Positions 1 to 64,000 of a stretch of 64,000 nucleotides of DNA are shown here, piece after piece. The notes beneath the pieces are model-generated. The model ran no database searches and had not been told where the DNA came from. It saw only the letters and a list, made by a program, of their open reading frames with translations. Position 1 is the stretch's first letter, and each line of letters starts with the position of its first letter. Position numbers and translations under genes: made by a program. Origin of the DNA: Primulina eburnea (lineage: Eukaryota; Streptophyta; Magnoliopsida; Lamiales; Gesneriaceae); contig NC_133109.1 in the NCBI RefSeq assembly GCF_022965805.1, positions 6,859,869 through 6,923,868 of the forward strand. Direction: 5' to 3'.

Positions 1-887
1 GTCGTGACGAAGTTGATGATGCACTTGACTATTACGTAACACGAAATTTCTTTAAAAATATTCAATAAATTTTGGGGTTGAGCTCTAATTCGCTATGAAA
101 TTATCTTGTTCATCACGATCCTAAATCAATATTGCGTGACTCTCGTCTTCAATAATCCTGATGTATAAATATTATATGTATACATGATTTATTTGCATTT
201 ATCCATGAATCAATATAATGTCGCATTGGACCTCTTATAATTGCCCAAATAGCTTGAAACACCCTAAATGTCTGCTCAAATTCTTTTTTGCAACCTCTTG
301 TCTTTTCTTAAATTTTATTCTTTGGGATCCTGTTAGGAAAAACACTTCACGAAAGTGGATCATTTCGGGTATATATCATCTGTCAGGTAATATCCTTATA
401 TATGTTAAAAAATTTAATTGTCTTGTCATGAGATTTTTAATATATACATTTTTTAATATACAATATAACTTGTTGAGATCTAAATATAGTTTAGAGGATG
501 TTGAGTAAATTATTTAAAAATATTGGCAAAAATCGAGTTTGCTTCAACAATTTTTAGGCTATTAAGGAACTTCTTGAATGGCCAAACTTCGTTGAACCAC
601 TTAAAAAATAAACAGTTACGAAACAGTCTCACTGGACTAGTGATAAAATATATATTCAATATAAACAGTAATTAACAAAAAAAAGGTTAGTTATGCAAGG
701 AAGCAGTAGAAATTGCACAAGGTAAAGAAGACATAATTTATAGATGTTCAGTTATTAATACTCTTATGCAATATTTTCTTTCACTCAAGAAGAAATACAC
801 TAAAAAACTTTGGTTTTACAACACTTTGTATCAAAACACTCTAACTAGGATTTATCACTGCCAAAATCGAAACTCTTATTGATTATG
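1..887. other. AT-rich sequence without a recognisable gene
   Basis: No reading frame here looks conserved. The longest open stretch (about 218-508, plus) is AT-rich with no motif and is probably chance. I recognise no repeat family before the LTR edge at 888. Confidence 0.5.
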
Positions 888-938
888 AAACGTCCACTAC
901 TCGTTTTTTCTTTCAAATGTACTAGATTTTTTTTTCCT

Positions 939-960
939 ATATATATATATATATATATAT
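939..960. repeat. (AT)n microsatellite
   Basis: Eleven AT dinucleotides in a row inside the LTR fragment, directly after a T run. Confidence 0.9.
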
Positions 961-2029
961 GTATTTTTAAATATATTTTTGCATCATTTAAAATAAACCA
1001 ACCAACCTATTATTTGAAAATCCAAATAAGCATATGCAAAACATAAAATCATAAATCGTAAACCAAAACTAGCATTTTTCAAAATAAAGCATAAATTCTT
1101 CTCAAAACCAGTCAAAAGCATAAAATCGTAAAATCTTTAAAATAATCTTAATACAGAAAACTAAAAAGGTCATCGGGTTATATGCACCATCAGTCCAGCT
1201 AGTTCAACCATCAAGCCCTCCAACACCATCAAAAACATGTTCACATGCATCAATCACACCTAGTGAGTCTAATGATACAACAAACCTTAACCATGATAGC
1301 AAGTAATATATATACATTCACATACCACAGTGAAAATATTTTTAATAAAAATAGCTTTTCATTAATATACTATCCTTTAAGGTGATTTCTGTTAATCAAT
1401 TGTGGCCATCCTTTAATCATTCAGTCAATTGATCAATCTCAGCTGTAACCATGGTGCCAGGCGGTGAGACAACATTCACCACTTTTCCATTATATTGCTT
1501 GGCCTATAGTCGACGGGGACATCAGCGACGCTCTCACCCGTCCACTGAGCCTTGACCTTACATATCATCATATCTTTTCGATAGAAATTCGATAACCATG
1601 GTCTCTCTCTGGGGCTTTCTACCACAAACGAGCTCCCTCTGGGCCTTGTCTCTCATGAATCCCCATTTCCTTACCGTCACAATTAAATAACTTCTTTCAA
1701 AACAATTTTCCTCGTTTCCATCACTTTGGAAAAATATGTGCAATAATATCTTTTTTTTTTCCTTTTAAACCAAACATGCAACACGTCTTTTAACATTATC
1801 TTTTTTTATCATAAAATCACATAAAATTTCAAAATAAACATTTATCATTCATTACAACATTCAGGGCACTACCAGGACGTCTAACAGATTTTGGGTGTAA
1901 AATGACTGTTTTGCCCCTGAAACCCTAACTTCCCAATTTACCCTTGGATGATAAAACGATGACCCGAATCTATTCAAACTTAACATATCACCTTAAAATA
2001 CACTCATCACTACAAGAAAAAAGGCGAAA

Positions 2030-2335
2030 GACAACGGTTTTTAACCGTTGTCGTAGGTCAAAAAAACTGTTGTTAAAGTCTCTGTGGTTAAATGGTGGGC
2101 TCAAAGACAAGGGTGAAAAACCGTTGTCGTAGACATCAAAGACGACGGCGAAAAACCGTTGTCGTAGGTCTTGTAAAACCGTTGTTAAAAGCCCTGTGGT
2201 TAAAGAGTGTGCTAAAAGACAACGGTGAAAAACCGTTGTCGCAGACGTCTAAAGACGACGGTGAAAAACCGTGGTCGTAGCGTTGAAAAATCGTTGTTAA
2301 AAAAAACGTTGCGAAGGTTCTTCTAAACAACGCCG
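2030..2335. repeat. Left subterminal array of ACAACGGTTTT inverted repeats
   Basis: Alternating GACAACGGTTTT-like and AAAACCGTTGTCGTAG motifs, several forming short hairpins such as CAACGGTTTTTAACCGTTG. These are probable transposase-binding repeats of the CACTA element. Confidence 0.8.
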
Positions 2336-2337
2336 TC

Positions 2338-3045
2338 GCTAATTGCGACGGTTTTCTGCATTCTGTCGCAATTTAGCGTTTAGCGACGGGTTTTATTAAG
2401 CTGTCCATCGCTAATTAGCGACGGTTTGTCTTATGATTTCCGTCGCTATTGTTTTTCGTAAAATAAAAAAAAATTTACGGTTCTAATTTTGTAAACCTAA
2501 CAATCTTACTAAATTAATATATTTATAATCTTTATCTTTAACACTTAAAATTGAAATTGAAATTTAATGAAAATTGTGGACAAATCGTAGAATAAAAAAA
2601 AATTCAAGTGAAAGTTAAATGAAAATTGTTGAGTGGAGAACACATCGGTGTGGGGAGAAAGTGAACAGAGTGCGGATATTTATAGCACATGTGCGACGAT
2701 GTATGAGTAAACCGTCGCTAGTAGCCACAGTTTTTGATTAAACTGTCGCTAATAGCGACTACTAAATTAATACTGTCGCTATTTGCGTCGGTTATTTAGC
2801 CCGTCGCTATGAGCGACGGTGTTTGAAACAACCGTCACATACATTAGTTTAGCGACGGTTGTTTCGTTGCTAATTTTAAACGTCATGAATATAAAATGCG
2901 ACGGTTCAGGCATCGTCGCTAAAATAAATCGGCGGCGGGTTTCCATAAACCGTCGCTACCGTAGCGACGGTTCGGATCTAAAACTCCGTCGCTAAAGTTA
3001 AATTAGCGACGGTAATTTGTAAAACCGTCGCTAATTATTAACCGA
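2338..3045. repeat. Inner array of TAGCGACGG inverted repeats
   Basis: A second motif family, AGCGACGGTTT and AAACCGTCGCTA, alternates in both orientations. It is interrupted only by an AT-rich block around 2450-2650 lacking the motif. It differs from the outer ACAACGG motif, which suggests a nested or composite element. Confidence 0.75.
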
Positions 3046-3074
3046 TTTTTTAAAAAAACTTAGAAACTACTACA

Positions 3075-3625
3075 ACGTTTTTCAAAAAACCGTTGTCTTT
3101 CACCAAATAAAACACTAAGAAACGACAACGTTTTCAAAAACCGTTGTCTTAGTTAAAAATCCATCTGAAAGACAACGGTTTGTGTAAACCATTGTCTTTG
3201 ACCCTTGACATAATCTTATATAGACAACGGTTTTTGAAAAAACGTTGTTGTAGCCCAAAAAAACCATCCGAAAGACAACGGTTTTTAAAAACCGTTGTTG
3301 TAGCCTAATAAAAAACCTCTCATAGACAACGGTTGTTAAAACCGTTGTTGTAGCAAAAAAAAAAAAAGCTCTTAGACAACAGTTTTTAAAAACCGTTGTC
3401 GTATCCCGAAAAAAAAACTCCCATAGACAACGGTTTTTAAAAATCGTTGTCGTAGACACATCAAAGACAACGGTTTTAGAAATCGTTGTCGTAGACACAT
3501 AAAAGACAACGGTTTTTTAAAAAACCGTTGTCTATAAGCGGGTTTTTTATGCTACGACAACGGTTTTTGTTAAAACCGTTGTTAAAAGAAAAAAGACAAC
3601 GGTTTTAATAAAAACCGTTGTCGTA
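3075..3625. repeat. Right subterminal array of ACAACGGTTTT inverted repeats
   Basis: At least nine GACAACGGTTTTTAAAAACCGTTGT-type hairpins (described as arms around a T/A-rich loop) follow one another with short C-rich spacers. The array is longer than the left one and ends next to the right terminal repeat. Confidence 0.8.
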
Positions 3626-4107
3626 TGGGTGTTGTTGATTTGTATTTTTCTTGTAGTGCATAAACATTTCTTAGACGTAAATTTAAGCTCATCGACTAAT
3701 TTCTCAATTAGTTTTAAAACTTAAACGTACGTCCCAGTTTTAAGCCAAATCAACTCGAAACTTAACCAAACTTGAACCATAACTTATTAACACCTAACTA
3801 TACCCTATGCAATCCAAATCAAGTCAATTAAAACCATTGAACAAGCCTAGAAGGCTACTGAATTTTCTAAACCCAGTTTCGAAACCCTAGCCTCACAAGC
3901 TTGCACCCTTCGGCCCTAGCCCTCCACCAGCAAGATCAGCCCCTATGAACCCTTCCTAGGACCATAAGTGAACCCATATAAGATAATGGAACATCCCTAC
4001 AGTAGCTAGGACTTGCAAACCCATAAATCGTGCCGTTGAAGCTTGCGCACTAAGGGATCATCTACAACCTTTCCCTCTTCGAACCAGCCCTTCCCTAATC
4101 CATCTAG

Positions 4108-4800
4108 GACCATTTGGGTAGTGGTAGATCGATTAGCTAAGTCGACACATTTCAATCTGTATAGTCAAGAGTATAGTTTTGATCGCATGAAAAGGCTATA
4201 AATTCAAGAGATTCTTAAATATCATGGTGTGCTAACGAGTATAGTCAATGACAGAGACTCACGCTTTACCTCAATGTTTTGGGGAAGTTTTCAGAAAGCG
4301 TTTGGAACAGCATTGAGTCTGAGTACTTCCTATCATCTAGAGACCTATGGTCACTCTGAGAGGACTACTCAGATACTCAATGACATGTTATGTGCTTGTG
4401 CTATGGATTTTGGACCACCATTACATGATCATCTACCGCTTGTGGAGTTTGCATATAACAATAGCTACCACAACAACATTGGTATAGCTCCGTTCTAAGC
4501 ATTGTGTGGTAGATATCATCGTACTCCATTGTTTTGGGACGGAGTTGGAGAACGACAAGTGCAAGTACTTGAATTAGTGCAACAAACGATTGACAAAGTG
4601 GAACTGATCAAGAAGAGAATTAAAATTGCACAAGATCGTCAATCTAGTTACACGAATACCAAGTGTAGACCCATACAGTTGTAGCCAAGGGAAAAGTTTT
4701 CCTTAAAATTTCACCATTTCCCAGAGTGAAGAGATTTGGACTCAAGGCGACTTGGGAGTTAGAGAGTCGTATGCGTTTAGAGTATCCAAATTTGTTTTGA
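4108..4800 (+). pseudogene. Gypsy integrase 3' remnant
   Basis: The translation starts inside an integrase core with a TIWVVVDRLAKS-like stretch, followed by SIVNDRDSRFTS (second catalytic Asp region) and GHSERTTQILNDML (third catalytic region). NNSYHNNIGIAPF and the RRPIQL region follow. An in-frame stop at 4496-4498 interrupts it. After KISPFPRVKRFG the frame jumps directly to a chromodomain-like tail (ATWELESRMRLEYPNLF), so the GPY/F module and much of the chromodomain are deleted. Everything upstream of the integrase core is missing. The tail and PPT show that it is the 3' end of a Ty3/gypsy element. Confidence 0.85.
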
Positions 4801-4860
4801 GTGATATTTTATTCAGTTGTATTTTTACTTCAGTTATAATTTGAAAAACAAAATCTTTGT

Positions 4861-4873
4861 AAGGATGGGAGGA
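4861..4873 (+). other. Polypurine tract of the gypsy remnant
   Basis: AAGGATGGGAGGA lies immediately before the TG that opens the LTR at 4874, the expected position for plus-strand priming. Confidence 0.7.
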
Positions 4874-5322
4874 TGTAATGACCTGAGTCCTTATTCTGAA
4901 TGAAGTACTAATTCAAATATTATTAAAGAGTTGTTCATTAAGCATTATTTTGGAATTGATATTTCGGGACCAGCCTGTTGAGATCTACCAAATTTAAAAT
5001 GGAACAGTCGTTCTACTTCTAATTACATTATCCATTGAAATCCAACTAGACGAATGAGATTATAACACGTAGCAGATGAGATTAATTTTGGATTTTCTGA
5101 ACTAGTCCGAATGCAACCTATAAATGGAAGATGATTTCATTTGTTTCTTACGCCGCTTTCCTTCAGCTGCTCTCTCTCGAGTTCTAGCCATATAACTTAG
5201 GTTTTCTAGCTAGTTTCTAGGGCATTTTATTATCGAGATGCTTTGGAGCTAGTGGGGGTTGGTGAACCAGGACATGCAGATTGAGACATTATCAGCGGGT
5301 TGACGACAGATGCAATTATAAT

Positions 5323-6956
5323 TGTTGGAACATTTCACGTTCGCAATCTTTATTTTGATGTCAACAAAACTTGTTATTGTGTTTCTAACATATTTACTCA
5401 AGTGTGAAGTTATTAAAATAATAAGCAAGCTGAAACTGAATTCTGCACAAACTGAATTTCTGGCAAGCTTCAGTATTTTGATGATATCTCTCAACTGGAT
5501 GATTCAAATGACAATCCGCCAGCATACTGATCAGAAAACTCAAATTGAAACAAGGCGTATGTCATGTTAGTTGGGCAAAATCGGATGTTATCAAGGTCTA
5601 ACTGACGCTGAATTACCGAACTGATTACACGAAAACAACAATCAGTTTGGTATGAGTAGTTGCGGTATTTTGGTCATATCTCTCAGCATGTTTATTGGAA
5701 TGAAGCGATTCAGTATGAGTTGGAAAGATAAGACGATGGTCTACAAATCATCTTCAGAAGTCAAAGTCTGAATCGAAGTTTAAAATGCTGATAAATGATG
5801 ATGAATCTACTGGTTCTGTACAAACTGAAATTAGCTAGGCTGATTTCAGCAACCTAGCTAAATTGAGCTGAACCAGTTGCTGACCAGCTGCACTGAACTA
5901 AACCAGTAGCTGACCAACTGAACTGAACCAGCAGCTGACTAGCTGAAACTGAACCAGACCAACTGAACCAAACCAGCTGAACTTAACCAAACCAGCAGCT
6001 TAACAACTGAACGGAACTAAAACAGATGTTGACCAGTTGAACTGAACGACCAGTTGAGTTGATATGAGTTGACGAGTCGGGAAAATGTCCAGCAAGACGA
6101 ATTTGACCGTTGCAATTTCAGAAACAATACATAAACTCTCGAATTTGTCATATTCTTGTATCTAAGGTATATATCAATGTTGGGGCCTATAAATACAACA
6201 TCTAGAAGATCAAACAAGAGCTTTTGAAGAGGATTCAAAGCATGAGCAGTTAGCATGAATAAAAAAGCTAGTTGAGCGCACAAGCCCTTGTGTGAGGATA
6301 TATTTGAGATATACACTGTAAAGGATAAATTCCTCACACACAATCACTCACACATATACAAGAGAGTTAAACTTCAAATATTAGTTGAGTGATTTTTTAC
6401 ACAAAGACGTAAAACATTGTGTTTGTAGTCTTTGCATACGAGACATTAAACAATATGCTGATTGTTAGGTGCTGCCTACAATCTTGAGTGCTAGGAGTTC
6501 TAGTTGGGTGCTGCCCTTCCAGAGTGGGTTTGTACACAGAGTTGTATAAATCAAAGTCTTCTAGTGAATCCTTCCCGAGGTGGAAGAAGGGGTGACGAAA
6601 GAGTATTTGAAGTCTTCGGACATCCATAAACAAATTCGTGTCTATTTGTTTATTTCATTTACTTATCATTTCCATTGTTTTAAGGATTCATTGTTGAAGT
6701 ATTTTATGTGTTCTTTAAATACAAAATTATTGCATACCAAGTGTTTGATAAAATACTTCAACCAAAATATTTTGACTCATTCAACTTGAATATATTTTAA
6801 ATGCTTTACAAAATATTTAATTGGTTTCTACGAAGGATTATTTCGAGTGTCTTCCGCTTGGTTTGAAAACCAAACTCGATTTAATTCACCGGTGTTCAAT
6901 ATTTCAAGAACCGAGCTATTGTAGCTCAAATATGATCCCCCTAACCGATCCTGTCA
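5323..6956 (+). mobile_element. Sirevirus-like Copia solo LTR
   Basis: It begins TGTTGGAACATTTCACG, ends CTAACCGATCCTGTCA, and is flanked by the perfect 5-bp duplication ATAAT (5318-5322 and 6957-6961). The 1634-bp sequence shares its end style (TGTTGGAA...CCGATCCTRWCA) and the block near AAGAAGGGGTGACG with the Copia LTRs at 10618-11151 and 26994-28022. No internal domain is present, so it is a solo LTR left by LTR-LTR recombination. It inserted into the gypsy LTR and is younger than it. Confidence 0.9.
5863..6058 (+). repeat. Imperfect tandem repeat of CTGAACCAGCAGCTGACCAA-like units
   Basis: About eight degenerate units of roughly 20-25 bp built on ACTGAACCAG and AGCTGACCA follow each other inside the solo LTR. 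This is the densest case of the AACTGA-rich composition of this Copia family. Confidence 0.7.
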
Positions 6957-7969
6957 ATAATCCTAAAGCCATAAATAGTTATTTAAGAATCATCAGGAAG
7001 AAATTTGAAGCATGTTTGATATTTCAGGATCTGGCTTGATAATGATTTCATTATGTTGGTATTGTTTAGGTTCAGATGACTAAACTTCTATCAGATTGTT
7101 TTAATGAGGTACGTGATGTACTTACTGAGATCCAAGCATAGTATACACCCTTATATGCTACATATTTATCTGTTGCATTATACATGTTTTACTGCCTTGG
7201 AATACTATACAAGACATATCACGTTGTACCTGATATCTTTTGAGATATACCTCGTTTGTCGGGGCCGCTCAGCCCTGTTCTGTATTGTGGACGGTTGGGT
7301 ATCAAGCTACAGTGTCCATGGGCTCTAATGACCCTGGGCATTGTAAGTCTACGTATTGATGATGGGTGTAGAAGTCAAAACATGCCTAAGGTAGATCAGA
7401 GACTATACACTCTGGTGCCTCTAAACTGAGTATGAGATTTTTGACTTGATCCTTGATATCTGAGTATATTACATTTCAAATGCATCACATCAGTTTGTAT
7501 ACTCGTATATTCTCGTATCGGACGATTGTCGTTCAAATCTTTGTTTTCATCTTGGACACCCCATTCAACGGGATAGGTCTTAGGTTGGCCGGTTCGGACA
7601 GTCAGAACAGTGGCTAGAGCAGTTGGGTTTTCGGTACTAATCTAGTGAATGTTTTATTTGGGTTTTCGTTTTCTCGTGCATGATTATGTATTCGATATTG
7701 TAGTATTAACGTTTAAGCTAAGACTGCGATTATTTTTCTGTTTTCGTTTGAGTGTAATTAGATCATTAAGTTATTTGATTTTCACTGTTTAGTTGTTATC
7801 AAGTTTCTTATTAGTCAGATTAGTAGTGGTTCGGATAAAGACGTTACAACAACTGTGATAATAAAAAGGAATATATGTAGTATAAAACCTAAACCGACCA
7901 GATAAAAGAATCAGATTCATGTAAGACCAAAGCAACATCTGAAAAGGGAACATCTTTTGCTAAAGCATC

Positions 7970-7980
7970 ATTTATAAATA
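7970..7980 (+). promoter_or_regulatory. TATA box candidate for the gene at 8080
   Basis: TTTATAAATAG lies about 100 bp upstream of the ATG at 8080. A start site about 30 bp further on would give a 5' leader of roughly 70 nt. It would also exclude the in-frame codons before 8080, which include no ATG. Confidence 0.45.
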
Positions 7981-8079
7981 GTGATTCATGATTCAAATTT
8001 TCTGCAGGGCAAAAAACCATTCAGTGAAGCCAATCACAAACCCTTGAAAAAGGAGCGAAAAGAAAAGAAAAATAGAAAA

Positions 8080-8529
8080 ATGCTAAGAAGCTATGAGTGT
8101 CATAGTAGCAGCAGCAGCAGCTACTATGCTGAGAACTCTTCATCTTCCTTGGAATATTATACAGGGTATAACGATCCAAGAATGCAAAGATTTCCTCGCT
8201 TAGATGACGAGCACGCTGGAAAATTTGCCAGAGAGCTAGGAGTGCCTACCATGATGTCGAGTTTTTCTCACTTCTCAAATGTCTCAGATGTATTTAACAA
8301 AGATCCATTTTTTGCAGAAACTTTTGAGGATCATCCCAAAAAAAATTTCCACGTGAATCTTGAAAGGAAACAAGCTCCAAGAGTGCAGAAGAAATTTCTC
8401 TTTCTTGATCAAGAAAGGTGTGCTGGGATTGGTGTGGATAGAAAAGACGATTATGAAGAAAAAAACATCGACATGGAAGCAGACAGGTACATCAAACAGA
8501 GACACAAGAGTTTTGGAATGCGACAATGA
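8080..8529 (+). CDS. Possible small host gene, 149-residue hydrophilic protein
   Basis: This is the best candidate for a non-transposon gene in the window. The start is the first in-frame ATG (8080, MLRSYECHSSS) behind the TATA box; the frame is open upstream to 7981 but without an ATG. The N-terminus is rich in Ser and Tyr (an AGC repeat encodes part of the Ser run). The middle has RFPRLDDEHAGKFARELGVP, and the C-terminus is charged and ends EADRYIKQRHKSFGMRQ. That tail vaguely recalls the ADxFIxxxH ending of plant DUF761-type small proteins, a resemblance from memory and not a firm assignment. No signal peptide or membrane segment is visible. It is a single exon and could equally be the last exon of a larger gene. 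Confidence 0.4.
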   Translation: MLRSYECHSSSSSSYYAENSSSSLEYYTGYNDPRMQRFPRLDDEHAGKFARELGVPTMMSSFSHFSNVSDVFNKDPFFAETFEDHPKKNFHVNLERKQAPRVQKKFLFLDQERCAGIGVDRKDDYEEKNIDMEADRYIKQRHKSFGMRQ

Positions 8530-9041
8530 GATAAAACCGTGTTAAAAAAACGTTGGATCATGCACGACAAACGTGTTGAACTGCATATCCTAAAAATGTA
8601 AACTTTTGTTTGTATACTTCTGTAGATACTAAGGTTTACAGCGAATAATATGCATCACTTGCATGTCTTTTGTGTGTCTACAAACGTTTGCTCACTGTCA
8701 AATCTGTCGATGTATAAAGGGAAAAAAGAAAATCCAAAATGGCAGAAATGGGTGCAGGACTTCTGATTTATGCCATTTTTTTCTTTGGATTTAATTTCGC
8801 TCCCACCAATCGGTCATACAATAGGGAAAGCAAGTAGCAGCGCAACTCACTCGAACAGAACAAACCACAGACGCGACATGCACAAAAGTTCTTTAACTAC
8901 AAGATATATTCAAATGACTAATGGCAGAATCACTTATTTTCGATGCATATTTAGTTCTAGTCTTTAACTACAAGATATTCGGTTAAAAAAACACTAAGAT
9001 ATTCGAACTACCTAAATGCTTTTAAAAGTTCTAGGTAAAAA
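8530..9041. other. 3' flank of the possible host gene
   Basis: AT-rich and non-coding. AATAAT-like signals occur around 8645 and could end the 8080 transcript. Nothing else is recognised. Confidence 0.4.
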
Positions 9042-9212
9042 CCTGTGTGAGACGGTCTCACGAGTCGTATTTTGTGAGACAGATCTTTATTTGGGTAATC
9101 CATGAAAAATATTACTTTTTATGCTAAGAGTATTACTTTTTATTGTGAATATTGGTAGGGTTGACTCGTCTCACAGATAAAGATTCGTGAGACCGTGTCA
9201 CAAGAGACTTAC
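9042..9212. mobile_element. MITE with TGAGACGGTCTCACG inverted termini
   Basis: The left end GTGTGAGACGGTCTCACGAG is mirrored by TTCGTGAGACCGTGTCACAAG on the right, giving terminal inverted repeats of about 22 bp. These are themselves palindromic (GAGAC/GTCTC). The interior is AT-rich with two ATTACTTTTTAT blocks. About 170 bp with no coding capacity fits a miniature inverted-repeat transposable element. I recall near-identical repeats being common in asterid genomes. The exact edges and TSD are not resolved. Confidence 0.7.
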
Positions 9213-10617
9213 TCAAAGTTCTAATGATTCTAGAAAATGGCTTCTACAAAATAACAAATTATTTCAACATCAACCCTCGGTAGATCTATATATTTGTGGA
9301 GAAGTATTTTGTTCTATCGAATATTTCTTAGATTTTTGTAATATCTTGTTTCGAGAGATCTTATCCTAGTCTCATGTCATGTTCTTTGGTTTTTATTTAT
9401 AAGAGAAAACAATAATTTTGGTTGTGTATATTTGTATTTTTGTGATTTTAATAATTTATATTACTAAATTTCAGTACTAATTTTATATCATTTAATTTTT
9501 CATAGTTTTAGAATTTTTTTTCCACGAGAATACTGATGTGGTACAACATAAACCAACCATGTAGGCGCCACAACAGAAGAATCAAATTTTCAAAAAAAAA
9601 AAAAATTATAAAGATGGTAGACTAAAAATTAAATTTATGATGAGCCTTTCTAACAAACTAATGATTTGATTTATTGGGCTTTCATTAGGTTAACCAAAGT
9701 ATAATTTGGCAAAACAACTCTTTTGCAAGCAATTAGAGGAGGATTTGGAAATGGCTAAAACCTAATGTACTAATTAAACCTTGTTTAAAGAAAAGTAAAA
9801 GTGATGTGATTATATTACCGTAGCAATAATCGTTTTCGACCTCTCGATCGCTAGACCACAACATAGGTTCTCTAATGTTTTTTTTTTTTGAAAAATAGTT
9901 TCTTAAGTTTCCGGATTGAGAGGAATGTGAGAATTTTCAGCTTTTGGATATCCAAAATAAGATAGATTGTTTTGAAGAATGGGATATGATTCCTCCCAAA
10001 AAATGTGGTCTAATCTTCTTTTTTTTTTTTTTTTGTCTTTTGGAATCAGTAAATAAAGAATTTATTCACCAAAAGAATAAATTACATCATACTACATGAG
10101 CATGGCTTGTAAAAAAGAATGACATAAGAATTGGATAAGCATTAATATCAATAATAATAATATTATCAAGGCAAATGATAATTACAATTATTAAATATGA
10201 TGTTTTGATAATGATGCTATTTTATAATAATTAAAATAATAAGTCAGTAATCATGGTAATAACAATAATAATATAGGAATTTACAATAAAAATAAATAAA
10301 TAATCATTTAATAATACAATAATAAAATATTATTACAGTTGTGTTGATGTTAACAAATTATTTGATATGGATGATAGAATCATCTAATTATATGGATTAT
10401 GGACTCGCCATCTTCGGAGGAAAGAATCGTCAATGACAAATATTCGACATTTGGAAGGAAGTATATAATGTTAAAATATTTAATGTGTTATGATCGAAGA
10501 TTAATTTAGAGGGAGTGAATAAATAATCTTAACAATTTTTTGAAATATTTCGGTTGAGTTAGCAACACTGAAATGAAATTTTTGTCAGTTGGGTACCAGT
10601 GAACCAACAATTTGTCA
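9213..10617. other. AT-rich spacer with AAT-rich low-complexity block
   Basis: No gene is visible. Poly-T runs occur near 9880 and 10020, and 10140-10330 is an AATAAT-rich low-complexity tract. Bases 10360-10617 are unassigned and may hold the lost 5' part of the Copia LTR. Confidence 0.6.
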
Positions 10618-11151
10618 ACCTTTAATAACAAACAACAAGAACAATCAGTATTTCAGTCAGTTGTGATTTATTTTCAAGTTCATACTCAGTTTGCAAATCT
10701 ATTTGTAGCATTAAGACTGCTCAATTGAGCTACTCAATTTCCAATTGATATATTTTTGTAAGAAAAGCTAAAAGTTTCGATTTGTCATTGTTTAAGTCCA
10801 AAACTTAAGTAAGTTATTACATTTATTGTAATTAATAAAAGTCTTTAAGTGAATACCTATCCTTGAGATAGAAGGGGTGACGTACGAGCATTTGAAATCT
10901 CTGAACATCCATAAAAATCATCGTGTGCATTATTCTCATTCATATAGTTATCACAGTACCCTAGCCAAAATATTCAAATCTATCCATCGGTTTAATTCCG
11001 CACTATTTTAGCTAACTGATCAATATAGATATACAAGATTTCAGGATCGGTACCTCAAAGAACTGATTCATATTCGCAAAAAAATTCAAAAAGCCTAAGT
11101 GTTTATTCAACTTCCTTTTTAAACACTTTACCCATATTAAGAATCCTAACA
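10618..11151 (+). mobile_element. 5' LTR of Copia copy 1, truncated at its 5' end
   Basis: From about 10618 (ACAAGAACAATCAGTATTTC) to 11151 (AGAATCCTAACA) it parallels 27625-28022 plus 36556-36697 of the 3' LTR. Upstream of 10618 the similarity to the 3' LTR stops, so the U3 part appears lost or replaced. Confidence 0.75.
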
Positions 11152-11153
11152 AG

Positions 11154-11165
11154 TGGTATCAGAGC
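11154..11165 (+). other. Primer binding site (initiator Met tRNA)
   Basis: TGGTATCAGAGC starts two bases after the LTR end, complementary to the 3' end of plant initiator-Met tRNA, the usual Copia primer. Confidence 0.9.
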
Positions 11166-11204
11166 GGTTAAATCTCGTTCTTGAATATTTCCATACATAT
11201 ACAT

Positions 11205-12809
11205 ATGATAACCATGTATTCTTTCAGTAAAATCTCCAAGTTTTCCAGAGAAGAATTTGATGACTTGAAAAATAGAATGTAAGATCATCTAACTGCACAA
11301 GATGATGATGTGTAGTACATCATAACAGATGGACCAATGAAGATAATAAAAGCAAATATTGCAGTTGCTTTAACTGATGGAGCACCTCATTGCATGGAGA
11401 AGTCATGCGATGAGTGAACAACTGAAGACAAAAGAAAATAAAATCTGGATAATGTTGCCAAAGATATACTATACAAAACGCTGGACAAGAACACCTTCAG
11501 CAAGATAAAAATGTGAAAATATTCTAAAGAAATTTGGGAGAAACTGATCCAGTTATGCGAAGGCAATGAGCAAACCAAGGAGAACAAACTTTCAGTTGCT
11601 GTGCAAAAATTTGATAACATCAAAATGAAGACTGGTGAGTCAATGAAATAATTTGATGAACGAGTAAGCAGCATCGTAAATGAATTGAATGCACTAGGAA
11701 AAGTGTATTCAAACAAAGAAGTGGCACTAAAAGTTATGTGTGCTCTTCCCAAGGAGTGGTATGTGAAAACAATGTCCATGCGTGAATCAAATGACCTCAG
11801 CAAAGTGGAAAAGCATGTCATGTTTGCTTACCTGAAATCATATGAGTTTGAAATGCAAATAAGAGAAGGAAAACCAGAAGTTCCAACAGCCACAGCTGCC
11901 CTCAGTGCTCTGAAACTGGAGCCCATAGTTTGAGCTGAGAACACTGCTGAACAGCTGAGCAATGACACAATGTCATTGTTCGTTAGAAAGTTCAGAAGAT
12001 TTATAAAAAAGAATCAATGATCATTTCAGAATAATTACCCCGGGAATGAATTAAAGTAAGAACCGCATGCGTGATACAACTGTGGAAAAACTTGTCATTT
12101 CATAATTGACTGTACCAAGCCAAAGAAGACAGTGGGCAATCAGTTGAGAAGGGAAAGAAGTCTTTCGAGCATAGAAAAAGGATCTAAGGATGGCCATAAA
12201 TCATCCAGGAAGAAGCACGAAGCACGGAGCCCTAGTGGTTGATGAAAGCTAGTCAAAATGGGTAGAAACCGACTGTGATGCATCAGAATATGAGAGCTCG
12301 AGCAACTCTAATGATGAAGAAAAGGTGAAATGCCTCATGGAAAATGGTGTTGAACTGGAATCCAACGATAAGAGGGTATTGGATTTCAATTCAGTTGATT
12401 TTACACGTGAACATGAAGAAATTATTTCAACCCTGCATGACATGGTAATTGAATGACGTAAGCTTGCTATTTCCTTTGAGGAAGCTAAAGCTAAGCAAAT
12501 TGATCCTACAAATGAAAAAAAAAAACTGAAACTGACTGTTCACAATCAGTTGAAATGTCGAATTTCAAAAAGGAGATTGCTAAGATGATAGCAGAAAAGG
12601 ATGAGAACCAATCTATGATTCAGTAGTTGAAGTTCGAGAACTCGAGACTAACTGATCTGATTCAAGTATGGAATAAGTTATCAGTTACGTTGACTGATAT
12701 GCAAGGTTTACAGAAATCAGTTGGAGATAAAACTAGTTTATACTTTAACAGTCAAGATGAACCTTCATCAAGCGAGACTAAGCCAGAACAGAATACGTGC
12801 AAATGGAAA
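11205..12809 (+). pseudogene. Copia gag and linker, copy 1 (degraded)
   Basis: The start ATG at 11205 reads MITMYSFSKISKFSREEFDD and aligns with the start of copy 2 at 63293 (MIMSSFNKIPMFSREDFDD). Early stops follow (for example the TAA at 11280-11282). The clearest stretch is 11685-11933, containing ALPKEWYVKTMSMRESNDL. A CCHC knuckle (CYNCGKTCHFIIDC-like) lies around 12068-12115 but is broken by a one-base frameshift. After it comes a Ser/Asp/Glu-rich segment and a coiled-coil-like linker (SRLTDLIQVWNKLSVTLTDMQ around 12645). The linker is cut at 12809 by a solo LTR and resumes at 16585. Confidence 0.85.
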
Positions 12810-15800
12810 TGAAACGTCTGCCCTTTTTACTGCTTTAAAAGTACTAGAATTTTTTTTAACACTCAATTTTCAGCCATATACATAAACTTCATGAAAATAT
12901 TTTATTTTTTTACCCTTTAAAATAAAACATCAACCAATAGCATTTTAAAAATCAAGTGCAATAGTCATAAAATGAAATCGTCAACCGTTTTACCTAACCT
13001 AAAAAGCAATAAGTTTGAAAAGTATAGCTCATATTAAACCTCTCAAAAATCTCTCAAAAATCATAAATAAATAATCTCAAAATTTTTAACATAAATCATG
13101 AGTCATAAGTCGTAAATGCGGAAAAAGTAGAAGCGCTGGTCCTCGGGTTGCGCGTGCCTTCAGTCCAGTCAAATCATCCGTCAAACCCTCCCTCAACCTC
13201 ACCTGCATCCATCACACCTAGTCAGTCTAAAGACTCAACACACCATAATCTTTATAGCAAGTAATACGTAATACAGTCAACATATAACAGTGAAAAATAC
13301 TTGTGCTTAAAATATTGTTTTCATGAAGATGCATAAACTTCAAACATGAACATTTTCACAATCCTTTATATGATGCATGAACTTCAAATAGAAACATTTT
13401 CATAATGATGCATCAACTTTAAGCATAAACTTTTTCATGACATGCATATCATAAAGCTTAAAATTTTCCTTTTTCCTCAATATGACATGACATAAAACCT
13501 TTTTAACATGATCATAAACATTTTTCCATTTCTTTTCGTTGAATTCAGATCGTTAATTGTGACTTTTCTCAAACCTCAAAAGTCGATGGATCTATCTACA
13601 TGAAACCGCAGTACTGGGCGGCGGGGGACACATCAACACTCTCACCGGTCAACTGAGCCCTGGCCTATCCTCATCGAATAGAAATACGATCGTCGGGGCT
13701 CCCTCTGGGGCCTTCTCCAATAAATGGGCTCCCTCTGGAGCCTTCTCCCCTCATGATATTCCCATTCTTACCTCAAACATCATATCCTCATATCCTTATA
13801 TTCGTAATATGGAAACACGGTCGTCGGACTCCTACTAGGACCGTCGCCCTCACGATATCTCCAATATTAACGAATTAGTCACAATCACTTCACTTCCTTC
13901 AACGTTTTACATTTTCATCATTTTATAAAATCGTGCATAACATATATTTTTATTTTTGAAACCAAGCATGCAACATGTCTTTTAAATGTCTTCACTAAAT
14001 CATAAAGATCTCATAGACATTTAAAAATCATAATTTAATCATGAACATTTCATAAACATTTAAAATGACATTTTAAACTCAAAACATTTAAAATAACATT
14101 TTGACATCTTAAATCATAAACATATAAAATTCCATAAATATTTAAAATAGCATTTTAACATATAAAATCCCATAAACAATTAAAATATCATTTTAACATA
14201 AAAAATTCCATAAACGTCCATAACTATAAAAATAACCATATTAGCACATAAAACAGCATTCAGGGCACTCCCATGACGTTTACTAATTTTTTATTGTAAA
14301 AAGAATGTTTTACCACTGGACGTAAAATTCCTAGTTTTAGACATTTTCTTAATTTCATTGACTCTAACATGTCCCAAATAATTATTTAAGCTTATATGAA
14401 TTTTTCCATATTTTTATTTGGCTTAAATAGAGAACTTTTAATTTAATCTTTAAATGTGACTTATTAATACGTTTTAATCCCGAATTAAATCAAACCTTGA
14501 TATAAAAATCTCGAATAAAAAACATAGACTTTTAATAATTATTTAGGCTTAAATATAATTTTTCATAATTTTATAAAGCTTAAAACTAGGCTTTTCAATT
14601 AATTCGTTAATTAACGTTTCGTGCGACGATTAAATCTTGAATAAATCCAAAACTCGTTATTTTGATCCCAAATTTTTAACATAACCTTTTTATGATTTAT
14701 TCTACCCTTCCAAGCCATGAGACACCCCCGTGGACCCATGGAATCAATTTGATCCTTATAATTTTCTAAATTGACACCCTAACGAATTCACCGAGCCATC
14801 TCCCAATTTACTCGAGCCATCCCCGAGCCACCTTGAACCAGAACCTTGCCAACCCATCTAGGGACTCTACTGTACAAGCCCAGCCCGTAAAACCATCCCT
14901 GGCCTGACCAAAAACCTCCTAGAACTCGACCCATGTTCTGTACGTGTGTGTGAGTGTGCTTCCTTGCATGCTTAGGACTCCTAACCCAACTAGGGCCCTT
15001 CCAGCCGAGCCACCACCGAGCCAACCTGAACATAACCTTCCCTGGCCTAAACCCAGCCCAGACCAGCCCAACCCCTAGAACCCTGCAGCGAAGCCACTGA
15101 ACATTGATAGCAACCTCACGCTCAGCTTGCTGCCAAGAGATTCTCCCTCACGTTTTCTGTGTTTGGCTCGAGCCCCATCAAGCCACACTGCACCATATCA
15201 TGACCAAACCCTCTAGGCACCCTCTTGGACCTTTAGAACCCATAGGACTCGATCCCAACCCCTGAAACCGAAGCTACAACAGCAGCTACAAGAACCAGCC
15301 GAGAAACCCACTTTGACAAGGACTCTTGTTCCTGTTTCTTGGACCTAACCAACCCAACCAAGCCATGAACCAAACCTTCTAGCACCCTTCTAGGACCCTA
15401 AGGACCTAGCCTAGCCTAGCCCAGCCCAATCCCCCTGGCCAAGCCCCTCCTCCATACACAATCTTCTTGTTGGCAAGGACTCCTCCCAGCCCCTGATTTT
15501 CGAGTCCTAGCATGGCTAGGACTCTTCCCTTGAGTCTTCCACGTCCCTAGCCAGGCCCTGGTCCCAACCAAACCCAAGCCAAGCCAACCAAGCCCCAAAA
15601 CCGTGCCCCTCAAAACAATGATAGTAAGGTAGTTCCAGCTTGCATGTTTCTTGATTGTGCAACGTGTTTTGGTGATTTCTATGACTCTAAAGCTTGTAAA
15701 TAGATGCTTGTTCAATCCCTAACTCATGGCAGTCCCTTTTTAATATAATAAACATGTTTTTGAATCAATTAACAAGCTTTCAAATTCATGATGAAGCAGA

Positions 15801-16579
15801 AAAACGAAAATAAGAAAAGTGAATCTTGTTTTTCCATGCAATACATATTTAAACCAATACTATGGTGTGATGAATGAGTAGAAAGGAGAATATGGCGTGC
15901 TTTTGCGTTTTAAACGCACGATTAAACGTTGACGATGCGAGGAACTTTGACGTAGGAGACCTTAGGATGCTTTTCTTCCAAACCTTGCTTGATTTCTCCT
16001 TCCAAATTTCGTGTGTGCCGTGTCTAGGGTGGGGAGAGTTTCTGAATATTTTAATGAGAGGGAGGCGTGTACAATGGTAGGGTTTTGGGTGATTAATAAT
16101 TTTAAATAGCTAATTAATTTGCTAACTAGGCTTAGGCCTATTAAGCCACTAAATTAAGACCATTAGCCTTAATTAGAATTTAATAAAATATTAACAAGAT
16201 TTTTGTTTAAATAAATTTGTGAATTTATTAGCCGGGTTGCCAAAAAGCTCGTAATTTTGTTGAAAAACCAACACCGATAAAATTTACGTCCCGACGTATA
16301 AATCACCTCAAAACCCCTTATTTTCCAAAAATATGAAAAACCATCAACCATATTTTAAATAATTAAAAATAATTATTTAATAAAAACATTTTCATTTTTC
16401 AGCCCTCGGTCTCCGTTCCTCGATCGCAACTCGAATAACCTTTAAAAATATATTTTAAACATGCAAATATGCACAATATAATTAATTTATTCAATTAAAA
16501 TATTTAATTAAAATAAAAGATAATTTAATAATTGCATGCATGTGGTTTGCGTGGACCTTTAAATATTCGGGACGTTACA
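12810..16579 (-). mobile_element. Complete 3.77-kb gypsy-type solo LTR
   Basis: It is flanked by a perfect 5-bp duplication GGAAA (12805-12809 and 16580-16584). Termini are TGAAACGTCTG and GGACGTTACA, so in the minus-strand sense it starts TGTAACGTCCC and ends in CA. There is no coding region, PBS or PPT inside; reading frames at 14788-15033 and 15416-15715 are C-rich chance frames. The long LTR with a TGTAACGTCCC start suggests a chromovirus of the Tekay/Del type (inference). Truncated relatives lie at 888-4107 and 40990-44861. It inserted into the linker of Copia copy 1. Confidence 0.9.
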
Positions 16580-16584
16580 GGAAA

Positions 16585-18998
16585 TATATTCACTTTGTTA
16601 AATCAGTTATGGTACATGAACAACCTGAGCCAAGTAAGCTGGTTGAATAGTCGATTGAAAATATGAACAAGGATAAAAGGCATGAGATTGTATATAGTTC
16701 AAAGAGTTCAACTGATTGACGTAGCTGGTCACCTAATTAGCGGTCTAGCTATAGCAAGAAGAACCCTGAGAATGGCTATTACAATTGCAAGCTTGTTCAT
16801 AAACGATATTAGATGAACAACAATGCGATCATAGATAAAATGCATATTGTGTCAACTGCACACAACACATTTAACGCATACAAACTAGGTAAATCTATTT
16901 GGAAAACAATGATTGTAAAGTCAGTTCGACTGATTCAAGTATGAGTTCTTAGAGGACTAATCGTTCAGGACCGAAATAGATTTGGGTACCGATTTTATTT
17001 ATTATTTGTGATTGCATGTTACAGAAAAACTAACCAAAGATTCAATTTCTTGGGGAATAGATGTTCAAGACACATGACTGGAAATTCAGAATAAATTTCA
17101 CAATTGGTTAAGTACTAATGTCCCAAAATCAGCTTTGGAGACGCCTCTCAAGGTAGAACCGTGGGTATGTGTAAGTTTATCCATGGTAACATTATTATTG
17201 ATGATGTCTTATTTGTTGACAATTTGAAATACAACTTGATTAGCATCGGTCAATTATGTGATCATAATATCTGGTTGAGTTTAATAAACATAATTGCATT
17301 GTTAATAACTCCACTGGTGATATCATTATGATAGGCAATAGATGTGGTAATACATATAAAGTTAATTGGAGTAATCAACCCAATGAACTAGTTTTCTGTG
17401 TCACTTCAAATCAATCTAAGGACCACTTATGGCATATGAGGTTAAACCACTTGAACTTCCAAACCATTGAAAAATTGAGTAACCACGAACTGGTAACTGA
17501 TATGCCAAAAATTAAATTTTCAAAAGATAAAATATGTTCAGTTTGTCAGTTTGGGAAGCGAGTTAGATCCTCTTTCAAAAAAAAAAGGAAGTAAATCTTT
17601 TACTCGATGCTTAGAACTGGTGCATATGGACTTGTTTGGTCCAATACTAATCATGAGTTTAGGGGGAATGAAATACACATTAGTGATTGCTGACTATTTC
17701 TCAAGTTTTACTTGGGTAATTTTTCTAAAATCAAAAGACCAAATTGGCTTCACAACTGATAAAATTTTTCAAAAGACTTTTAAAGAAAAGATCAATTGAG
17801 ATTGATGGAATATCCGATCGCAGAACTAGATTTTGAATCAAACTCTATCTCAATTTCTAGCAAATATGGGAATCAGACATGAGTTCTAAGCTGCAAGAAC
17901 ACCACAACAGAATGGTGTAGCTGAACGCATAAATCGTACTCTAAAGGAGGCAGCTAGAACTATTCTTACTAATTATGGTATTTCTCAAAGGTTTTGGGCA
18001 GAAGCATTTAATACAACATGTTACACTTAGAACAGATCGATGATCAATAAAAATCATTCCAAAACACCTTATGAGCTCTAGCATGGAAAGAAAAGTGTGG
18101 TTTCATACTTCAAAATATTTGGATGTACGTAAGTGTTTCATCCACAATAATGGTAAAAACCACTTAACCACCTTTGATATTAAATCCGATGAGAGAATAT
18201 TTCTTGTTTATTCATCAGTTAATAAAGCTTATAGAGTATTTAATATGCGTACATTCAATGTTGAACAATTGATACATGTTATTTTTTATGAAATTGTAAT
18301 AACTGATAAGCCAACTGATCCAGTTGGAATAGTAAAGATGAAGTTCACACTATCGGAAACCTCCTTCAAACACCAGATCCCGATGTGGTAGATCAAATAG
18401 TTGGACAGGACGGAGTTACCAAAGATCAGTTTGTGGAACATCAAGATGATATCCAAACCCAAACTCAAGTAATTTCAAATCAAGTAGAAGAAATTGGTCA
18501 GTTGCAAACTGAACCTGTTATGCATATCAGTTTGACAAACTCAAACTTCAGATGGAGCAAAAATCATCCACATGATTTGGTAATAGGTAATTCATCTGAT
18601 CTAGTAAAAACTAGAAAACAAATGTTTAGTTTATTTGTATATTCAGCTTTTATATCTCAATTAGAACCTAATAACATTGATGAAGCTTTAACTGATCCCG
18701 GTTGGGTAAATGCTGGGCAAGAAGAGCTAAATCAGTTCACTCGTAATAATGTCTGGACTTCAGTTCCATAACTGATTTCAAAATCTATTATAGGTACTAA
18801 ATGGTTGTACAAGAACAAACTAAACGAAGATGGTTCAGTTGTGCTCAACAAAGCGAGACTAGTTGCACAAGGCTATATGCGAGAATAATGAATCGATTAC
18901 GATAAAACATATTCTTTAGTTGCTCGACTGGAAGCAATCAGAATATTTCTTGATACGCATCCTTCAAGAATTTCAAAGTCTATTAAATGGATGTGAAG
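16585..18998 (+). pseudogene. Copia pol of copy 1, part 1 (protease, integrase, RT start)
   Basis: It continues the linker (YIHFVKSV) directly after the TSD. A decayed protease DSGCSRHMTG region is near 17065. At 17328-17594 is the GAG-pre-integrase domain with HMRLNHLNFQTIEKL and a CSVCQFGK zinc-binding pair. The integrase core follows with LVHMDLFGPI and a decayed ARTPQQNGVAERINRTLKEA region near 17900. The linker and RT start (PHDLVIGNSSDLVKTRKQ, NQFTRNNVWTSVP, then [15 protein letters not shown]) reach MDVKSA, where a solo LTR cuts the gene. Several stops and frameshifts are present. Confidence 0.85.
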
Positions 18999-19003
18999 AG
19001 CGC

Positions 19004-20934
19004 TGTGAGGACCCAGACGCTAATTCGTTTCTTAATCGTTCTAGGGAATAATTACCAACAATTAAGATAAAAAAGGTCTAGATTTTTTTTTTATATAAAA
19101 TACAAGAGTACGAAACATATGAAATAAATCTTATTTCATTTACAAGATCAATATCCAGATCTAAGTACAAGTCCTGTACAAAAGTAAATCATAACAACTA
19201 TTGTTCCTTCAATACATGTCAGGTGATGAAACAGGATTACTTCTAAGTCCGGATCTCCACGCTAACTGTCTACTCTTATCCTCTTCTTGAACCTGATCAT
19301 GTCCCACCTGTTGTCATGCACACATTCAAACAAAACAACAGCCGGATAACTCCGGTGAGAAAGACATTCCCAGTATAAATCATGTATACATGCAATCATA
19401 TAAACAATATAAAAGCATGAAATAGATATCAATAACATGTATCCAATCAGAAAGACATGAATCGGTATAAAACTGTAATTCACACTCTGTGAATCTTACA
19501 CTCTGACTCGACTGTTTCCTAGTCTAGGGATCCCGATCTGAATAAGAACGTAACAAATCTCCCACCTACTCTCCCGATCGTGGTGGCGGTACGTTCTTAT
19601 TTACGGACTTTTGTCCTGTCCATATCGAATCTCGACAATAGAAGTCGCTCTAATTCTAGGCAACATCGATATAACCAAATGTCCGGTGTCTTGACACCTC
19701 TGCCAAAGGCTTGGCATCTCCACCAAAGACTAGGCATGTCCGCCCAAAACTAGGCACATCATCCCAAAGACCTCCCATGACTCTGCACATAACATATGCT
19801 TAACTATAAATCAATATAATAAGCATATCAATCTCAGACATTGCAACATATCGAGGCAATGACAATTAAGTATGTGATTTTGGGAAACTCAAGTTAAATC
19901 AAACTCGAGTTGTGCAATCCCGGATCAACATTGATGTATACCTTTCTTTCTGTCGAAGTCTCTGATTCAAATCTCTCAATACTCAATCTGTCAATCACAA
20001 TATCAAGGAGTATAATATCAATACACCACTCAATCAATACTGGATATAATCAGAACTCAATCAAATTCTGTTTCAACGGTATAACGGCACAATCTCAATA
20101 TACCCAGCAATACAATATCAATAAGATATCGATCGCAACATCTCATAATCGATAAAAATACAATTCTGATATCAAATCTCAATCAAATCAACTCTGAAAA
20201 TCATAATAATTTCATATGGTATATGTTTCTCAATTCGGTTTCAATACGATGTTTAACATATCAGAAACACCATATATGAATCATATTCGATTCCTTCAAT
20301 AGCATATTTTCAAATCATATCAAAACGTAATAAAACTTACGTCCAGTTGCAGCTCTCGTCACTAGGAACACAGTACTGCAGTCGGATTGAAATTCTGACG
20401 GGCGGATCTTGCACAAACTTCAAATTCCTAAAATAAAAGGCGTAAGGATTTTCCACATTTTTTCTGAAGCTTCCTTCGTTTTCCTCTTTTCCTTTATGAA
20501 TTCTGAAAGAATAACGTTGCTTACATATATCAATGCATGTTAAGGGGCAAATGGCTCATCCTAAGTGCAACACGTCTCGCGCATATGCGCGACCCTCCTC
20601 GGCGCATATGCGCAAGACACTATGTCTCGGCGCGTCCTCATCACGGCATCTCGCGCATATGCGCGCCCACGCTCGGCGCATATGCGCGAGGTTCTTCACA
20701 ACTCTCCGCCATCCTCGCGCACATGCGCGGATCCATGTCGCGCATATGCGCGAGGTTCTCTGCCTACTCCGCGCATATGCGCCCGACGTGGTCGCGCTTA
20801 TGCGCGAGGGCTCATCCTCGCACATAACTTCAATCTTCTTTCCGGCTTTTCCGGTCTGATCCGTTCCGTATATAATCACACCAATTATCAATAAATCATT
20901 TCAGATTACAATAATCAAAATCTCGGGCATTACA
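19004..20934 (-). mobile_element. Gypsy-type solo LTR carrying a CGCGCATATGCGCG array
   Basis: A perfect TSD AGCGC lies at 18999-19003 and 20935-20939. In the minus-strand sense it starts TGTAATGCCCGAG and ends GGGTCCTCACA, close to the LTR termini of 42433-44435 and 28023-29846, so it belongs to the same superfamily of LTRs. Length is 1931 bp. Features include short tandem CCAAAGACTAGGCAT-like repeats at about 19690-19770 and the palindrome array at 20577-20807. It inserted in the RT of Copia copy 1. Confidence 0.9.
20577..20807. repeat. Array of eight CGCGCATATGCGCG palindromes
   Basis: Palindrome centres are at about 20584.5, 20607.5, 20658.5, 20681.5, 20722.5, 20745.5, 20776.5 and 20799.5, so the steps are 23, 51, 23, 41, 23, 31 and 23 bp. 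The core GCGCATATGCGC is perfect in most copies; two carry one central change (ACATG, TTATG). In the LTR sense the array starts about 130 bp from the LTR 5' end, the position of the ACCGCACCCGCGGT array in related LTRs. Confidence 0.95.
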
Positions 20935-20939
20935 AGCGC

Positions 20940-22110
20940 CTTTCTCAATTGTCAGTTACATGAAGATGTTTACATAGAACAACCTCTAGGTTTCGTAAAT
21001 CATTTATTTCCAGACCCATGTTTGTCACCTTAACAAAACTTTATATTTGTCTTAAACAAGCTCCCAGAGCTTGGTATGAGACCTTACCAAGATTTTCAAT
21101 TGATAATGATTTTACTGTGGGAACAATTAACAAGTCACTATTCAAATTCACGAAGAAAGATCACACCCTACTTGTTCAAATTTACGTTTATGATATTATT
21201 TTTGGGTCAACTAACCCAAACTATGAGAAAAGCTTGCTAAACTGATGCATGACAAATTTGAGATGACAATAATGGGTGAATTGACGTTCTTTCTTGGTTT
21301 GCAAGTGAAGCAACTGGAAACTGATATCTATATCATTCAGACAAATATAACAAGGAACTACTCAAGAAATTTGGCATGGAAACATGTTCGCGGCATCCAC
21401 TCCCATGAGTTCATCGATTAAACTAGACAAAGATGAATGGAGAATATCAGTTAACATGACACTCTACAAAAAGTTTAATATGTTTATTATTATACCTAAC
21501 TACTAGCCGTCTTGATATTATATTTGTTGTATTCTTGTGTGCTAGATTTCAAGCTGATTCTAAATAATCACATTACTTAGTTGGATAACGTATATTGAAA
21601 TATTTTAAAGGCACACAAAAATGTGGGCTTATGTATGCTAAAAATTCTTCTTTCAATTTAGTTGATATTCAGATGCAGATTATGCAGGATGTAAGCTAGA
21701 TCATAAAAGTACAAGTGGTTCATGTAATTTTATAGGAGATAGACCGATCTCATGGTTTAGCGAGAAGCAGACATCCATTGCGACTTCCACAATTGAAGCT
21801 GAATACTTATCCGCTGGAAGTTGTTGTACTCAACTGTTTTGGATTCAACAACAACTAAAGACTATGGAGTTATTGATGAGAATCACCAATCTTTTGTGTT
21901 AACACCAGTTAAATTGTGATTACATATAATCTAGTTTTCCACTCTAGAAGAAAGCATATTGATGTCAGACATCACTTCATCAGAGATCATGATCTAAATA
22001 AGGACATCGGACTGGAATACATATCAACTGAACAGCAAGCAACGAACATCTTTACTAAGCCTCTATCCGAGACTAAGTTTCTTACTTCAGAAACATTTTA
22101 TGGCTTTTAG
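20940..22110 (+). pseudogene. Copia pol of copy 1, part 2 (RT end, RNase H)
   Basis: It resumes with AFLNCQLHEDVYIEQPLGF after the TSD. At 21018-21245 is [14 protein letters not shown] and the RT catalytic loop, where the expected YVDD reads YVYD, a lost catalytic Asp. RNase H follows in broken frames (FFLGLQVKQLE near 21290, then HIDVRHHFIRDHDLNKDIGLEY and FTKPLSETKF at 21955-22080). The stop is at 22108-22110. Confidence 0.85.
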
Positions 22111-22585
22111 TTTTTTCTTAATGCTTAATTTATGGGGAATGATGAATCATAGTTGGTTAACTGATAAGACATATGTCATGAATTGTTACTGAACTGAACC
22201 GATTCAGTTTCATACTGATCACTCAGTACTCGAACCAACTAATCTTGTCAAATAAGTGAACTGATTTTAATTCAGTAAAATTCTACAATGAGATTTGTGA
22301 ATGATTAATTTTGTAATTTCAAAAATGTTTATTTTTAACTGAATCACTTTATTGCTTAACTGCTAAATTCAGTTTCCAAAATAAATAAAATGGTTGAAAG
22401 ACCTGAATTTATGGTCAAACTACTCACTAACCAACACATTTATGAAATTTGAAAAGTCACGAAGCATATTTAATAACCACCCTACTCAGATTTCACTTTA
22501 TGAATTCTCAAACGTTCTCTCAAATTTTCAGATAAAATCACTCTCAAATTTCTTCTTTTTTTTTTTTACAGCAAATTCAATCCAA
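22111..22585 (+). other. Spacer between pol and accessory ORF, copy 1
   Basis: Non-coding and rich in AACTGA/TCAGTT. In copy 2 the equivalent spacer is about 1.25 kb and contains an opposite-strand ORF; nothing comparable is seen here. Confidence 0.6.
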
Positions 22586-24719
22586 ATGGCAACTCGGACT
22601 CCTTCATTCATGTTGAATGCTACTGCTATCGATTTCAAAACGATTCTCTCCATCAAAGATAAATCAATTTAATGTGTTTTCCATAATATTGAATCGTCTG
22701 GCCTTTGTCAATTCTTGGGTCTAGCTACTTTAGGGATCTATACTTTAGAGCTTATTTCAATTTACAAGTCCAGCACTGTCACTGATAGTGGGAAGATACA
22801 CATGAAGGTCAACAATCAATCTATAGTTGTTGATGAAGAGTTTTTCAGAAATTTATTCAATCTGTCAACTGAAGGCCTCTCAAGCTTCTCCGAAGTGGCT
22901 GCTGCAAACATTGAAGAAATTCAAACCTTGTTATTAGCCAGCGGGAAAATGATCATGGTATCTGAGGCTAAGAGGGAACTAAAGCTAGAGTTTCAATTGT
23001 TTGGAGATATTACTGCCAAAAGCATCCTGGCCAATACTGGTTCATTTGCAGCCCTAACCCTTGAAAAGCTTCAAGTGATGACATCCATTGTGAAAGGTAT
23101 TCTGATGAACTGGTCATCTATTTTGTTTACTATCTTGAAGAATATGGTAAAATCGACTAAGAAGTCGAAGGGATTTGCACTTCATTTGAGCAAACTGATC
23201 GAGGACTAATCAACCTTGATAGTCACAAAATTCAAGATCTACAACGCGAACATGTTTAGCCCAAGACGGCTGGAGACGAGGATGAAGTTGCGAAGACGAA
23301 GAAAGTTGCTAAATCTAAAGCAGTTGCTCCTCTGAAGCCGAAGAGAAAATTGGTTCTCTCAGCTAGGGACTCGGAGTAGACTCCCTCACCTCAGCTCATC
23401 AAAATCCACAGTCACAGAAGACCAAGCGAGCTGCAGTTCCCGGAGCTCTACCTAAGCTTAGATTACTTCAAACTAGAGCTGAGGCATCTATCTCCGCAGT
23501 CCGCTTCCAATCAGTTCAACCAGCTGTAGATCTCAGATCCAAAAAGGACTACTATCCTCAAAAGATCATTACTGAATCTGGAGAGGCTCTAAAACTGATG
23601 GGAATCCCAGCACCTTTCACCAATGTGGTCGGCTGAACAATTCTTCCATAGACACGATCAAAAGGTGTGCTAATAAGAGAAGTGGTGGAAACAACAGGCT
23701 CGTGATTGTATCTTTTACACGCCTTAACTGATCCAAAGGTCAAGGCAAAGCTGATCAAAGAACCAAGGCCAAATAATGCCATTCAGACTCAGATCGACAT
23801 CATTATGGACGAAATCAATTAGTATTCTGAGTTGAAGATGGAGCATTACAATGAGTGGGTATACTTTAGGACTGTGACCCTCGCCAAGCAGCTGAAAAAG
23901 AAATCAGTCCTCAAAATATTCGTTTCATTGGAATTAGCAGTGCTGAAGCCAGTCAAAGCAACTTCAGTCGCCGAAGCTAGGGAGAAAAGTGCATAATTCT
24001 TTGATTTGATGAGAATCATGCGATTGACTGAAGTAACTGCTGAGCTGAAGCAGAACTATGATCCAGCTGGATCCATTGCATATGCCGACAGGCCAGTTGT
24101 CCAACAACTAGATTCTGATCTCATCACCCTCTAACTCAAAGTAAAGAAATGAGAGATGGAACAGAAGCTTCACATTCCAGTAGAAACAAGCAGTCTAACT
24201 AAGGAGTTCCACAAAGCTGCTGCTGCTGTTGAGCCTTCCACTAGACCAGTTTAAGAGACAGTTCCTCAACCAATTTCTGAAGAAGCTCAACCTTCCTCAT
24301 CTACTGCAATCATTGTCCCACCAACTTCTGAACAAATAGCTCCACTCACCATGTATATAGATGAAGAACTATCTTTACCCAACGTGGATGAGCTATTGCT
24401 ATCAGTTGATGAAGATATTCAGCAGGAATACAAGGAAGAGCAGGCCACTGAATAACTTGTTGTTGAACAAATTTCTGAGGCAGTAACTGAACTAGCTACA
24501 GCTGAGATAATCACAGGAGAAGTTCAGTTGGGAACTGAACAAATATTTGCTGCTGAAGACAAGACATCAGTACAGGAAACATCAGTTTCAATATAATTGA
24601 TCTCCACTACCTTTGTGATTCCTGAGACCTTATTTATTTCTGAAGCCTCTCAACTGCTGATTTCTGCTACAAAGATGACTGCTAAGAAATCAAGTACATC
24701 TTCTCTTATTGAAGATCAA
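22586..24719 (+). pseudogene. Accessory (env-position) ORF of copy 1, 5' part
   Basis: The start ATG at 22586 reads MATRTPSFMLNATAIDFKTIL and aligns with copy 2 (MANQIPAHILNAMAITFGSVL). The best stretch is 22715-23209, with VDEEFFRNLFNLSTEGL, ASGKMIMVSEAKRELK and TKKSKGFALHLSKLIED. A Lys-rich segment follows, then LAKQLKKKSVLKIF near 23890, then a Pro/Glu/Thr-rich region. Stops and frameshifts are numerous. Its position after pol, in the same orientation, is that of the env-like gene of Sireviruses. No clear signal peptide or membrane helix is visible, so an envelope role is not shown. I recall similar proteins annotated under misleading names in Gesneriaceae genomes. Confidence 0.7.
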
Positions 24720-26069
24720 TGTTGCGTGTTTTCTTGATTGCTCGCAAGCGCACGACGTCAAGTTATAGAAAAATGTAATTTTGAGTACAAGTGTCGATCC
24801 CACGAGGAATGTATTTCTAAATTTATATTAATGCTTGTAATTAAAATACTCTTGACTTTATTTAGAATATTCAATTAACAGATTTGTTCACCTCAATAAC
24901 TAGATTGAAAATAAATTTAATTGTAGTACCAAACAAGGTTGAACAACAATGGAATAAAAGATCTAGAGGTCCGATTTCATGCAACTATCCACCATGTGCT
25001 ATTTTGTGTAGCTATATTATAAATGTCCTTCTTATTCATTAGCCAAGAATTCTATAATTATCTACTCCCTCTCCCGAATGCTAAGTAGATACTAATTATC
25101 TAACAAAGGATTGTAACGTCCCCGTCAGCAATCTATAATTAAATAACACAATAAGCACTAACTTCTTTTAATGGCTTCAATATCAATAGATGTCCTCCCT
25201 AACTATATAAATACCATCGATGTATTTTTCCCTTTCTTGTTTATAAATTCCCTTTTCCAAATGATAATTTATAAACATACAAATCATTCAAGATATGGCC
25301 ACTAAAATGAAAGCATTAAGATTGGAAAAATACAAATGAATAATAAAGGAAACTTATATAGCATAAATCATAAATCCCAACACATGGTTTCTAGTTTTGT
25401 TCCATCATTCCTCTAGAATTAAGATTTAGTTCATAATAATAAAAATAACACAACAACACATAAATGTTAAACAAGACATATCAAATAGAAGTAAAAATAA
25501 AGAAAGAAGAACTTAGAACAAGAGATTGGGAGTGTAATGAAATTTCGGTCCAAAAGTATGCAAGGACTTGTTGAAAATGATGAACTTGATCTTCAATCCT
25601 TCCCTTGTAGCCTCCACTCTTTGTCTTTGCTCCTCAATAACCTAGATGATGAATAATAGCATCCTTTTATAGTCCAGACAAGATTCCCCACGTAGCACAC
25701 CATTTTCCTAGACTTGTATTAAAAGTCCACAAAGTTTCAGAATTTCCGGAATGATGTTGGTGCACGACCGCGGGTGCGGTGCTAGATGGATCGCAGGTGC
25801 GGTTGTATTTCGGCAGAACTTTTAATTTCAAGCATGTGAGACCGCACGTGCGGTCATGCTTCGGCATTTCAGCGCGGGTGCGGTCATGCTTCGTCAATTT
25901 TTTTGTCCTTTGCACCTTCTAATTCATCACTATACTACTCCAAATTCTCATTTCTAAGCTTCCAAACTACAATAACAAAAACAACAACAAATCAAATAAA
26001 ACCTGCTCAAGAATCACAAATTTTCAAGTTAAAAACAAGTAATAAAAGTACAATAAATTGCACTTATCA
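24720..26069 (-). mobile_element. Solo LTR of a third gypsy-like family, with a short GC palindrome array
   Basis: A perfect TSD ATCAA lies at 24715-24719 and 26070-26074. In the minus-strand sense it starts TGATAAGTGCAATTTATT and ends AAAACACGCAACA; the other strand shows GTGTCGATCCCACGAGGAA. These termini recall Athila/Tat-type LTRs (memory, moderate). Length is 1350 bp, with no coding region. It inserted in the accessory ORF of Copia copy 1. Confidence 0.88.
25766..25885. repeat. Four ACCGC-NNNN-GCGGT palindromes in the 24720 LTR
   Basis: Centres are at about 25773.5, 25796.5, 25847.5 and 25877.5, with steps of 23, 51 and 30 bp. The copy at 25840-25855, GACCGCACGTGCGGTC, is a perfect 16-bp palindrome. 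Flanking words (TGCCGAAGC, GAAATT/AATTTC) are shared with the arrays at 28122 and 42574. Confidence 0.9.
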
Positions 26070-26701
26070 ATCAACCTCAGAGTCTTTCCGTACAAGAAGA
26101 GGCTGTAAATGAATTTTCTGAGGATGTGGACCAAGATGCTGGCCCTGGATAGTTAGCAGTCATTGAGTTCAATGACCAAAGAAAAGGGAAAGCCCCAGCT
26201 ATTGCTAAGACTTCTCTCCTGAGCTGTTGATTTCAACTAATGTAATACTTGAGAATATAGTTTCCAGTTTTCAAGAATTTTGGGTCTATAGTTTTTCAAG
26301 TCAAATCGACTCAACTGCTCCATTCTTTAAGTCTTGATACACTCAACGATCACACCATGAAGGACTTAAAGAAGTTTACCAAGGATGTCTCTACTGTGTT
26401 CACAACAGTCAAAAAGATGAAAAGAGAAGCATTTACAACTCCTAAAATGATCACATCCCAGGAGATACTCAGCCAACAGATTGATTTTGTGCACATAATC
26501 TTATCAAAGAAAATTGATATTGTGCAAAATCAGTTAGCTGAAGTATCAGCATAATTCAGTTCAGCTTTCCTCATATTTTACAAGGTGGCCGGTGTTGACC
26601 AAAAGAGAGAAGAGCAAAAGAAGACGAAAACTAGCAAGAAACACAGTGAACTAGATAATACAACTGATAAAGGACCAACTGACAAGAAAGCCAAGAAATG
26701 A
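26070..26701 (+). pseudogene. Accessory ORF of copy 1, 3' part with coiled coil
   Basis: It continues after the TSD. The segment 26357-26554 has a heptad-like pattern (MKDLKKFTKDVSTVFTTVKK, then ILSQQIDFVHIILSKKIDIV), suggesting a coiled coil equivalent to 46386-46754 of copy 2. The reading ends Lys-rich (GPTDKKAKK) at a TGA at 26699-26701. Confidence 0.65.
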
Positions 26702-26980
26702 ACAGAGTCCGGCATCAGTTATACAGTCTGAGAGAGCTAAAATATTTTGTAACTTTTTACTTTGAAATGTTTGTCTGAATCTGTACTTACCTCTTTAAAA
26801 ATTAATTAAAAGTTTGTTCTTATTTATGTATGAATCTGTACATTTCAGAAGAATTATTTTATCTATACATGAATTCAGAAAATCTAAGTCAATTAATTTA
26901 GAAATCAATTTTTTAGATAATTAGTTCAATAAATCTTAATCAGATAAATAGTTCAGAAATCTAAGATTTTTCAAACATTG

Positions 26981-26993
26981 AAAAGGAAAAAAT
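26981..26993 (+). other. Polypurine tract of Copia copy 1
   Basis: AAAAGGAAAAAAT directly precedes the 3' LTR start TGTTGGAAATAATAA. Confidence 0.7.
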
Positions 26994-28022
26994 TGTTGGA
27001 AATAATAAATGTCAAAGTTTGAAAAACTAAACTGAAGACTCGAACTGAATAGCAACTAAAATGAAAGAACGTAACTGATCTCAGAACTGAAGGAGAATTA
27101 TTGGCCTGAAATAGACCAAGTAGAACTGAAGTAATTAAACTAAAGTTCTCAAATGTATGATTAAGTCTCAGACTGATGAATTGAAGATTGACAAAACTGA
27201 ATTACCAGAACTGAAGAGCAGAACTAAATAAACAGGTATAGCGTACTTGAAAACTGAACTGATAGAAGAACATTCAAACTAAAATGACATCAGTTAGAAC
27301 TGGTATAGGCCAAATGAAATGATCGGTCAACCAGTTTGACTCCTGATCAGTTAGCCACGTCATCAGTTGCAATTTGAATCTCAGCGGACAAACTGAAACT
27401 CCGTACAAAACAGAACAGACGAAGCATAAAAGTCTAATACATTGTACCTCTGTCAGAAAAAGTCATCTACATGGACTAAAAGACGATTCAATGGATATTA
27501 CTCATTAAATACATTTAATGTGACTGTTGGAATCAAAGACTATATATAGATGAGGAGTTTAGTTGTGAAAAAATCAACGATCTTGAACGACGAGTGAAAA
27601 TCAATAGTTAGCAACGAATAACATGAATAATCAGTATTTCAGTCAGTTGCAATTTATTTTCAAGTTCATATTCAGTTTGGAAAGCACAATCTCAAGCTCA
27701 CAAGTCACTGATATATTTGTAGCATCCACGCTACTCATTTGAGCTACTCAATTTCCAATTGATATATTTTGTAAGAAAAACTAAGAGTTTCAGTTTGACA
27801 TTGTTCAAGTACAAAACTATAGTAAGTTATTACATCCATGGTAATTAATCAAAGTTTTTTAGTGAATACATATCCTTGAGATAGAAGTGGTGACGTAGGA
27901 ACATTTGAAGTATCTGAACATCTATAAAAATCCTCATGTGCATTATTCTCATTCATTCAGTTATCACAGTACCCTAGCCCAAATATTCAAATCTTTCTTT
28001 CAGTTTAATTTCGCACTATTTT
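26994..28022 (+). mobile_element. 3' LTR of Copia copy 1, first part
   Basis: It starts TGTTGGAAATAATAAATG and is interrupted at 28022 by the chromovirus. It is very rich in AACTGA/TCAGTT hexamers between 27000 and 27400. A TATA box (TATATATAGATG) at 27541 probably marks the LTR promoter. A block matching other family LTRs (CCTTGAGATAGAAGTGGTGACG) lies near 27870-27895. Confidence 0.85.
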
Positions 28023-28121
28023 TGTAAGGCTCGAGAATTATCCGTTGTCATCGATGTGAGACTTGAAACCATGAGAATGCATGATATTTAGAGTGGAATT
28101 TTTGAAGCATGGCCGAAGCCA

Positions 28122-28349
28122 CACCGCCCCCGCGGTGCTAAGACTACCGCACCCGCAGTGTAGGTGACAGAAATTGGTGAATTTGTGCGAACAGACACCG
28201 CACCTGCGGTGTTAGCAAGACCGCACCCGCGGTGTGAGACCGCACCCGCGGTCATGTGAGGACCGCAGCCGCGGTCATTGAATTTCAGGAAATAAAATGT
28301 CGCCGTGAACACAGCGCACCCGCGCTCCTGAGTTACCGCACCCGCGGTC
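28122..28349. repeat. Array of eight ACCGC-ACCC-GCGGT inverted repeats (5' LTR)
   Basis: Spacer centres are at about 28129.5, 28152.5, 28203.5, 28226.5, 28245.5, 28268.5, 28319.5 and 28341.5, with steps of 23, 51, 23, 19, 23, 51 and 22 bp. Each unit has 5-bp arms around a 4-base loop (mostly ACCC). Unit 7 has both arms changed together (AGCGC and GCGCT). The array ends about 50 bp before the TATA box. Confidence 0.95.
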
Positions 28350-28397
28350 TGCATGCGAGATTGCCACTTTTGAATTTCGTGTTGACACATGGCATGC

Positions 28398-28407
28398 TAT
28401 ATAAATA
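28398..28407 (+). promoter_or_regulatory. LTR TATA box (chromovirus 1, 5' LTR)
   Basis: TATATAAATA sits about 50 bp after the palindrome array and about 375 bp into the LTR. It is the likely core promoter for the genomic RNA. Confidence 0.7.
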
Positions 28408-29851
28408 CCTTGCATTGACACTTCATTCTTTGATTTCCCATCAGCAGAACCGAGAGCACCTTGGGAGGAAAACTTCATGTCCTTTGATCTTGAGGTCGAG
28501 ATTTTAAATGATCTTGTGTTCTGATTTTAATTCCGAGTGTAGATTCATGATCCTTGCAACAAGGGCTAGCTAAGGATGTAAGTTTCGATTATTTTCAGCA
28601 TGGTTCGAAATCTATGTATTGGGGAAATTATGATTTTGTTAGAAATATGTGTTCTTGATATACCGAGCATCGTATATTTGTTATCAGATCGATTTTCGGA
28701 CACCGTATATGAGCCTTGCGAATTTCCAGCATGTATATCGATATTGATTGGAAGAATTGAGCATGTTATATTGTGTTTTGATGAGTATATTATGAAGATT
28801 ATGAGTTGTGGCTATTGTATATATTGTTTTGTTGAGATTGAGTTGACCGGTACCGAGAATTACACCGTTACGCCGTCAAATTGTATTGAAACCGATTTCA
28901 GCTATGTTTATTGAGTTGTTTGAGATGTATATTGATAGAGTGCACCTTGACTATGCCATTTCAGATTTGTATTGGCTATTGTGAACTCGAGACTTCGACG
29001 ACGACACCGACGATTCGGCAAGAAAGGTATAATTCATGTGGTCACGGGATTGCACAACTCGATTCAGATTTGATACGAGTTTCCCTAAATCACATACTAG
29101 ATTGTTATTACATTTGATTATGTAATGCCTTGTTTATTGATTTATATTCGAGTCCTGAGATAGGAGAGATTGGCAGACTTGCCAAAACTAGACGTTTCGG
29201 TGTATCGACGCATAGGAGCAGATTTGCTATATGTGTAGACCCTCGATACAGAGTTGACCGAAGTCTAGGAATAAGACGTACCGTTGCCCCGAGTGGTTGG
29301 GTAGGTAACAGACCGTCTTATTCACACCGGGATCCCTAGTTTAGAAATGAGTCGAGTCAAGATTTAAATGTTGAATACAGATTTGTATTCTTCTACATGT
29401 TTAGATTTTATTCATGTTACTTGATATAGTCTATGCTTTTGTACATGATTATGACATTGCATGCATCCATGTTTTATACTAGGATATGTTCTCACCGGAG
29501 TTATCCGGCTGTTGTCGTGTCTGTATGTGTGCATGGCAACAGGTGGGGCAGGATCAGGGTCAAGACGAGGAAGAGAGAGTGGATAGCGTGGAGATCTCGG
29601 GCGTGGAGGATTCCTAGTGTTTCCTACTGGACTTGTAGCACTTATGTTTGTAGTTGTTATTGAACACTAGTGTATGTTTGTACGCACAGACTTGTATGTA
29701 CATTACGTTGTTTAATTTCTTTTGAGACATGTGATGATTTCGTTAATACATTTAAATTAATGTTAAAAGCAAATTTTTGACCCACATTTTCGAACAAAGA
29801 TCCAATTAAATCCCAAAAGAATAGAGTTAGAGCCCGGGTCCCCACAACAGG

Positions 29852-29863
29852 TGGTATCAGAGC
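29852..29863 (+). other. Primer binding site of chromovirus 1
   Basis: TGGTATCAGAGC starts five bases after the 5' LTR end, matching initiator-Met tRNA. Confidence 0.92.
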
Positions 29864-30104
29864 AGTAGGTTCTGTAGACTGAGATAGAATAGAATGAGCG
29901 GGGTAGATCGAGTCATCTTCCTTGCTTTTGAGATGCTAGCATGGTTTATTGCTTTCCCTATTATATGTTGTGTTGTATTATCTGAATTGATTTACAGCAT
30001 TTCAAGCCCGAATCAGAACCGATTCTCGAATCAGAGTCTATGATCAGAGGAGGGCTGAGACAGATGATTTTGGTTGTGTACTAATCAGTTTGATAATCAG
30101 ATTT

Positions 30105-33100
30105 ATGCCGCCTAGACGAGTGCCACAGCCAGAGCAGGGTAGCACGTCCGGTGCACAGATGGATGTTACCGCTACGCCGATGGAGACCTTATTGAAGAGA
30201 TTTTAGTCTTTTCATCCGCCTACCCTGAAGGGCACAGAGAGTGCAGTAGAGTGCGAGAGCTGGCTTGATGATATCGAGATGTTGTTTGAATCGTTGGCCT
30301 ATACCGATGAGCGACGTGTGAAACTGATAGAGCATCAAATGCAGGAGGTTGCCAAGAGCTGGTGGTTGACTACGAAGAGAGCCTTGGAGCACCGAGGCAT
30401 TGACATTACGTGGAAAGTCTTCAAAGATGAGTTCTATCAGCGCTTCTTCCCCGTCTCCTACCGGAAAGATAAGGGAGCTGAATTTGCGAATCTGAAGCAG
30501 GGACAGTGGAACATTGAGGAGTATGTTGCTAAATTTTCTGCATTGCTACGATTTGCACCGCATGTGGCCGGGAACGATGAGGCAGTGGCCGATCAGTTCA
30601 TCAACGGGCTGAATCCCGACGTCTTTACTTTGGTAAACACGGGCCGGCCTAGTACTTTTTCAGAGGCACTGAACCGAGCGAAGGGAGCCGAGGCTGGCTT
30701 GATCAGGCAGCGAGGGGATTCCTACGGTGTTCAGGGGCAGAGACCGCCACAGCCTACTACCGTACAGTTTCCACCACCTCCTCCTCGTTTTGACAGCGGA
30801 GCTAGTGGTAGTGGTAAGAAGGAATTTCTGAAGGCTAAAGGCAAACAGTTTAAGAAATCTGGGAGTAGTTCATCGAGATCGAGTGGATCTCGACAGAGAG
30901 GTCAGGGGTCAGAGTATAGTGGCGCATACTGTGGTTCGTGCGGAGGGCGACATGCGACGGAGCAGTGTCAAGGAGTTATGGGACGCTGCAACATCTGTAG
31001 GCAACAGGGACACTTCGCTAGAGTTTGTCCCCAGAGAGGTGCACAACGATTCCAGAGCACCGGATCATCAGCACCAGCGCCACAGATGGAGAGACAGGCA
31101 TCTTCTGTACACTCCTTCCAGCCACCCTCTACACAGACCCAGCAGAGACCAGGAGGTAGTCAGATGGTGAGTCAGCCTCCCAGACAGCAGGCACGTGTTT
31201 TTGCCCTGACAGAGGAGCAGGCGCAGGAGGCGCCAGATGACGTCATTGCAGGTAGCTGTTTTCTTTGCGGTTATCCTGCATATGTGTTGATTGACACAGG
31301 GGCATCTCATACATTTATATCTGAACATTTTGCATTGAGACATTCATTGCCTGTTGAGTCGTTGTCGACAGTAGTGTCTATAGCTTCTCCGTTGGGGAGT
31401 GGTTTGATATCTGTGACTACTGTTAGACACTGTATGCTTCAGTTTGAGGGGCATGAGATTGATCTTGATTGTGTAGTACTTGGTCTAGCTGATTTTGACT
31501 GTATAGTTGGTATAGACATGTTAACCAGGTACAGGGCCACGGTAGATTGTTTCCACAAAATTGTCAGATTCAGACCCGAGATGACAGATGAGTGGAAATT
31601 CTACGGCAAGGGTTCCAGATCTCGGATTCCCTTAGTATATGCTCTGACTATGAGTAGACTGCTTCAGAGAGGAGCAGAGGGCTTTCTCGTATATTCAGTA
31701 GATTTACTGAAGTCGAGCCCAGCATTGGCAGATTTGCCAGTGGTTTGCGAGTTTGCAGATGTTTTTCCTGATGAGATTCCAGGGTTGCCTCCGGTTCGAG
31801 AGGTTGATTTCAGCATAGATCTTATGCCCGGTTCTGTTCCTATTTCGAGAGCTCCGTATAGAATGGCACCGATAGAGCTGAAAGAGTTGAAAGCACAGTT
31901 GGAGGATCTTTTATCCAAGGGATATATCAAACCCAGTGTATCTCCTTGGGGTGCTCCAGTGCTTTTCGTTAGAAAGAAAGATGGTTCGATGCGACTGTGT
32001 ATTGATTATAGGCAGCTGAATAAGGCAACAGTGAAGAACAAGTATCCTTTGCCGCGCATCGACGACTTATTTGACCAGTTACAGGGATCTTCGGTATATT
32101 CGAAGATTGATTTGAGATCAGGGTATCATCAGCTCCGAGTTAGAGACGTTGATATTCCGAAGACTGCATTCCGAACCAGGTATGGACATTACGAGTTTGT
32201 TGTTATGCCTTTCGGTTTGACGAATGCACCAGCGGTTTTCATGAGTTTGATGAAACGTATTTTTCAGAGCTATTTAGATGAGTTTGTTATTGTTTTCATT
32301 GATGATATTTTGGTGTATTCGAAGAGTTTGACTGAGCATGCAGATCACCTGAGGATTGTATTGAAGACTTTGAGAAATGAGCGGTTGTATGCCAAACTGT
32401 CCAAGTGTGAATTCTGGCTGAGACAGGTTGTCTTCTTGGGGCACATTATATCGGGAGATGGTATTGCGGTAGATCCGAGTAAAGTTGAGGCTGTGATCAG
32501 TTGGCCGAGACCGACTTCTGTGCCTGAGATACACAGTTTCATGGGTCTAGCCGGGTATTATCGTCGTTTTATCCGAGATTTCTCCAGTATAGCGAAGCCT
32601 ATCACCCAGTTGACACAGAAGAATATGCCATTTGTGTGGTCCGAAGATTGTGAAGCCAGTTTTGTAGAGCTGAAGAAGAGGCTGACTAGTGCGCCTGTCT
32701 TGACGATTCCTGCAGGTACAGGTGAGTTCGTTGTATACTGTGACGCATCTCACAGAGGGTTAGGATGTGTTCTTATGCAGCGAGGGCACGTGATAGCATA
32801 CGCCTCTAGACAGCTGAAGCCGCACGAGACTCGTTATCCGATTCATGATCTTGAATTGGCGGCGATTGTTTTTGCACTTAAGATCTGGCGTCATTATCTG
32901 TATGGCGAGAAATTTGAGATCTATTCCGATCATAAGAGCCTGAAATATCTCTTTTCTCAGTCAGAGTTGAACATGAGGCAGCGACGATGGCTTGATCTGC
33001 TGAAAGATTTTGATTGCGAGATCAAGTACCATCCAGGAAAGTCAAATGCAGCGGCAGACGCCTTGAGTCGAAAGGTATGTGCTCTTTCCTTGTCGACTCT

Positions 33101-34625
33101 AGGTGTATCGAATTTAGTGGAAGATTGTTGCTTGTCTGGATTGATATTTGATACAGATAGTAGACCGTTGCAACTTGCTGCGATTCAGATTGAGCCAGAT
33201 CTGATTTTGAGGATCAAAGAAGCGCAGAGGACTGATCCGAGTGTGCAGAAATCGATTGATATGGTCAGAGCTGGACATATCTCAGAATATCAGGTCAGAG
33301 ATTCCGTTCTATATGTGAATAACCGCTTAGTAGTGCCAGAGATTTCAGATTTGAGACGACAGATCATGTCGGAGGCACACTGTAGTCGGTTCAGCATTCA
33401 TCCTGGTGGCAGGAAGATGTATAACGACTTGAAGACACAATTCTGGTGGAAGCAGATGAAGACAGACATTGCAGAATTTGTGTCTAAGTGCCTGAATTGC
33501 CAGCAGGTGAAGGCAGAGAGAAAGAAGCCCGGAGGTTTACTTCAGAATTTGTCTGTTCCTGAATGGAAATGGGACCACATTTCCATGGATTTCGTGACGA
33601 AGTTACCTCGATCATCCCGGGGCTGTGATTCGATTTGGGTCATCATTGACAGATTAACCAAATCAGCGTGCTTTATTCCGTACAGAATGACCTATCGACA
33701 CGATCAGATGGCAGAGTTATATGTCAGAGAGGTCGTCAGATTGCACGGTGTGCCGAAGTCGATCGTCTCAGATCGTGATCCACGATTTACTTCTCACTTT
33801 TGGCATAGCTTGCAGCAGGCTTTAGGTACGACTTTACACCTGAGCACTGCTTATCATCCTCAGACAGACGGACAGTCAGAGCGGACTATCCAGACTTTAG
33901 AGGACATGCTGAGAGCTGTAGTACTAGATTTTGGTACTAGTTGGCAAGATTCATTGCCATTGTGTGAGTTTTCATACAACAACAGCTATCAGACGAGCAT
34001 AGAGATGGCACCGTTCGAAGCTTTATACGGAAAGAAGTGCAGATCTCCTCTGTACTGGGATGATATTTCTGAGGTACCAGTGTTGGGGCCTGATATGATT
34101 CGTGAGATGACAGAGAAAGTGAAGATCATTCAGAAGCGAATGAAGACGGCACAGGATAGGCAAGCGAAATACGCCAATGTCAGACGTAGACCGTTGGTAT
34201 TTGAGCAGGGAGACAGAGTATTTTTGAAGATTTCACCTTTCAGAGGCGATGTCAGATTTGGCAAGCGAGGAAAGTTGTCTCCTAGATACGTCGGTCCGTA
34301 TGAGATTCTTGAGAAGATTGGCGATCGAGCTTACAGACTTGCTCTTCCTCCTTCACTGTCCGGTATACATGATGTTTTTCATGTATCGATGTTGCGCAAA
34401 TATATGCCGGATGATTCTCATGTCATTCAACCTGACGAAGCCGAGCTAGATCAGACCTTGAGCTACGTTGAAAGACCGATACAGATTCTTGATCGGAAAA
34501 AAAAGAAGCTCAGGACAAAGACTATTCCATTAGTGAAGATTCAATGGAGTCGTCATGGTATCGAGGAAGCAACTTGGGAGACGGAGTCTGAGATGAGACA
34601 GAGGCATCCCGAGTTATTTTTATGA
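30105..34625 (+). pseudogene. Chromovirus 1 gag-pol polyprotein (one amber stop)
   Basis: The start is the ATG at 30105 (MPPRRVPQPEQ). Codon 34 is TAG (30204-30206, in RF-stop-SFHPP), most simply a CAG-to-TAG change; from there the frame is open to 34625. Counting from the internal Met at 30279: gag with paired zinc knuckles ([27 protein letters not shown]) at about 218-250; protease IDTGASHTF at about 337; RT with [10 protein letters not shown] at about 671; RNase H with [10 protein letters not shown] at about 820 and [10 protein letters not shown] at about 880. Integrase follows with an HHCC finger and SDRDPRF at about 1160, then GPY/F ([14 protein letters not shown]) and a chromodomain-like tail ([18 protein letters not shown]). 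All catalytic motifs look intact. Gag, protease, RT and integrase would make particles, copy RNA and insert DNA; the tail may target chromatin. Confidence 0.93.
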
Positions 34626-34713
34626 TGTGAGTCTTTCTTCCCGTTTTGACTTTACAATTTTGTATATACTTGCATGATTTATTGTGTATGAGTTCGAGGA
34701 TGAACTCTTGTCT

Positions 34714-34727
34714 AAGAGGGGGAGAAA
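34714..34727 (+). other. Polypurine tract of chromovirus 1
   Basis: AAGAGGGGGAGAAA abuts the 3' LTR start at 34728. Confidence 0.88.
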
Positions 34728-36550
34728 TGTAAGGCTCGAGAATTATCCGTTGTCATCGATGTGAGACTTGAAACCATGAGAATGCATGATATTTAGAGTG
34801 GAATTTTTGAAGCATGGCCGAAGCCACACCGCCCCCGCGGTGCTAAGACTACCGCACCCGCGGTGTAGGTGACAGAAATTGGTGAATTTGTGCGAACAGA
34901 CACCGCACCTGCGGTGTTAGCAAGACCGCACCCTCGGTGTGAGACCGCACCCGCGGTCATGTAAGGACCGCACCCGCGGTCATTGAATTTCAGGAAATAA
35001 AATGTCGCCGTGAACACAGCGCACCCGCGCTCCTGAGTTACCGCACCCGCGGTCTGCATGCGAGATTGCCACTTTTGAATTTCGTGTTGACACATGGCAT
35101 GCTATATAAATACCTTGCATTGACACTTCATTCTTTGATTTCCCATCAGCAGAACCGAGAGCACCTTGGGAGGAAAACTTCATGTCCTTTGATCTTGAGG
35201 TCGAGATTTTAAATGATCTTGTGTTCTGATTTTAATTCCGAGTGTAGATTCATGATCCTTGCAACAAGGGCTAGCTAAGGATGTAAGTTTCGATTATTTT
35301 CAGCATGGTTCGAAATCTATGTATTGGGGAAATTATGATTTTGTTAGAAATATGTGTTCTTGGTATACCGAGCATCGTATATTTGTTATCAGATCGATTT
35401 TCGGACACCGTATATGAGCCTTGCGAATTTCCAGCATGTATATCGATATTGATTGGAAGAATTGAGCATGTTATATTGTGTTTTGATGAGTATATTATGA
35501 AGATTATGAGTTGTGGCTATTGTATATATTGTTTTGTTGAGATTGAGTTGACCGGTACCGAGAATTACACCGTTACGCCGTCAAATTGTATTGAAACCGA
35601 TTTCAGCTATGTTTATTGAGTTGTTTGAGATGTATATTGATAGAGTGCACCTTGACTATGCCATTTCAGATTTGTATTGGCTATTGTGAACTCGAGACTT
35701 CGACGACGACACCGACGATTCGGCAAGAAAGGTATAATTCATGTGGTCACGGGATTGCACAACTCGATTCAGATTTGATACGAGTTTCCCTAAATCACAT
35801 ACTAGATTGTTATTACATTTGATTATGTAATGCCTTGTTTATTGATTTATATTCGAGTCCTGAGATAGGAGAGATTGGCAGACTTGCCAAAACTAGACGT
35901 TTTGGCGTATCGACGCATAGGAGCAGATTTGCTATATGTGTAGACCATCGATACAGAGTTGACCGAAGTCTAGGAATAAGACGTACCGTTGCCCCGAGTG
36001 GTTGGGTAGGTAACAGACCGTCTTATTCACACCGGGATCCCTAGATTAGAAATGAGTCGAGTCAAGATTTAAATGTTGAATACAGATTGTATTCTTCTAC
36101 ATGTTTAGATTTTATTCATGTTACTTGATATAGTCTATGCTTTTGTACATGATTATGACATTGCATGCATCCATGTTTTATACTGGGATATGTTCTCACC
36201 AGAGTTATCCGGCTGTTGTCGTGTCTGTATGTGTGCATGGCAACAGGTGGGGCAGGATCAGGGTCAAGACGAGGAAGAGAGAGTGGATAGCGTGGAGATC
36301 TCGGGCGTGGAGGATTCCTAGTGTTTCCTACTGGACTTGTAGCACTTATGTTTGTAGTTGTTATTGAACACTAGTGTATTTTTGTACGCACAGACTTGTA
36401 TGTACATTACGTTGTTTAATTTCTATTGAGACATGTGATGATTTCGTTAATACATTTAAATTAATGTTAAAAGCAAATTTTTGACCCACATTTTCGAACA
36501 AAGATCCAATTAAATCCCAAAAGAATAGAGTTAGAGCCCGGGTCCCCACA
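34728..36550 (+). mobile_element. 3' LTR of chromovirus 1
   Basis: 1823 bp, nearly identical to the 5' LTR. Four of the roughly 14 differences lie in the 228-bp palindrome array, an excess for about 12% of the length. Confidence 0.93.
34827..35054. repeat. Array of eight ACCGC-ACCC-GCGGT inverted repeats (3' LTR)
   Basis: Same spacing as the 5' LTR copy. Differences include GCAGT to GCGGT in unit 2 and ACCC to CCCT-type loop change in unit 4. The TATA box TATATAAATA follows at 35103. Confidence 0.93.
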
Positions 36551-36555
36551 ATTTT

Positions 36556-36697
36556 GGTTAACTGATCGATATAGTCATACAAGATTTCAAGATTAGTTAA
36601 TCAAACAACTTATTCATATTCGAAAAAGAGTTCAAAAACCCTAAGTGATTATTCAACCCCTTTCTAAACAATTTAAACATATTAGCCGATCCTAACA
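36556..36697 (+). mobile_element. 3' LTR of Copia copy 1, last part
   Basis: It continues from 28022 after the TSD copy and ends GCCGATCCTAACA, parallel to the end of the 5' LTR at 11151. The right flank is TATCG; the left partner TSD cannot be tested because the 5' LTR is truncated. Confidence 0.85.
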
Positions 36698-39600
36698 TAT
36701 CGCATTAGGTTTTTGATTTGTCAAATTTTTTCTATCAAAATACCAACCGAATTATGAACTCGGTAGCTCTGATATAATTTAAATGTCATGCCTCGTGACC
36801 GAGGCGAATGGATATGCGTCATTGTTTGATAACAATATGCCTCGTAACAAAACAAATACTCAAAACTATTCTTTTTCGTATATAAATATTGTATTTACAT
36901 TGACAACAGAAAACCAGAAAATTAAATCTCATAGTTGCATAAGTGAATGAAGCGGAAGCTAATACTAAAGCTAAACGGTTCTTGATCTTCATATTATGCA
37001 TTCCATCACTAGCCCCAAAACATAACTCCCTCTAAATATTCTCATGTTCTTCATTATTATATAGGAAATAAGTAAAAGAGTTAGCTTTTTGGAAAATAGT
37101 CAACAAGTGAGGGTCGAAGATTATCACAATAAAAAAATTATACATATAGAAACAATTTTAAAAGTTCAATACATATCTTTGACATATTTCAGAATTTAGC
37201 TTATCATATCAAACCAAAAATAAAATCAGAAATCAGAATAAACAACACATAACATATCAAATAGATCAGAGCAGAGCACTAAAATTCATTTCCCTTGTAC
37301 ATGATTGAACTATCCTCTATATGTTACTCCTCTAAGGGCCGAGGTTAGAGAAACAATTTTATACCCGCTGTGTGGGGTCATAACATAACACGGTTTTATA
37401 CACTCTGTGTGGGTGCCCGAACAAATCTTATAAATTTTCTTTTCACTTCCAATTCGAATAATAAACAAAACTTATCAGTTTTCTTTCAACTTCCAATTTG
37501 ATTCAGAACCGTTCTTTTCTCATTCAAAACTTTATAGATAAGAAATAACGAAATTAGAACTGAACGAACAGAGACAAAGAAAGTGAAGACAAAACAAACA
37601 TATAGTGCATCGATCGAATTTTAAAACATACTCAGGCCTTTAAAATAATACATAAGCCCACTTAGTCTTGATTCAAAAGCGTGAGAAGAGAGTTGGTTGA
37701 AAATGATCGTGCACAAGTGGCTTCTAATGTATCAAATGTGGTTTGATCGTGGCTTGACTTTCTTGGAACAAACTTGGATAATACTTTTCTCTATTTGTAC
37801 AACACAAGCCACCAAAAGAATAATCAAAATGATGAGAGTGAAGGAATTTTTGGATTTCTGTACGTCTATAAACCAATCAACATGCAGAAGTTTCCGAGAC
37901 ATATCTAATCATCGGATTGAGATGAAATTTGGTTGGCATGTTTATATGGAAGAGGACTAAATTGTGAACAGTGGATATTGGGTTTTGAGGTAATTTTAAG
38001 TAGTAACTGGACGAAGAACAGAGGTTTTTGTTTTCTCACATCTGATCTCTGTTGTCTGCTTGTGAAGGTTTTTTTTTTTTTTTTTCAGAAATCTAACCAT
38101 CAGATTAACTTGAAATTTGTACATCATATTTGTAACTTCATTCCTAAATTATTAATGGCGGAGATCTGATTCGAACCTTTGCATCGATAGAAACAGTTTC
38201 AGATAGTGGCCTTCAATTTGTTGTTAAAATGGTCAAAATTTTGGAGAGTCTTTGGAGGTTTATAGTGTATGAAATCTTTAGTACCAAGAGTTACCTTAGT
38301 TTACTAAAGTGACAATTCTTTGTCATAATTGTGTCCATATTCTAGCTTCTTCTTTAGCTGATATTTAATTCATTTAGGAAACCATGAATCTAGCTTTCTT
38401 GAGCTGAATTATCAGGTTCTTGAGCTGGGGTTTGCATCCATGAGCTGATACACTTTGATTCCAAACTTTAAGATTTATTTTCTTTCATCTAATGAACTAA
38501 ATTATTTTCTTCTTGAAATCGATTCAGTTAGACTTTGTAATGGTCCATTGGATCAACAGTTTTTTTTTAAATTACCAAAACAGAGAAAAAAATTTCTAAC
38601 ATAATATATTTTTTCAGTTGATAAAAGTGAAGAAAAACCTTGAAAAGTTTACAACTCAATTCATGACACTTCAGTTTGAATCTTAAGTTCCAAGTATTTT
38701 TATTTAATAATTATTTTTTGTTAAAAATTTTAAACATTTTAATTATTTATCAAATTATTAAGATTATATATATTATTATTTGAGTATTTATAAATGACAA
38801 TGTAATTATTAATATATAATGAGAGTATTTTGGTAATTAAGTTGAACACTCTTTTTCATTTCAAATGTTTATACTTTTCTTGCGAAAGACGAAAATCTAG
38901 TTTGGAGATCTTGTTCATCCTTGAGGGTGTACATATCTCTACCAGATGTGGGAGATTAAATCTTGTTTGATGCTTTCAATTGTGTCTATATTGTCCCAAT
39001 TTTGAGCATTTTCAGCTAATAAATCGAGATACTCAGTTTTCTTGATTGGATATTTATCTTCAAATGTTACATTACACATAAATTCTACATTTTCCTATCT
39101 TTACTTGTCAAACTTTCATAAAACTGATAAACGACTCTCCAAGTTTCAAAGCCCTGATGTGGACAAAAATTAAGTAATTATTTATATCTATCTCAACACT
39201 GATAAAAGTTTATCCTTGTTTTTTTTTTAGTGAAAGTGATGTTTTGCTTTTTGAAAGAATTTGTTCTATGAGATGAAATTTTTTTCTTCAAAAATTGTTG
39301 TGGCAATTCATCTCAAATTCAATGGATCTTGACATAAAATTTTGTAGCCAAATTTTAGCTTTATTTTTTAAATAAAAAAGAAAAATCTTAAGTTGAATAA
39401 TATTAATGCTACAATTTAGATCATTATACGTGTTGCAGGTTTCTTTAAATTCAAATAATGTATGTATGGATTTTCATAATCTAAACTATGAAAGTTGGGT
39501 AAAAGTTAAATATTTTCAGGCTTAAAATTAAAATGAGATGCATCAGGAGAAAAATTAGACATGAAGGTGCACTAATACATGTAGGATACATGTAATCTTT

Positions 39601-39855
39601 AAGTGTTATTCGTCTATGTTAATCATGTTGAGTTTGAATTTTATCATTATTTACATCATGTTTCAGTTGGTCTGTTGGTTCCTCCATGTTTCGTAAAAAT
39701 AGATGGTTGTTTTTAATGAGTTTACTACTAGGTGAATGCGACCAAATGCTAATGCAAATGGAAAACAAAAAACACACAAAAATAGTAAAAATTCAAAGAA
39801 ATAAAAATAAAAATAAAAATTACAAAATTAAATAGATTTGAAAGTAAAATATATT
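36698..39855. other. Non-coding stretch with a possible minus-strand LTR remnant
   Basis: GCTCTGATATAA at 36766-36777 looks like a decayed PBS read on the minus strand. It is followed at 36784 by TGTCATGCCTCGTGACCGAGG, which could be the 3' end of a minus-strand LTR extending to roughly 37690 (repeat-like GTGTGGGTGCCCG near 37405). Its far edge is not visible. Bases 38200-39850 are AT-rich with no gene I can support. Confidence 0.35.
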
Positions 39856-39856
39856 T

Positions 39857-40960
39857 TTTCGGCAACAACGTCAAAAATTTGCCACTACTATGATCATTTC
39901 ACTCCCAAGAGCATGTTGTCCATAAATAGTATTATTCAGTGAGCCCGAATATCGTATCCATAGGGAAACTAAGGTAATTAAAAATCTATTATGTTGTTTT
40001 TCTGTTATTTTTTTACTTTTAAAATTATAGCCTTAAATGATGCTTTTTATATGTTCAAAATTTTAAATTAAATGCTCGAGATTAGAGAATTCACACTTGC
40101 TATTTAAATAAAGTTTAAATAAATTAACATAACTGGAATCCAATTAATAAAATTGTTCCAAAAAATTAAATAATATTTACTTATACTATTTTATATATTA
40201 GTATCTTATTCATCATATATTATATACTAATGAATATTGTCAAGTATTTATTGAGCTATATATTTGTAAATATGAAATCAAGATAATCACTTTATTGGTA
40301 ATATCAAACTAAAATTTAAACAATACAAAGAATTCAATATTATGATAATGTTCATAAATAATAAATCATGGTAACCAATTTAAATTTTTGATAATACTAA
40401 ACTAATATTTAACTGGTATAGAGAATTTGGTGTAATATATAATATTAATAAATCAAAATAATCACATATAAGTAGGGTATATAAAAATGTTTAAAAAAAA
40501 TAAACTAAATATAACATAAATAATAAATAAAGACTAAATAATTTGACTTTATTATTATAACAAGAGCTTCATCTTTTCATCTCGACTTTGGAAGATTATC
40601 TATTCATGATGAAAAATCAAGAATTTGGAATATATATTTAGCATAATAATTGTATTTAAGGGAAGAAATTTAGAGAAAATATAGAGAAAAAAATATTAAC
40701 CCAAAACCTATTTAATAGAATAAAAGATTATTTTCTTCATCATAATACACTCCTATTTATAAGCCAATTTGAGGAGGCAAAAGAAAATAAATAATATTTT
40801 GTACATATAATTGGTGCAATTTTTCTTCATGAATGACCCAAACTTTTATTGCATCTTGTATTCTATCTTTGTCAATCTTCCCAATAGATTTAATTCTTCC
40901 ACATAAAACAAATGTTGTTCATATTTAAATTTTCTAAATCGTGGTAAATGTTCATATTGT
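39857..40960 (-). mobile_element. Possible gypsy (Athila/Tat-like) LTR remnant
   Basis: On the minus strand, GTGGCAAATTTTTGACGTTG and then TTGCCGAAAAA resembles the PBS region of Athila/Tat elements. GAATATCGTATCCATAGGGAAAC lies on the plus strand at 39947. A minus-strand TATA-like TTATAAATAGG is near 40750. Edges and TSD are not found, so this is tentative. Confidence 0.3.
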
Positions 40961-42573
40961 TTTACCAAATATTTTTGTAGACATAATTAATAAGGTATAA
41001 AATACGATGACGTGATCCAACTGTATGCAAATCTAGGTAAAATATAAAATGACTAATTAAATGGTTTTAATTACATGAATTAATTATGGTGTGCATGTTT
41101 ACATGTTTTAAATATGATTTTCTGTTAGAATGCATAAAACTGTGTTTTTAAAAGTTATTCGAGACGCGATCGAGGAACGGAGAATGGGCACCATATGAGG
41201 GAAAATATTTTTATTAAATAATTATTTTTAATTATTTAATATGTGGTGTATTTTAATGGAATCTTCGAAAATGAGGTATTGTGATCTATTTTTATACATT
41301 GAGTCGTATTTTAAATTGGTATTCAATTTTCGATGAAAACTGTGACTTTTTGGAAACTCGGATAATATTTTCACCAACTTTAGTAAGCAAAATATTTTAA
41401 ATATTAAATAATGAGCTCAATGGGCCTTTATACTAGGTTAATCGGCCTAAGCTTGCACCATGTATTTTAAATCAAATAATCAAGGCTTCCCAGTCTTTTA
41501 TTTCCTTCAAACTCACGCCCCATCACCTAGAAAACTAGGAATCTCCCATCAACACACATGAAAATTTTGAGATGAATTCACGCAAGTTTGAAGAAAAATT
41601 CAGCAAGCTTCTTCCCACGTCTCGCCGCCAACGTCCCTCGCATCGCAAGTTGATTTTCGTGCATAATATACATAAAGGCACACCTTAATCTTCCTTCAAA
41701 CATCTTTCACACCATATTATGTATTTTTAATTATCCTTGCATGAAAAATATGTTACACTACTTTTATTTTCGTGTTCACGCTATATATGCATAAAACTAG
41801 AGTTTTTTCTTTTTAGAACTCTTGGTGATAATGCACAAAGGGGCTGCCATGGTAGGAGTACTTGAGGGTATGTTTTCCACATGTTTAAGGTCCCTAGATG
41901 CATAGATAAGAGCTGCATGTGAAGGGCTGACGGATTGAACGAAAATTTTGATTTAAGGGAGGTTAGGGTTTCGGTCATGGTGGCTATGGAAGAGAGGGTT
42001 TTGTGCTGCATTGGGACGTGTTCAAGGTTCCTAAGAGTGGCTAGTCAAGGTCCTAAGCTAATCGCGTGAGGACTGCTATGAAGGCTAGGGAGGAACCGCG
42101 CAAGAGGAAAAGTCGCACTTGGATTTTTGTGACAGGTGAAGGGCTGGGCATGCATGGGGCTGTTAGGTTCGGTCCAGTTGCTTACTACGAGCACAGTCAT
42201 CGTCCAAGGAGGGTGGTCTAGGGGTTGGTCTTGGTGGATAAGGGTTGGGGCCAAGGTTGCATGGGTAGGAGGCTAGGGTTTTTAAATTAGGATAAGAAAA
42301 ATCAATAGCTGACCTAGGCATGATTGAGGGTCTTAATTTGTTTGATTTGGGTTTTATATTGTATAGATAGGTGTTTTTAAGCTATGTTTTAAGTTTGGTT
42401 AAGTTTTGAGTTGATTCGGATTGAAACTAAGATGTAATGCCCGAGAATTAATCACTGTCAATCAAAGATTATTGACTTATAATTTAACGTGATTAGGAAA
42501 GGGCCAACGGAGACACGATTTAAGATAATGTGCGGCCATTTATTCTGAATTTTATAATGTGTTGCCGAAGCAA

Positions 42574-42804
42574 CACCGCACCCGCGCTCAGGAAGACACC
42601 GCACCCGCGGTGCATGGACAGAAAGTTGGGGCAAATTCCAGTAGCCTCACCGCACCCGCGGTAAGAAACAAGACCGCACCCGCGGTGCAGGACCGCACCC
42701 GCGGTGCAAACAAGACCGCACCCGCAGTCGTCGAATTTCAGAAAATGAAAGTGCTGCCGAAGCATGAGCGCACCCGCGGTCTTGAAGCTACCGCACCCGC
42801 GGTG
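42574..42804. repeat. Array of eight ACCGC-ACCC-GCGGT inverted repeats (42433 LTR)
   Basis: Centres are at about 42581.5, 42604.5, 42655.5, 42679.5, 42698.5, 42721.5, 42773.5 and 42796.5, with steps of 23, 51, 24, 19, 23, 52 and 23 bp. This is nearly identical to the pattern in chromovirus 1 although the rest of the LTR has diverged. Confidence 0.95.
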
Positions 42805-43594
42805 CTACGTGTTTTGCGAAAAATGAGGACACCTCATAACATGCATGCACCGATATATATAGAACAAAATCCCTTCGAAATCAGTGAAGAAAATCGAGAA
42901 AGGGTTTGAAGAAGTTGCTGAAAATCCTTACGCCTTTTGTGAAAAATCCGTTCGTCTGATTTTGAATCCGACTTCGGTACCGAGTCCTAGCAACATAGGC
43001 TACAACTGGACGAAAGTTTTACTACGTTTTGACATGCTTTGAAATTATGCTATTGTCAGAATTGAATGGAATTCATATATGATGTTCTTGACATGTTAGA
43101 CATCGTAGAATCGAAGTCAGATTGAGAAACGGACTGATTATGGAATTGTTATGAATTTTTAGGGTACATTGATTTATACCAGACAGATTTGAATTGTGAT
43201 TGGATTACGGATTGTATTGAATCTGGGTTATGGATTGTAACTGTGATCTGAGGATATTGTATTGACGGGGATATTGAAATTGTACCGTTATGCCGTTGAT
43301 TTTCAATTAAATCCAGATTGATCAGATTGTTATTGATTTGAAAGGTATATTGACATGAGATTATTGATATTGTCATTGCCAGACAGAATGTGAATTCAAG
43401 ACTTCGACTGAGCCAGAAACCGACGAAAGAAAGGTATAAGTCAATGTGGTATTGGGAGATCGACTTGAGTCGGTTTAGACTTGAGTTTCCCTAAATCACA
43501 TACTTTACTTTATTGCATTGATATTTGCATTGATTTGATTGATGTACTTGTTCTCTTGAATTATAGATAACAGGTAGTAGATGAGTAATTTTGT

Positions 43595-43730
43595 GACAGA
43601 AGTTCCTGATAGTGGTGGGATCGCCACGGGAACATTGCACGATGTCACAAGATAGTATAGAAATCTTGGGACGGAAGTGCCTGATAGTGGCGGGATCGCC
43701 ACGGACACATTGCACGATGTCTCAAGATAG
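43595..43730. repeat. Tandem duplication, about 76-bp period
   Basis: GAAGTTCCTGATAGTGGTGG and the following GATCGCCACGG...ATTGCACGATGTC block is repeated once with a few changes, ending in CAAGATAG both times. Confidence 0.85.
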
Positions 43731-43770
43731 GATATTAGCGATAGAGCTACAGTCCATGACGGTTAGGTCA

Positions 43771-43905
43771 GGACACCGGATGTTTGGTTATATCGAGTAA
43801 ATAGGATTGGAATTCTTCTATTACGGAATTCGATATAGGAACACCATGTTTGGTTATATCGAGTAATAGGATAAGAGTTCCTTCTATTACGGAATTCGAT
43901 ATAGG
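43771..43905. repeat. Tandem duplication, about 67-bp period
   Basis: Two copies of a unit containing TTTGGTTATATCGAGTAA and CTATTACGGAATTCGATATA. Confidence 0.85.
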
Positions 43906-44861
43906 AACACCACATTTGGAAACCGGGATCCCTAGACTAGGATTAAGTCTAGTTTGAGACGTGAAGTCACGTATATGTCGACAGTCTATGATTGTTTATG
44001 TTTCAGATTTTGATACATATATCTGTTACCTGATCACATGCTTTATATTTGTTTATATGATTGCATGTTTCATTGATTTATACTGGGATTTATTCTCACC
44101 GGAGTTATCCGGCTGTTGTCTTGTCTGTATGTGTACATGACAACAGGTGGGACAGGATCAGGGTCCAGGAGATGAGGAGAGATCGTGATTAGAGTGGAGA
44201 CTACGGACTTGGATTATGATGTATAATAGGGTTTGAACACTTGACATTAGTTGTTAAACCTTAGTTTAGTTTGAATGCATGCAGTACATGACTTGTATTG
44301 TATTTTATACTGATATGTATATTAGTTTGATTGCAATACGTTCCGAATTTTTTAAAAAAATTTAGACCCTGTTTTATAATTGATTAATTAGTCCCAATAA
44401 TGATTAAAAACTTGATTAGCGTCCGGGTCCCCACATAAGACGTATAGGTAAGTTTAAAAACAAATTGAGAAATTAGTCGAGAAGCGTAAGTTTACATCTA
44501 AGAATTTTTTATGGGTGTATTTTAAGATGTTATGTTAAGTTTGGATGGATTTGGGTCGTCGTTTTAAGGTCTAAGGATAAATTGAGAAAGTTAGGATTTC
44601 AAGGACAAACAGTCATTTTACACATGAAAAATGTTACACATCATGTCAGTACCCTGAATGCTGTAATGAAAGCTAAAATGTTTATTTTGAAATTTTATGG
44701 AATTTTATGATAAAAACGATAATTCTAAAAGACGTTTTGCATGCTTGATTTAAAAGAAAAATAATATATATGCATGAAATTTCATAATTGATGAAAATAA
44801 TGAAAAATTGAAGGAGGTGATTTAATTGTGACTAATCCGACGATATGATGATATGTAAAGC

Positions 44862-46229
44862 TGTTGGGTGCAATAATTGTCCCTGCTTGGTAGAACGATC
44901 GAACCGTAGTGCATGAGCTGATAGATTTGAGTTGCACCATTACCACTAGCTATAGCTTTTGGTAAAGCGGCAAACGCTCGGTCCTACAATTAATATCAGA
45001 TCCAGGGTCACATGTTTTGAAAGGATCGGTTAGTAGGTGATAAGTGTTTATAAGAGGGGGGGTTGAATACACACTCACTGATTATGTATTCTTTTCGAAT
45101 ATGGGTTCAGTTTAGTTAAAAACTGATACTCGGTATCTCGTTAGTCGATAACAATCAGTTTAACTGAAAAACAGTTGCGGAAGTAAACTGAGTGAAAGAT
45201 AGAATAACTGAAAGTAACTGAAATGAAAAACACACGATTTGTTTCTGGATGTTCGGAGAATATAAAAACTCCTACGTCACCCCTTCTATCACGAAGATAG
45301 GATTATCACTAAAAGAATTTGATCAAATAGACACGTTGTACTGACCCACTTCAGTTTGGACTTAACACTGCCAAACTGAAACTCTTAGTTCACAAAAGCT
45401 TTTACAGTGCGACTGAATATAACACAACTTGAGTATAAATCTAACACAGATTTCAAGGTGTTAACAAGCTCGTAAAGATAGCCTTGATTGCTACTGATAA
45501 ATCTGATAAGAGTGAGCTTTGCTATCTAAATGCGAGTTGTGATTTTAGTAGAGTAACAGAAAGCTTGAATAGAATAGTAGTTCGCGTGTTCTGTTCTCAG
45601 CTGCTCTCTTCACCTATTTATAGGATTCCCTCTTAACGGTAATATTAAATATCATTTGAAACTTTATATATGTTGATTGCCACGTCGATATTCTCTGACA
45701 TTCATACACTGCAATCTCTGAAATGCGGCGTTCCACTACTAGTTGCAGCCTGTTGTACTATTTGTCGGTTTTCGTTCTCAACTGATTATGTGTACAGCTG
45801 AGGGATCAGCTGAAAGATATTTTGCTGGAAAACTCATAACTGATTTGTTTCAACCGATCAGTTCCCAACTGATCAGTCTGTTAGATTTCTGCTTCAACTG
45901 ATGACGTGTATAATATTTAGCTGGTACGCATTAATCTTCAGCTAGAGACAACTAACAGTGGTATTTATTTGAGTCAGTTAAGTTCGTTGTCTTTGATCAG
46001 TTATTCAAATACGTTTCGAAGCTTAGTTTGTCAAATCACTGAAATTTATTTTTCAACATGTTTGATTCCCATTGATTGCAAGGAGCGCAATTATTAGGAG
46101 GGAGATTGTTGGGTGCAATAATTGTCCCTGCTTGATAGAGCGATCAGACCGTGGTGCTTGAACTGTTGTGCGGTTTAAAAGATTTGAGTTGAACCATTAC
46201 CACTAGCTATAGCTTTCGGTAAAGTGGCA
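44862..46229 (+). mobile_element. TRIM-like miniature LTR retroelement, split by a Copia solo LTR
   Basis: Two direct repeats start TGTTGGGTGCAATAATTGTC: LTR1 44862-44988 (ends GGTCCTACA, 127 bp) and LTR2 46107-46229 (last about 16 bp missing). After LTR1 comes a decayed PBS (TAATATCAGATCC for TGGTATCAGAGCC), and before LTR2 a PPT (TTAGGAGGGAGAT). Without the nested solo LTR the interior is only about 70 bp, with no coding capacity. The truncation of LTR2 joins directly to the 3' region of Copia copy 2. Confidence 0.65.
45018..46058 (-). mobile_element. Sirevirus-like Copia solo LTR inside the TRIM-like element
   Basis: A perfect TSD TGTTT lies at 45013-45017 and 46059-46063. In the minus sense it starts TGTTGAAAAATAAATTTC and ends CTAACCGATCCTTTCA, 1041 bp. 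Its edge TGAAAGGATCGGTTAGTAGG is nearly identical to the 5' LTR of copy 2 at 63345. It is rich in AACTGA. Confidence 0.9.
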
Positions 46230-46385
46230 TTGTAGCTAGGTTAAAATAAGCTGATCATTTGAAGTAAAAGAATTCTTTGAGTCATTGTAGATAAAATAAT
46301 TTCTAATATACAGATTCGTACAAAGAAAACAAAAAATCTTCAATTAATAACTGACAAAAGAATGTCTCTTCAGCTGTATCCTCTC

Positions 46386-48784
46386 TTATTCTTTCATTAA
46401 CCTAGATGCTTCCCCTTTTTCGTCAAGCACATCAACCCTGAGAGATAGAATCCTAACATCAGCTACAATGTTTTTGACAGCAATCAATACGGTAGTCTGC
46501 AACAAATCGATTTTATTTGAAACAGATAGTTCCATGGATTCAACTATCTTGCTGATTGAGTCTTGAGTAACAGAAAGACTTTCGACTAGGCCTCTGTTCT
46601 TTTTGAGATCGTCGATTGCTAAAGAGATGGAAGTCACAGTTGTTTGAATGGATTTCAGTTTGCCTGAATTAAATTCCTTGGAGGAGTTCAACTTTGGAGA
46701 ATGAGAAAGCTGAGTGCTTTGAATCTCCTTTATTTCTTGCATTATTTTGGACATTGAGTTGAATGTCCTGAATTACTTCAAGGACCAAATCCATGTCTGA
46801 TGATGGATGAGGAGATACTGGTCCAGACGGCCTTGGTTCCTTTTCCTTGGTAGATTGATCAAATATCACCAAAGTTCGGTCAAAAACCTCTGTTACCTCA
46901 TGTGTCATCTCTGGCACGTCTTCCACATTTACTTCTTGTTGAACTGGAGAAGAAGAAGATTGATTAGGAGCAGTAGATGGAATGCCCTGCTGATTCAGTT
47001 GCGGATCTGCGGTAGTTTCAGTTGGAGGGTCAGTGACTGATGGTTCTGACTTTTGGTCAACTGAATCTTGCTGCGGTTCTTCAACATGCAACTGAGCTTC
47101 CTCAGTGACAACATTTTCTTCAGTTGGCTCAACATTTGATTGAATAGGCACATCAGTTTGAACCTCTTGTTCAGTAGAGACAGGGATAAGAGCATCTGTT
47201 GCTGCTTGATCAGTTGGGAGAACAACTGATTCTGTGGGAGGCACATTTGCTTGAAATTTTTCCACCACTGACTGAATGATTTCATCAATATTTGTGAGTG
47301 TCAAGTCAGCTTCTGAATATATTTGATGATCAGCAGCAGTAGATTGAGGCACATCCTGAACTGGCTCTTCAGTTGTAGCAACAGCTTGTACAGGGGATGG
47401 TTCTCTATGCTGAGAAGGTGAATCATCTTCTTCATCTTTTGAAGTCCCTTCTTGATTGATTAGTTCTTGATCCATCTCCAAAAATTTTATCTGTGATTGC
47501 AGAGCCATAAGATCATTTTCCAGCTGTGTTAGCACAGCTCGATCATTGTAGGCAGTTGGACTAGTGGGAATATAGTTACTTTTCAATTTCTCAATCAGTT
47601 GGCCCAACTTCTTGGCTCTGATTTGATCAAAGAAATAGTTCTTTCTCCCCAAATCCTGAATTATTGTAGCAGCCTTGACCATTCTGAGAACAGTTGCCTC
47701 CAGCTTGATGAATGTGTTCAGCTTTGACTTCTTTTTCAGCTGTTTAGCAAAGTGTGCGTTCTGAACCGTGTCCACGCATCATAAACCTTCAGTTTTGATT
47801 CAGCAAAAGCATTGACCTGTTCCCAGATGAGGTCAATGTGAGTCTGAATGGCATTCGATGGCCTGGGCTCTTCAATCAACTTGCCCTTTCATTTCTCATC
47901 AGTAAGAATATGTGGAATGTTTAGTCCAGAGTGAGTAGTGTCCACTCGTTCTTGAATTACGATTCCCTTGGGTCGAGCAGGAGCAATAATCGAAGGTCAA
48001 TTGATTTGAATCAAAGGAGCTGCAACTTTTGCTGATTCCTTCTTCTTATCAGCTGGAATAACTTTCAAGGGCATGGCCTGAATAGGCTGTTGAGCATCTG
48101 ATGGCTTCAATCTCTCAGCTGGGATAGATGCCAACGTAGCCATTGGCTTTGTCTTCTGAGTCATTTGCTTCTTAATAATCAGTTGAAAGGGTGTTTCCTC
48201 AGAATCTGATCCACTGTCGATCAGTTTTCTCTTGGTAGTCTTCATTTGTGCCAGAGTCTTGGCCTTTTTAACTGACTTGGGAGCAGTCTGCTGAGTTCCA
48301 ATCTCCTTCTTGATCTTCACAAACTGATCAGGAGACATGTCCAGCTTAGTCTTTGGTGGCTGAACATTTTTGGCATTGAAAACTTTGAATTTAGATGATC
48401 TTTCAGAATCATCAGCCACCAACCCTTTGGCTTTCATCAAATAGCTCAGCTGAACAGCAAATCCCTTGGACTGCTTGGTGGACTGGAACATATTCTTTAA
48501 AATATTGAAGATAAGGAACTTACAGTTTAGTCTTCGTCCAGCCATGATGACAGTGATGGCTTGAAATTTCTCCATGGTAACGGCAGCAAAAGATCCTGCC
48601 TTCGCCAATAGCCCCTTGGCCACAATATCGGCCAGCAACTGAACTTCATGCTTTAGTTTCTTCTTTGGATCGGAAACCTTGATTTTCCTTCCATCAGCAT
48701 AGAGGAGGGTTTGCATCTCTTCAACGTCAGATGCTTTCACCTCAGCAAGATGTGCCAATCCATCAGAAGGCAATAAAAACATTT
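46386..48784 (-). pseudogene. Accessory (env-position) ORF of copy 2, main part
   Basis: It continues from 56571 across chromovirus 2. 48782-47997 is one open stretch (DGLAHLAEVKASDVEEMQTL, KQSKGFAVQLSYLMKAKG, then Lys-rich). A short broken stretch follows. 47775-46669 has LKKKSKLNTFIKLEATVLRM, an Ile/Leu-rich helix, then a long acidic Pro/Thr/Glu/Val/Gln-rich region. 46754-46386, in another frame, looks like a coiled coil (SISLAIDDLKKNRGLVESL). Only about three lesions interrupt roughly 890 codons. Domain order matches copy 1. The function is unknown; env-like by position, with no convincing membrane segment. Confidence 0.7.
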
Positions 48785-50381
48785 TGTAATAGCCGAGCCC
48801 GGTGTACGGTACGATTTAAGTTTCGCTTGTTATTTGGGTTTTGTGATTAGATGATTGGTTGTGTTTTGGGCTATAGTATTATTGGTTATTGTTTTTTTGA
48901 GGTATTAGTTGGTGTTGATTGTTCGTTTCAGCGTTTCGGATCGAGTTTAGTTGATTTATTACTGTTCATTGCCGTGAGTAGAGTGCACCCGCGCTCTTAA
49001 AGGAGTGCCCCCGCGGTGTACTATTCACCATTTTGGAAGTTGAGGCCGTGAGGACACCGCACCCGCGGCAGTGCAAGGACCGCACCCGCGGTATTTGTAG
49101 CACCGCACCCGCGGTGTTTGTGCATGGGATTTATTTTGGTTGGCCGTGAGCTTAGCGCACCCGCGGTGCTTGTGTGACCGCACCCGCGGTGTAAGTATGG
49201 GCGAGATTTTAAGTCACTTTTTGGGAGTTGTTGGCCATACCTACCTTATCTTCTTCCTTCCATTTCCGATTTTCTCTCATTTCTCAAGGGTTTTCATCCA
49301 TTTCAATTGCTTCCTACCTTTGATTCTTGGCTTTGTTTCGATTTCCGACTTGAGATCGACGTTCTCCGTGGTATAAGGAAGCTTAGGTAAGCTTTTGGTG
49401 CGATTCTATTAAGGTTTTGAGTTAAGGGTTTACTTGGGCTTGATGTTTTGTTGGTTTAATGGAATATTTGACTTGTATTCTTGGATATAGAGTTGATATT
49501 GGTGTTATTTATGGATTATTATTGTAGGTGGTGTACCAAGAGTTAGTTTGGAGGTGTTCTATTGGTTTGTAAGTGGAATTTCATCCTTTTTGCTCACATG
49601 ATATTATATGTATTGTGTTTTAAAGGTTTCAAAGTGTTATTCCCTTCCATTGATCCATTGTTATGTATTGATTTCATTGATTATCTATTGGAGGCATTGA
49701 TGTCTCACTATTGTTAAAAGGGAATACAAGAAAATATAGAGATTGCGAAACGACGGCTTTAAATGTTATTCAGAGTTCAAATGTTTTATTGGATTGATTA
49801 ATCATAGTCAGAGCATTGCATGCAATTAGATGATCATCGACCATAGGCTTTTATCCCCTCACAGTTATCGATTTATATCGATGGGATATTGGCAACCACA
49901 GTCATAGATACTATTGATATCAATCCAACCATAGAAAAGAGAAATACCATCGTATTGCTATCTATTGCTATGCTATTGCTACAGTTATTGCTACAGTATT
50001 CATGTTTCAGAGTTGATGGTATTTATGATTTCAAAGCCATGTTTTACAGAGTATACTATGTATCATTGCTATGTAGAGTTCCACTTGCTGAGTTTTTATA
50101 CTCATTTCAGTTATTTTCATGTGATGCAGATAAGAGTGACAGATCAGGGCAGTGATCGTGGATGGGGGTCATATGCATACACCGTTGGAAGGAAGACTAT
50201 TTTGTATCATTTTGGGACATGATCATGAGAATGATTATTTTGTATTTTGTATGTCATTTGAATGATCATGTGATTATTTTTTTAAACATTTTATGAAATG
50301 TACTTTGAAACTCCTCCCATATTTTAAAGAAAAATTTTAAATTCCGCTGTGTATTTTATCGTTACGGGTCAGAGTGTCACA
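48785..50381 (+). mobile_element. 5' LTR of chromovirus 2
   Basis: TGTAATAGCCGAGCCC...CAGAGTGTCACA. Apart from the array at 48982-49191 it is unlike the LTR of chromovirus 1. Frames at 49140-49376 and 49889-50222 recur in the 3' LTR and are not credible proteins. Confidence 0.93.
48982..49191. repeat. Array of seven ACCGC-ACCC-GCGGT inverted repeats (chromovirus 2, 5' LTR)
   Basis: Centres are at about 48988.5, 49010.5, 49062.5, 49085.5, 49108.5, 49160.5 and 49183.5, with steps of 22, 52, 23, 23, 52 and 23 bp. Units 1 and 2 have imperfect left arms (AGTGC). The word GCCGTGAG precedes units 1, 3 and 6. Confidence 0.95.
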
Positions 50382-50386
50382 TTTAG

Positions 50387-50398
50387 TGGTATCAGAGC
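50387..50398 (+). other. Primer binding site of chromovirus 2
   Basis: TGGTATCAGAGC begins five bases after the 5' LTR end (TTTAG between). Confidence 0.92.
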
Positions 50399-50514
50399 GG
50401 TGTTCTTCGGACCAATGCATATGACTTCGTCTACTTTCAACTGTCCGGGTATGTTTTCTTGCATCTATCCATTGTTATATATATTGATTGGTGTCTTGTG
50501 AGCAATTGTAGAGT

Positions 50515-53500
50515 ATGCCTCCTAAGCGTAAGGCGGCAGAGGGTGAGGATAGTTCTTCCTCGAGAGTTGTCGACGAGTTCGGCAAGTTGCTTAAGGAGCA
50601 AGCCAAAGTTCATAGCGATCAGATCCAGCAGTTGCTCCGATTGCAAGGAGCAGGACAGGGTAGAGGCCAAGTGAGAGGTCAGGTTGCTCAGGCAGTTGGC
50701 ACTGATGCCGTCTTTTCTGCTTTCAAGAGAATGGATCCACCGGAATTCGCAGGTAGCACCGATCCTCTAGTTGCTGTCGAGTGGGTCAAGGCGCTTGAAG
50801 CTATCTTCGATCATCTCCAGTATGAGGACAAAGACAGGATCAGCTGTGCAGTGTTCATGTTGGTTAAAGCTGCACGTATTTGGTGGAATGCGACGAAAGT
50901 TGGAGTTGAGGTTGCGTCACTGAAGTGGTCAGAGTTCACTGACTTGTTCTACGACAAGTATTTTCCCGATGCACTTCGAGCAAGGAAGGTTACGGAGTTC
51001 TTGGAGCTTCGACAGGGGAGCATGGATGTTAGTCAGTATATTCTGAAGTTTGAAGAGGGTTGCCTATTTGCTCCATATGTTGCATCCAATGATAAAGATA
51101 AAGGCGCTCATTTCATTCGAGGCCTTAGAGCTGAGATTCGTCGTGATATCAACATGTCCAAGGCCGTTACTTTCAAGGAGATTGTGTCCAAAGCATTGTT
51201 AGCCGAGCAGGATGAGAAGGACATCGCCAGGGAGAGGCAAGAGAGGCATCAAGCTGTTAATCAGAGAGGCTAGGGTTCTAATCAGAGGGGCAGGGATCGT
51301 TTCAAGGGCAAGGGCAAGATGGAGCCGAGTCCTAGACCACCGCCAATTCCATTTGATCCCGAGAAGCCACTGTGTCCAAAGTGTGGCAAGCATCATCGAG
51401 GAGAGTGCAGATTGGGCACCCATACTTGTTTTCGTTGTGGCACGGCAGGCCACGTTGCCAGAGATTGTCCACGAGGAGCTAGCCAAGGGAAGGTGCAGGG
51501 TCGTATCTTTGCGATGACGAAGGAAGGTATTAATCGTGATTCTTCATTGATCTCTAGTACTATTTTGATTTCAGGCAGAGTAGCTACGACTTTGGTAGAT
51601 ACTGGTGCTACTCATTCTTTTATGTCTGATTTGTTTTTGAGATCGTTGGGTATAGTTCCTTCTGTTCTTCCCCTTCAGCTTAGTGTTATTTTGCCTTCGG
51701 GGGACGTGTTGTGCCCGACATCGATTGTTTATGCGTGCCCTGTTCGTATTGAGGAGCGAATTGTCTTCGCTGATTTGATTGTTATTCCTATGGTTGCTTT
51801 CGATGTTATTCTTGGCATGGATTGGCTTTCGACTTACCGTGCAGTTATCGATTGTGTTGCTAAGACAGTAGCTTTTGCAGATGATGGCCAGGGAGGAGTT
51901 CTCGCCAGCTCAGGTACTTCGCTGGTCCTTCCTTTTATTTCTTGTATTGAGGCTGAGAGGTTGATGTGTAGAGGTTGTGTTGTATTTCTGGCTTCTATTG
52001 TGGATGTTGATAGATTGATTAAGTTGAATGTAGATGATATCGATGTTGTGAGGGAGTTTGCTGATGTGTTTGAGGATGATGTTCCGGGTTTGCCGCCGGA
52101 TAGGGATGTTGAGTTTGTGATCGATCTAGCTCCTGGTACGGTTCCTATCTCTAAGGCTCCGTACCGGATGGCTCCTACTGAGATGAAGGAGTTGAAGACT
52201 CAGTTGCAGGATCTTTTAGACAAGGGTTTTATTCGTCCGAGTTCTTCGCCTTGGGGAGCTCCGGTTCTGTTTGTCAAGAAGAAGGATGGATCTTTGCGGC
52301 TGTGTATCGACTATAGGGAGCTCAACAAAGTGACTGTCAAGAACAAGTATCCGTTGCCACGGATAGATGATTTGTTTGATCAGCTCCATGGTGCCACTGT
52401 GTTTTCGAAGATTGATCTTCGGTCTGGCTACTATCAGTTGAAGGTTAGGGAGTCTGATGTCCCTAAGACGGCTTTCTGGACCAGGTATGGTCATTTTGAG
52501 TTTCTTGTGATGTCGTTTGGTTTGACCAATGCCCCTTCAGTCTTCATGGACCTGATGAACCGAGTGTTCAAGCCGTTCTTGGATAGCTTCGTCATTGTTT
52601 TCATCGACGATATTCTTATCTATTCCAAGACCAGAGAGCTTCATGCAGAGCATCTCAGAGTTGTTCTTCAGTTGTTGCGAGAGAAGAGGTTGTTCGCCAA
52701 GCTGAAGAAGTGTGAGTTTTGGCTGGATCAGATTTCTTTTCTAGGCCATGTCGTTTCGAGAGATGGCATTGCTGTTGATCCATTGAAGATTGAGGCGATT
52801 CAGAATTGGCCTATTCCTACTTCTGTTTCTGAGGTACGCAGTTTCCTTGGTTTGGCGGGTTATTATCGTCGTTTCATTTCAGAATTTTCCAAGATTGCCC
52901 TGCCATTGTCCAATCTGATGAGGAAGACTGTGAAGTTCGAGTGGTCTATTGATTGCCAGCGTGCATTTCAAGAGTTGAAGGACAGATTGACGACAGCTCC
53001 TGTTCTTTCTTTGCCTAGTGGTTCAGAGGATTTTGTGGTCTATACCGATGCGTCGAAGAGAGGCCTTGGTGCAGTGTTGATGCAGCGAGGTAAGGTCATT
53101 GCCTATGCTTCTCGCCAGTTGAAGGATTATGAGAAGAATTATCCGACGCACGATTTGGAGCTAGCAGCTATGGTTTTCGCCCTGAAGATTTGGAGACATT
53201 ACTTGTATGGCGAAAAGTGTGAGATCTTCACAGACCATAAGAGCTTGAAGTATTTGTTTTCTCAGAAAGAGCTCAACATGCGACAGAGGAGGTGGTTAGA
53301 GCTTGTCAAGGATTATGATGTGACTATCAGTTACCATCCGGGAAAAGCGAATGTTGTGGCTGATGCTTTGAGCCGCAAGTCGAGTGCTTCATTGAGTTCT
53401 TTGATTCAGAGGCCATTGTTGATGGATTTGCAGAGAGAGGAGATTGATCTGGTGATTCCAGGTACTATTGCTCGTCTTTCAGCGTTGGTTATTCGATCTA

Positions 53501-54933
53501 CTTTGACGGACAGGATCCGTAGAGAGCAGGCTGATGATGTTCAGTTGACAGAGTTGAGAGCTAGAGCTGAGGTTAGAGGAAATTCAGAGTTTGGTCTGAA
53601 TGGTGATGGATTGGTGACTTTCAGAGGCCGTATTTGTGTTCCTAGTGGCGACGATATTCGTAGAGACGTCTTGACAGAGGCTCATACCGCACCTTATTCG
53701 ATTCATCCAGACAGTACGAAGATGTATCAGGATCTTCGTCAACTCTACTGGTGGCCAGGTATAAAGAAAGATGTTGCTTTGTTCATTTCTCAGTGCCTTA
53801 CTTGTCAGCAGGTGAAGATTGAGCATCAGAGACCTGCTGGGACATTGCTATCTTTGCCGATTCCTCAGTGAAAGTGGGAGCATATCACGATGGATTTCGT
53901 GACTGGTCTTCCCAGAGTGCCGAAAGGTTATAATTCTATTTGGGTCATTGTTGATAGATTGACCAAGTCCGCTCATTTTCTCCCAGTCAAGACGACGTAC
54001 TCGATGAATCAGTATGCCGAGGACTACATTGCAGAGATTGTTAGACTTCATGGTGTGCCCGTGTCGATTGTGTCTGATCGTGACCCCAGGTTTACCTCCG
54101 AGTTTTGGAAGAGTCTTCACAGAGCTATGGGTTCTCGATTAGCTTTCAGTACAGCTTATCATCCTCAGAGCGACGGTCAGTCAGAGAGAGTCATTCAGAT
54201 TCTTGAGGATATGCTCAGAGCTTGTACTATTGATTATTCTGGTAGCTGGGATTCTAAATTGCCACTTGTGGAGTTCACGTACAACAATAGCTACCAGGCG
54301 TCGATTGGCATGGCACCGTATGAGGCACTTTATGGCAGGAAGTGCAGATCTCCTTTGTTTTGGGATGAGGTTGGAGAGAGGAAGATGTTGGGTCCCGAGT
54401 TGGTCCAGCAGACTGCCGATGTTGTTGCAGTTATCAGAGAGAGAATGAAGACTGCTCAGTCGAGGCAGAAGAGCTATGCAGATGTTCGTCGCAGACCTTT
54501 GCAGTTTGAGGTTGGCGATCATGTATTTCTGAAGATAGCACCTCTCAAGGGTGTGATGAGATTTGGCAAGAAGGGCAAGTTGAGTCCGAGATTCATTGGT
54601 CCATTCGAGATATTGGACAGAGTTGGTGACCGAGCCTACAGATTAGCCCTACCGCCCGATCTTGACAGAGTCCATAATGTGTTTCACGTATCGATACTCA
54701 GGAAGTATATTGCAGATCCTTCCCATGTTCTTCGCCACGAGCCATTGGACTTGACGCCGAATTTGACTTACCAAGAGATTCCGATTCAGATTTTGGATCG
54801 CACAGTTAGAGTATTGAGGAACAAAGAGATCGGCATCGTTAAAGTCCTTTGGAGGAACCATTTGATTGAGGAGGCTACGTGGGAACCAGAGACTGAGATG
54901 AGAGAGAGGTATCCTGAGTTGTTCGTGCAGTGA
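50515..54933 (+). pseudogene. Chromovirus 2 gag-pol polyprotein (two in-frame stops)
   Basis: The start ATG at 50515 reads MPPKRKAAEGED. All three open segments are in one frame: 50515-51270, 51274-53868 and 53872-54933, separated by TAG (51271-51273, expected CAG) and TGA (53869-53871, expected TGG before KWEHITMDF). Gag is followed by knuckles [12 protein letters not shown] and [14 protein letters not shown] at about 286-318, protease VDTGATHSF at about 361, [12 protein letters not shown] at about 695, RNase [11 protein letters not shown] at about 843 with [10 protein letters not shown], integrase HHCC and SDRDPRF at about 1187, GPY/F (LSPRFIGPFEIL) and a chromodomain-like tail (WRNHLIEEATWEPETEM). 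RT also shows AFWTRYGH and [10 protein letters not shown] where relatives have AFRTRYGH and [10 protein letters not shown]; both changes are explainable by C-to-T. Confidence 0.93.
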
Positions 54934-54960
54934 CGTCAATTTCGAGGACGAAATTCCTCT

Positions 54961-54973
54961 AAGGAGGGGAGAT
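54961..54973 (+). other. Polypurine tract of chromovirus 2
   Basis: AAGGAGGGGAGAT abuts the 3' LTR start. Confidence 0.88.
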
Positions 54974-56570
54974 TGTAATAGCCGAGCCCGATGTACGGTA
55001 CGATTTAAGTTTCGCTTGTTATTTGGGTTTTGTGATTAGATGATTGGTTGTGTTTTGGGCTATAGTATTATTGGTTATTGTTTTGTTGAGGTATTAGTTG
55101 GTGTTGATTGTTCGTTTCAGCGTTTCGGATCGAGTTTAGTTGATTTATTACTGTTCATTGCCGTGAGTAGAGTGCACCCGCGCTCTTAAAGGAGTGCCCC
55201 CGCGGTGTACTATTCACCATTTTGGAAGTTGAGGCCGTGAGGACACCGCACCCGCGGCAGTGCAAGGACCGCACCCGCGGTATTTGTAGCACCGCACCCG
55301 CGGTGTTTGTGCATGGGATTTATTTTGGTTGGCCGTGAGCTTAGCGCACCCGCGGTGCTTGTGTGACCGCACCCGCGGTGTAAGTATGGGCGAGATTTTA
55401 AGTCACTTTTTGGGAGTTGTTGGCCATACCTACCTTATCTTCTTCCTTCCATTTCCGATTTTCTCTCATTTCTCAAGGGTTTTCATCCATTTCAATTGCT
55501 TCCTACCTTTGATTCTTGGCTTTGTTTCGATTTCCGACTTGAGATCGACGTTCTCCGTGGTATAAGGAAGCTTAGGTAAGCTTTTGGTGCGATTCTATTA
55601 AGGTTTTGAGTTAAGGGTTTACTTGGGCTTGATGTTTTGTTGGTTTAATGGAATATTTGACTTGTATTCTTGGATATAGAGTTGATATTGGTGTTATTTA
55701 TGGATTATTATTGTAGGTGGTGTACCAAGAGTTAGTTTGGAGGTGTTCTATTGGTTTGTAAGTGGAATTTCATCCTTTTTGCTCACATGATATTATATGT
55801 ATTGTGTTTTAAAGGTTTCAAAGTGTTATTCCCTTCCATTGATCCATTGTTATGTATTGATTTCATTGATTATCTATTGGAGGCATTGATGTCTCACTAT
55901 TGTTAAAAGGGAATACAAGAAAATATAGAGATTGCAAAACGACGGCTTTAAATGTTATTCAGAGTTCAAATGTTTTATTGGATTGATTAATCATAGTCAG
56001 AGCATTGCATGCAATTAGATGATCATCGACCATAGGCTTTTATCCCCTCACAGTTATCGATTTATATCGATGGGATATTGGCAACCACAGTCATAGATAC
56101 TATTGATATCAATCCAACCATAGAAAAGAGAAATACCATCGTATTGCTATCTATTGCTATGCTATTGCTACAGTTATTGCTACAGTATTCATGTTTCAGA
56201 GTTGATGGTATTTATGATTTCAAAGCCATGTTTTACAGAGTATACTATGTATCATTGCTATGTAGAGTTCCACTTGCTGAGTTTTTATACTCATTTCAGT
56301 TATTTTCATGTAATGCAGATAAGAGTGACAGATCAGGGCAGTGATCGTGGATGGGGGTCATATGCATACACCGTTGGAAGGAAGACTATTTTGTATCATT
56401 TTGGGACATGATCATGAGAATGATTATTTTGTATTTTGTATGTCATTTGAATGATCATGTGATTATTTTTGTAAACATTTTATGAAATGTACTTTGAAAC
56501 TCCTCCCATATTTTAAAGAAAAATTTTAAATTCCGCTGTGTATTTTATCGTTACGGGTCAGAGTGTCACA
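54974..56570 (+). mobile_element. 3' LTR of chromovirus 2
   Basis: 1597 bp, about five differences from the 5' LTR; none is in the palindrome array. Confidence 0.93.
55171..55380. repeat. Array of seven ACCGC-ACCC-GCGGT inverted repeats (chromovirus 2, 3' LTR)
   Basis: Identical by eye to the array at 48982-49191, offset by 6189 bp. Confidence 0.93.
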
Positions 56571-56840
56571 CATTTCTCCAAAAAAATCTTCAGAAATGGT
56601 CAACAACTGACCATTGACAATAGAAACGATGCTTCCATCAGAATTGATCTTTCCAATGGAGTAGAAGTCTTGAAGTTCCTTTGGGTATATCTCATGTGAA
56701 GATTGCCCCAGAAATGTCCTTAGCCCAGCTGATTCTAGCTTCAGAAATACATTTTTGACATCGGCTTCTCCGACTGATAGAACTGATCCAAAGGTGATAG
56801 CCATAGCATTCAATATGTGTGCGGGAATTTGATTTGCCAT
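56571..56840 (-). pseudogene. Accessory ORF of copy 2, N-terminal part
   Basis: The ATG at 56840 (MANQIPAHILNAMA) was chosen because copy 1 starts at the equivalent Met (MATRTPSFMLNA); the frame is also open to an upstream ATG at 56897. It reads on to ISEDFFGEM, where chromovirus 2 inserts. The frame would continue uninterrupted at 48784 if the insertion and one TSD were absent, so the ORF was open here at the time of insertion. Confidence 0.75.
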
Positions 56841-57462
56841 TTGAAGTGAATGATTTCCTGCGAAAACGAAAGCTTGAATTTGATTTTTCTCTGACAATTT
56901 TTAGCAAATGTAAGGAAGAATAACTGAAATGGAACGGGTAAAGTACTAATGTACGTGACTGTTCGAATTATTGGACACGTGTCAGTCAAGGAAATTCTGA
57001 TTAAAAGACGTGTGTACGTGTGTACGTGTGGTAAAATCGTGTTAAAAATACATGGATTAAAAAGGATCCACGTTTCAACCTGTCATTTGTTGAAAGATAT
57101 CATTTAATGCTTGATAATCAGTCACGTCACTAAAATTTGAATAAAAATGGTTAATTTGTTAACTTATGTGAGAATATTAGTGATATAATCAGCTGAACGA
57201 TCAGTTGTGAAACTGTTTTTTTTCAGTTGAGAATTTACTAACTGCTGTATTCTCAGATAACATTTTAAGCCAATATTCCCCCTTAATAAATGCATAAAAA
57301 TTACGATAAATTTAAGCAAGACGAATTAAATAAAACTTATGCTTAGAAGATTAATCGTCTGCTGTAATGACTTTTTCCTTTAATCTTACTCATCCCTGTG
57401 CTATAAATAAGAGTAGCTCAGTTAGTCGTAAACATATCAGCAAGTAATATTCATCAACTAAA
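56841..57462. promoter_or_regulatory. Divergent intergenic region with ACGTG-box cluster
   Basis: It lies between the accessory ORF (leftward from 56840) and the opposite-strand ORF (rightward from 57463). It contains the perfect palindrome GACACGTGTC (56974-56983, a G-box/ABRE-type site) and three tandem ACGTGTGT-like units at 57008-57031. ACGTG cores are known bZIP/ABA-response elements in plants; activity here is inference. Confidence 0.4.
57401..57411 (+). promoter_or_regulatory. TATA box of the opposite-strand ORF
   Basis: CTATAAATAAG lies about 62 bp upstream of the ATG at 57463, a good fit for a plant core promoter with a leader of about 30 nt. Confidence 0.55.
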
Positions 57463-57865
57463 ATGGCAGGTGCATGTAGCTCAAAGACTCCAGATATGGC
57501 AGAAGACTTCATGAGCTCAGCCGTGGAAAAACAAAAAGTTGAGATGGAAAAGTCTTCTCTACAGGGAGGAGCTGCAAAGACTCCAGTTTCTCTGGGAGAA
57601 TGAGATGGCTACCACCCCCAAACTGGTGGCAAAACTGGAGAAATATCGGGAACGTTTGAACGTTGCTGGTATAGTGGAAATCTTCGAAGGTGATAATGTC
57701 TACCAGCTGATGCTCTACAAGGAAAGGATAATCCTTGAGCGTATAGCTGACTCTGATAGCTTCCTAAAAACTTCCACCGGTGATATAAACCGCTGGTTGA
57801 ACAAATGGAGGTCTTTTGTTCAGGAAGAGTTATACGATGTAATTCGCACCAATTTCTTTAGATGA
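57463..57865 (+). pseudogene. Opposite-strand ORF inside Copia copy 2 (one frameshift)
   Basis: The ATG at 57463 reads MAGACSSKTPDMAEDFMSSA and reaches a Glu/Lys-rich stretch. The reading then has to shift by one base near 57540 to continue as LYREELQRLQFLWENEMATT...INRWLNKWRSFVQEELYDVI, ending at the TGA at 57863-57865. The total is about 134 residues: hydrophilic, helical-looking, and with no domain I recognise. AATAAA overlaps the stop (57865-57870). It runs against the retroelement's own genes and is absent from the same place in copy 1. It may be an antisense additional ORF, as described for some plant LTR elements, or a captured host sequence. Confidence 0.5.
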
Positions 57866-57870
57866 ATAAA
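57865..57870 (+). terminator. Poly(A) signal candidate
   Basis: AATAAA begins on the last base of the stop codon of the opposite-strand ORF. Confidence 0.4.
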
Positions 57871-58088
57871 ATGTTATTTTGATTTATCTTTATTTTATTT
57901 TCCTGCATTAGTTAATCTCATCAGTTGATAATTGAACATAATAACTGGAAAATGATTAACTGACAAATCATTAACTAACATCAGTTGAAATTCAAATGAA
58001 TAAAAGAGCGAACTGAATGAACAGTAACTGAAAAAGGAACTGATGACATAAATTGATTAATCAACTAATATAACAACAGAAAAACTAA

Positions 58089-58966
58089 TTAGGTTAAATC
58101 AATTAATCTAAGTATATTGAGAAATTGAGAAAACTTAGTCTCGGACAATGGTTTGGTGAATAAATCAGCTGCTTGCTGTTTAGTTGAGATGTATTCCAGT
58201 CTGATGTCCTTCTTCAAGGCATGATCTCTGATGAAGTGATGCCTGACATCTATGTGCTTGGTCCTGGAGTGAAAAACTGGATTGTAGGTAATAGCAATCG
58301 TGCTTGTATTGTCACAGAATATGGGCGATTCTTTAGCGTCAACTCCATAATCTCTCAATTGTTGCTGAACCCAGAGCAGTTGTGCACAGCAGCTTCCAGC
58401 AGCAAGATATTCTGCTTCAGTTGTGGAAGTTGCTATAGAAATTTGCTTCTTGCTTAACCAAGAGATCAGTCTGTCTCCTAGAAACTGACATGATCCGCTT
58501 GTACTTTTACGTTACATCATGCATAATCTGCATCTGAATATCCAACTAAATTGAAAGATGAATATTTAGAATACCATAACCCAACATTTTGTGTGCCCTT
58601 AAGATATTTTAAAATACACTTGGCAGCTGAAAAATGTGATTGCTTAGGGTTTTCCTGAAATCTAGCACACATATAGACAGCAAATACAATATCAGAACGA
58701 CTAGTAGTTAGGTACAATATTGAACCTAGTAACCTTCTGTAAAGTGTCGCCTCGACTGATATTCCCCCTTGATCAGTGTCCAGTTTTACTGATGAGCTCA
58801 TGGGAGTACTTGCATCTGAACACGATTCCATGCCAAACTTCTTCAGCAACTCCTTCGTGTATTTAGTTTGACTAATAAAAGTATCTGTCTCCAGTTGCTT
58901 CACTTGCAGTCCAAGAAAGAATGTCAGTTCACCCATAATGCTCATTTCAAATTTTTCCTGCATCAA
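58089..58966 (-). pseudogene. Copia copy 2 RNase H region
   Basis: 58966-58517 holds the RT-RNase H connection (GELTFFLGLQVKQLETDTFI, then YLTTSRSDIVFAV and KYLKGTQNVGLWYS up to YSDADYA). After a break, 58358-58089 continues with CDNTSTIAITYNPVFHSRTK, HIDVRHHF and LFTKPLSETKF. A further stretch between them (58500-58360) carries the expected SSCCAQLLWVQQQL-like residues out of frame. RNase H would degrade the RNA template during reverse transcription. Confidence 0.85.
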
Positions 58967-59835
58967 CTTAGCAAATTTCTCTTATAATTTGGGTTAGTTG
59001 ACCCAAATATGATGTCATCAACATAAATTTGAACGAGTAAAATGTGATAATTCTTTGAAAATTTGAACAATGTCTTATCAACTGAATCAACAGAAAAATC
59101 ATGATCAGTAAGAAATTTTGAAAGAGTTTCATACCAAGCTCTTGGAGCTTGTTTAAGACCATATAAGGCTTTGTTCAAATGGTAGACATGATCAGGAAAA
59201 TGATGATTGACAAAACCCAGAGGTTGTTCAACGTAGACTTCCTCTTGCAACTGGCCATTCACGAATGCACTCTTTACATCCATCTGGTAGACTTTGAAAT
59301 TTTTGAATGATGCGTAGGCAAGGAATATTCTGATAGCTTCCAATCTTGTAACTGGTGCATATGTTTCATCGTAATCAGTTCCTTGTTCTTGCCTATATCT
59401 TTGTGCTACTAGTCTCGCCTTGTTGCGCACAACTGAACCATCTTCGTTCAGTTTATTCCTGTACGCCCATTTTGTACCTATAACAGTTTTTGAAATTGGT
59501 CTTGGAACTAGGTTCCAGACATTGTTATGGGTAAACTGATTCAGCTCTTCTTGCATTGCATTTGTCCAGTTTGGATAAGCAAGAGCTTCATTAGTTTTCT
59601 TCGGTTCCAATTGCGATACAAAAGCTGAATGAATAAATAAATTGAGAATTTGATTTTTTGTTCTTACCGAGTCAGATGGATTACTTATCACCAATTCTGG
59701 AGGATGTGATTTCTTCCATCTGAGTTCAGCGTTTGTTGCTTCTGTATCAGCAATTTCTTCAGTAGGTTGAACGTCTTCAGTTTCAGTTGGAGCTATTTCA
59801 GTTGGTAACTGAATATCTTTTCTTTGCTCTTTCAA
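58963..59835 (-). pseudogene. Copia copy 2 reverse transcriptase
   Basis: One open segment of 290 residues: an acidic linker, then [17 protein letters not shown] sequence, [83 protein letters not shown] and the catalytic [11 protein letters not shown] core motifs are intact. The segment overlaps the next frame (RNase H) at 58963-58966, where a frameshift has occurred. Confidence 0.92.
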
Positions 59836-60675
59836 CTGATTTTAAGGAACTACTTCTTGTTCAACTGATTGATCCACAATTTCAGGTTCAGGTATTTGAA
59901 AGATGTTTCGATTGATACGATTTTCTTCTTCATGATCATCCTCCAAACTGATATCTGTAAATCGATCAACTAGCTCAACTGGATCAGTTGGCTTATCAGT
60001 TTAAACAGTTTCATCAAAAACAACATGTATAGACTCTTCAACATTTAACGTGTTCTTGTTAAAGACTCTATAAGCTTTGCTAACTGACGAATATCCTAAA
60101 AATATTCCCTCTGCAGATTTAGCATCAAAGGCTTTTAAATGATTTTTGTCATTGTCAAGAATAAAACATCTGCAGCCGAATATTTTGAATTAAGAAACCA
60201 CAATTTTTCGTCCATGCCAGATCTCATAAGGTGTTTTCAAATGATTTTTATCAATCATCGATCTGCTCTGAGTATAACACACAGTATTTACTGCCTCTGC
60301 CCAAAAACTTTGAGAAATACCAGAATCAGCAAGTATTTTTCTAGCAGCTTCTTTAAGCGTTCGATTTCTCCTCTCAGCTACACCATTTTGCTGAGGAGTT
60401 CTAGCTGCTGAGAGCTTATGCTTAATTCCAGCATTTTCTAAAAAATTTGAAAGAATTTGATTGATGAATTCAGTTCCTCGATCGGATCTGATTATATCAA
60501 TTCCAACTGATTTCTCATTTAATATTCTTTTTAAAAGCTTGATCAGTTGAGCAGCAGTTTGGTCTTTTGATTTGAGAAAAATAACCCAATTAAATCTTGA
60601 AAAATCATCTACAACCACCAAGGTGTTTTTCATTCCCCCTAATCTCATGACTGGTATTGGACCAAATAGATCCAT
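59836..60675 (-). pseudogene. Copia copy 2 integrase
   Basis: 60675-60190 reads MDLFGPIPVMRLGGMKNTLV, VVDDFSRFNWV, IIRSDRGTEF, ARTPQQNGVAERRNRTLKEA and NTVCYTQSRSM, the Asp-Asp-Glu core of a Copia integrase. A stop at 60190 follows HGRKIVVS. The C-terminal part to 59836 is broken by further stops but still shows the FGCRCFILDNDKNHLKAFDA-like region. Confidence 0.88.
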
Positions 60676-60686
60676 ATGTAACAGCT

Positions 60687-61290
60687 CTAAGCATCGGGAA
60701 GAAGATTTACGACCCTTGTTTTTAAAAGAAGATTTAACTTTTTCACCAAACTGACATGCTGAGCAAATTTATCTTTGGTAAAATTCATTTTGGGCAAACC
60801 AGTTACAAGATCGTTATTACTCAGATAAGCAATAGATTTAAAGTTCAGGTGGTTTAATCTCTTATGCCACAACCAGTTTTTAGAAGATTTTGAAGCAATA
60901 AAACATACTGGTCCATAAGGTTGATCATTCCAACTGACTTTGTAAGTGTTTCCACACCGTTTGCCACTTAGAATGACCTCATCAGTTGCATCTTTGACCG
61001 AACAAGAATGTTTGTCAAACTGAACTGAGAATCCATCATCGCATAACTGATTAATGTTAATCAGATTTATACTTAAGATTCTCAACTAATAAAACATCAT
61101 TAATGATAAAGTTACCATAGATAAGCTTACCCTTACCCAAAGTTTTACCTTTTAAATTATCTTCGAAACTGATGTTTTGTCTAGTGTACTTGATCAGTTG
61201 AGATAGAAAATTTGCATCTGCTGTCATATGTCGTGAGCATCCACTATCCAAGTACCAGATTGATTCCTTGCTTGTACATGTTACCTGCAA
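60687..61290 (-). pseudogene. Copia copy 2 protease and GAG-pre-integrase domain
   Basis: 61290-61057 carries SIWYLDSGCSRHMTADANFL, the Asp-Ser-Gly protease active site of Copia elements. 61085-60687, in another frame, has the GAG-pre-integrase domain with LWHKRLNHLNFKSIAYLS. The zinc-binding cysteines (KFAQHVSLVKK for the usual CxxCQxGK) are lost through a frameshift. Confidence 0.88.
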
Positions 61291-61322
61291 TCACACACAA
61301 AATATAATATTGGTACCCTTTT

Positions 61323-63293
61323 CTATTTGGGTCCAAAATTGATTAGTCTTTTAGGAATCCAGACTTGGATCAGTCTAACTAACTGTCCAGTTGTTGTATT
61401 CGAGATGGTCTTTCCCGATTTGTGTGTGCTTGGTGAGTAGTGTGCAGATGAGACAACATGTGATTTGGCTCTGTTCAACTGATTGTTCAGCCGATATCTC
61501 GTCTGAACCGGCTTGTTGTTATAGTAATTGGAGTAGCCAATTGAATAATTCTTGCTGAATCTTTTTGACGACTGACTGCGTGAGTCAGTTAAAACTTTTG
61601 GGCTATAACCAATACCATATCTTTTAGCCTTGTTCGTACTTTCAGTAGGCCGTTCAACCAGTTTACTTGGCTCAGTTTGTTTTTGTGCCGCAACTGATTT
61701 GACAAAGTGAATGTATTTCCCTTTATCCATATTCAGTTTCGGTCGAGTATCATTGGAAGACATTTCATCTTGGTTACTGAACCCTAAACCAGTTTTATCA
61801 GTAACTGATTTCTGTGAGTTCTGTATATCAGTTAATGCAACAGATGATTTGTTCCAAGCCTGAATAAGCTCAGTTTGCTTTGAATTTTCAAGCATCAACT
61901 TTTGGATCATTGATTGATTCCTGCTTCTTTCAGCATGGAGCTCAACAATTTTCTCTTTTAGACTCAACACATCAACTAATACATCGGTTTTAGTTTTATT
62001 GTCTATGGGATCATTTTGCTTTGCTCTAGCCTTTTCAAATGATAAGGCAAGCTTATGGTACTCACTAACCATGTCATGAAGAGTTGAAATGAGTTATTCT
62101 CTAGTGAAATCAGTTGAGCTAAAGTCAAATACCTGTTGACTGCTTGACTCTACTTCTGTATCACCAGCCATTAGACAATTCACCTCCTCTTCACCATCAC
62201 TGGAGCTGCATGAGGTTTCTGGCTCTGACTCTTTGCTGTCAGTTTCTGCCCATTTTGATTTACTCTCTTCAGTTAAGAGTACCTCATGCTTCTTCCTGAA
62301 AGATTTCTTATCATCCTTGGGTCTCCTCTTGTGCTCATATGACTTTTTCTTTCTTTCAGTCGAGCCTTGACTGTCCTTCTTGGATTTGGTACAATCAAAA
62401 ATGAAGTGACCGGGTTTGCCACAATTGTAGCAAGCGTTTGATTCCTCTGTGGAATTGTTTCTCTGATAATGCTTCTGGATGTTCCCTTGATTTTTTCTCA
62501 TAAATCTTCCGAATTTTTTGATGAACAATGACATGGCATCATTGCTTAGTTGATCAGCAACCTTCTCGACTGAACCAATTGGTTCTGTTCTTACAGCAGC
62601 TAAGGCAGTTGTGACTGCTTTGTAGAGGGTTCTCCTTCTCGAGTTTGCAGCTCAAACTCATAGGCCTTCAGATCAGCAAATAGGTCATGAAGCTCAACCT
62701 TGTTTAGATCCTTGGATTCCCTCATTGCCATGGTCTTTACGTCCCACTCCTTGGGAAGACCTCTGATCACTTTTAATGCAACTTCTTGTTGGTATACACT
62801 TTTTCAAGTACATTCAGTTCATTGATGATACAACTGACTCTTTCATCATACTCATGCATCGATTCTCCAGTTCTCATTTTGATATTATCAAACTTCTGAA
62901 CAGCAACAGAAAGTTATTCTCTTTGGTTTGTTCATTCCCTTCACAAAGCTGGATCAGCTTTTTCCAAATCTCTTTGGATGTCTTACACATCTTGATTTTA
63001 CTGAATGTTACTTTGTCCAGTGTTTTGTACAATATGTCATTTGCTACATTGTCCAGATTTTCTTTTCTTTTGTCCTCAGCAGTCCACTCATCTCTGGGCT
63101 TTTCAATTCTATGAGGTGCCCCATCTATGATTGCAACTGTTGTGTTGGCTTTCAGAATCTTCATTGGTCCGTCAGTGATGACGTACCACATATTATCATC
63201 TTGGGCAGCTAAGTGAGCCTGCATCCTGATTTTCGAATCATCGAAGTCCTCTCTGGAAAACATTGGGATCTTGTTGAAGGAAGACATGATCAA
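61323..63293 (-). pseudogene. Copia copy 2 gag and linker
   Basis: The start ATG region at 63293 reads MIMSSFNKIPMFSREDFDD (the second Met is in better agreement with relatives). 63293-62874 is the UBN2-like gag domain up to CKTSKEIWKKLIQLCEGNEQ, where a frameshift near 62915 moves the frame. 62534-62094 has the CCHC knuckle CYNCGKPGHFIFDC followed by Lys- and Ser/Glu-rich stretches. 62072-61323 is a coiled-coil-like linker (YHKLALSFEKARAKQND, SLKEKIVELHAER). The long charged linker after the knuckle fits Sirevirus-type gag. Gag would form the particle and bind RNA. Confidence 0.87.
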
Positions 63294-63330
63294 TAGTTTG
63301 AGTAGAAATATTCTTAGACAAGATACAACC

Positions 63331-63342
63331 GCTCTGATACCA
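63331..63342 (-). other. Primer binding site of Copia copy 2
   Basis: GCTCTGATACCA is the reverse complement of TGGTATCAGAGC, two bases from the LTR edge at 63345. Confidence 0.9.
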
Positions 63343-63344
63343 CT

Positions 63345-63471
63345 TGAAAGGATCGGTTAGTAGGTGATAAGTGTTTAGAAAAGGGGGTTGATTAAACACT
63401 CACTAATTATGTATTCTTTTTGAATAATGGGTTCAATTTAGTTAAAAACTGACACTCGGTACCTCGTCAGT
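63345..63471 (-). mobile_element. 5' LTR of Copia copy 2, cut by the assembly gap
   Basis: It starts TGAAAGGATCGGTTAGTAGG, matching the solo LTR at 45018 almost base for base until the Ns begin at 63472. Confidence 0.88.
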
Positions 63472-63779
63472 NNNNNNNNNNNNNNNNNNNNNNNNNNNNN
63501 NNNNNNNNNNNNNNNNNNNNNNNNNNNNNNNNNNNNNNNNNNNNNNNNNNNNNNNNNNNNNNNNNNNNNNNNNNNNNNNNNNNNNNNNNNNNNNNNNNNN
63601 NNNNNNNNNNNNNNNNNNNNNNNNNNNNNNNNNNNNNNNNNNNNNNNNNNNNNNNNNNNNNNNNNNNNNNNNNNNNNNNNNNNNNNNNNNNNNNNNNNNN
63701 NNNNNNNNNNNNNNNNNNNNNNNNNNNNNNNNNNNNNNNNNNNNNNNNNNNNNNNNNNNNNNNNNNNNNNNNNNNNNNN
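63472..63779. other. Assembly gap (308 N)
   Basis: Undetermined bases. Reading frames crossing it are meaningless, and contiguity with 63780-64000 is not proved. Confidence 0.99.
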
Positions 63780-64000
63780 TCTTTCCGACGGATCGGCCCT
63801 ATTAGAGAAGGGTTTCCGATTCTGTATGACAACAGAACGAGCATTCGCTGGACGGCCAAACATTGAATGAAATGTTGGCATGGGGTTTCGGCAATTTCAA
63901 TTCCATTTGTTGTCTTTTTCAATTGAAATTTCTCTTGTATACGCCGGTTGAAGCACACGTTGGAGCATCCAAACAAACCAGCAGAGGCGCAGCTGTGGCA
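63780..64000. other. Unrecognised sequence after the gap
   Basis: It has higher GC than the surroundings and no AACTGA-rich texture, so it is not the expected continuation of the Copia LTR. Open frames exist on the minus strand (for example IGNPSLIGPIRRK, or FHSMFGRPANARSVVIQNRK in another frame), but I cannot identify a family. Confidence 0.3.

What the first reader, a model, noticed from the sequence alone, without database searches (positions are those of the whole stretch)
28122..28349. GC palindrome arrays with a conserved spacing rule in LTR promoters
Seen directly: eight units of ACCGC-ACCC-GCGGT with centre-to-centre steps 23, 51, 23, 19, 23, 51, 22 bp. The same rule recurs in the solo LTR at 42433 (23, 51, 24, 19, 23, 52, 23), in chromovirus 2, whose LTR is otherwise different (22, 52, 23, 23, 52, 23), in the 24720 LTR (23, 51, 30) and in the 19004 LTR (23, 51, 23, 41, 23, 31, 23). 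Units thus come in pairs about two helical turns apart, with pairs often about 75 bp from each other. The arrays lie in the first 100-400 bp of the LTR and, where a TATA box is visible, just upstream of it. Inference: a modular U3 enhancer or silencer read by a dimeric or multimeric DNA-binding factor, or a structure-forming element.
Basis: seen in the sequence. Interest (0 to 1): 0.88.

Follow-up and report, generated by a model that had tools for sequence, protein, structure and literature searches.

The report
Shared palindrome arrays in retrotransposon promoters
Different kinds of plant retrotransposon carry the same evenly spaced arrays of short palindromes in their promoters, and some of them also carry the array in front of a gene whose predicted product resembles a known transposon anti-silencing protein, which suggests that jumping genes may share a private on-switch.

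Summary
Confirmed, and genome-wide: ACCGCACCCGCGGT has 52,056 exact copies and a sister unit, CGCGCATATGCGCG, 24,002; the reversed controls have none. In the sampled arrays 300 of 326 adjacent steps are 22-24, 31, 41-43 or 50-53 bp. Arrays sit in LTRs of chromoviruses and of a distant Ty3/gypsy lineage, and both unit classes occur in both. Units are kept between elements while spacers diverge; most loop bases are as constant as the arms, so double-stranded DNA recognition fits better than a hairpin. The last unit lies about 50 bp before TATA in one group and 96 bp in another. The non-chromovirus elements also carry an internal array upstream of a PF20167 gene, of the same class as their LTR array in the three elements read. 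The predicted PF20167 fold has one notable match among solved structures: VANC21, the VANDAL anti-silencing protein, bound to its target DNA (a weak-to-moderate match). Best reading: binding-site arrays read by element-encoded, VANC-like proteins, with chromoviruses that lack the gene carrying matching sites. That the proteins bind the units, and any effect on methylation, are inferred. Sirevirus palindromic boxes and the VANC system are the nearest known things.

The parts
28023..29846 (+). 5' LTR of chromovirus 1 (group A), TSD ATTTT, followed by PBS TGGTATCAGAGC
   Evidence: self-alignment and end sequences
28123..28348 (+). palindrome array, 8 units, steps 23,51,23,19,23,51,22
28398..28405 (+). 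TATA box, 50 bp after the last unit
30207..34625 (+). open gag-pol frame of chromovirus 1 (RT, RNase H, integrase; chromodomain below the Pfam cut-off, E 4.9e-5)
34728..36550 (+). 3' LTR of chromovirus 1 (99.2% to the 5' LTR)
34828..35053 (+). palindrome array in the 3' LTR, 8 units
42433..44435 (+). solo LTR, group A, TSD TAAGA
42575..42803 (+). palindrome array, 8 units, TATA 51 bp downstream
48785..50381 (+). 5' LTR of chromovirus 2 (group B), TSD CATTT
48982..49190 (+). palindrome array, 7 units (first two with 3 mismatches)
54974..56570 (+). 3' LTR of chromovirus 2 (99.7% to the 5' LTR)
55171..55379 (+). palindrome array in the 3' LTR of chromovirus 2, identical to the 5' one
24720..26069 (-). 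solo LTR of the non-chromovirus group C, 1350 bp, TSD TTGAT
25767..25884 (-). palindrome array, 4 units (23,51,30 in + coordinates), TATA 96 bp downstream
19004..20934 (-). solo chromovirus-type LTR with the second unit class, TSD GCGCT
20578..20806 (-). array of 8 CGCGCATATGCGCG-class units, steps 23,31,23,41,23,51,23 in element orientation

Best explanation
The arrays are cis-regulatory arrays of binding sites in double-stranded DNA. Each 14-bp unit (CGC-N4-GCG core) is a site, and sites repeat at spacings that rise in steps of roughly one helical turn, upstream of the promoter in the LTR U3. I propose that they are read by PF20167 proteins encoded by the non-chromovirus elements (groups C and F), whose own gene sits behind an array. 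By analogy with the VANC proteins of VANDAL transposons, binding would keep the LTR and the PF20167 promoter active, probably by countering silencing. Chromoviruses A, B and E carry matching arrays without the gene and would be served in trans. Shown here: the arrays, their conservation, their place before TATA, two unit classes in two lineages, the internal arrays and the fold match. Inferred: that PF20167 proteins bind the units, and that binding activates or demethylates.
Confidence: 0.48

Rival explanations
1. A host transcription factor (dimeric, or a small family with at least two specificities) binds the units. The elements use it as an enhancer for the LTR promoter and for the internal promoter, and PF20167 has another role.
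For: Arrays are shared by distant lineages with different proteins and sit at fixed distances from TATA in groups A and C; other promoter-like motifs lie between array and TATA in group A (CGTG at +4 in 16 of 20, TGCATG/CATGCA at +36 to +43 in 15 of 20).
Against: Internal and LTR arrays share a unit class in the three elements read, and the PF20167 fold matches a motif-array-binding anti-silencing protein; a host factor does not by itself predict this.
Confidence: 0.32
2. The palindromes act as RNA or single-stranded DNA hairpins, for example as sources of small RNAs or as silencing triggers.
For: Array A folds better than shuffles (RNA z -3.6, DNA z -4.4) and array E much better (RNA z -10.2). 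Sirevirus palindrome regions are reported as small-RNA hotspots (PMC5311732 and PMC10760457, passages).
Against: Array B folds no better than chance (z -1.3, 17 of 200 shuffles as good). Three of four loop bases are as conserved as the arms. Pairing exceeds independence only at pair 2-13 of the first class (170 against 148.5) and not clearly at any pair of the second (152 against 150.3 at most).
Confidence: 0.1
3. The arrays are only a minisatellite that spreads and keeps its spacing by slippage, with no function.
For: Unit number changes fast: 5 of 8 presumed sister LTR pairs differ by about one or two units. Deletions between units leave the other spacings untouched.
Against: Spacers diverge while units stay; 9-bp spacers have 0.328 identity against 0.254 from composition, yet 91 of 109 steps in that class are exactly 23. 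A second unit class shows a related grammar, and TATA distance is fixed in groups A and C.
Confidence: 0.06

Closest known systems
Sirevirus (Ty1/copia) LTR repeated motifs (PMC2829016: section 9 and passages read)
   Same: Many palindromic, CpG-rich boxes in the upper part of the LTR upstream of TATA; extra boxes upstream of the env gene in elements that have it; unit sequence varies among elements.
   Different: Here the carriers are Ty3/gypsy elements, the core is CGC-GCG rather than CGG-CCG, a spacing rule is present, and the same two units are shared by distant lineages. The section and passages I read state no spacing rule and test no gypsy elements.
VANDAL/VANC anti-silencing system (PMC5735166: passages read; PMC10398659: passages)
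   Same: Element-encoded protein, same-orientation short-motif arrays in noncoding DNA of the element, fast gain and loss of repeats, related motif types, an unrelated element sharing the VANC6 motif; the predicted PF20167 fold resembles VANC21.
   Different: VANDALs are DNA transposons and the motifs quoted there are not palindromes. Here the carriers are LTR retrotransposons, the match is by fold only, and no methylation effect has been tested.
Question raised for LTR retrotransposons in PMC12844716 (passages read)
   Different: The passages name no PF20167, no palindrome array and no VANC fold in a retrotransposon.
Accessory genes between pol and 3' LTR of Retand elements (PMC11963269: passages)
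   Same: An extra gene lies between pol and the 3' LTR; a cited maize Grande gene is nuclear and has its own promoter (title in the reference list only).
   Different: There 57 of 104 antisense ORFs have domain PF04195; here the gene is sense, PF20167, and preceded by an LTR-type array.

Membership tests
Sirevirus LTR repeated motifs | Carrier is a Ty1/copia Sirevirus | tested here: not met
   Window carriers A and B have gypsy-type pol (RT before integrase) with chromodomain-like ends below the Pfam cut-off; group C has a gypsy-like RT
Sirevirus LTR repeated motifs | Palindromic boxes clustered upstream of the LTR TATA box | tested here: met
   (groups A and C; no TATA match in B)
Sirevirus LTR repeated motifs | CGG-CCG core signature | tested here: not met
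   core is CGC-N4-GCG
Sirevirus LTR repeated motifs | Extra boxes upstream of the gene between pol and 3' LTR | tested here: met
   L018, L052, L053 and C7; one pair only at C12
VANC anti-silencing system | Element-encoded protein of the VANC family by sequence (DUF1985) | tested here: not met
   Pfam at E <= 0.1 gives PF20167 only for L018, P0001, P0003 and P0005
VANC anti-silencing system | Protein has the VANC fold | tested here: inconclusive
VANC anti-silencing system | Dense same-orientation motif arrays in noncoding DNA, with repeat gain and loss | tested here: met
   for the first unit class; orientation cannot be read for the self-complementary second unit
VANC anti-silencing system | Protein binds the motif and removes DNA methylation | not testable with these tools
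   needs DAP-seq or EMSA and methylomes

The most novel reading that the evidence does not exclude
Ty3/gypsy retrotransposons encode their own sequence-specific, VANC-like anti-silencing proteins (PF20167), with at least two and perhaps three specificities matched to palindrome arrays in the element's LTR and in the protein's own promoter. Chromoviruses without the gene have acquired the matching arrays and use the protein in trans, so that tens of thousands of sites across a plant genome form one selfish regulatory network.
Probability: 0.38. Interest if true: 0.92.

Novelty: new variant of a known kind. Interest (0 to 1): 0.8.

Why it matters
If right, sequence-specific anti-silencing is not confined to VANDAL DNA transposons: LTR retrotransposons would have it, and other lineages would exploit it. 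It would give a testable function to PF20167 (in Pfam only 'putative plant transposon protein') and to palindromic boxes of plant LTRs known since the Sirevirus work, and it would predict which LTRs can be activated together. Even without the protein, a shared spacing grammar in the promoters of unrelated LTR groups is unusual and easy to test.

Tried and rejected
Hairpin reading: rejected as the main account. A control that mapped 23- and 52-bp windows through downstream alignments was biased towards well-aligned stretches and is not used; taken at face value it did not favour special length conservation in groups A and C, and did in B. The spacer-length comparison preselected spacings within 3 bp and is not used as proof. 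Helical phasing: pooled steps give R 0.69 and 0.55 at 10.5 bp but peak at 9.5 bp, and related arrays are not independent, so only 'roughly one turn' is claimed. The motif letters were not found in print, except a 12-letter part in a Streptomyces paper (listing only). Paper searches on LTR palindromes, chromovirus/Tekay, Primulina, Athila internal promoters and VANC showed, among the titles and abstract starts listed, no report of these arrays or of a PF20167-VANC link; only 10 of 23, 5 of 7 and 12 of 8,381 papers were listed, and only open-licence papers are held. Bousios 2016 and Sasaki 2022 are not held and are known only through other papers. VIA-align listed no other strong match for the globular domain; that is not evidence of a new fold. 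That C and F are Athila-like is from recall of PPT, LTR start and gene order; no call places them. Resemblance of the units to NRF1 or zinc-finger sites is recall only and was not pursued.

Full report
Observation. The window is bases 6,859,869-6,923,868 of contig C9 of an unnamed 812-Mb plant genome. The nearest named proteins to an accessory gene of these elements are from Primulina (85% identity to P. eburnea), so a Gesneriaceae host is likely; no other call tests this. The core CGCN4GCG occurs 43 times in the window, all inside arrays. Genome-wide there are 52,056 exact ACCGCACCCGCGGT and 24,002 exact CGCGCATATGCGCG; the reversed patterns have 0.

Spacing. From 37 non-redundant arrays of the first class, 109 of 189 adjacent steps are 22-24 bp and 51 are 50-53 bp. 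From 20 arrays of the second class, 76 of 141 are 22-23, 30 are 31, 15 are 40-43 and 17 are 48-51; the other three are 25, 28 and 54. Pooled, 300 of 326 steps of up to 62 bp are 22-24, 31, 41-43 or 50-53. Steps thus rise by roughly one helical turn, though the best-fitting period is 9.5 bp and related arrays are not independent. Loci were picked by exact units near the start of contig C1, plus the window, so this is a sample.

Lineages. By downstream-flank alignment 41 first-class arrays (duplicates included) fall into groups A (20), B (10) and C (8), with 3 single; by upstream flank L014 and L010:1006 join A, while 7 stay single and L016 with L019 form a pair. Outside the arrays the groups do not align by blastn. 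A and B are chromoviruses with RTs 74% identical and chromodomain-like C-termini below the Pfam cut-off. Group C is a different Ty3/gypsy lineage: in the fuller copy on C1 the RT is 38% and the integrase 25% identical to chromovirus 1. Of the 20 second-class arrays, 14 matched the window's chromovirus-type LTRs by blastn (L048 by one reference and 153 bp only), 4 (L033, L042, L050, L051) are group F, L041 probably is the internal array of the element of L042, and L045 is unassigned. L042 and L051 show the same PPT and LTR start as C, L033 the LTR start, and L050 aligns to L033. So both unit classes occur in both lineages.

Constraint. In seven hand-picked disjoint pairs of related elements, units differ at 4.4%, spacers at 16.2% and downstream LTR at 8.9%. 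In seven presumed sister-LTR pairs, which mostly reflect mutation after insertion, the figures are 1.3%, 0.6% and 0.7%. Units are therefore not slow-mutating but kept. Pair 2-13 covaries (Fisher p 9e-6, units not independent), other pairs do not, and no pair clearly exceeds independence in the second class. RNA folding is strong for E, moderate for A and not above chance for B. This favours recognition of double-stranded DNA. Unit number is unstable: 5 of 8 presumed sister pairs differ by 17, 18, 19, 19 and about 75 bp; the chromovirus 1, chromovirus 2 and L023 pairs do not. An RT lies between the two LTRs in all of these but L023.

Promoter anatomy. In group A (20 arrays, L014 included) TATA begins 49-51 bp after the last unit in 17; in group C 95-97 bp in 6 of 6; in B none was found within 150 bp. 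Between array and TATA, group A has a CGTG motif at +4 in 16 of 20 and an RY-like TGCATG or CATGCA at +36 to +43 in 15 of 20 (the name RY is recalled). Arrays are CpG-rich (observed/expected 1.05-1.57 against 0.75 for the window).

Internal array and PF20167. In the C element an array of 10 units lies between integrase and an open frame with PF20167 (E 2.7e-46). In F elements second-class arrays lie upstream of PF20167 homologues about 41% identical to that of C. All 4 PF20167 regions in the held loci have an upstream array, starting 239 to 519 bp before the homology; two of them, in L052, share one array between inverted copies, and L053 has a second array further up. Two more of the 150 genome matches were sampled by 421-bp reads: C7 has ten first-class units about 0.7-1.0 kb upstream of the domain; C12 has one 22-bp-spaced pair of a third palindrome at the edge of the read. 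The internal regions of chromoviruses 1 and 2 have no core, and the window has no PF20167 hit. The genome search scored 150 of 3,949 first-look candidates and all 150 are over the cut-off; 14 control genomes have none.

Reading. The arrays look like binding-site arrays of a sequence-specific system. Their nearest functional relative is VANC, whose targets are same-orientation motif arrays that gain and lose repeats (PMC5735166, passages). Their nearest anatomical relative is the Sirevirus palindromic box, also found upstream of the env gene (PMC2829016, section 9). Whether Athila elements encode silencing-related proteins is asked in PMC12844716 (passages). A host factor common to all these promoters remains a serious rival. 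No binding or methylation was tested.

Noticed in passing
window 10697-11151 versus 27711-28022 and 36543-36697: Chromovirus 1 is inserted in a repeat whose uninterrupted copy lies at 10697-11151.
   Followed up: partly
window 16580-22080: The solo LTR 19004-20934 is nested in a Ty1/copia-like element related to the one at 58131-61720 (-).
   Followed up: partly
L017, L030 and L018 (C1:8309050-8331999): A tandem duplication with an offset of about 18 kb, 4.9 kb of it aligned at 99.8% identity, begins exactly at a group C LTR start.
   Followed up: partly
L020:5470-5670: A different GC-rich palindrome-like cluster near a copia-like RT, without the CGCN4GCG unit pattern of the arrays.
   Followed up: no
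L055 (C12:92640-93060), about 380-420: Two units of a third palindrome, 22 bp apart, after a CCGAAGC box, upstream of a PF20167 match; the read ends there.
   Followed up: no
L052 (C1:6499000-6504400): Two PF20167 homologous regions in inverted orientation share one second-class array between them.
   Followed up: partly
first-class arrays, last ten bases of the 37-bp spacer: A recurrent CCGAAG/CCGTGA box shortly before the next unit, possibly a further part of the site.
   Followed up: partly
L004, L009, L015, L036, L049: The TATA box has expanded into a TA run in several LTRs.
   Followed up: no
window 46672-47778 and 48000-48815 (-): Two open frames of 369 and 272 aa without a Pfam match at E 0.001.
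   Followed up: no
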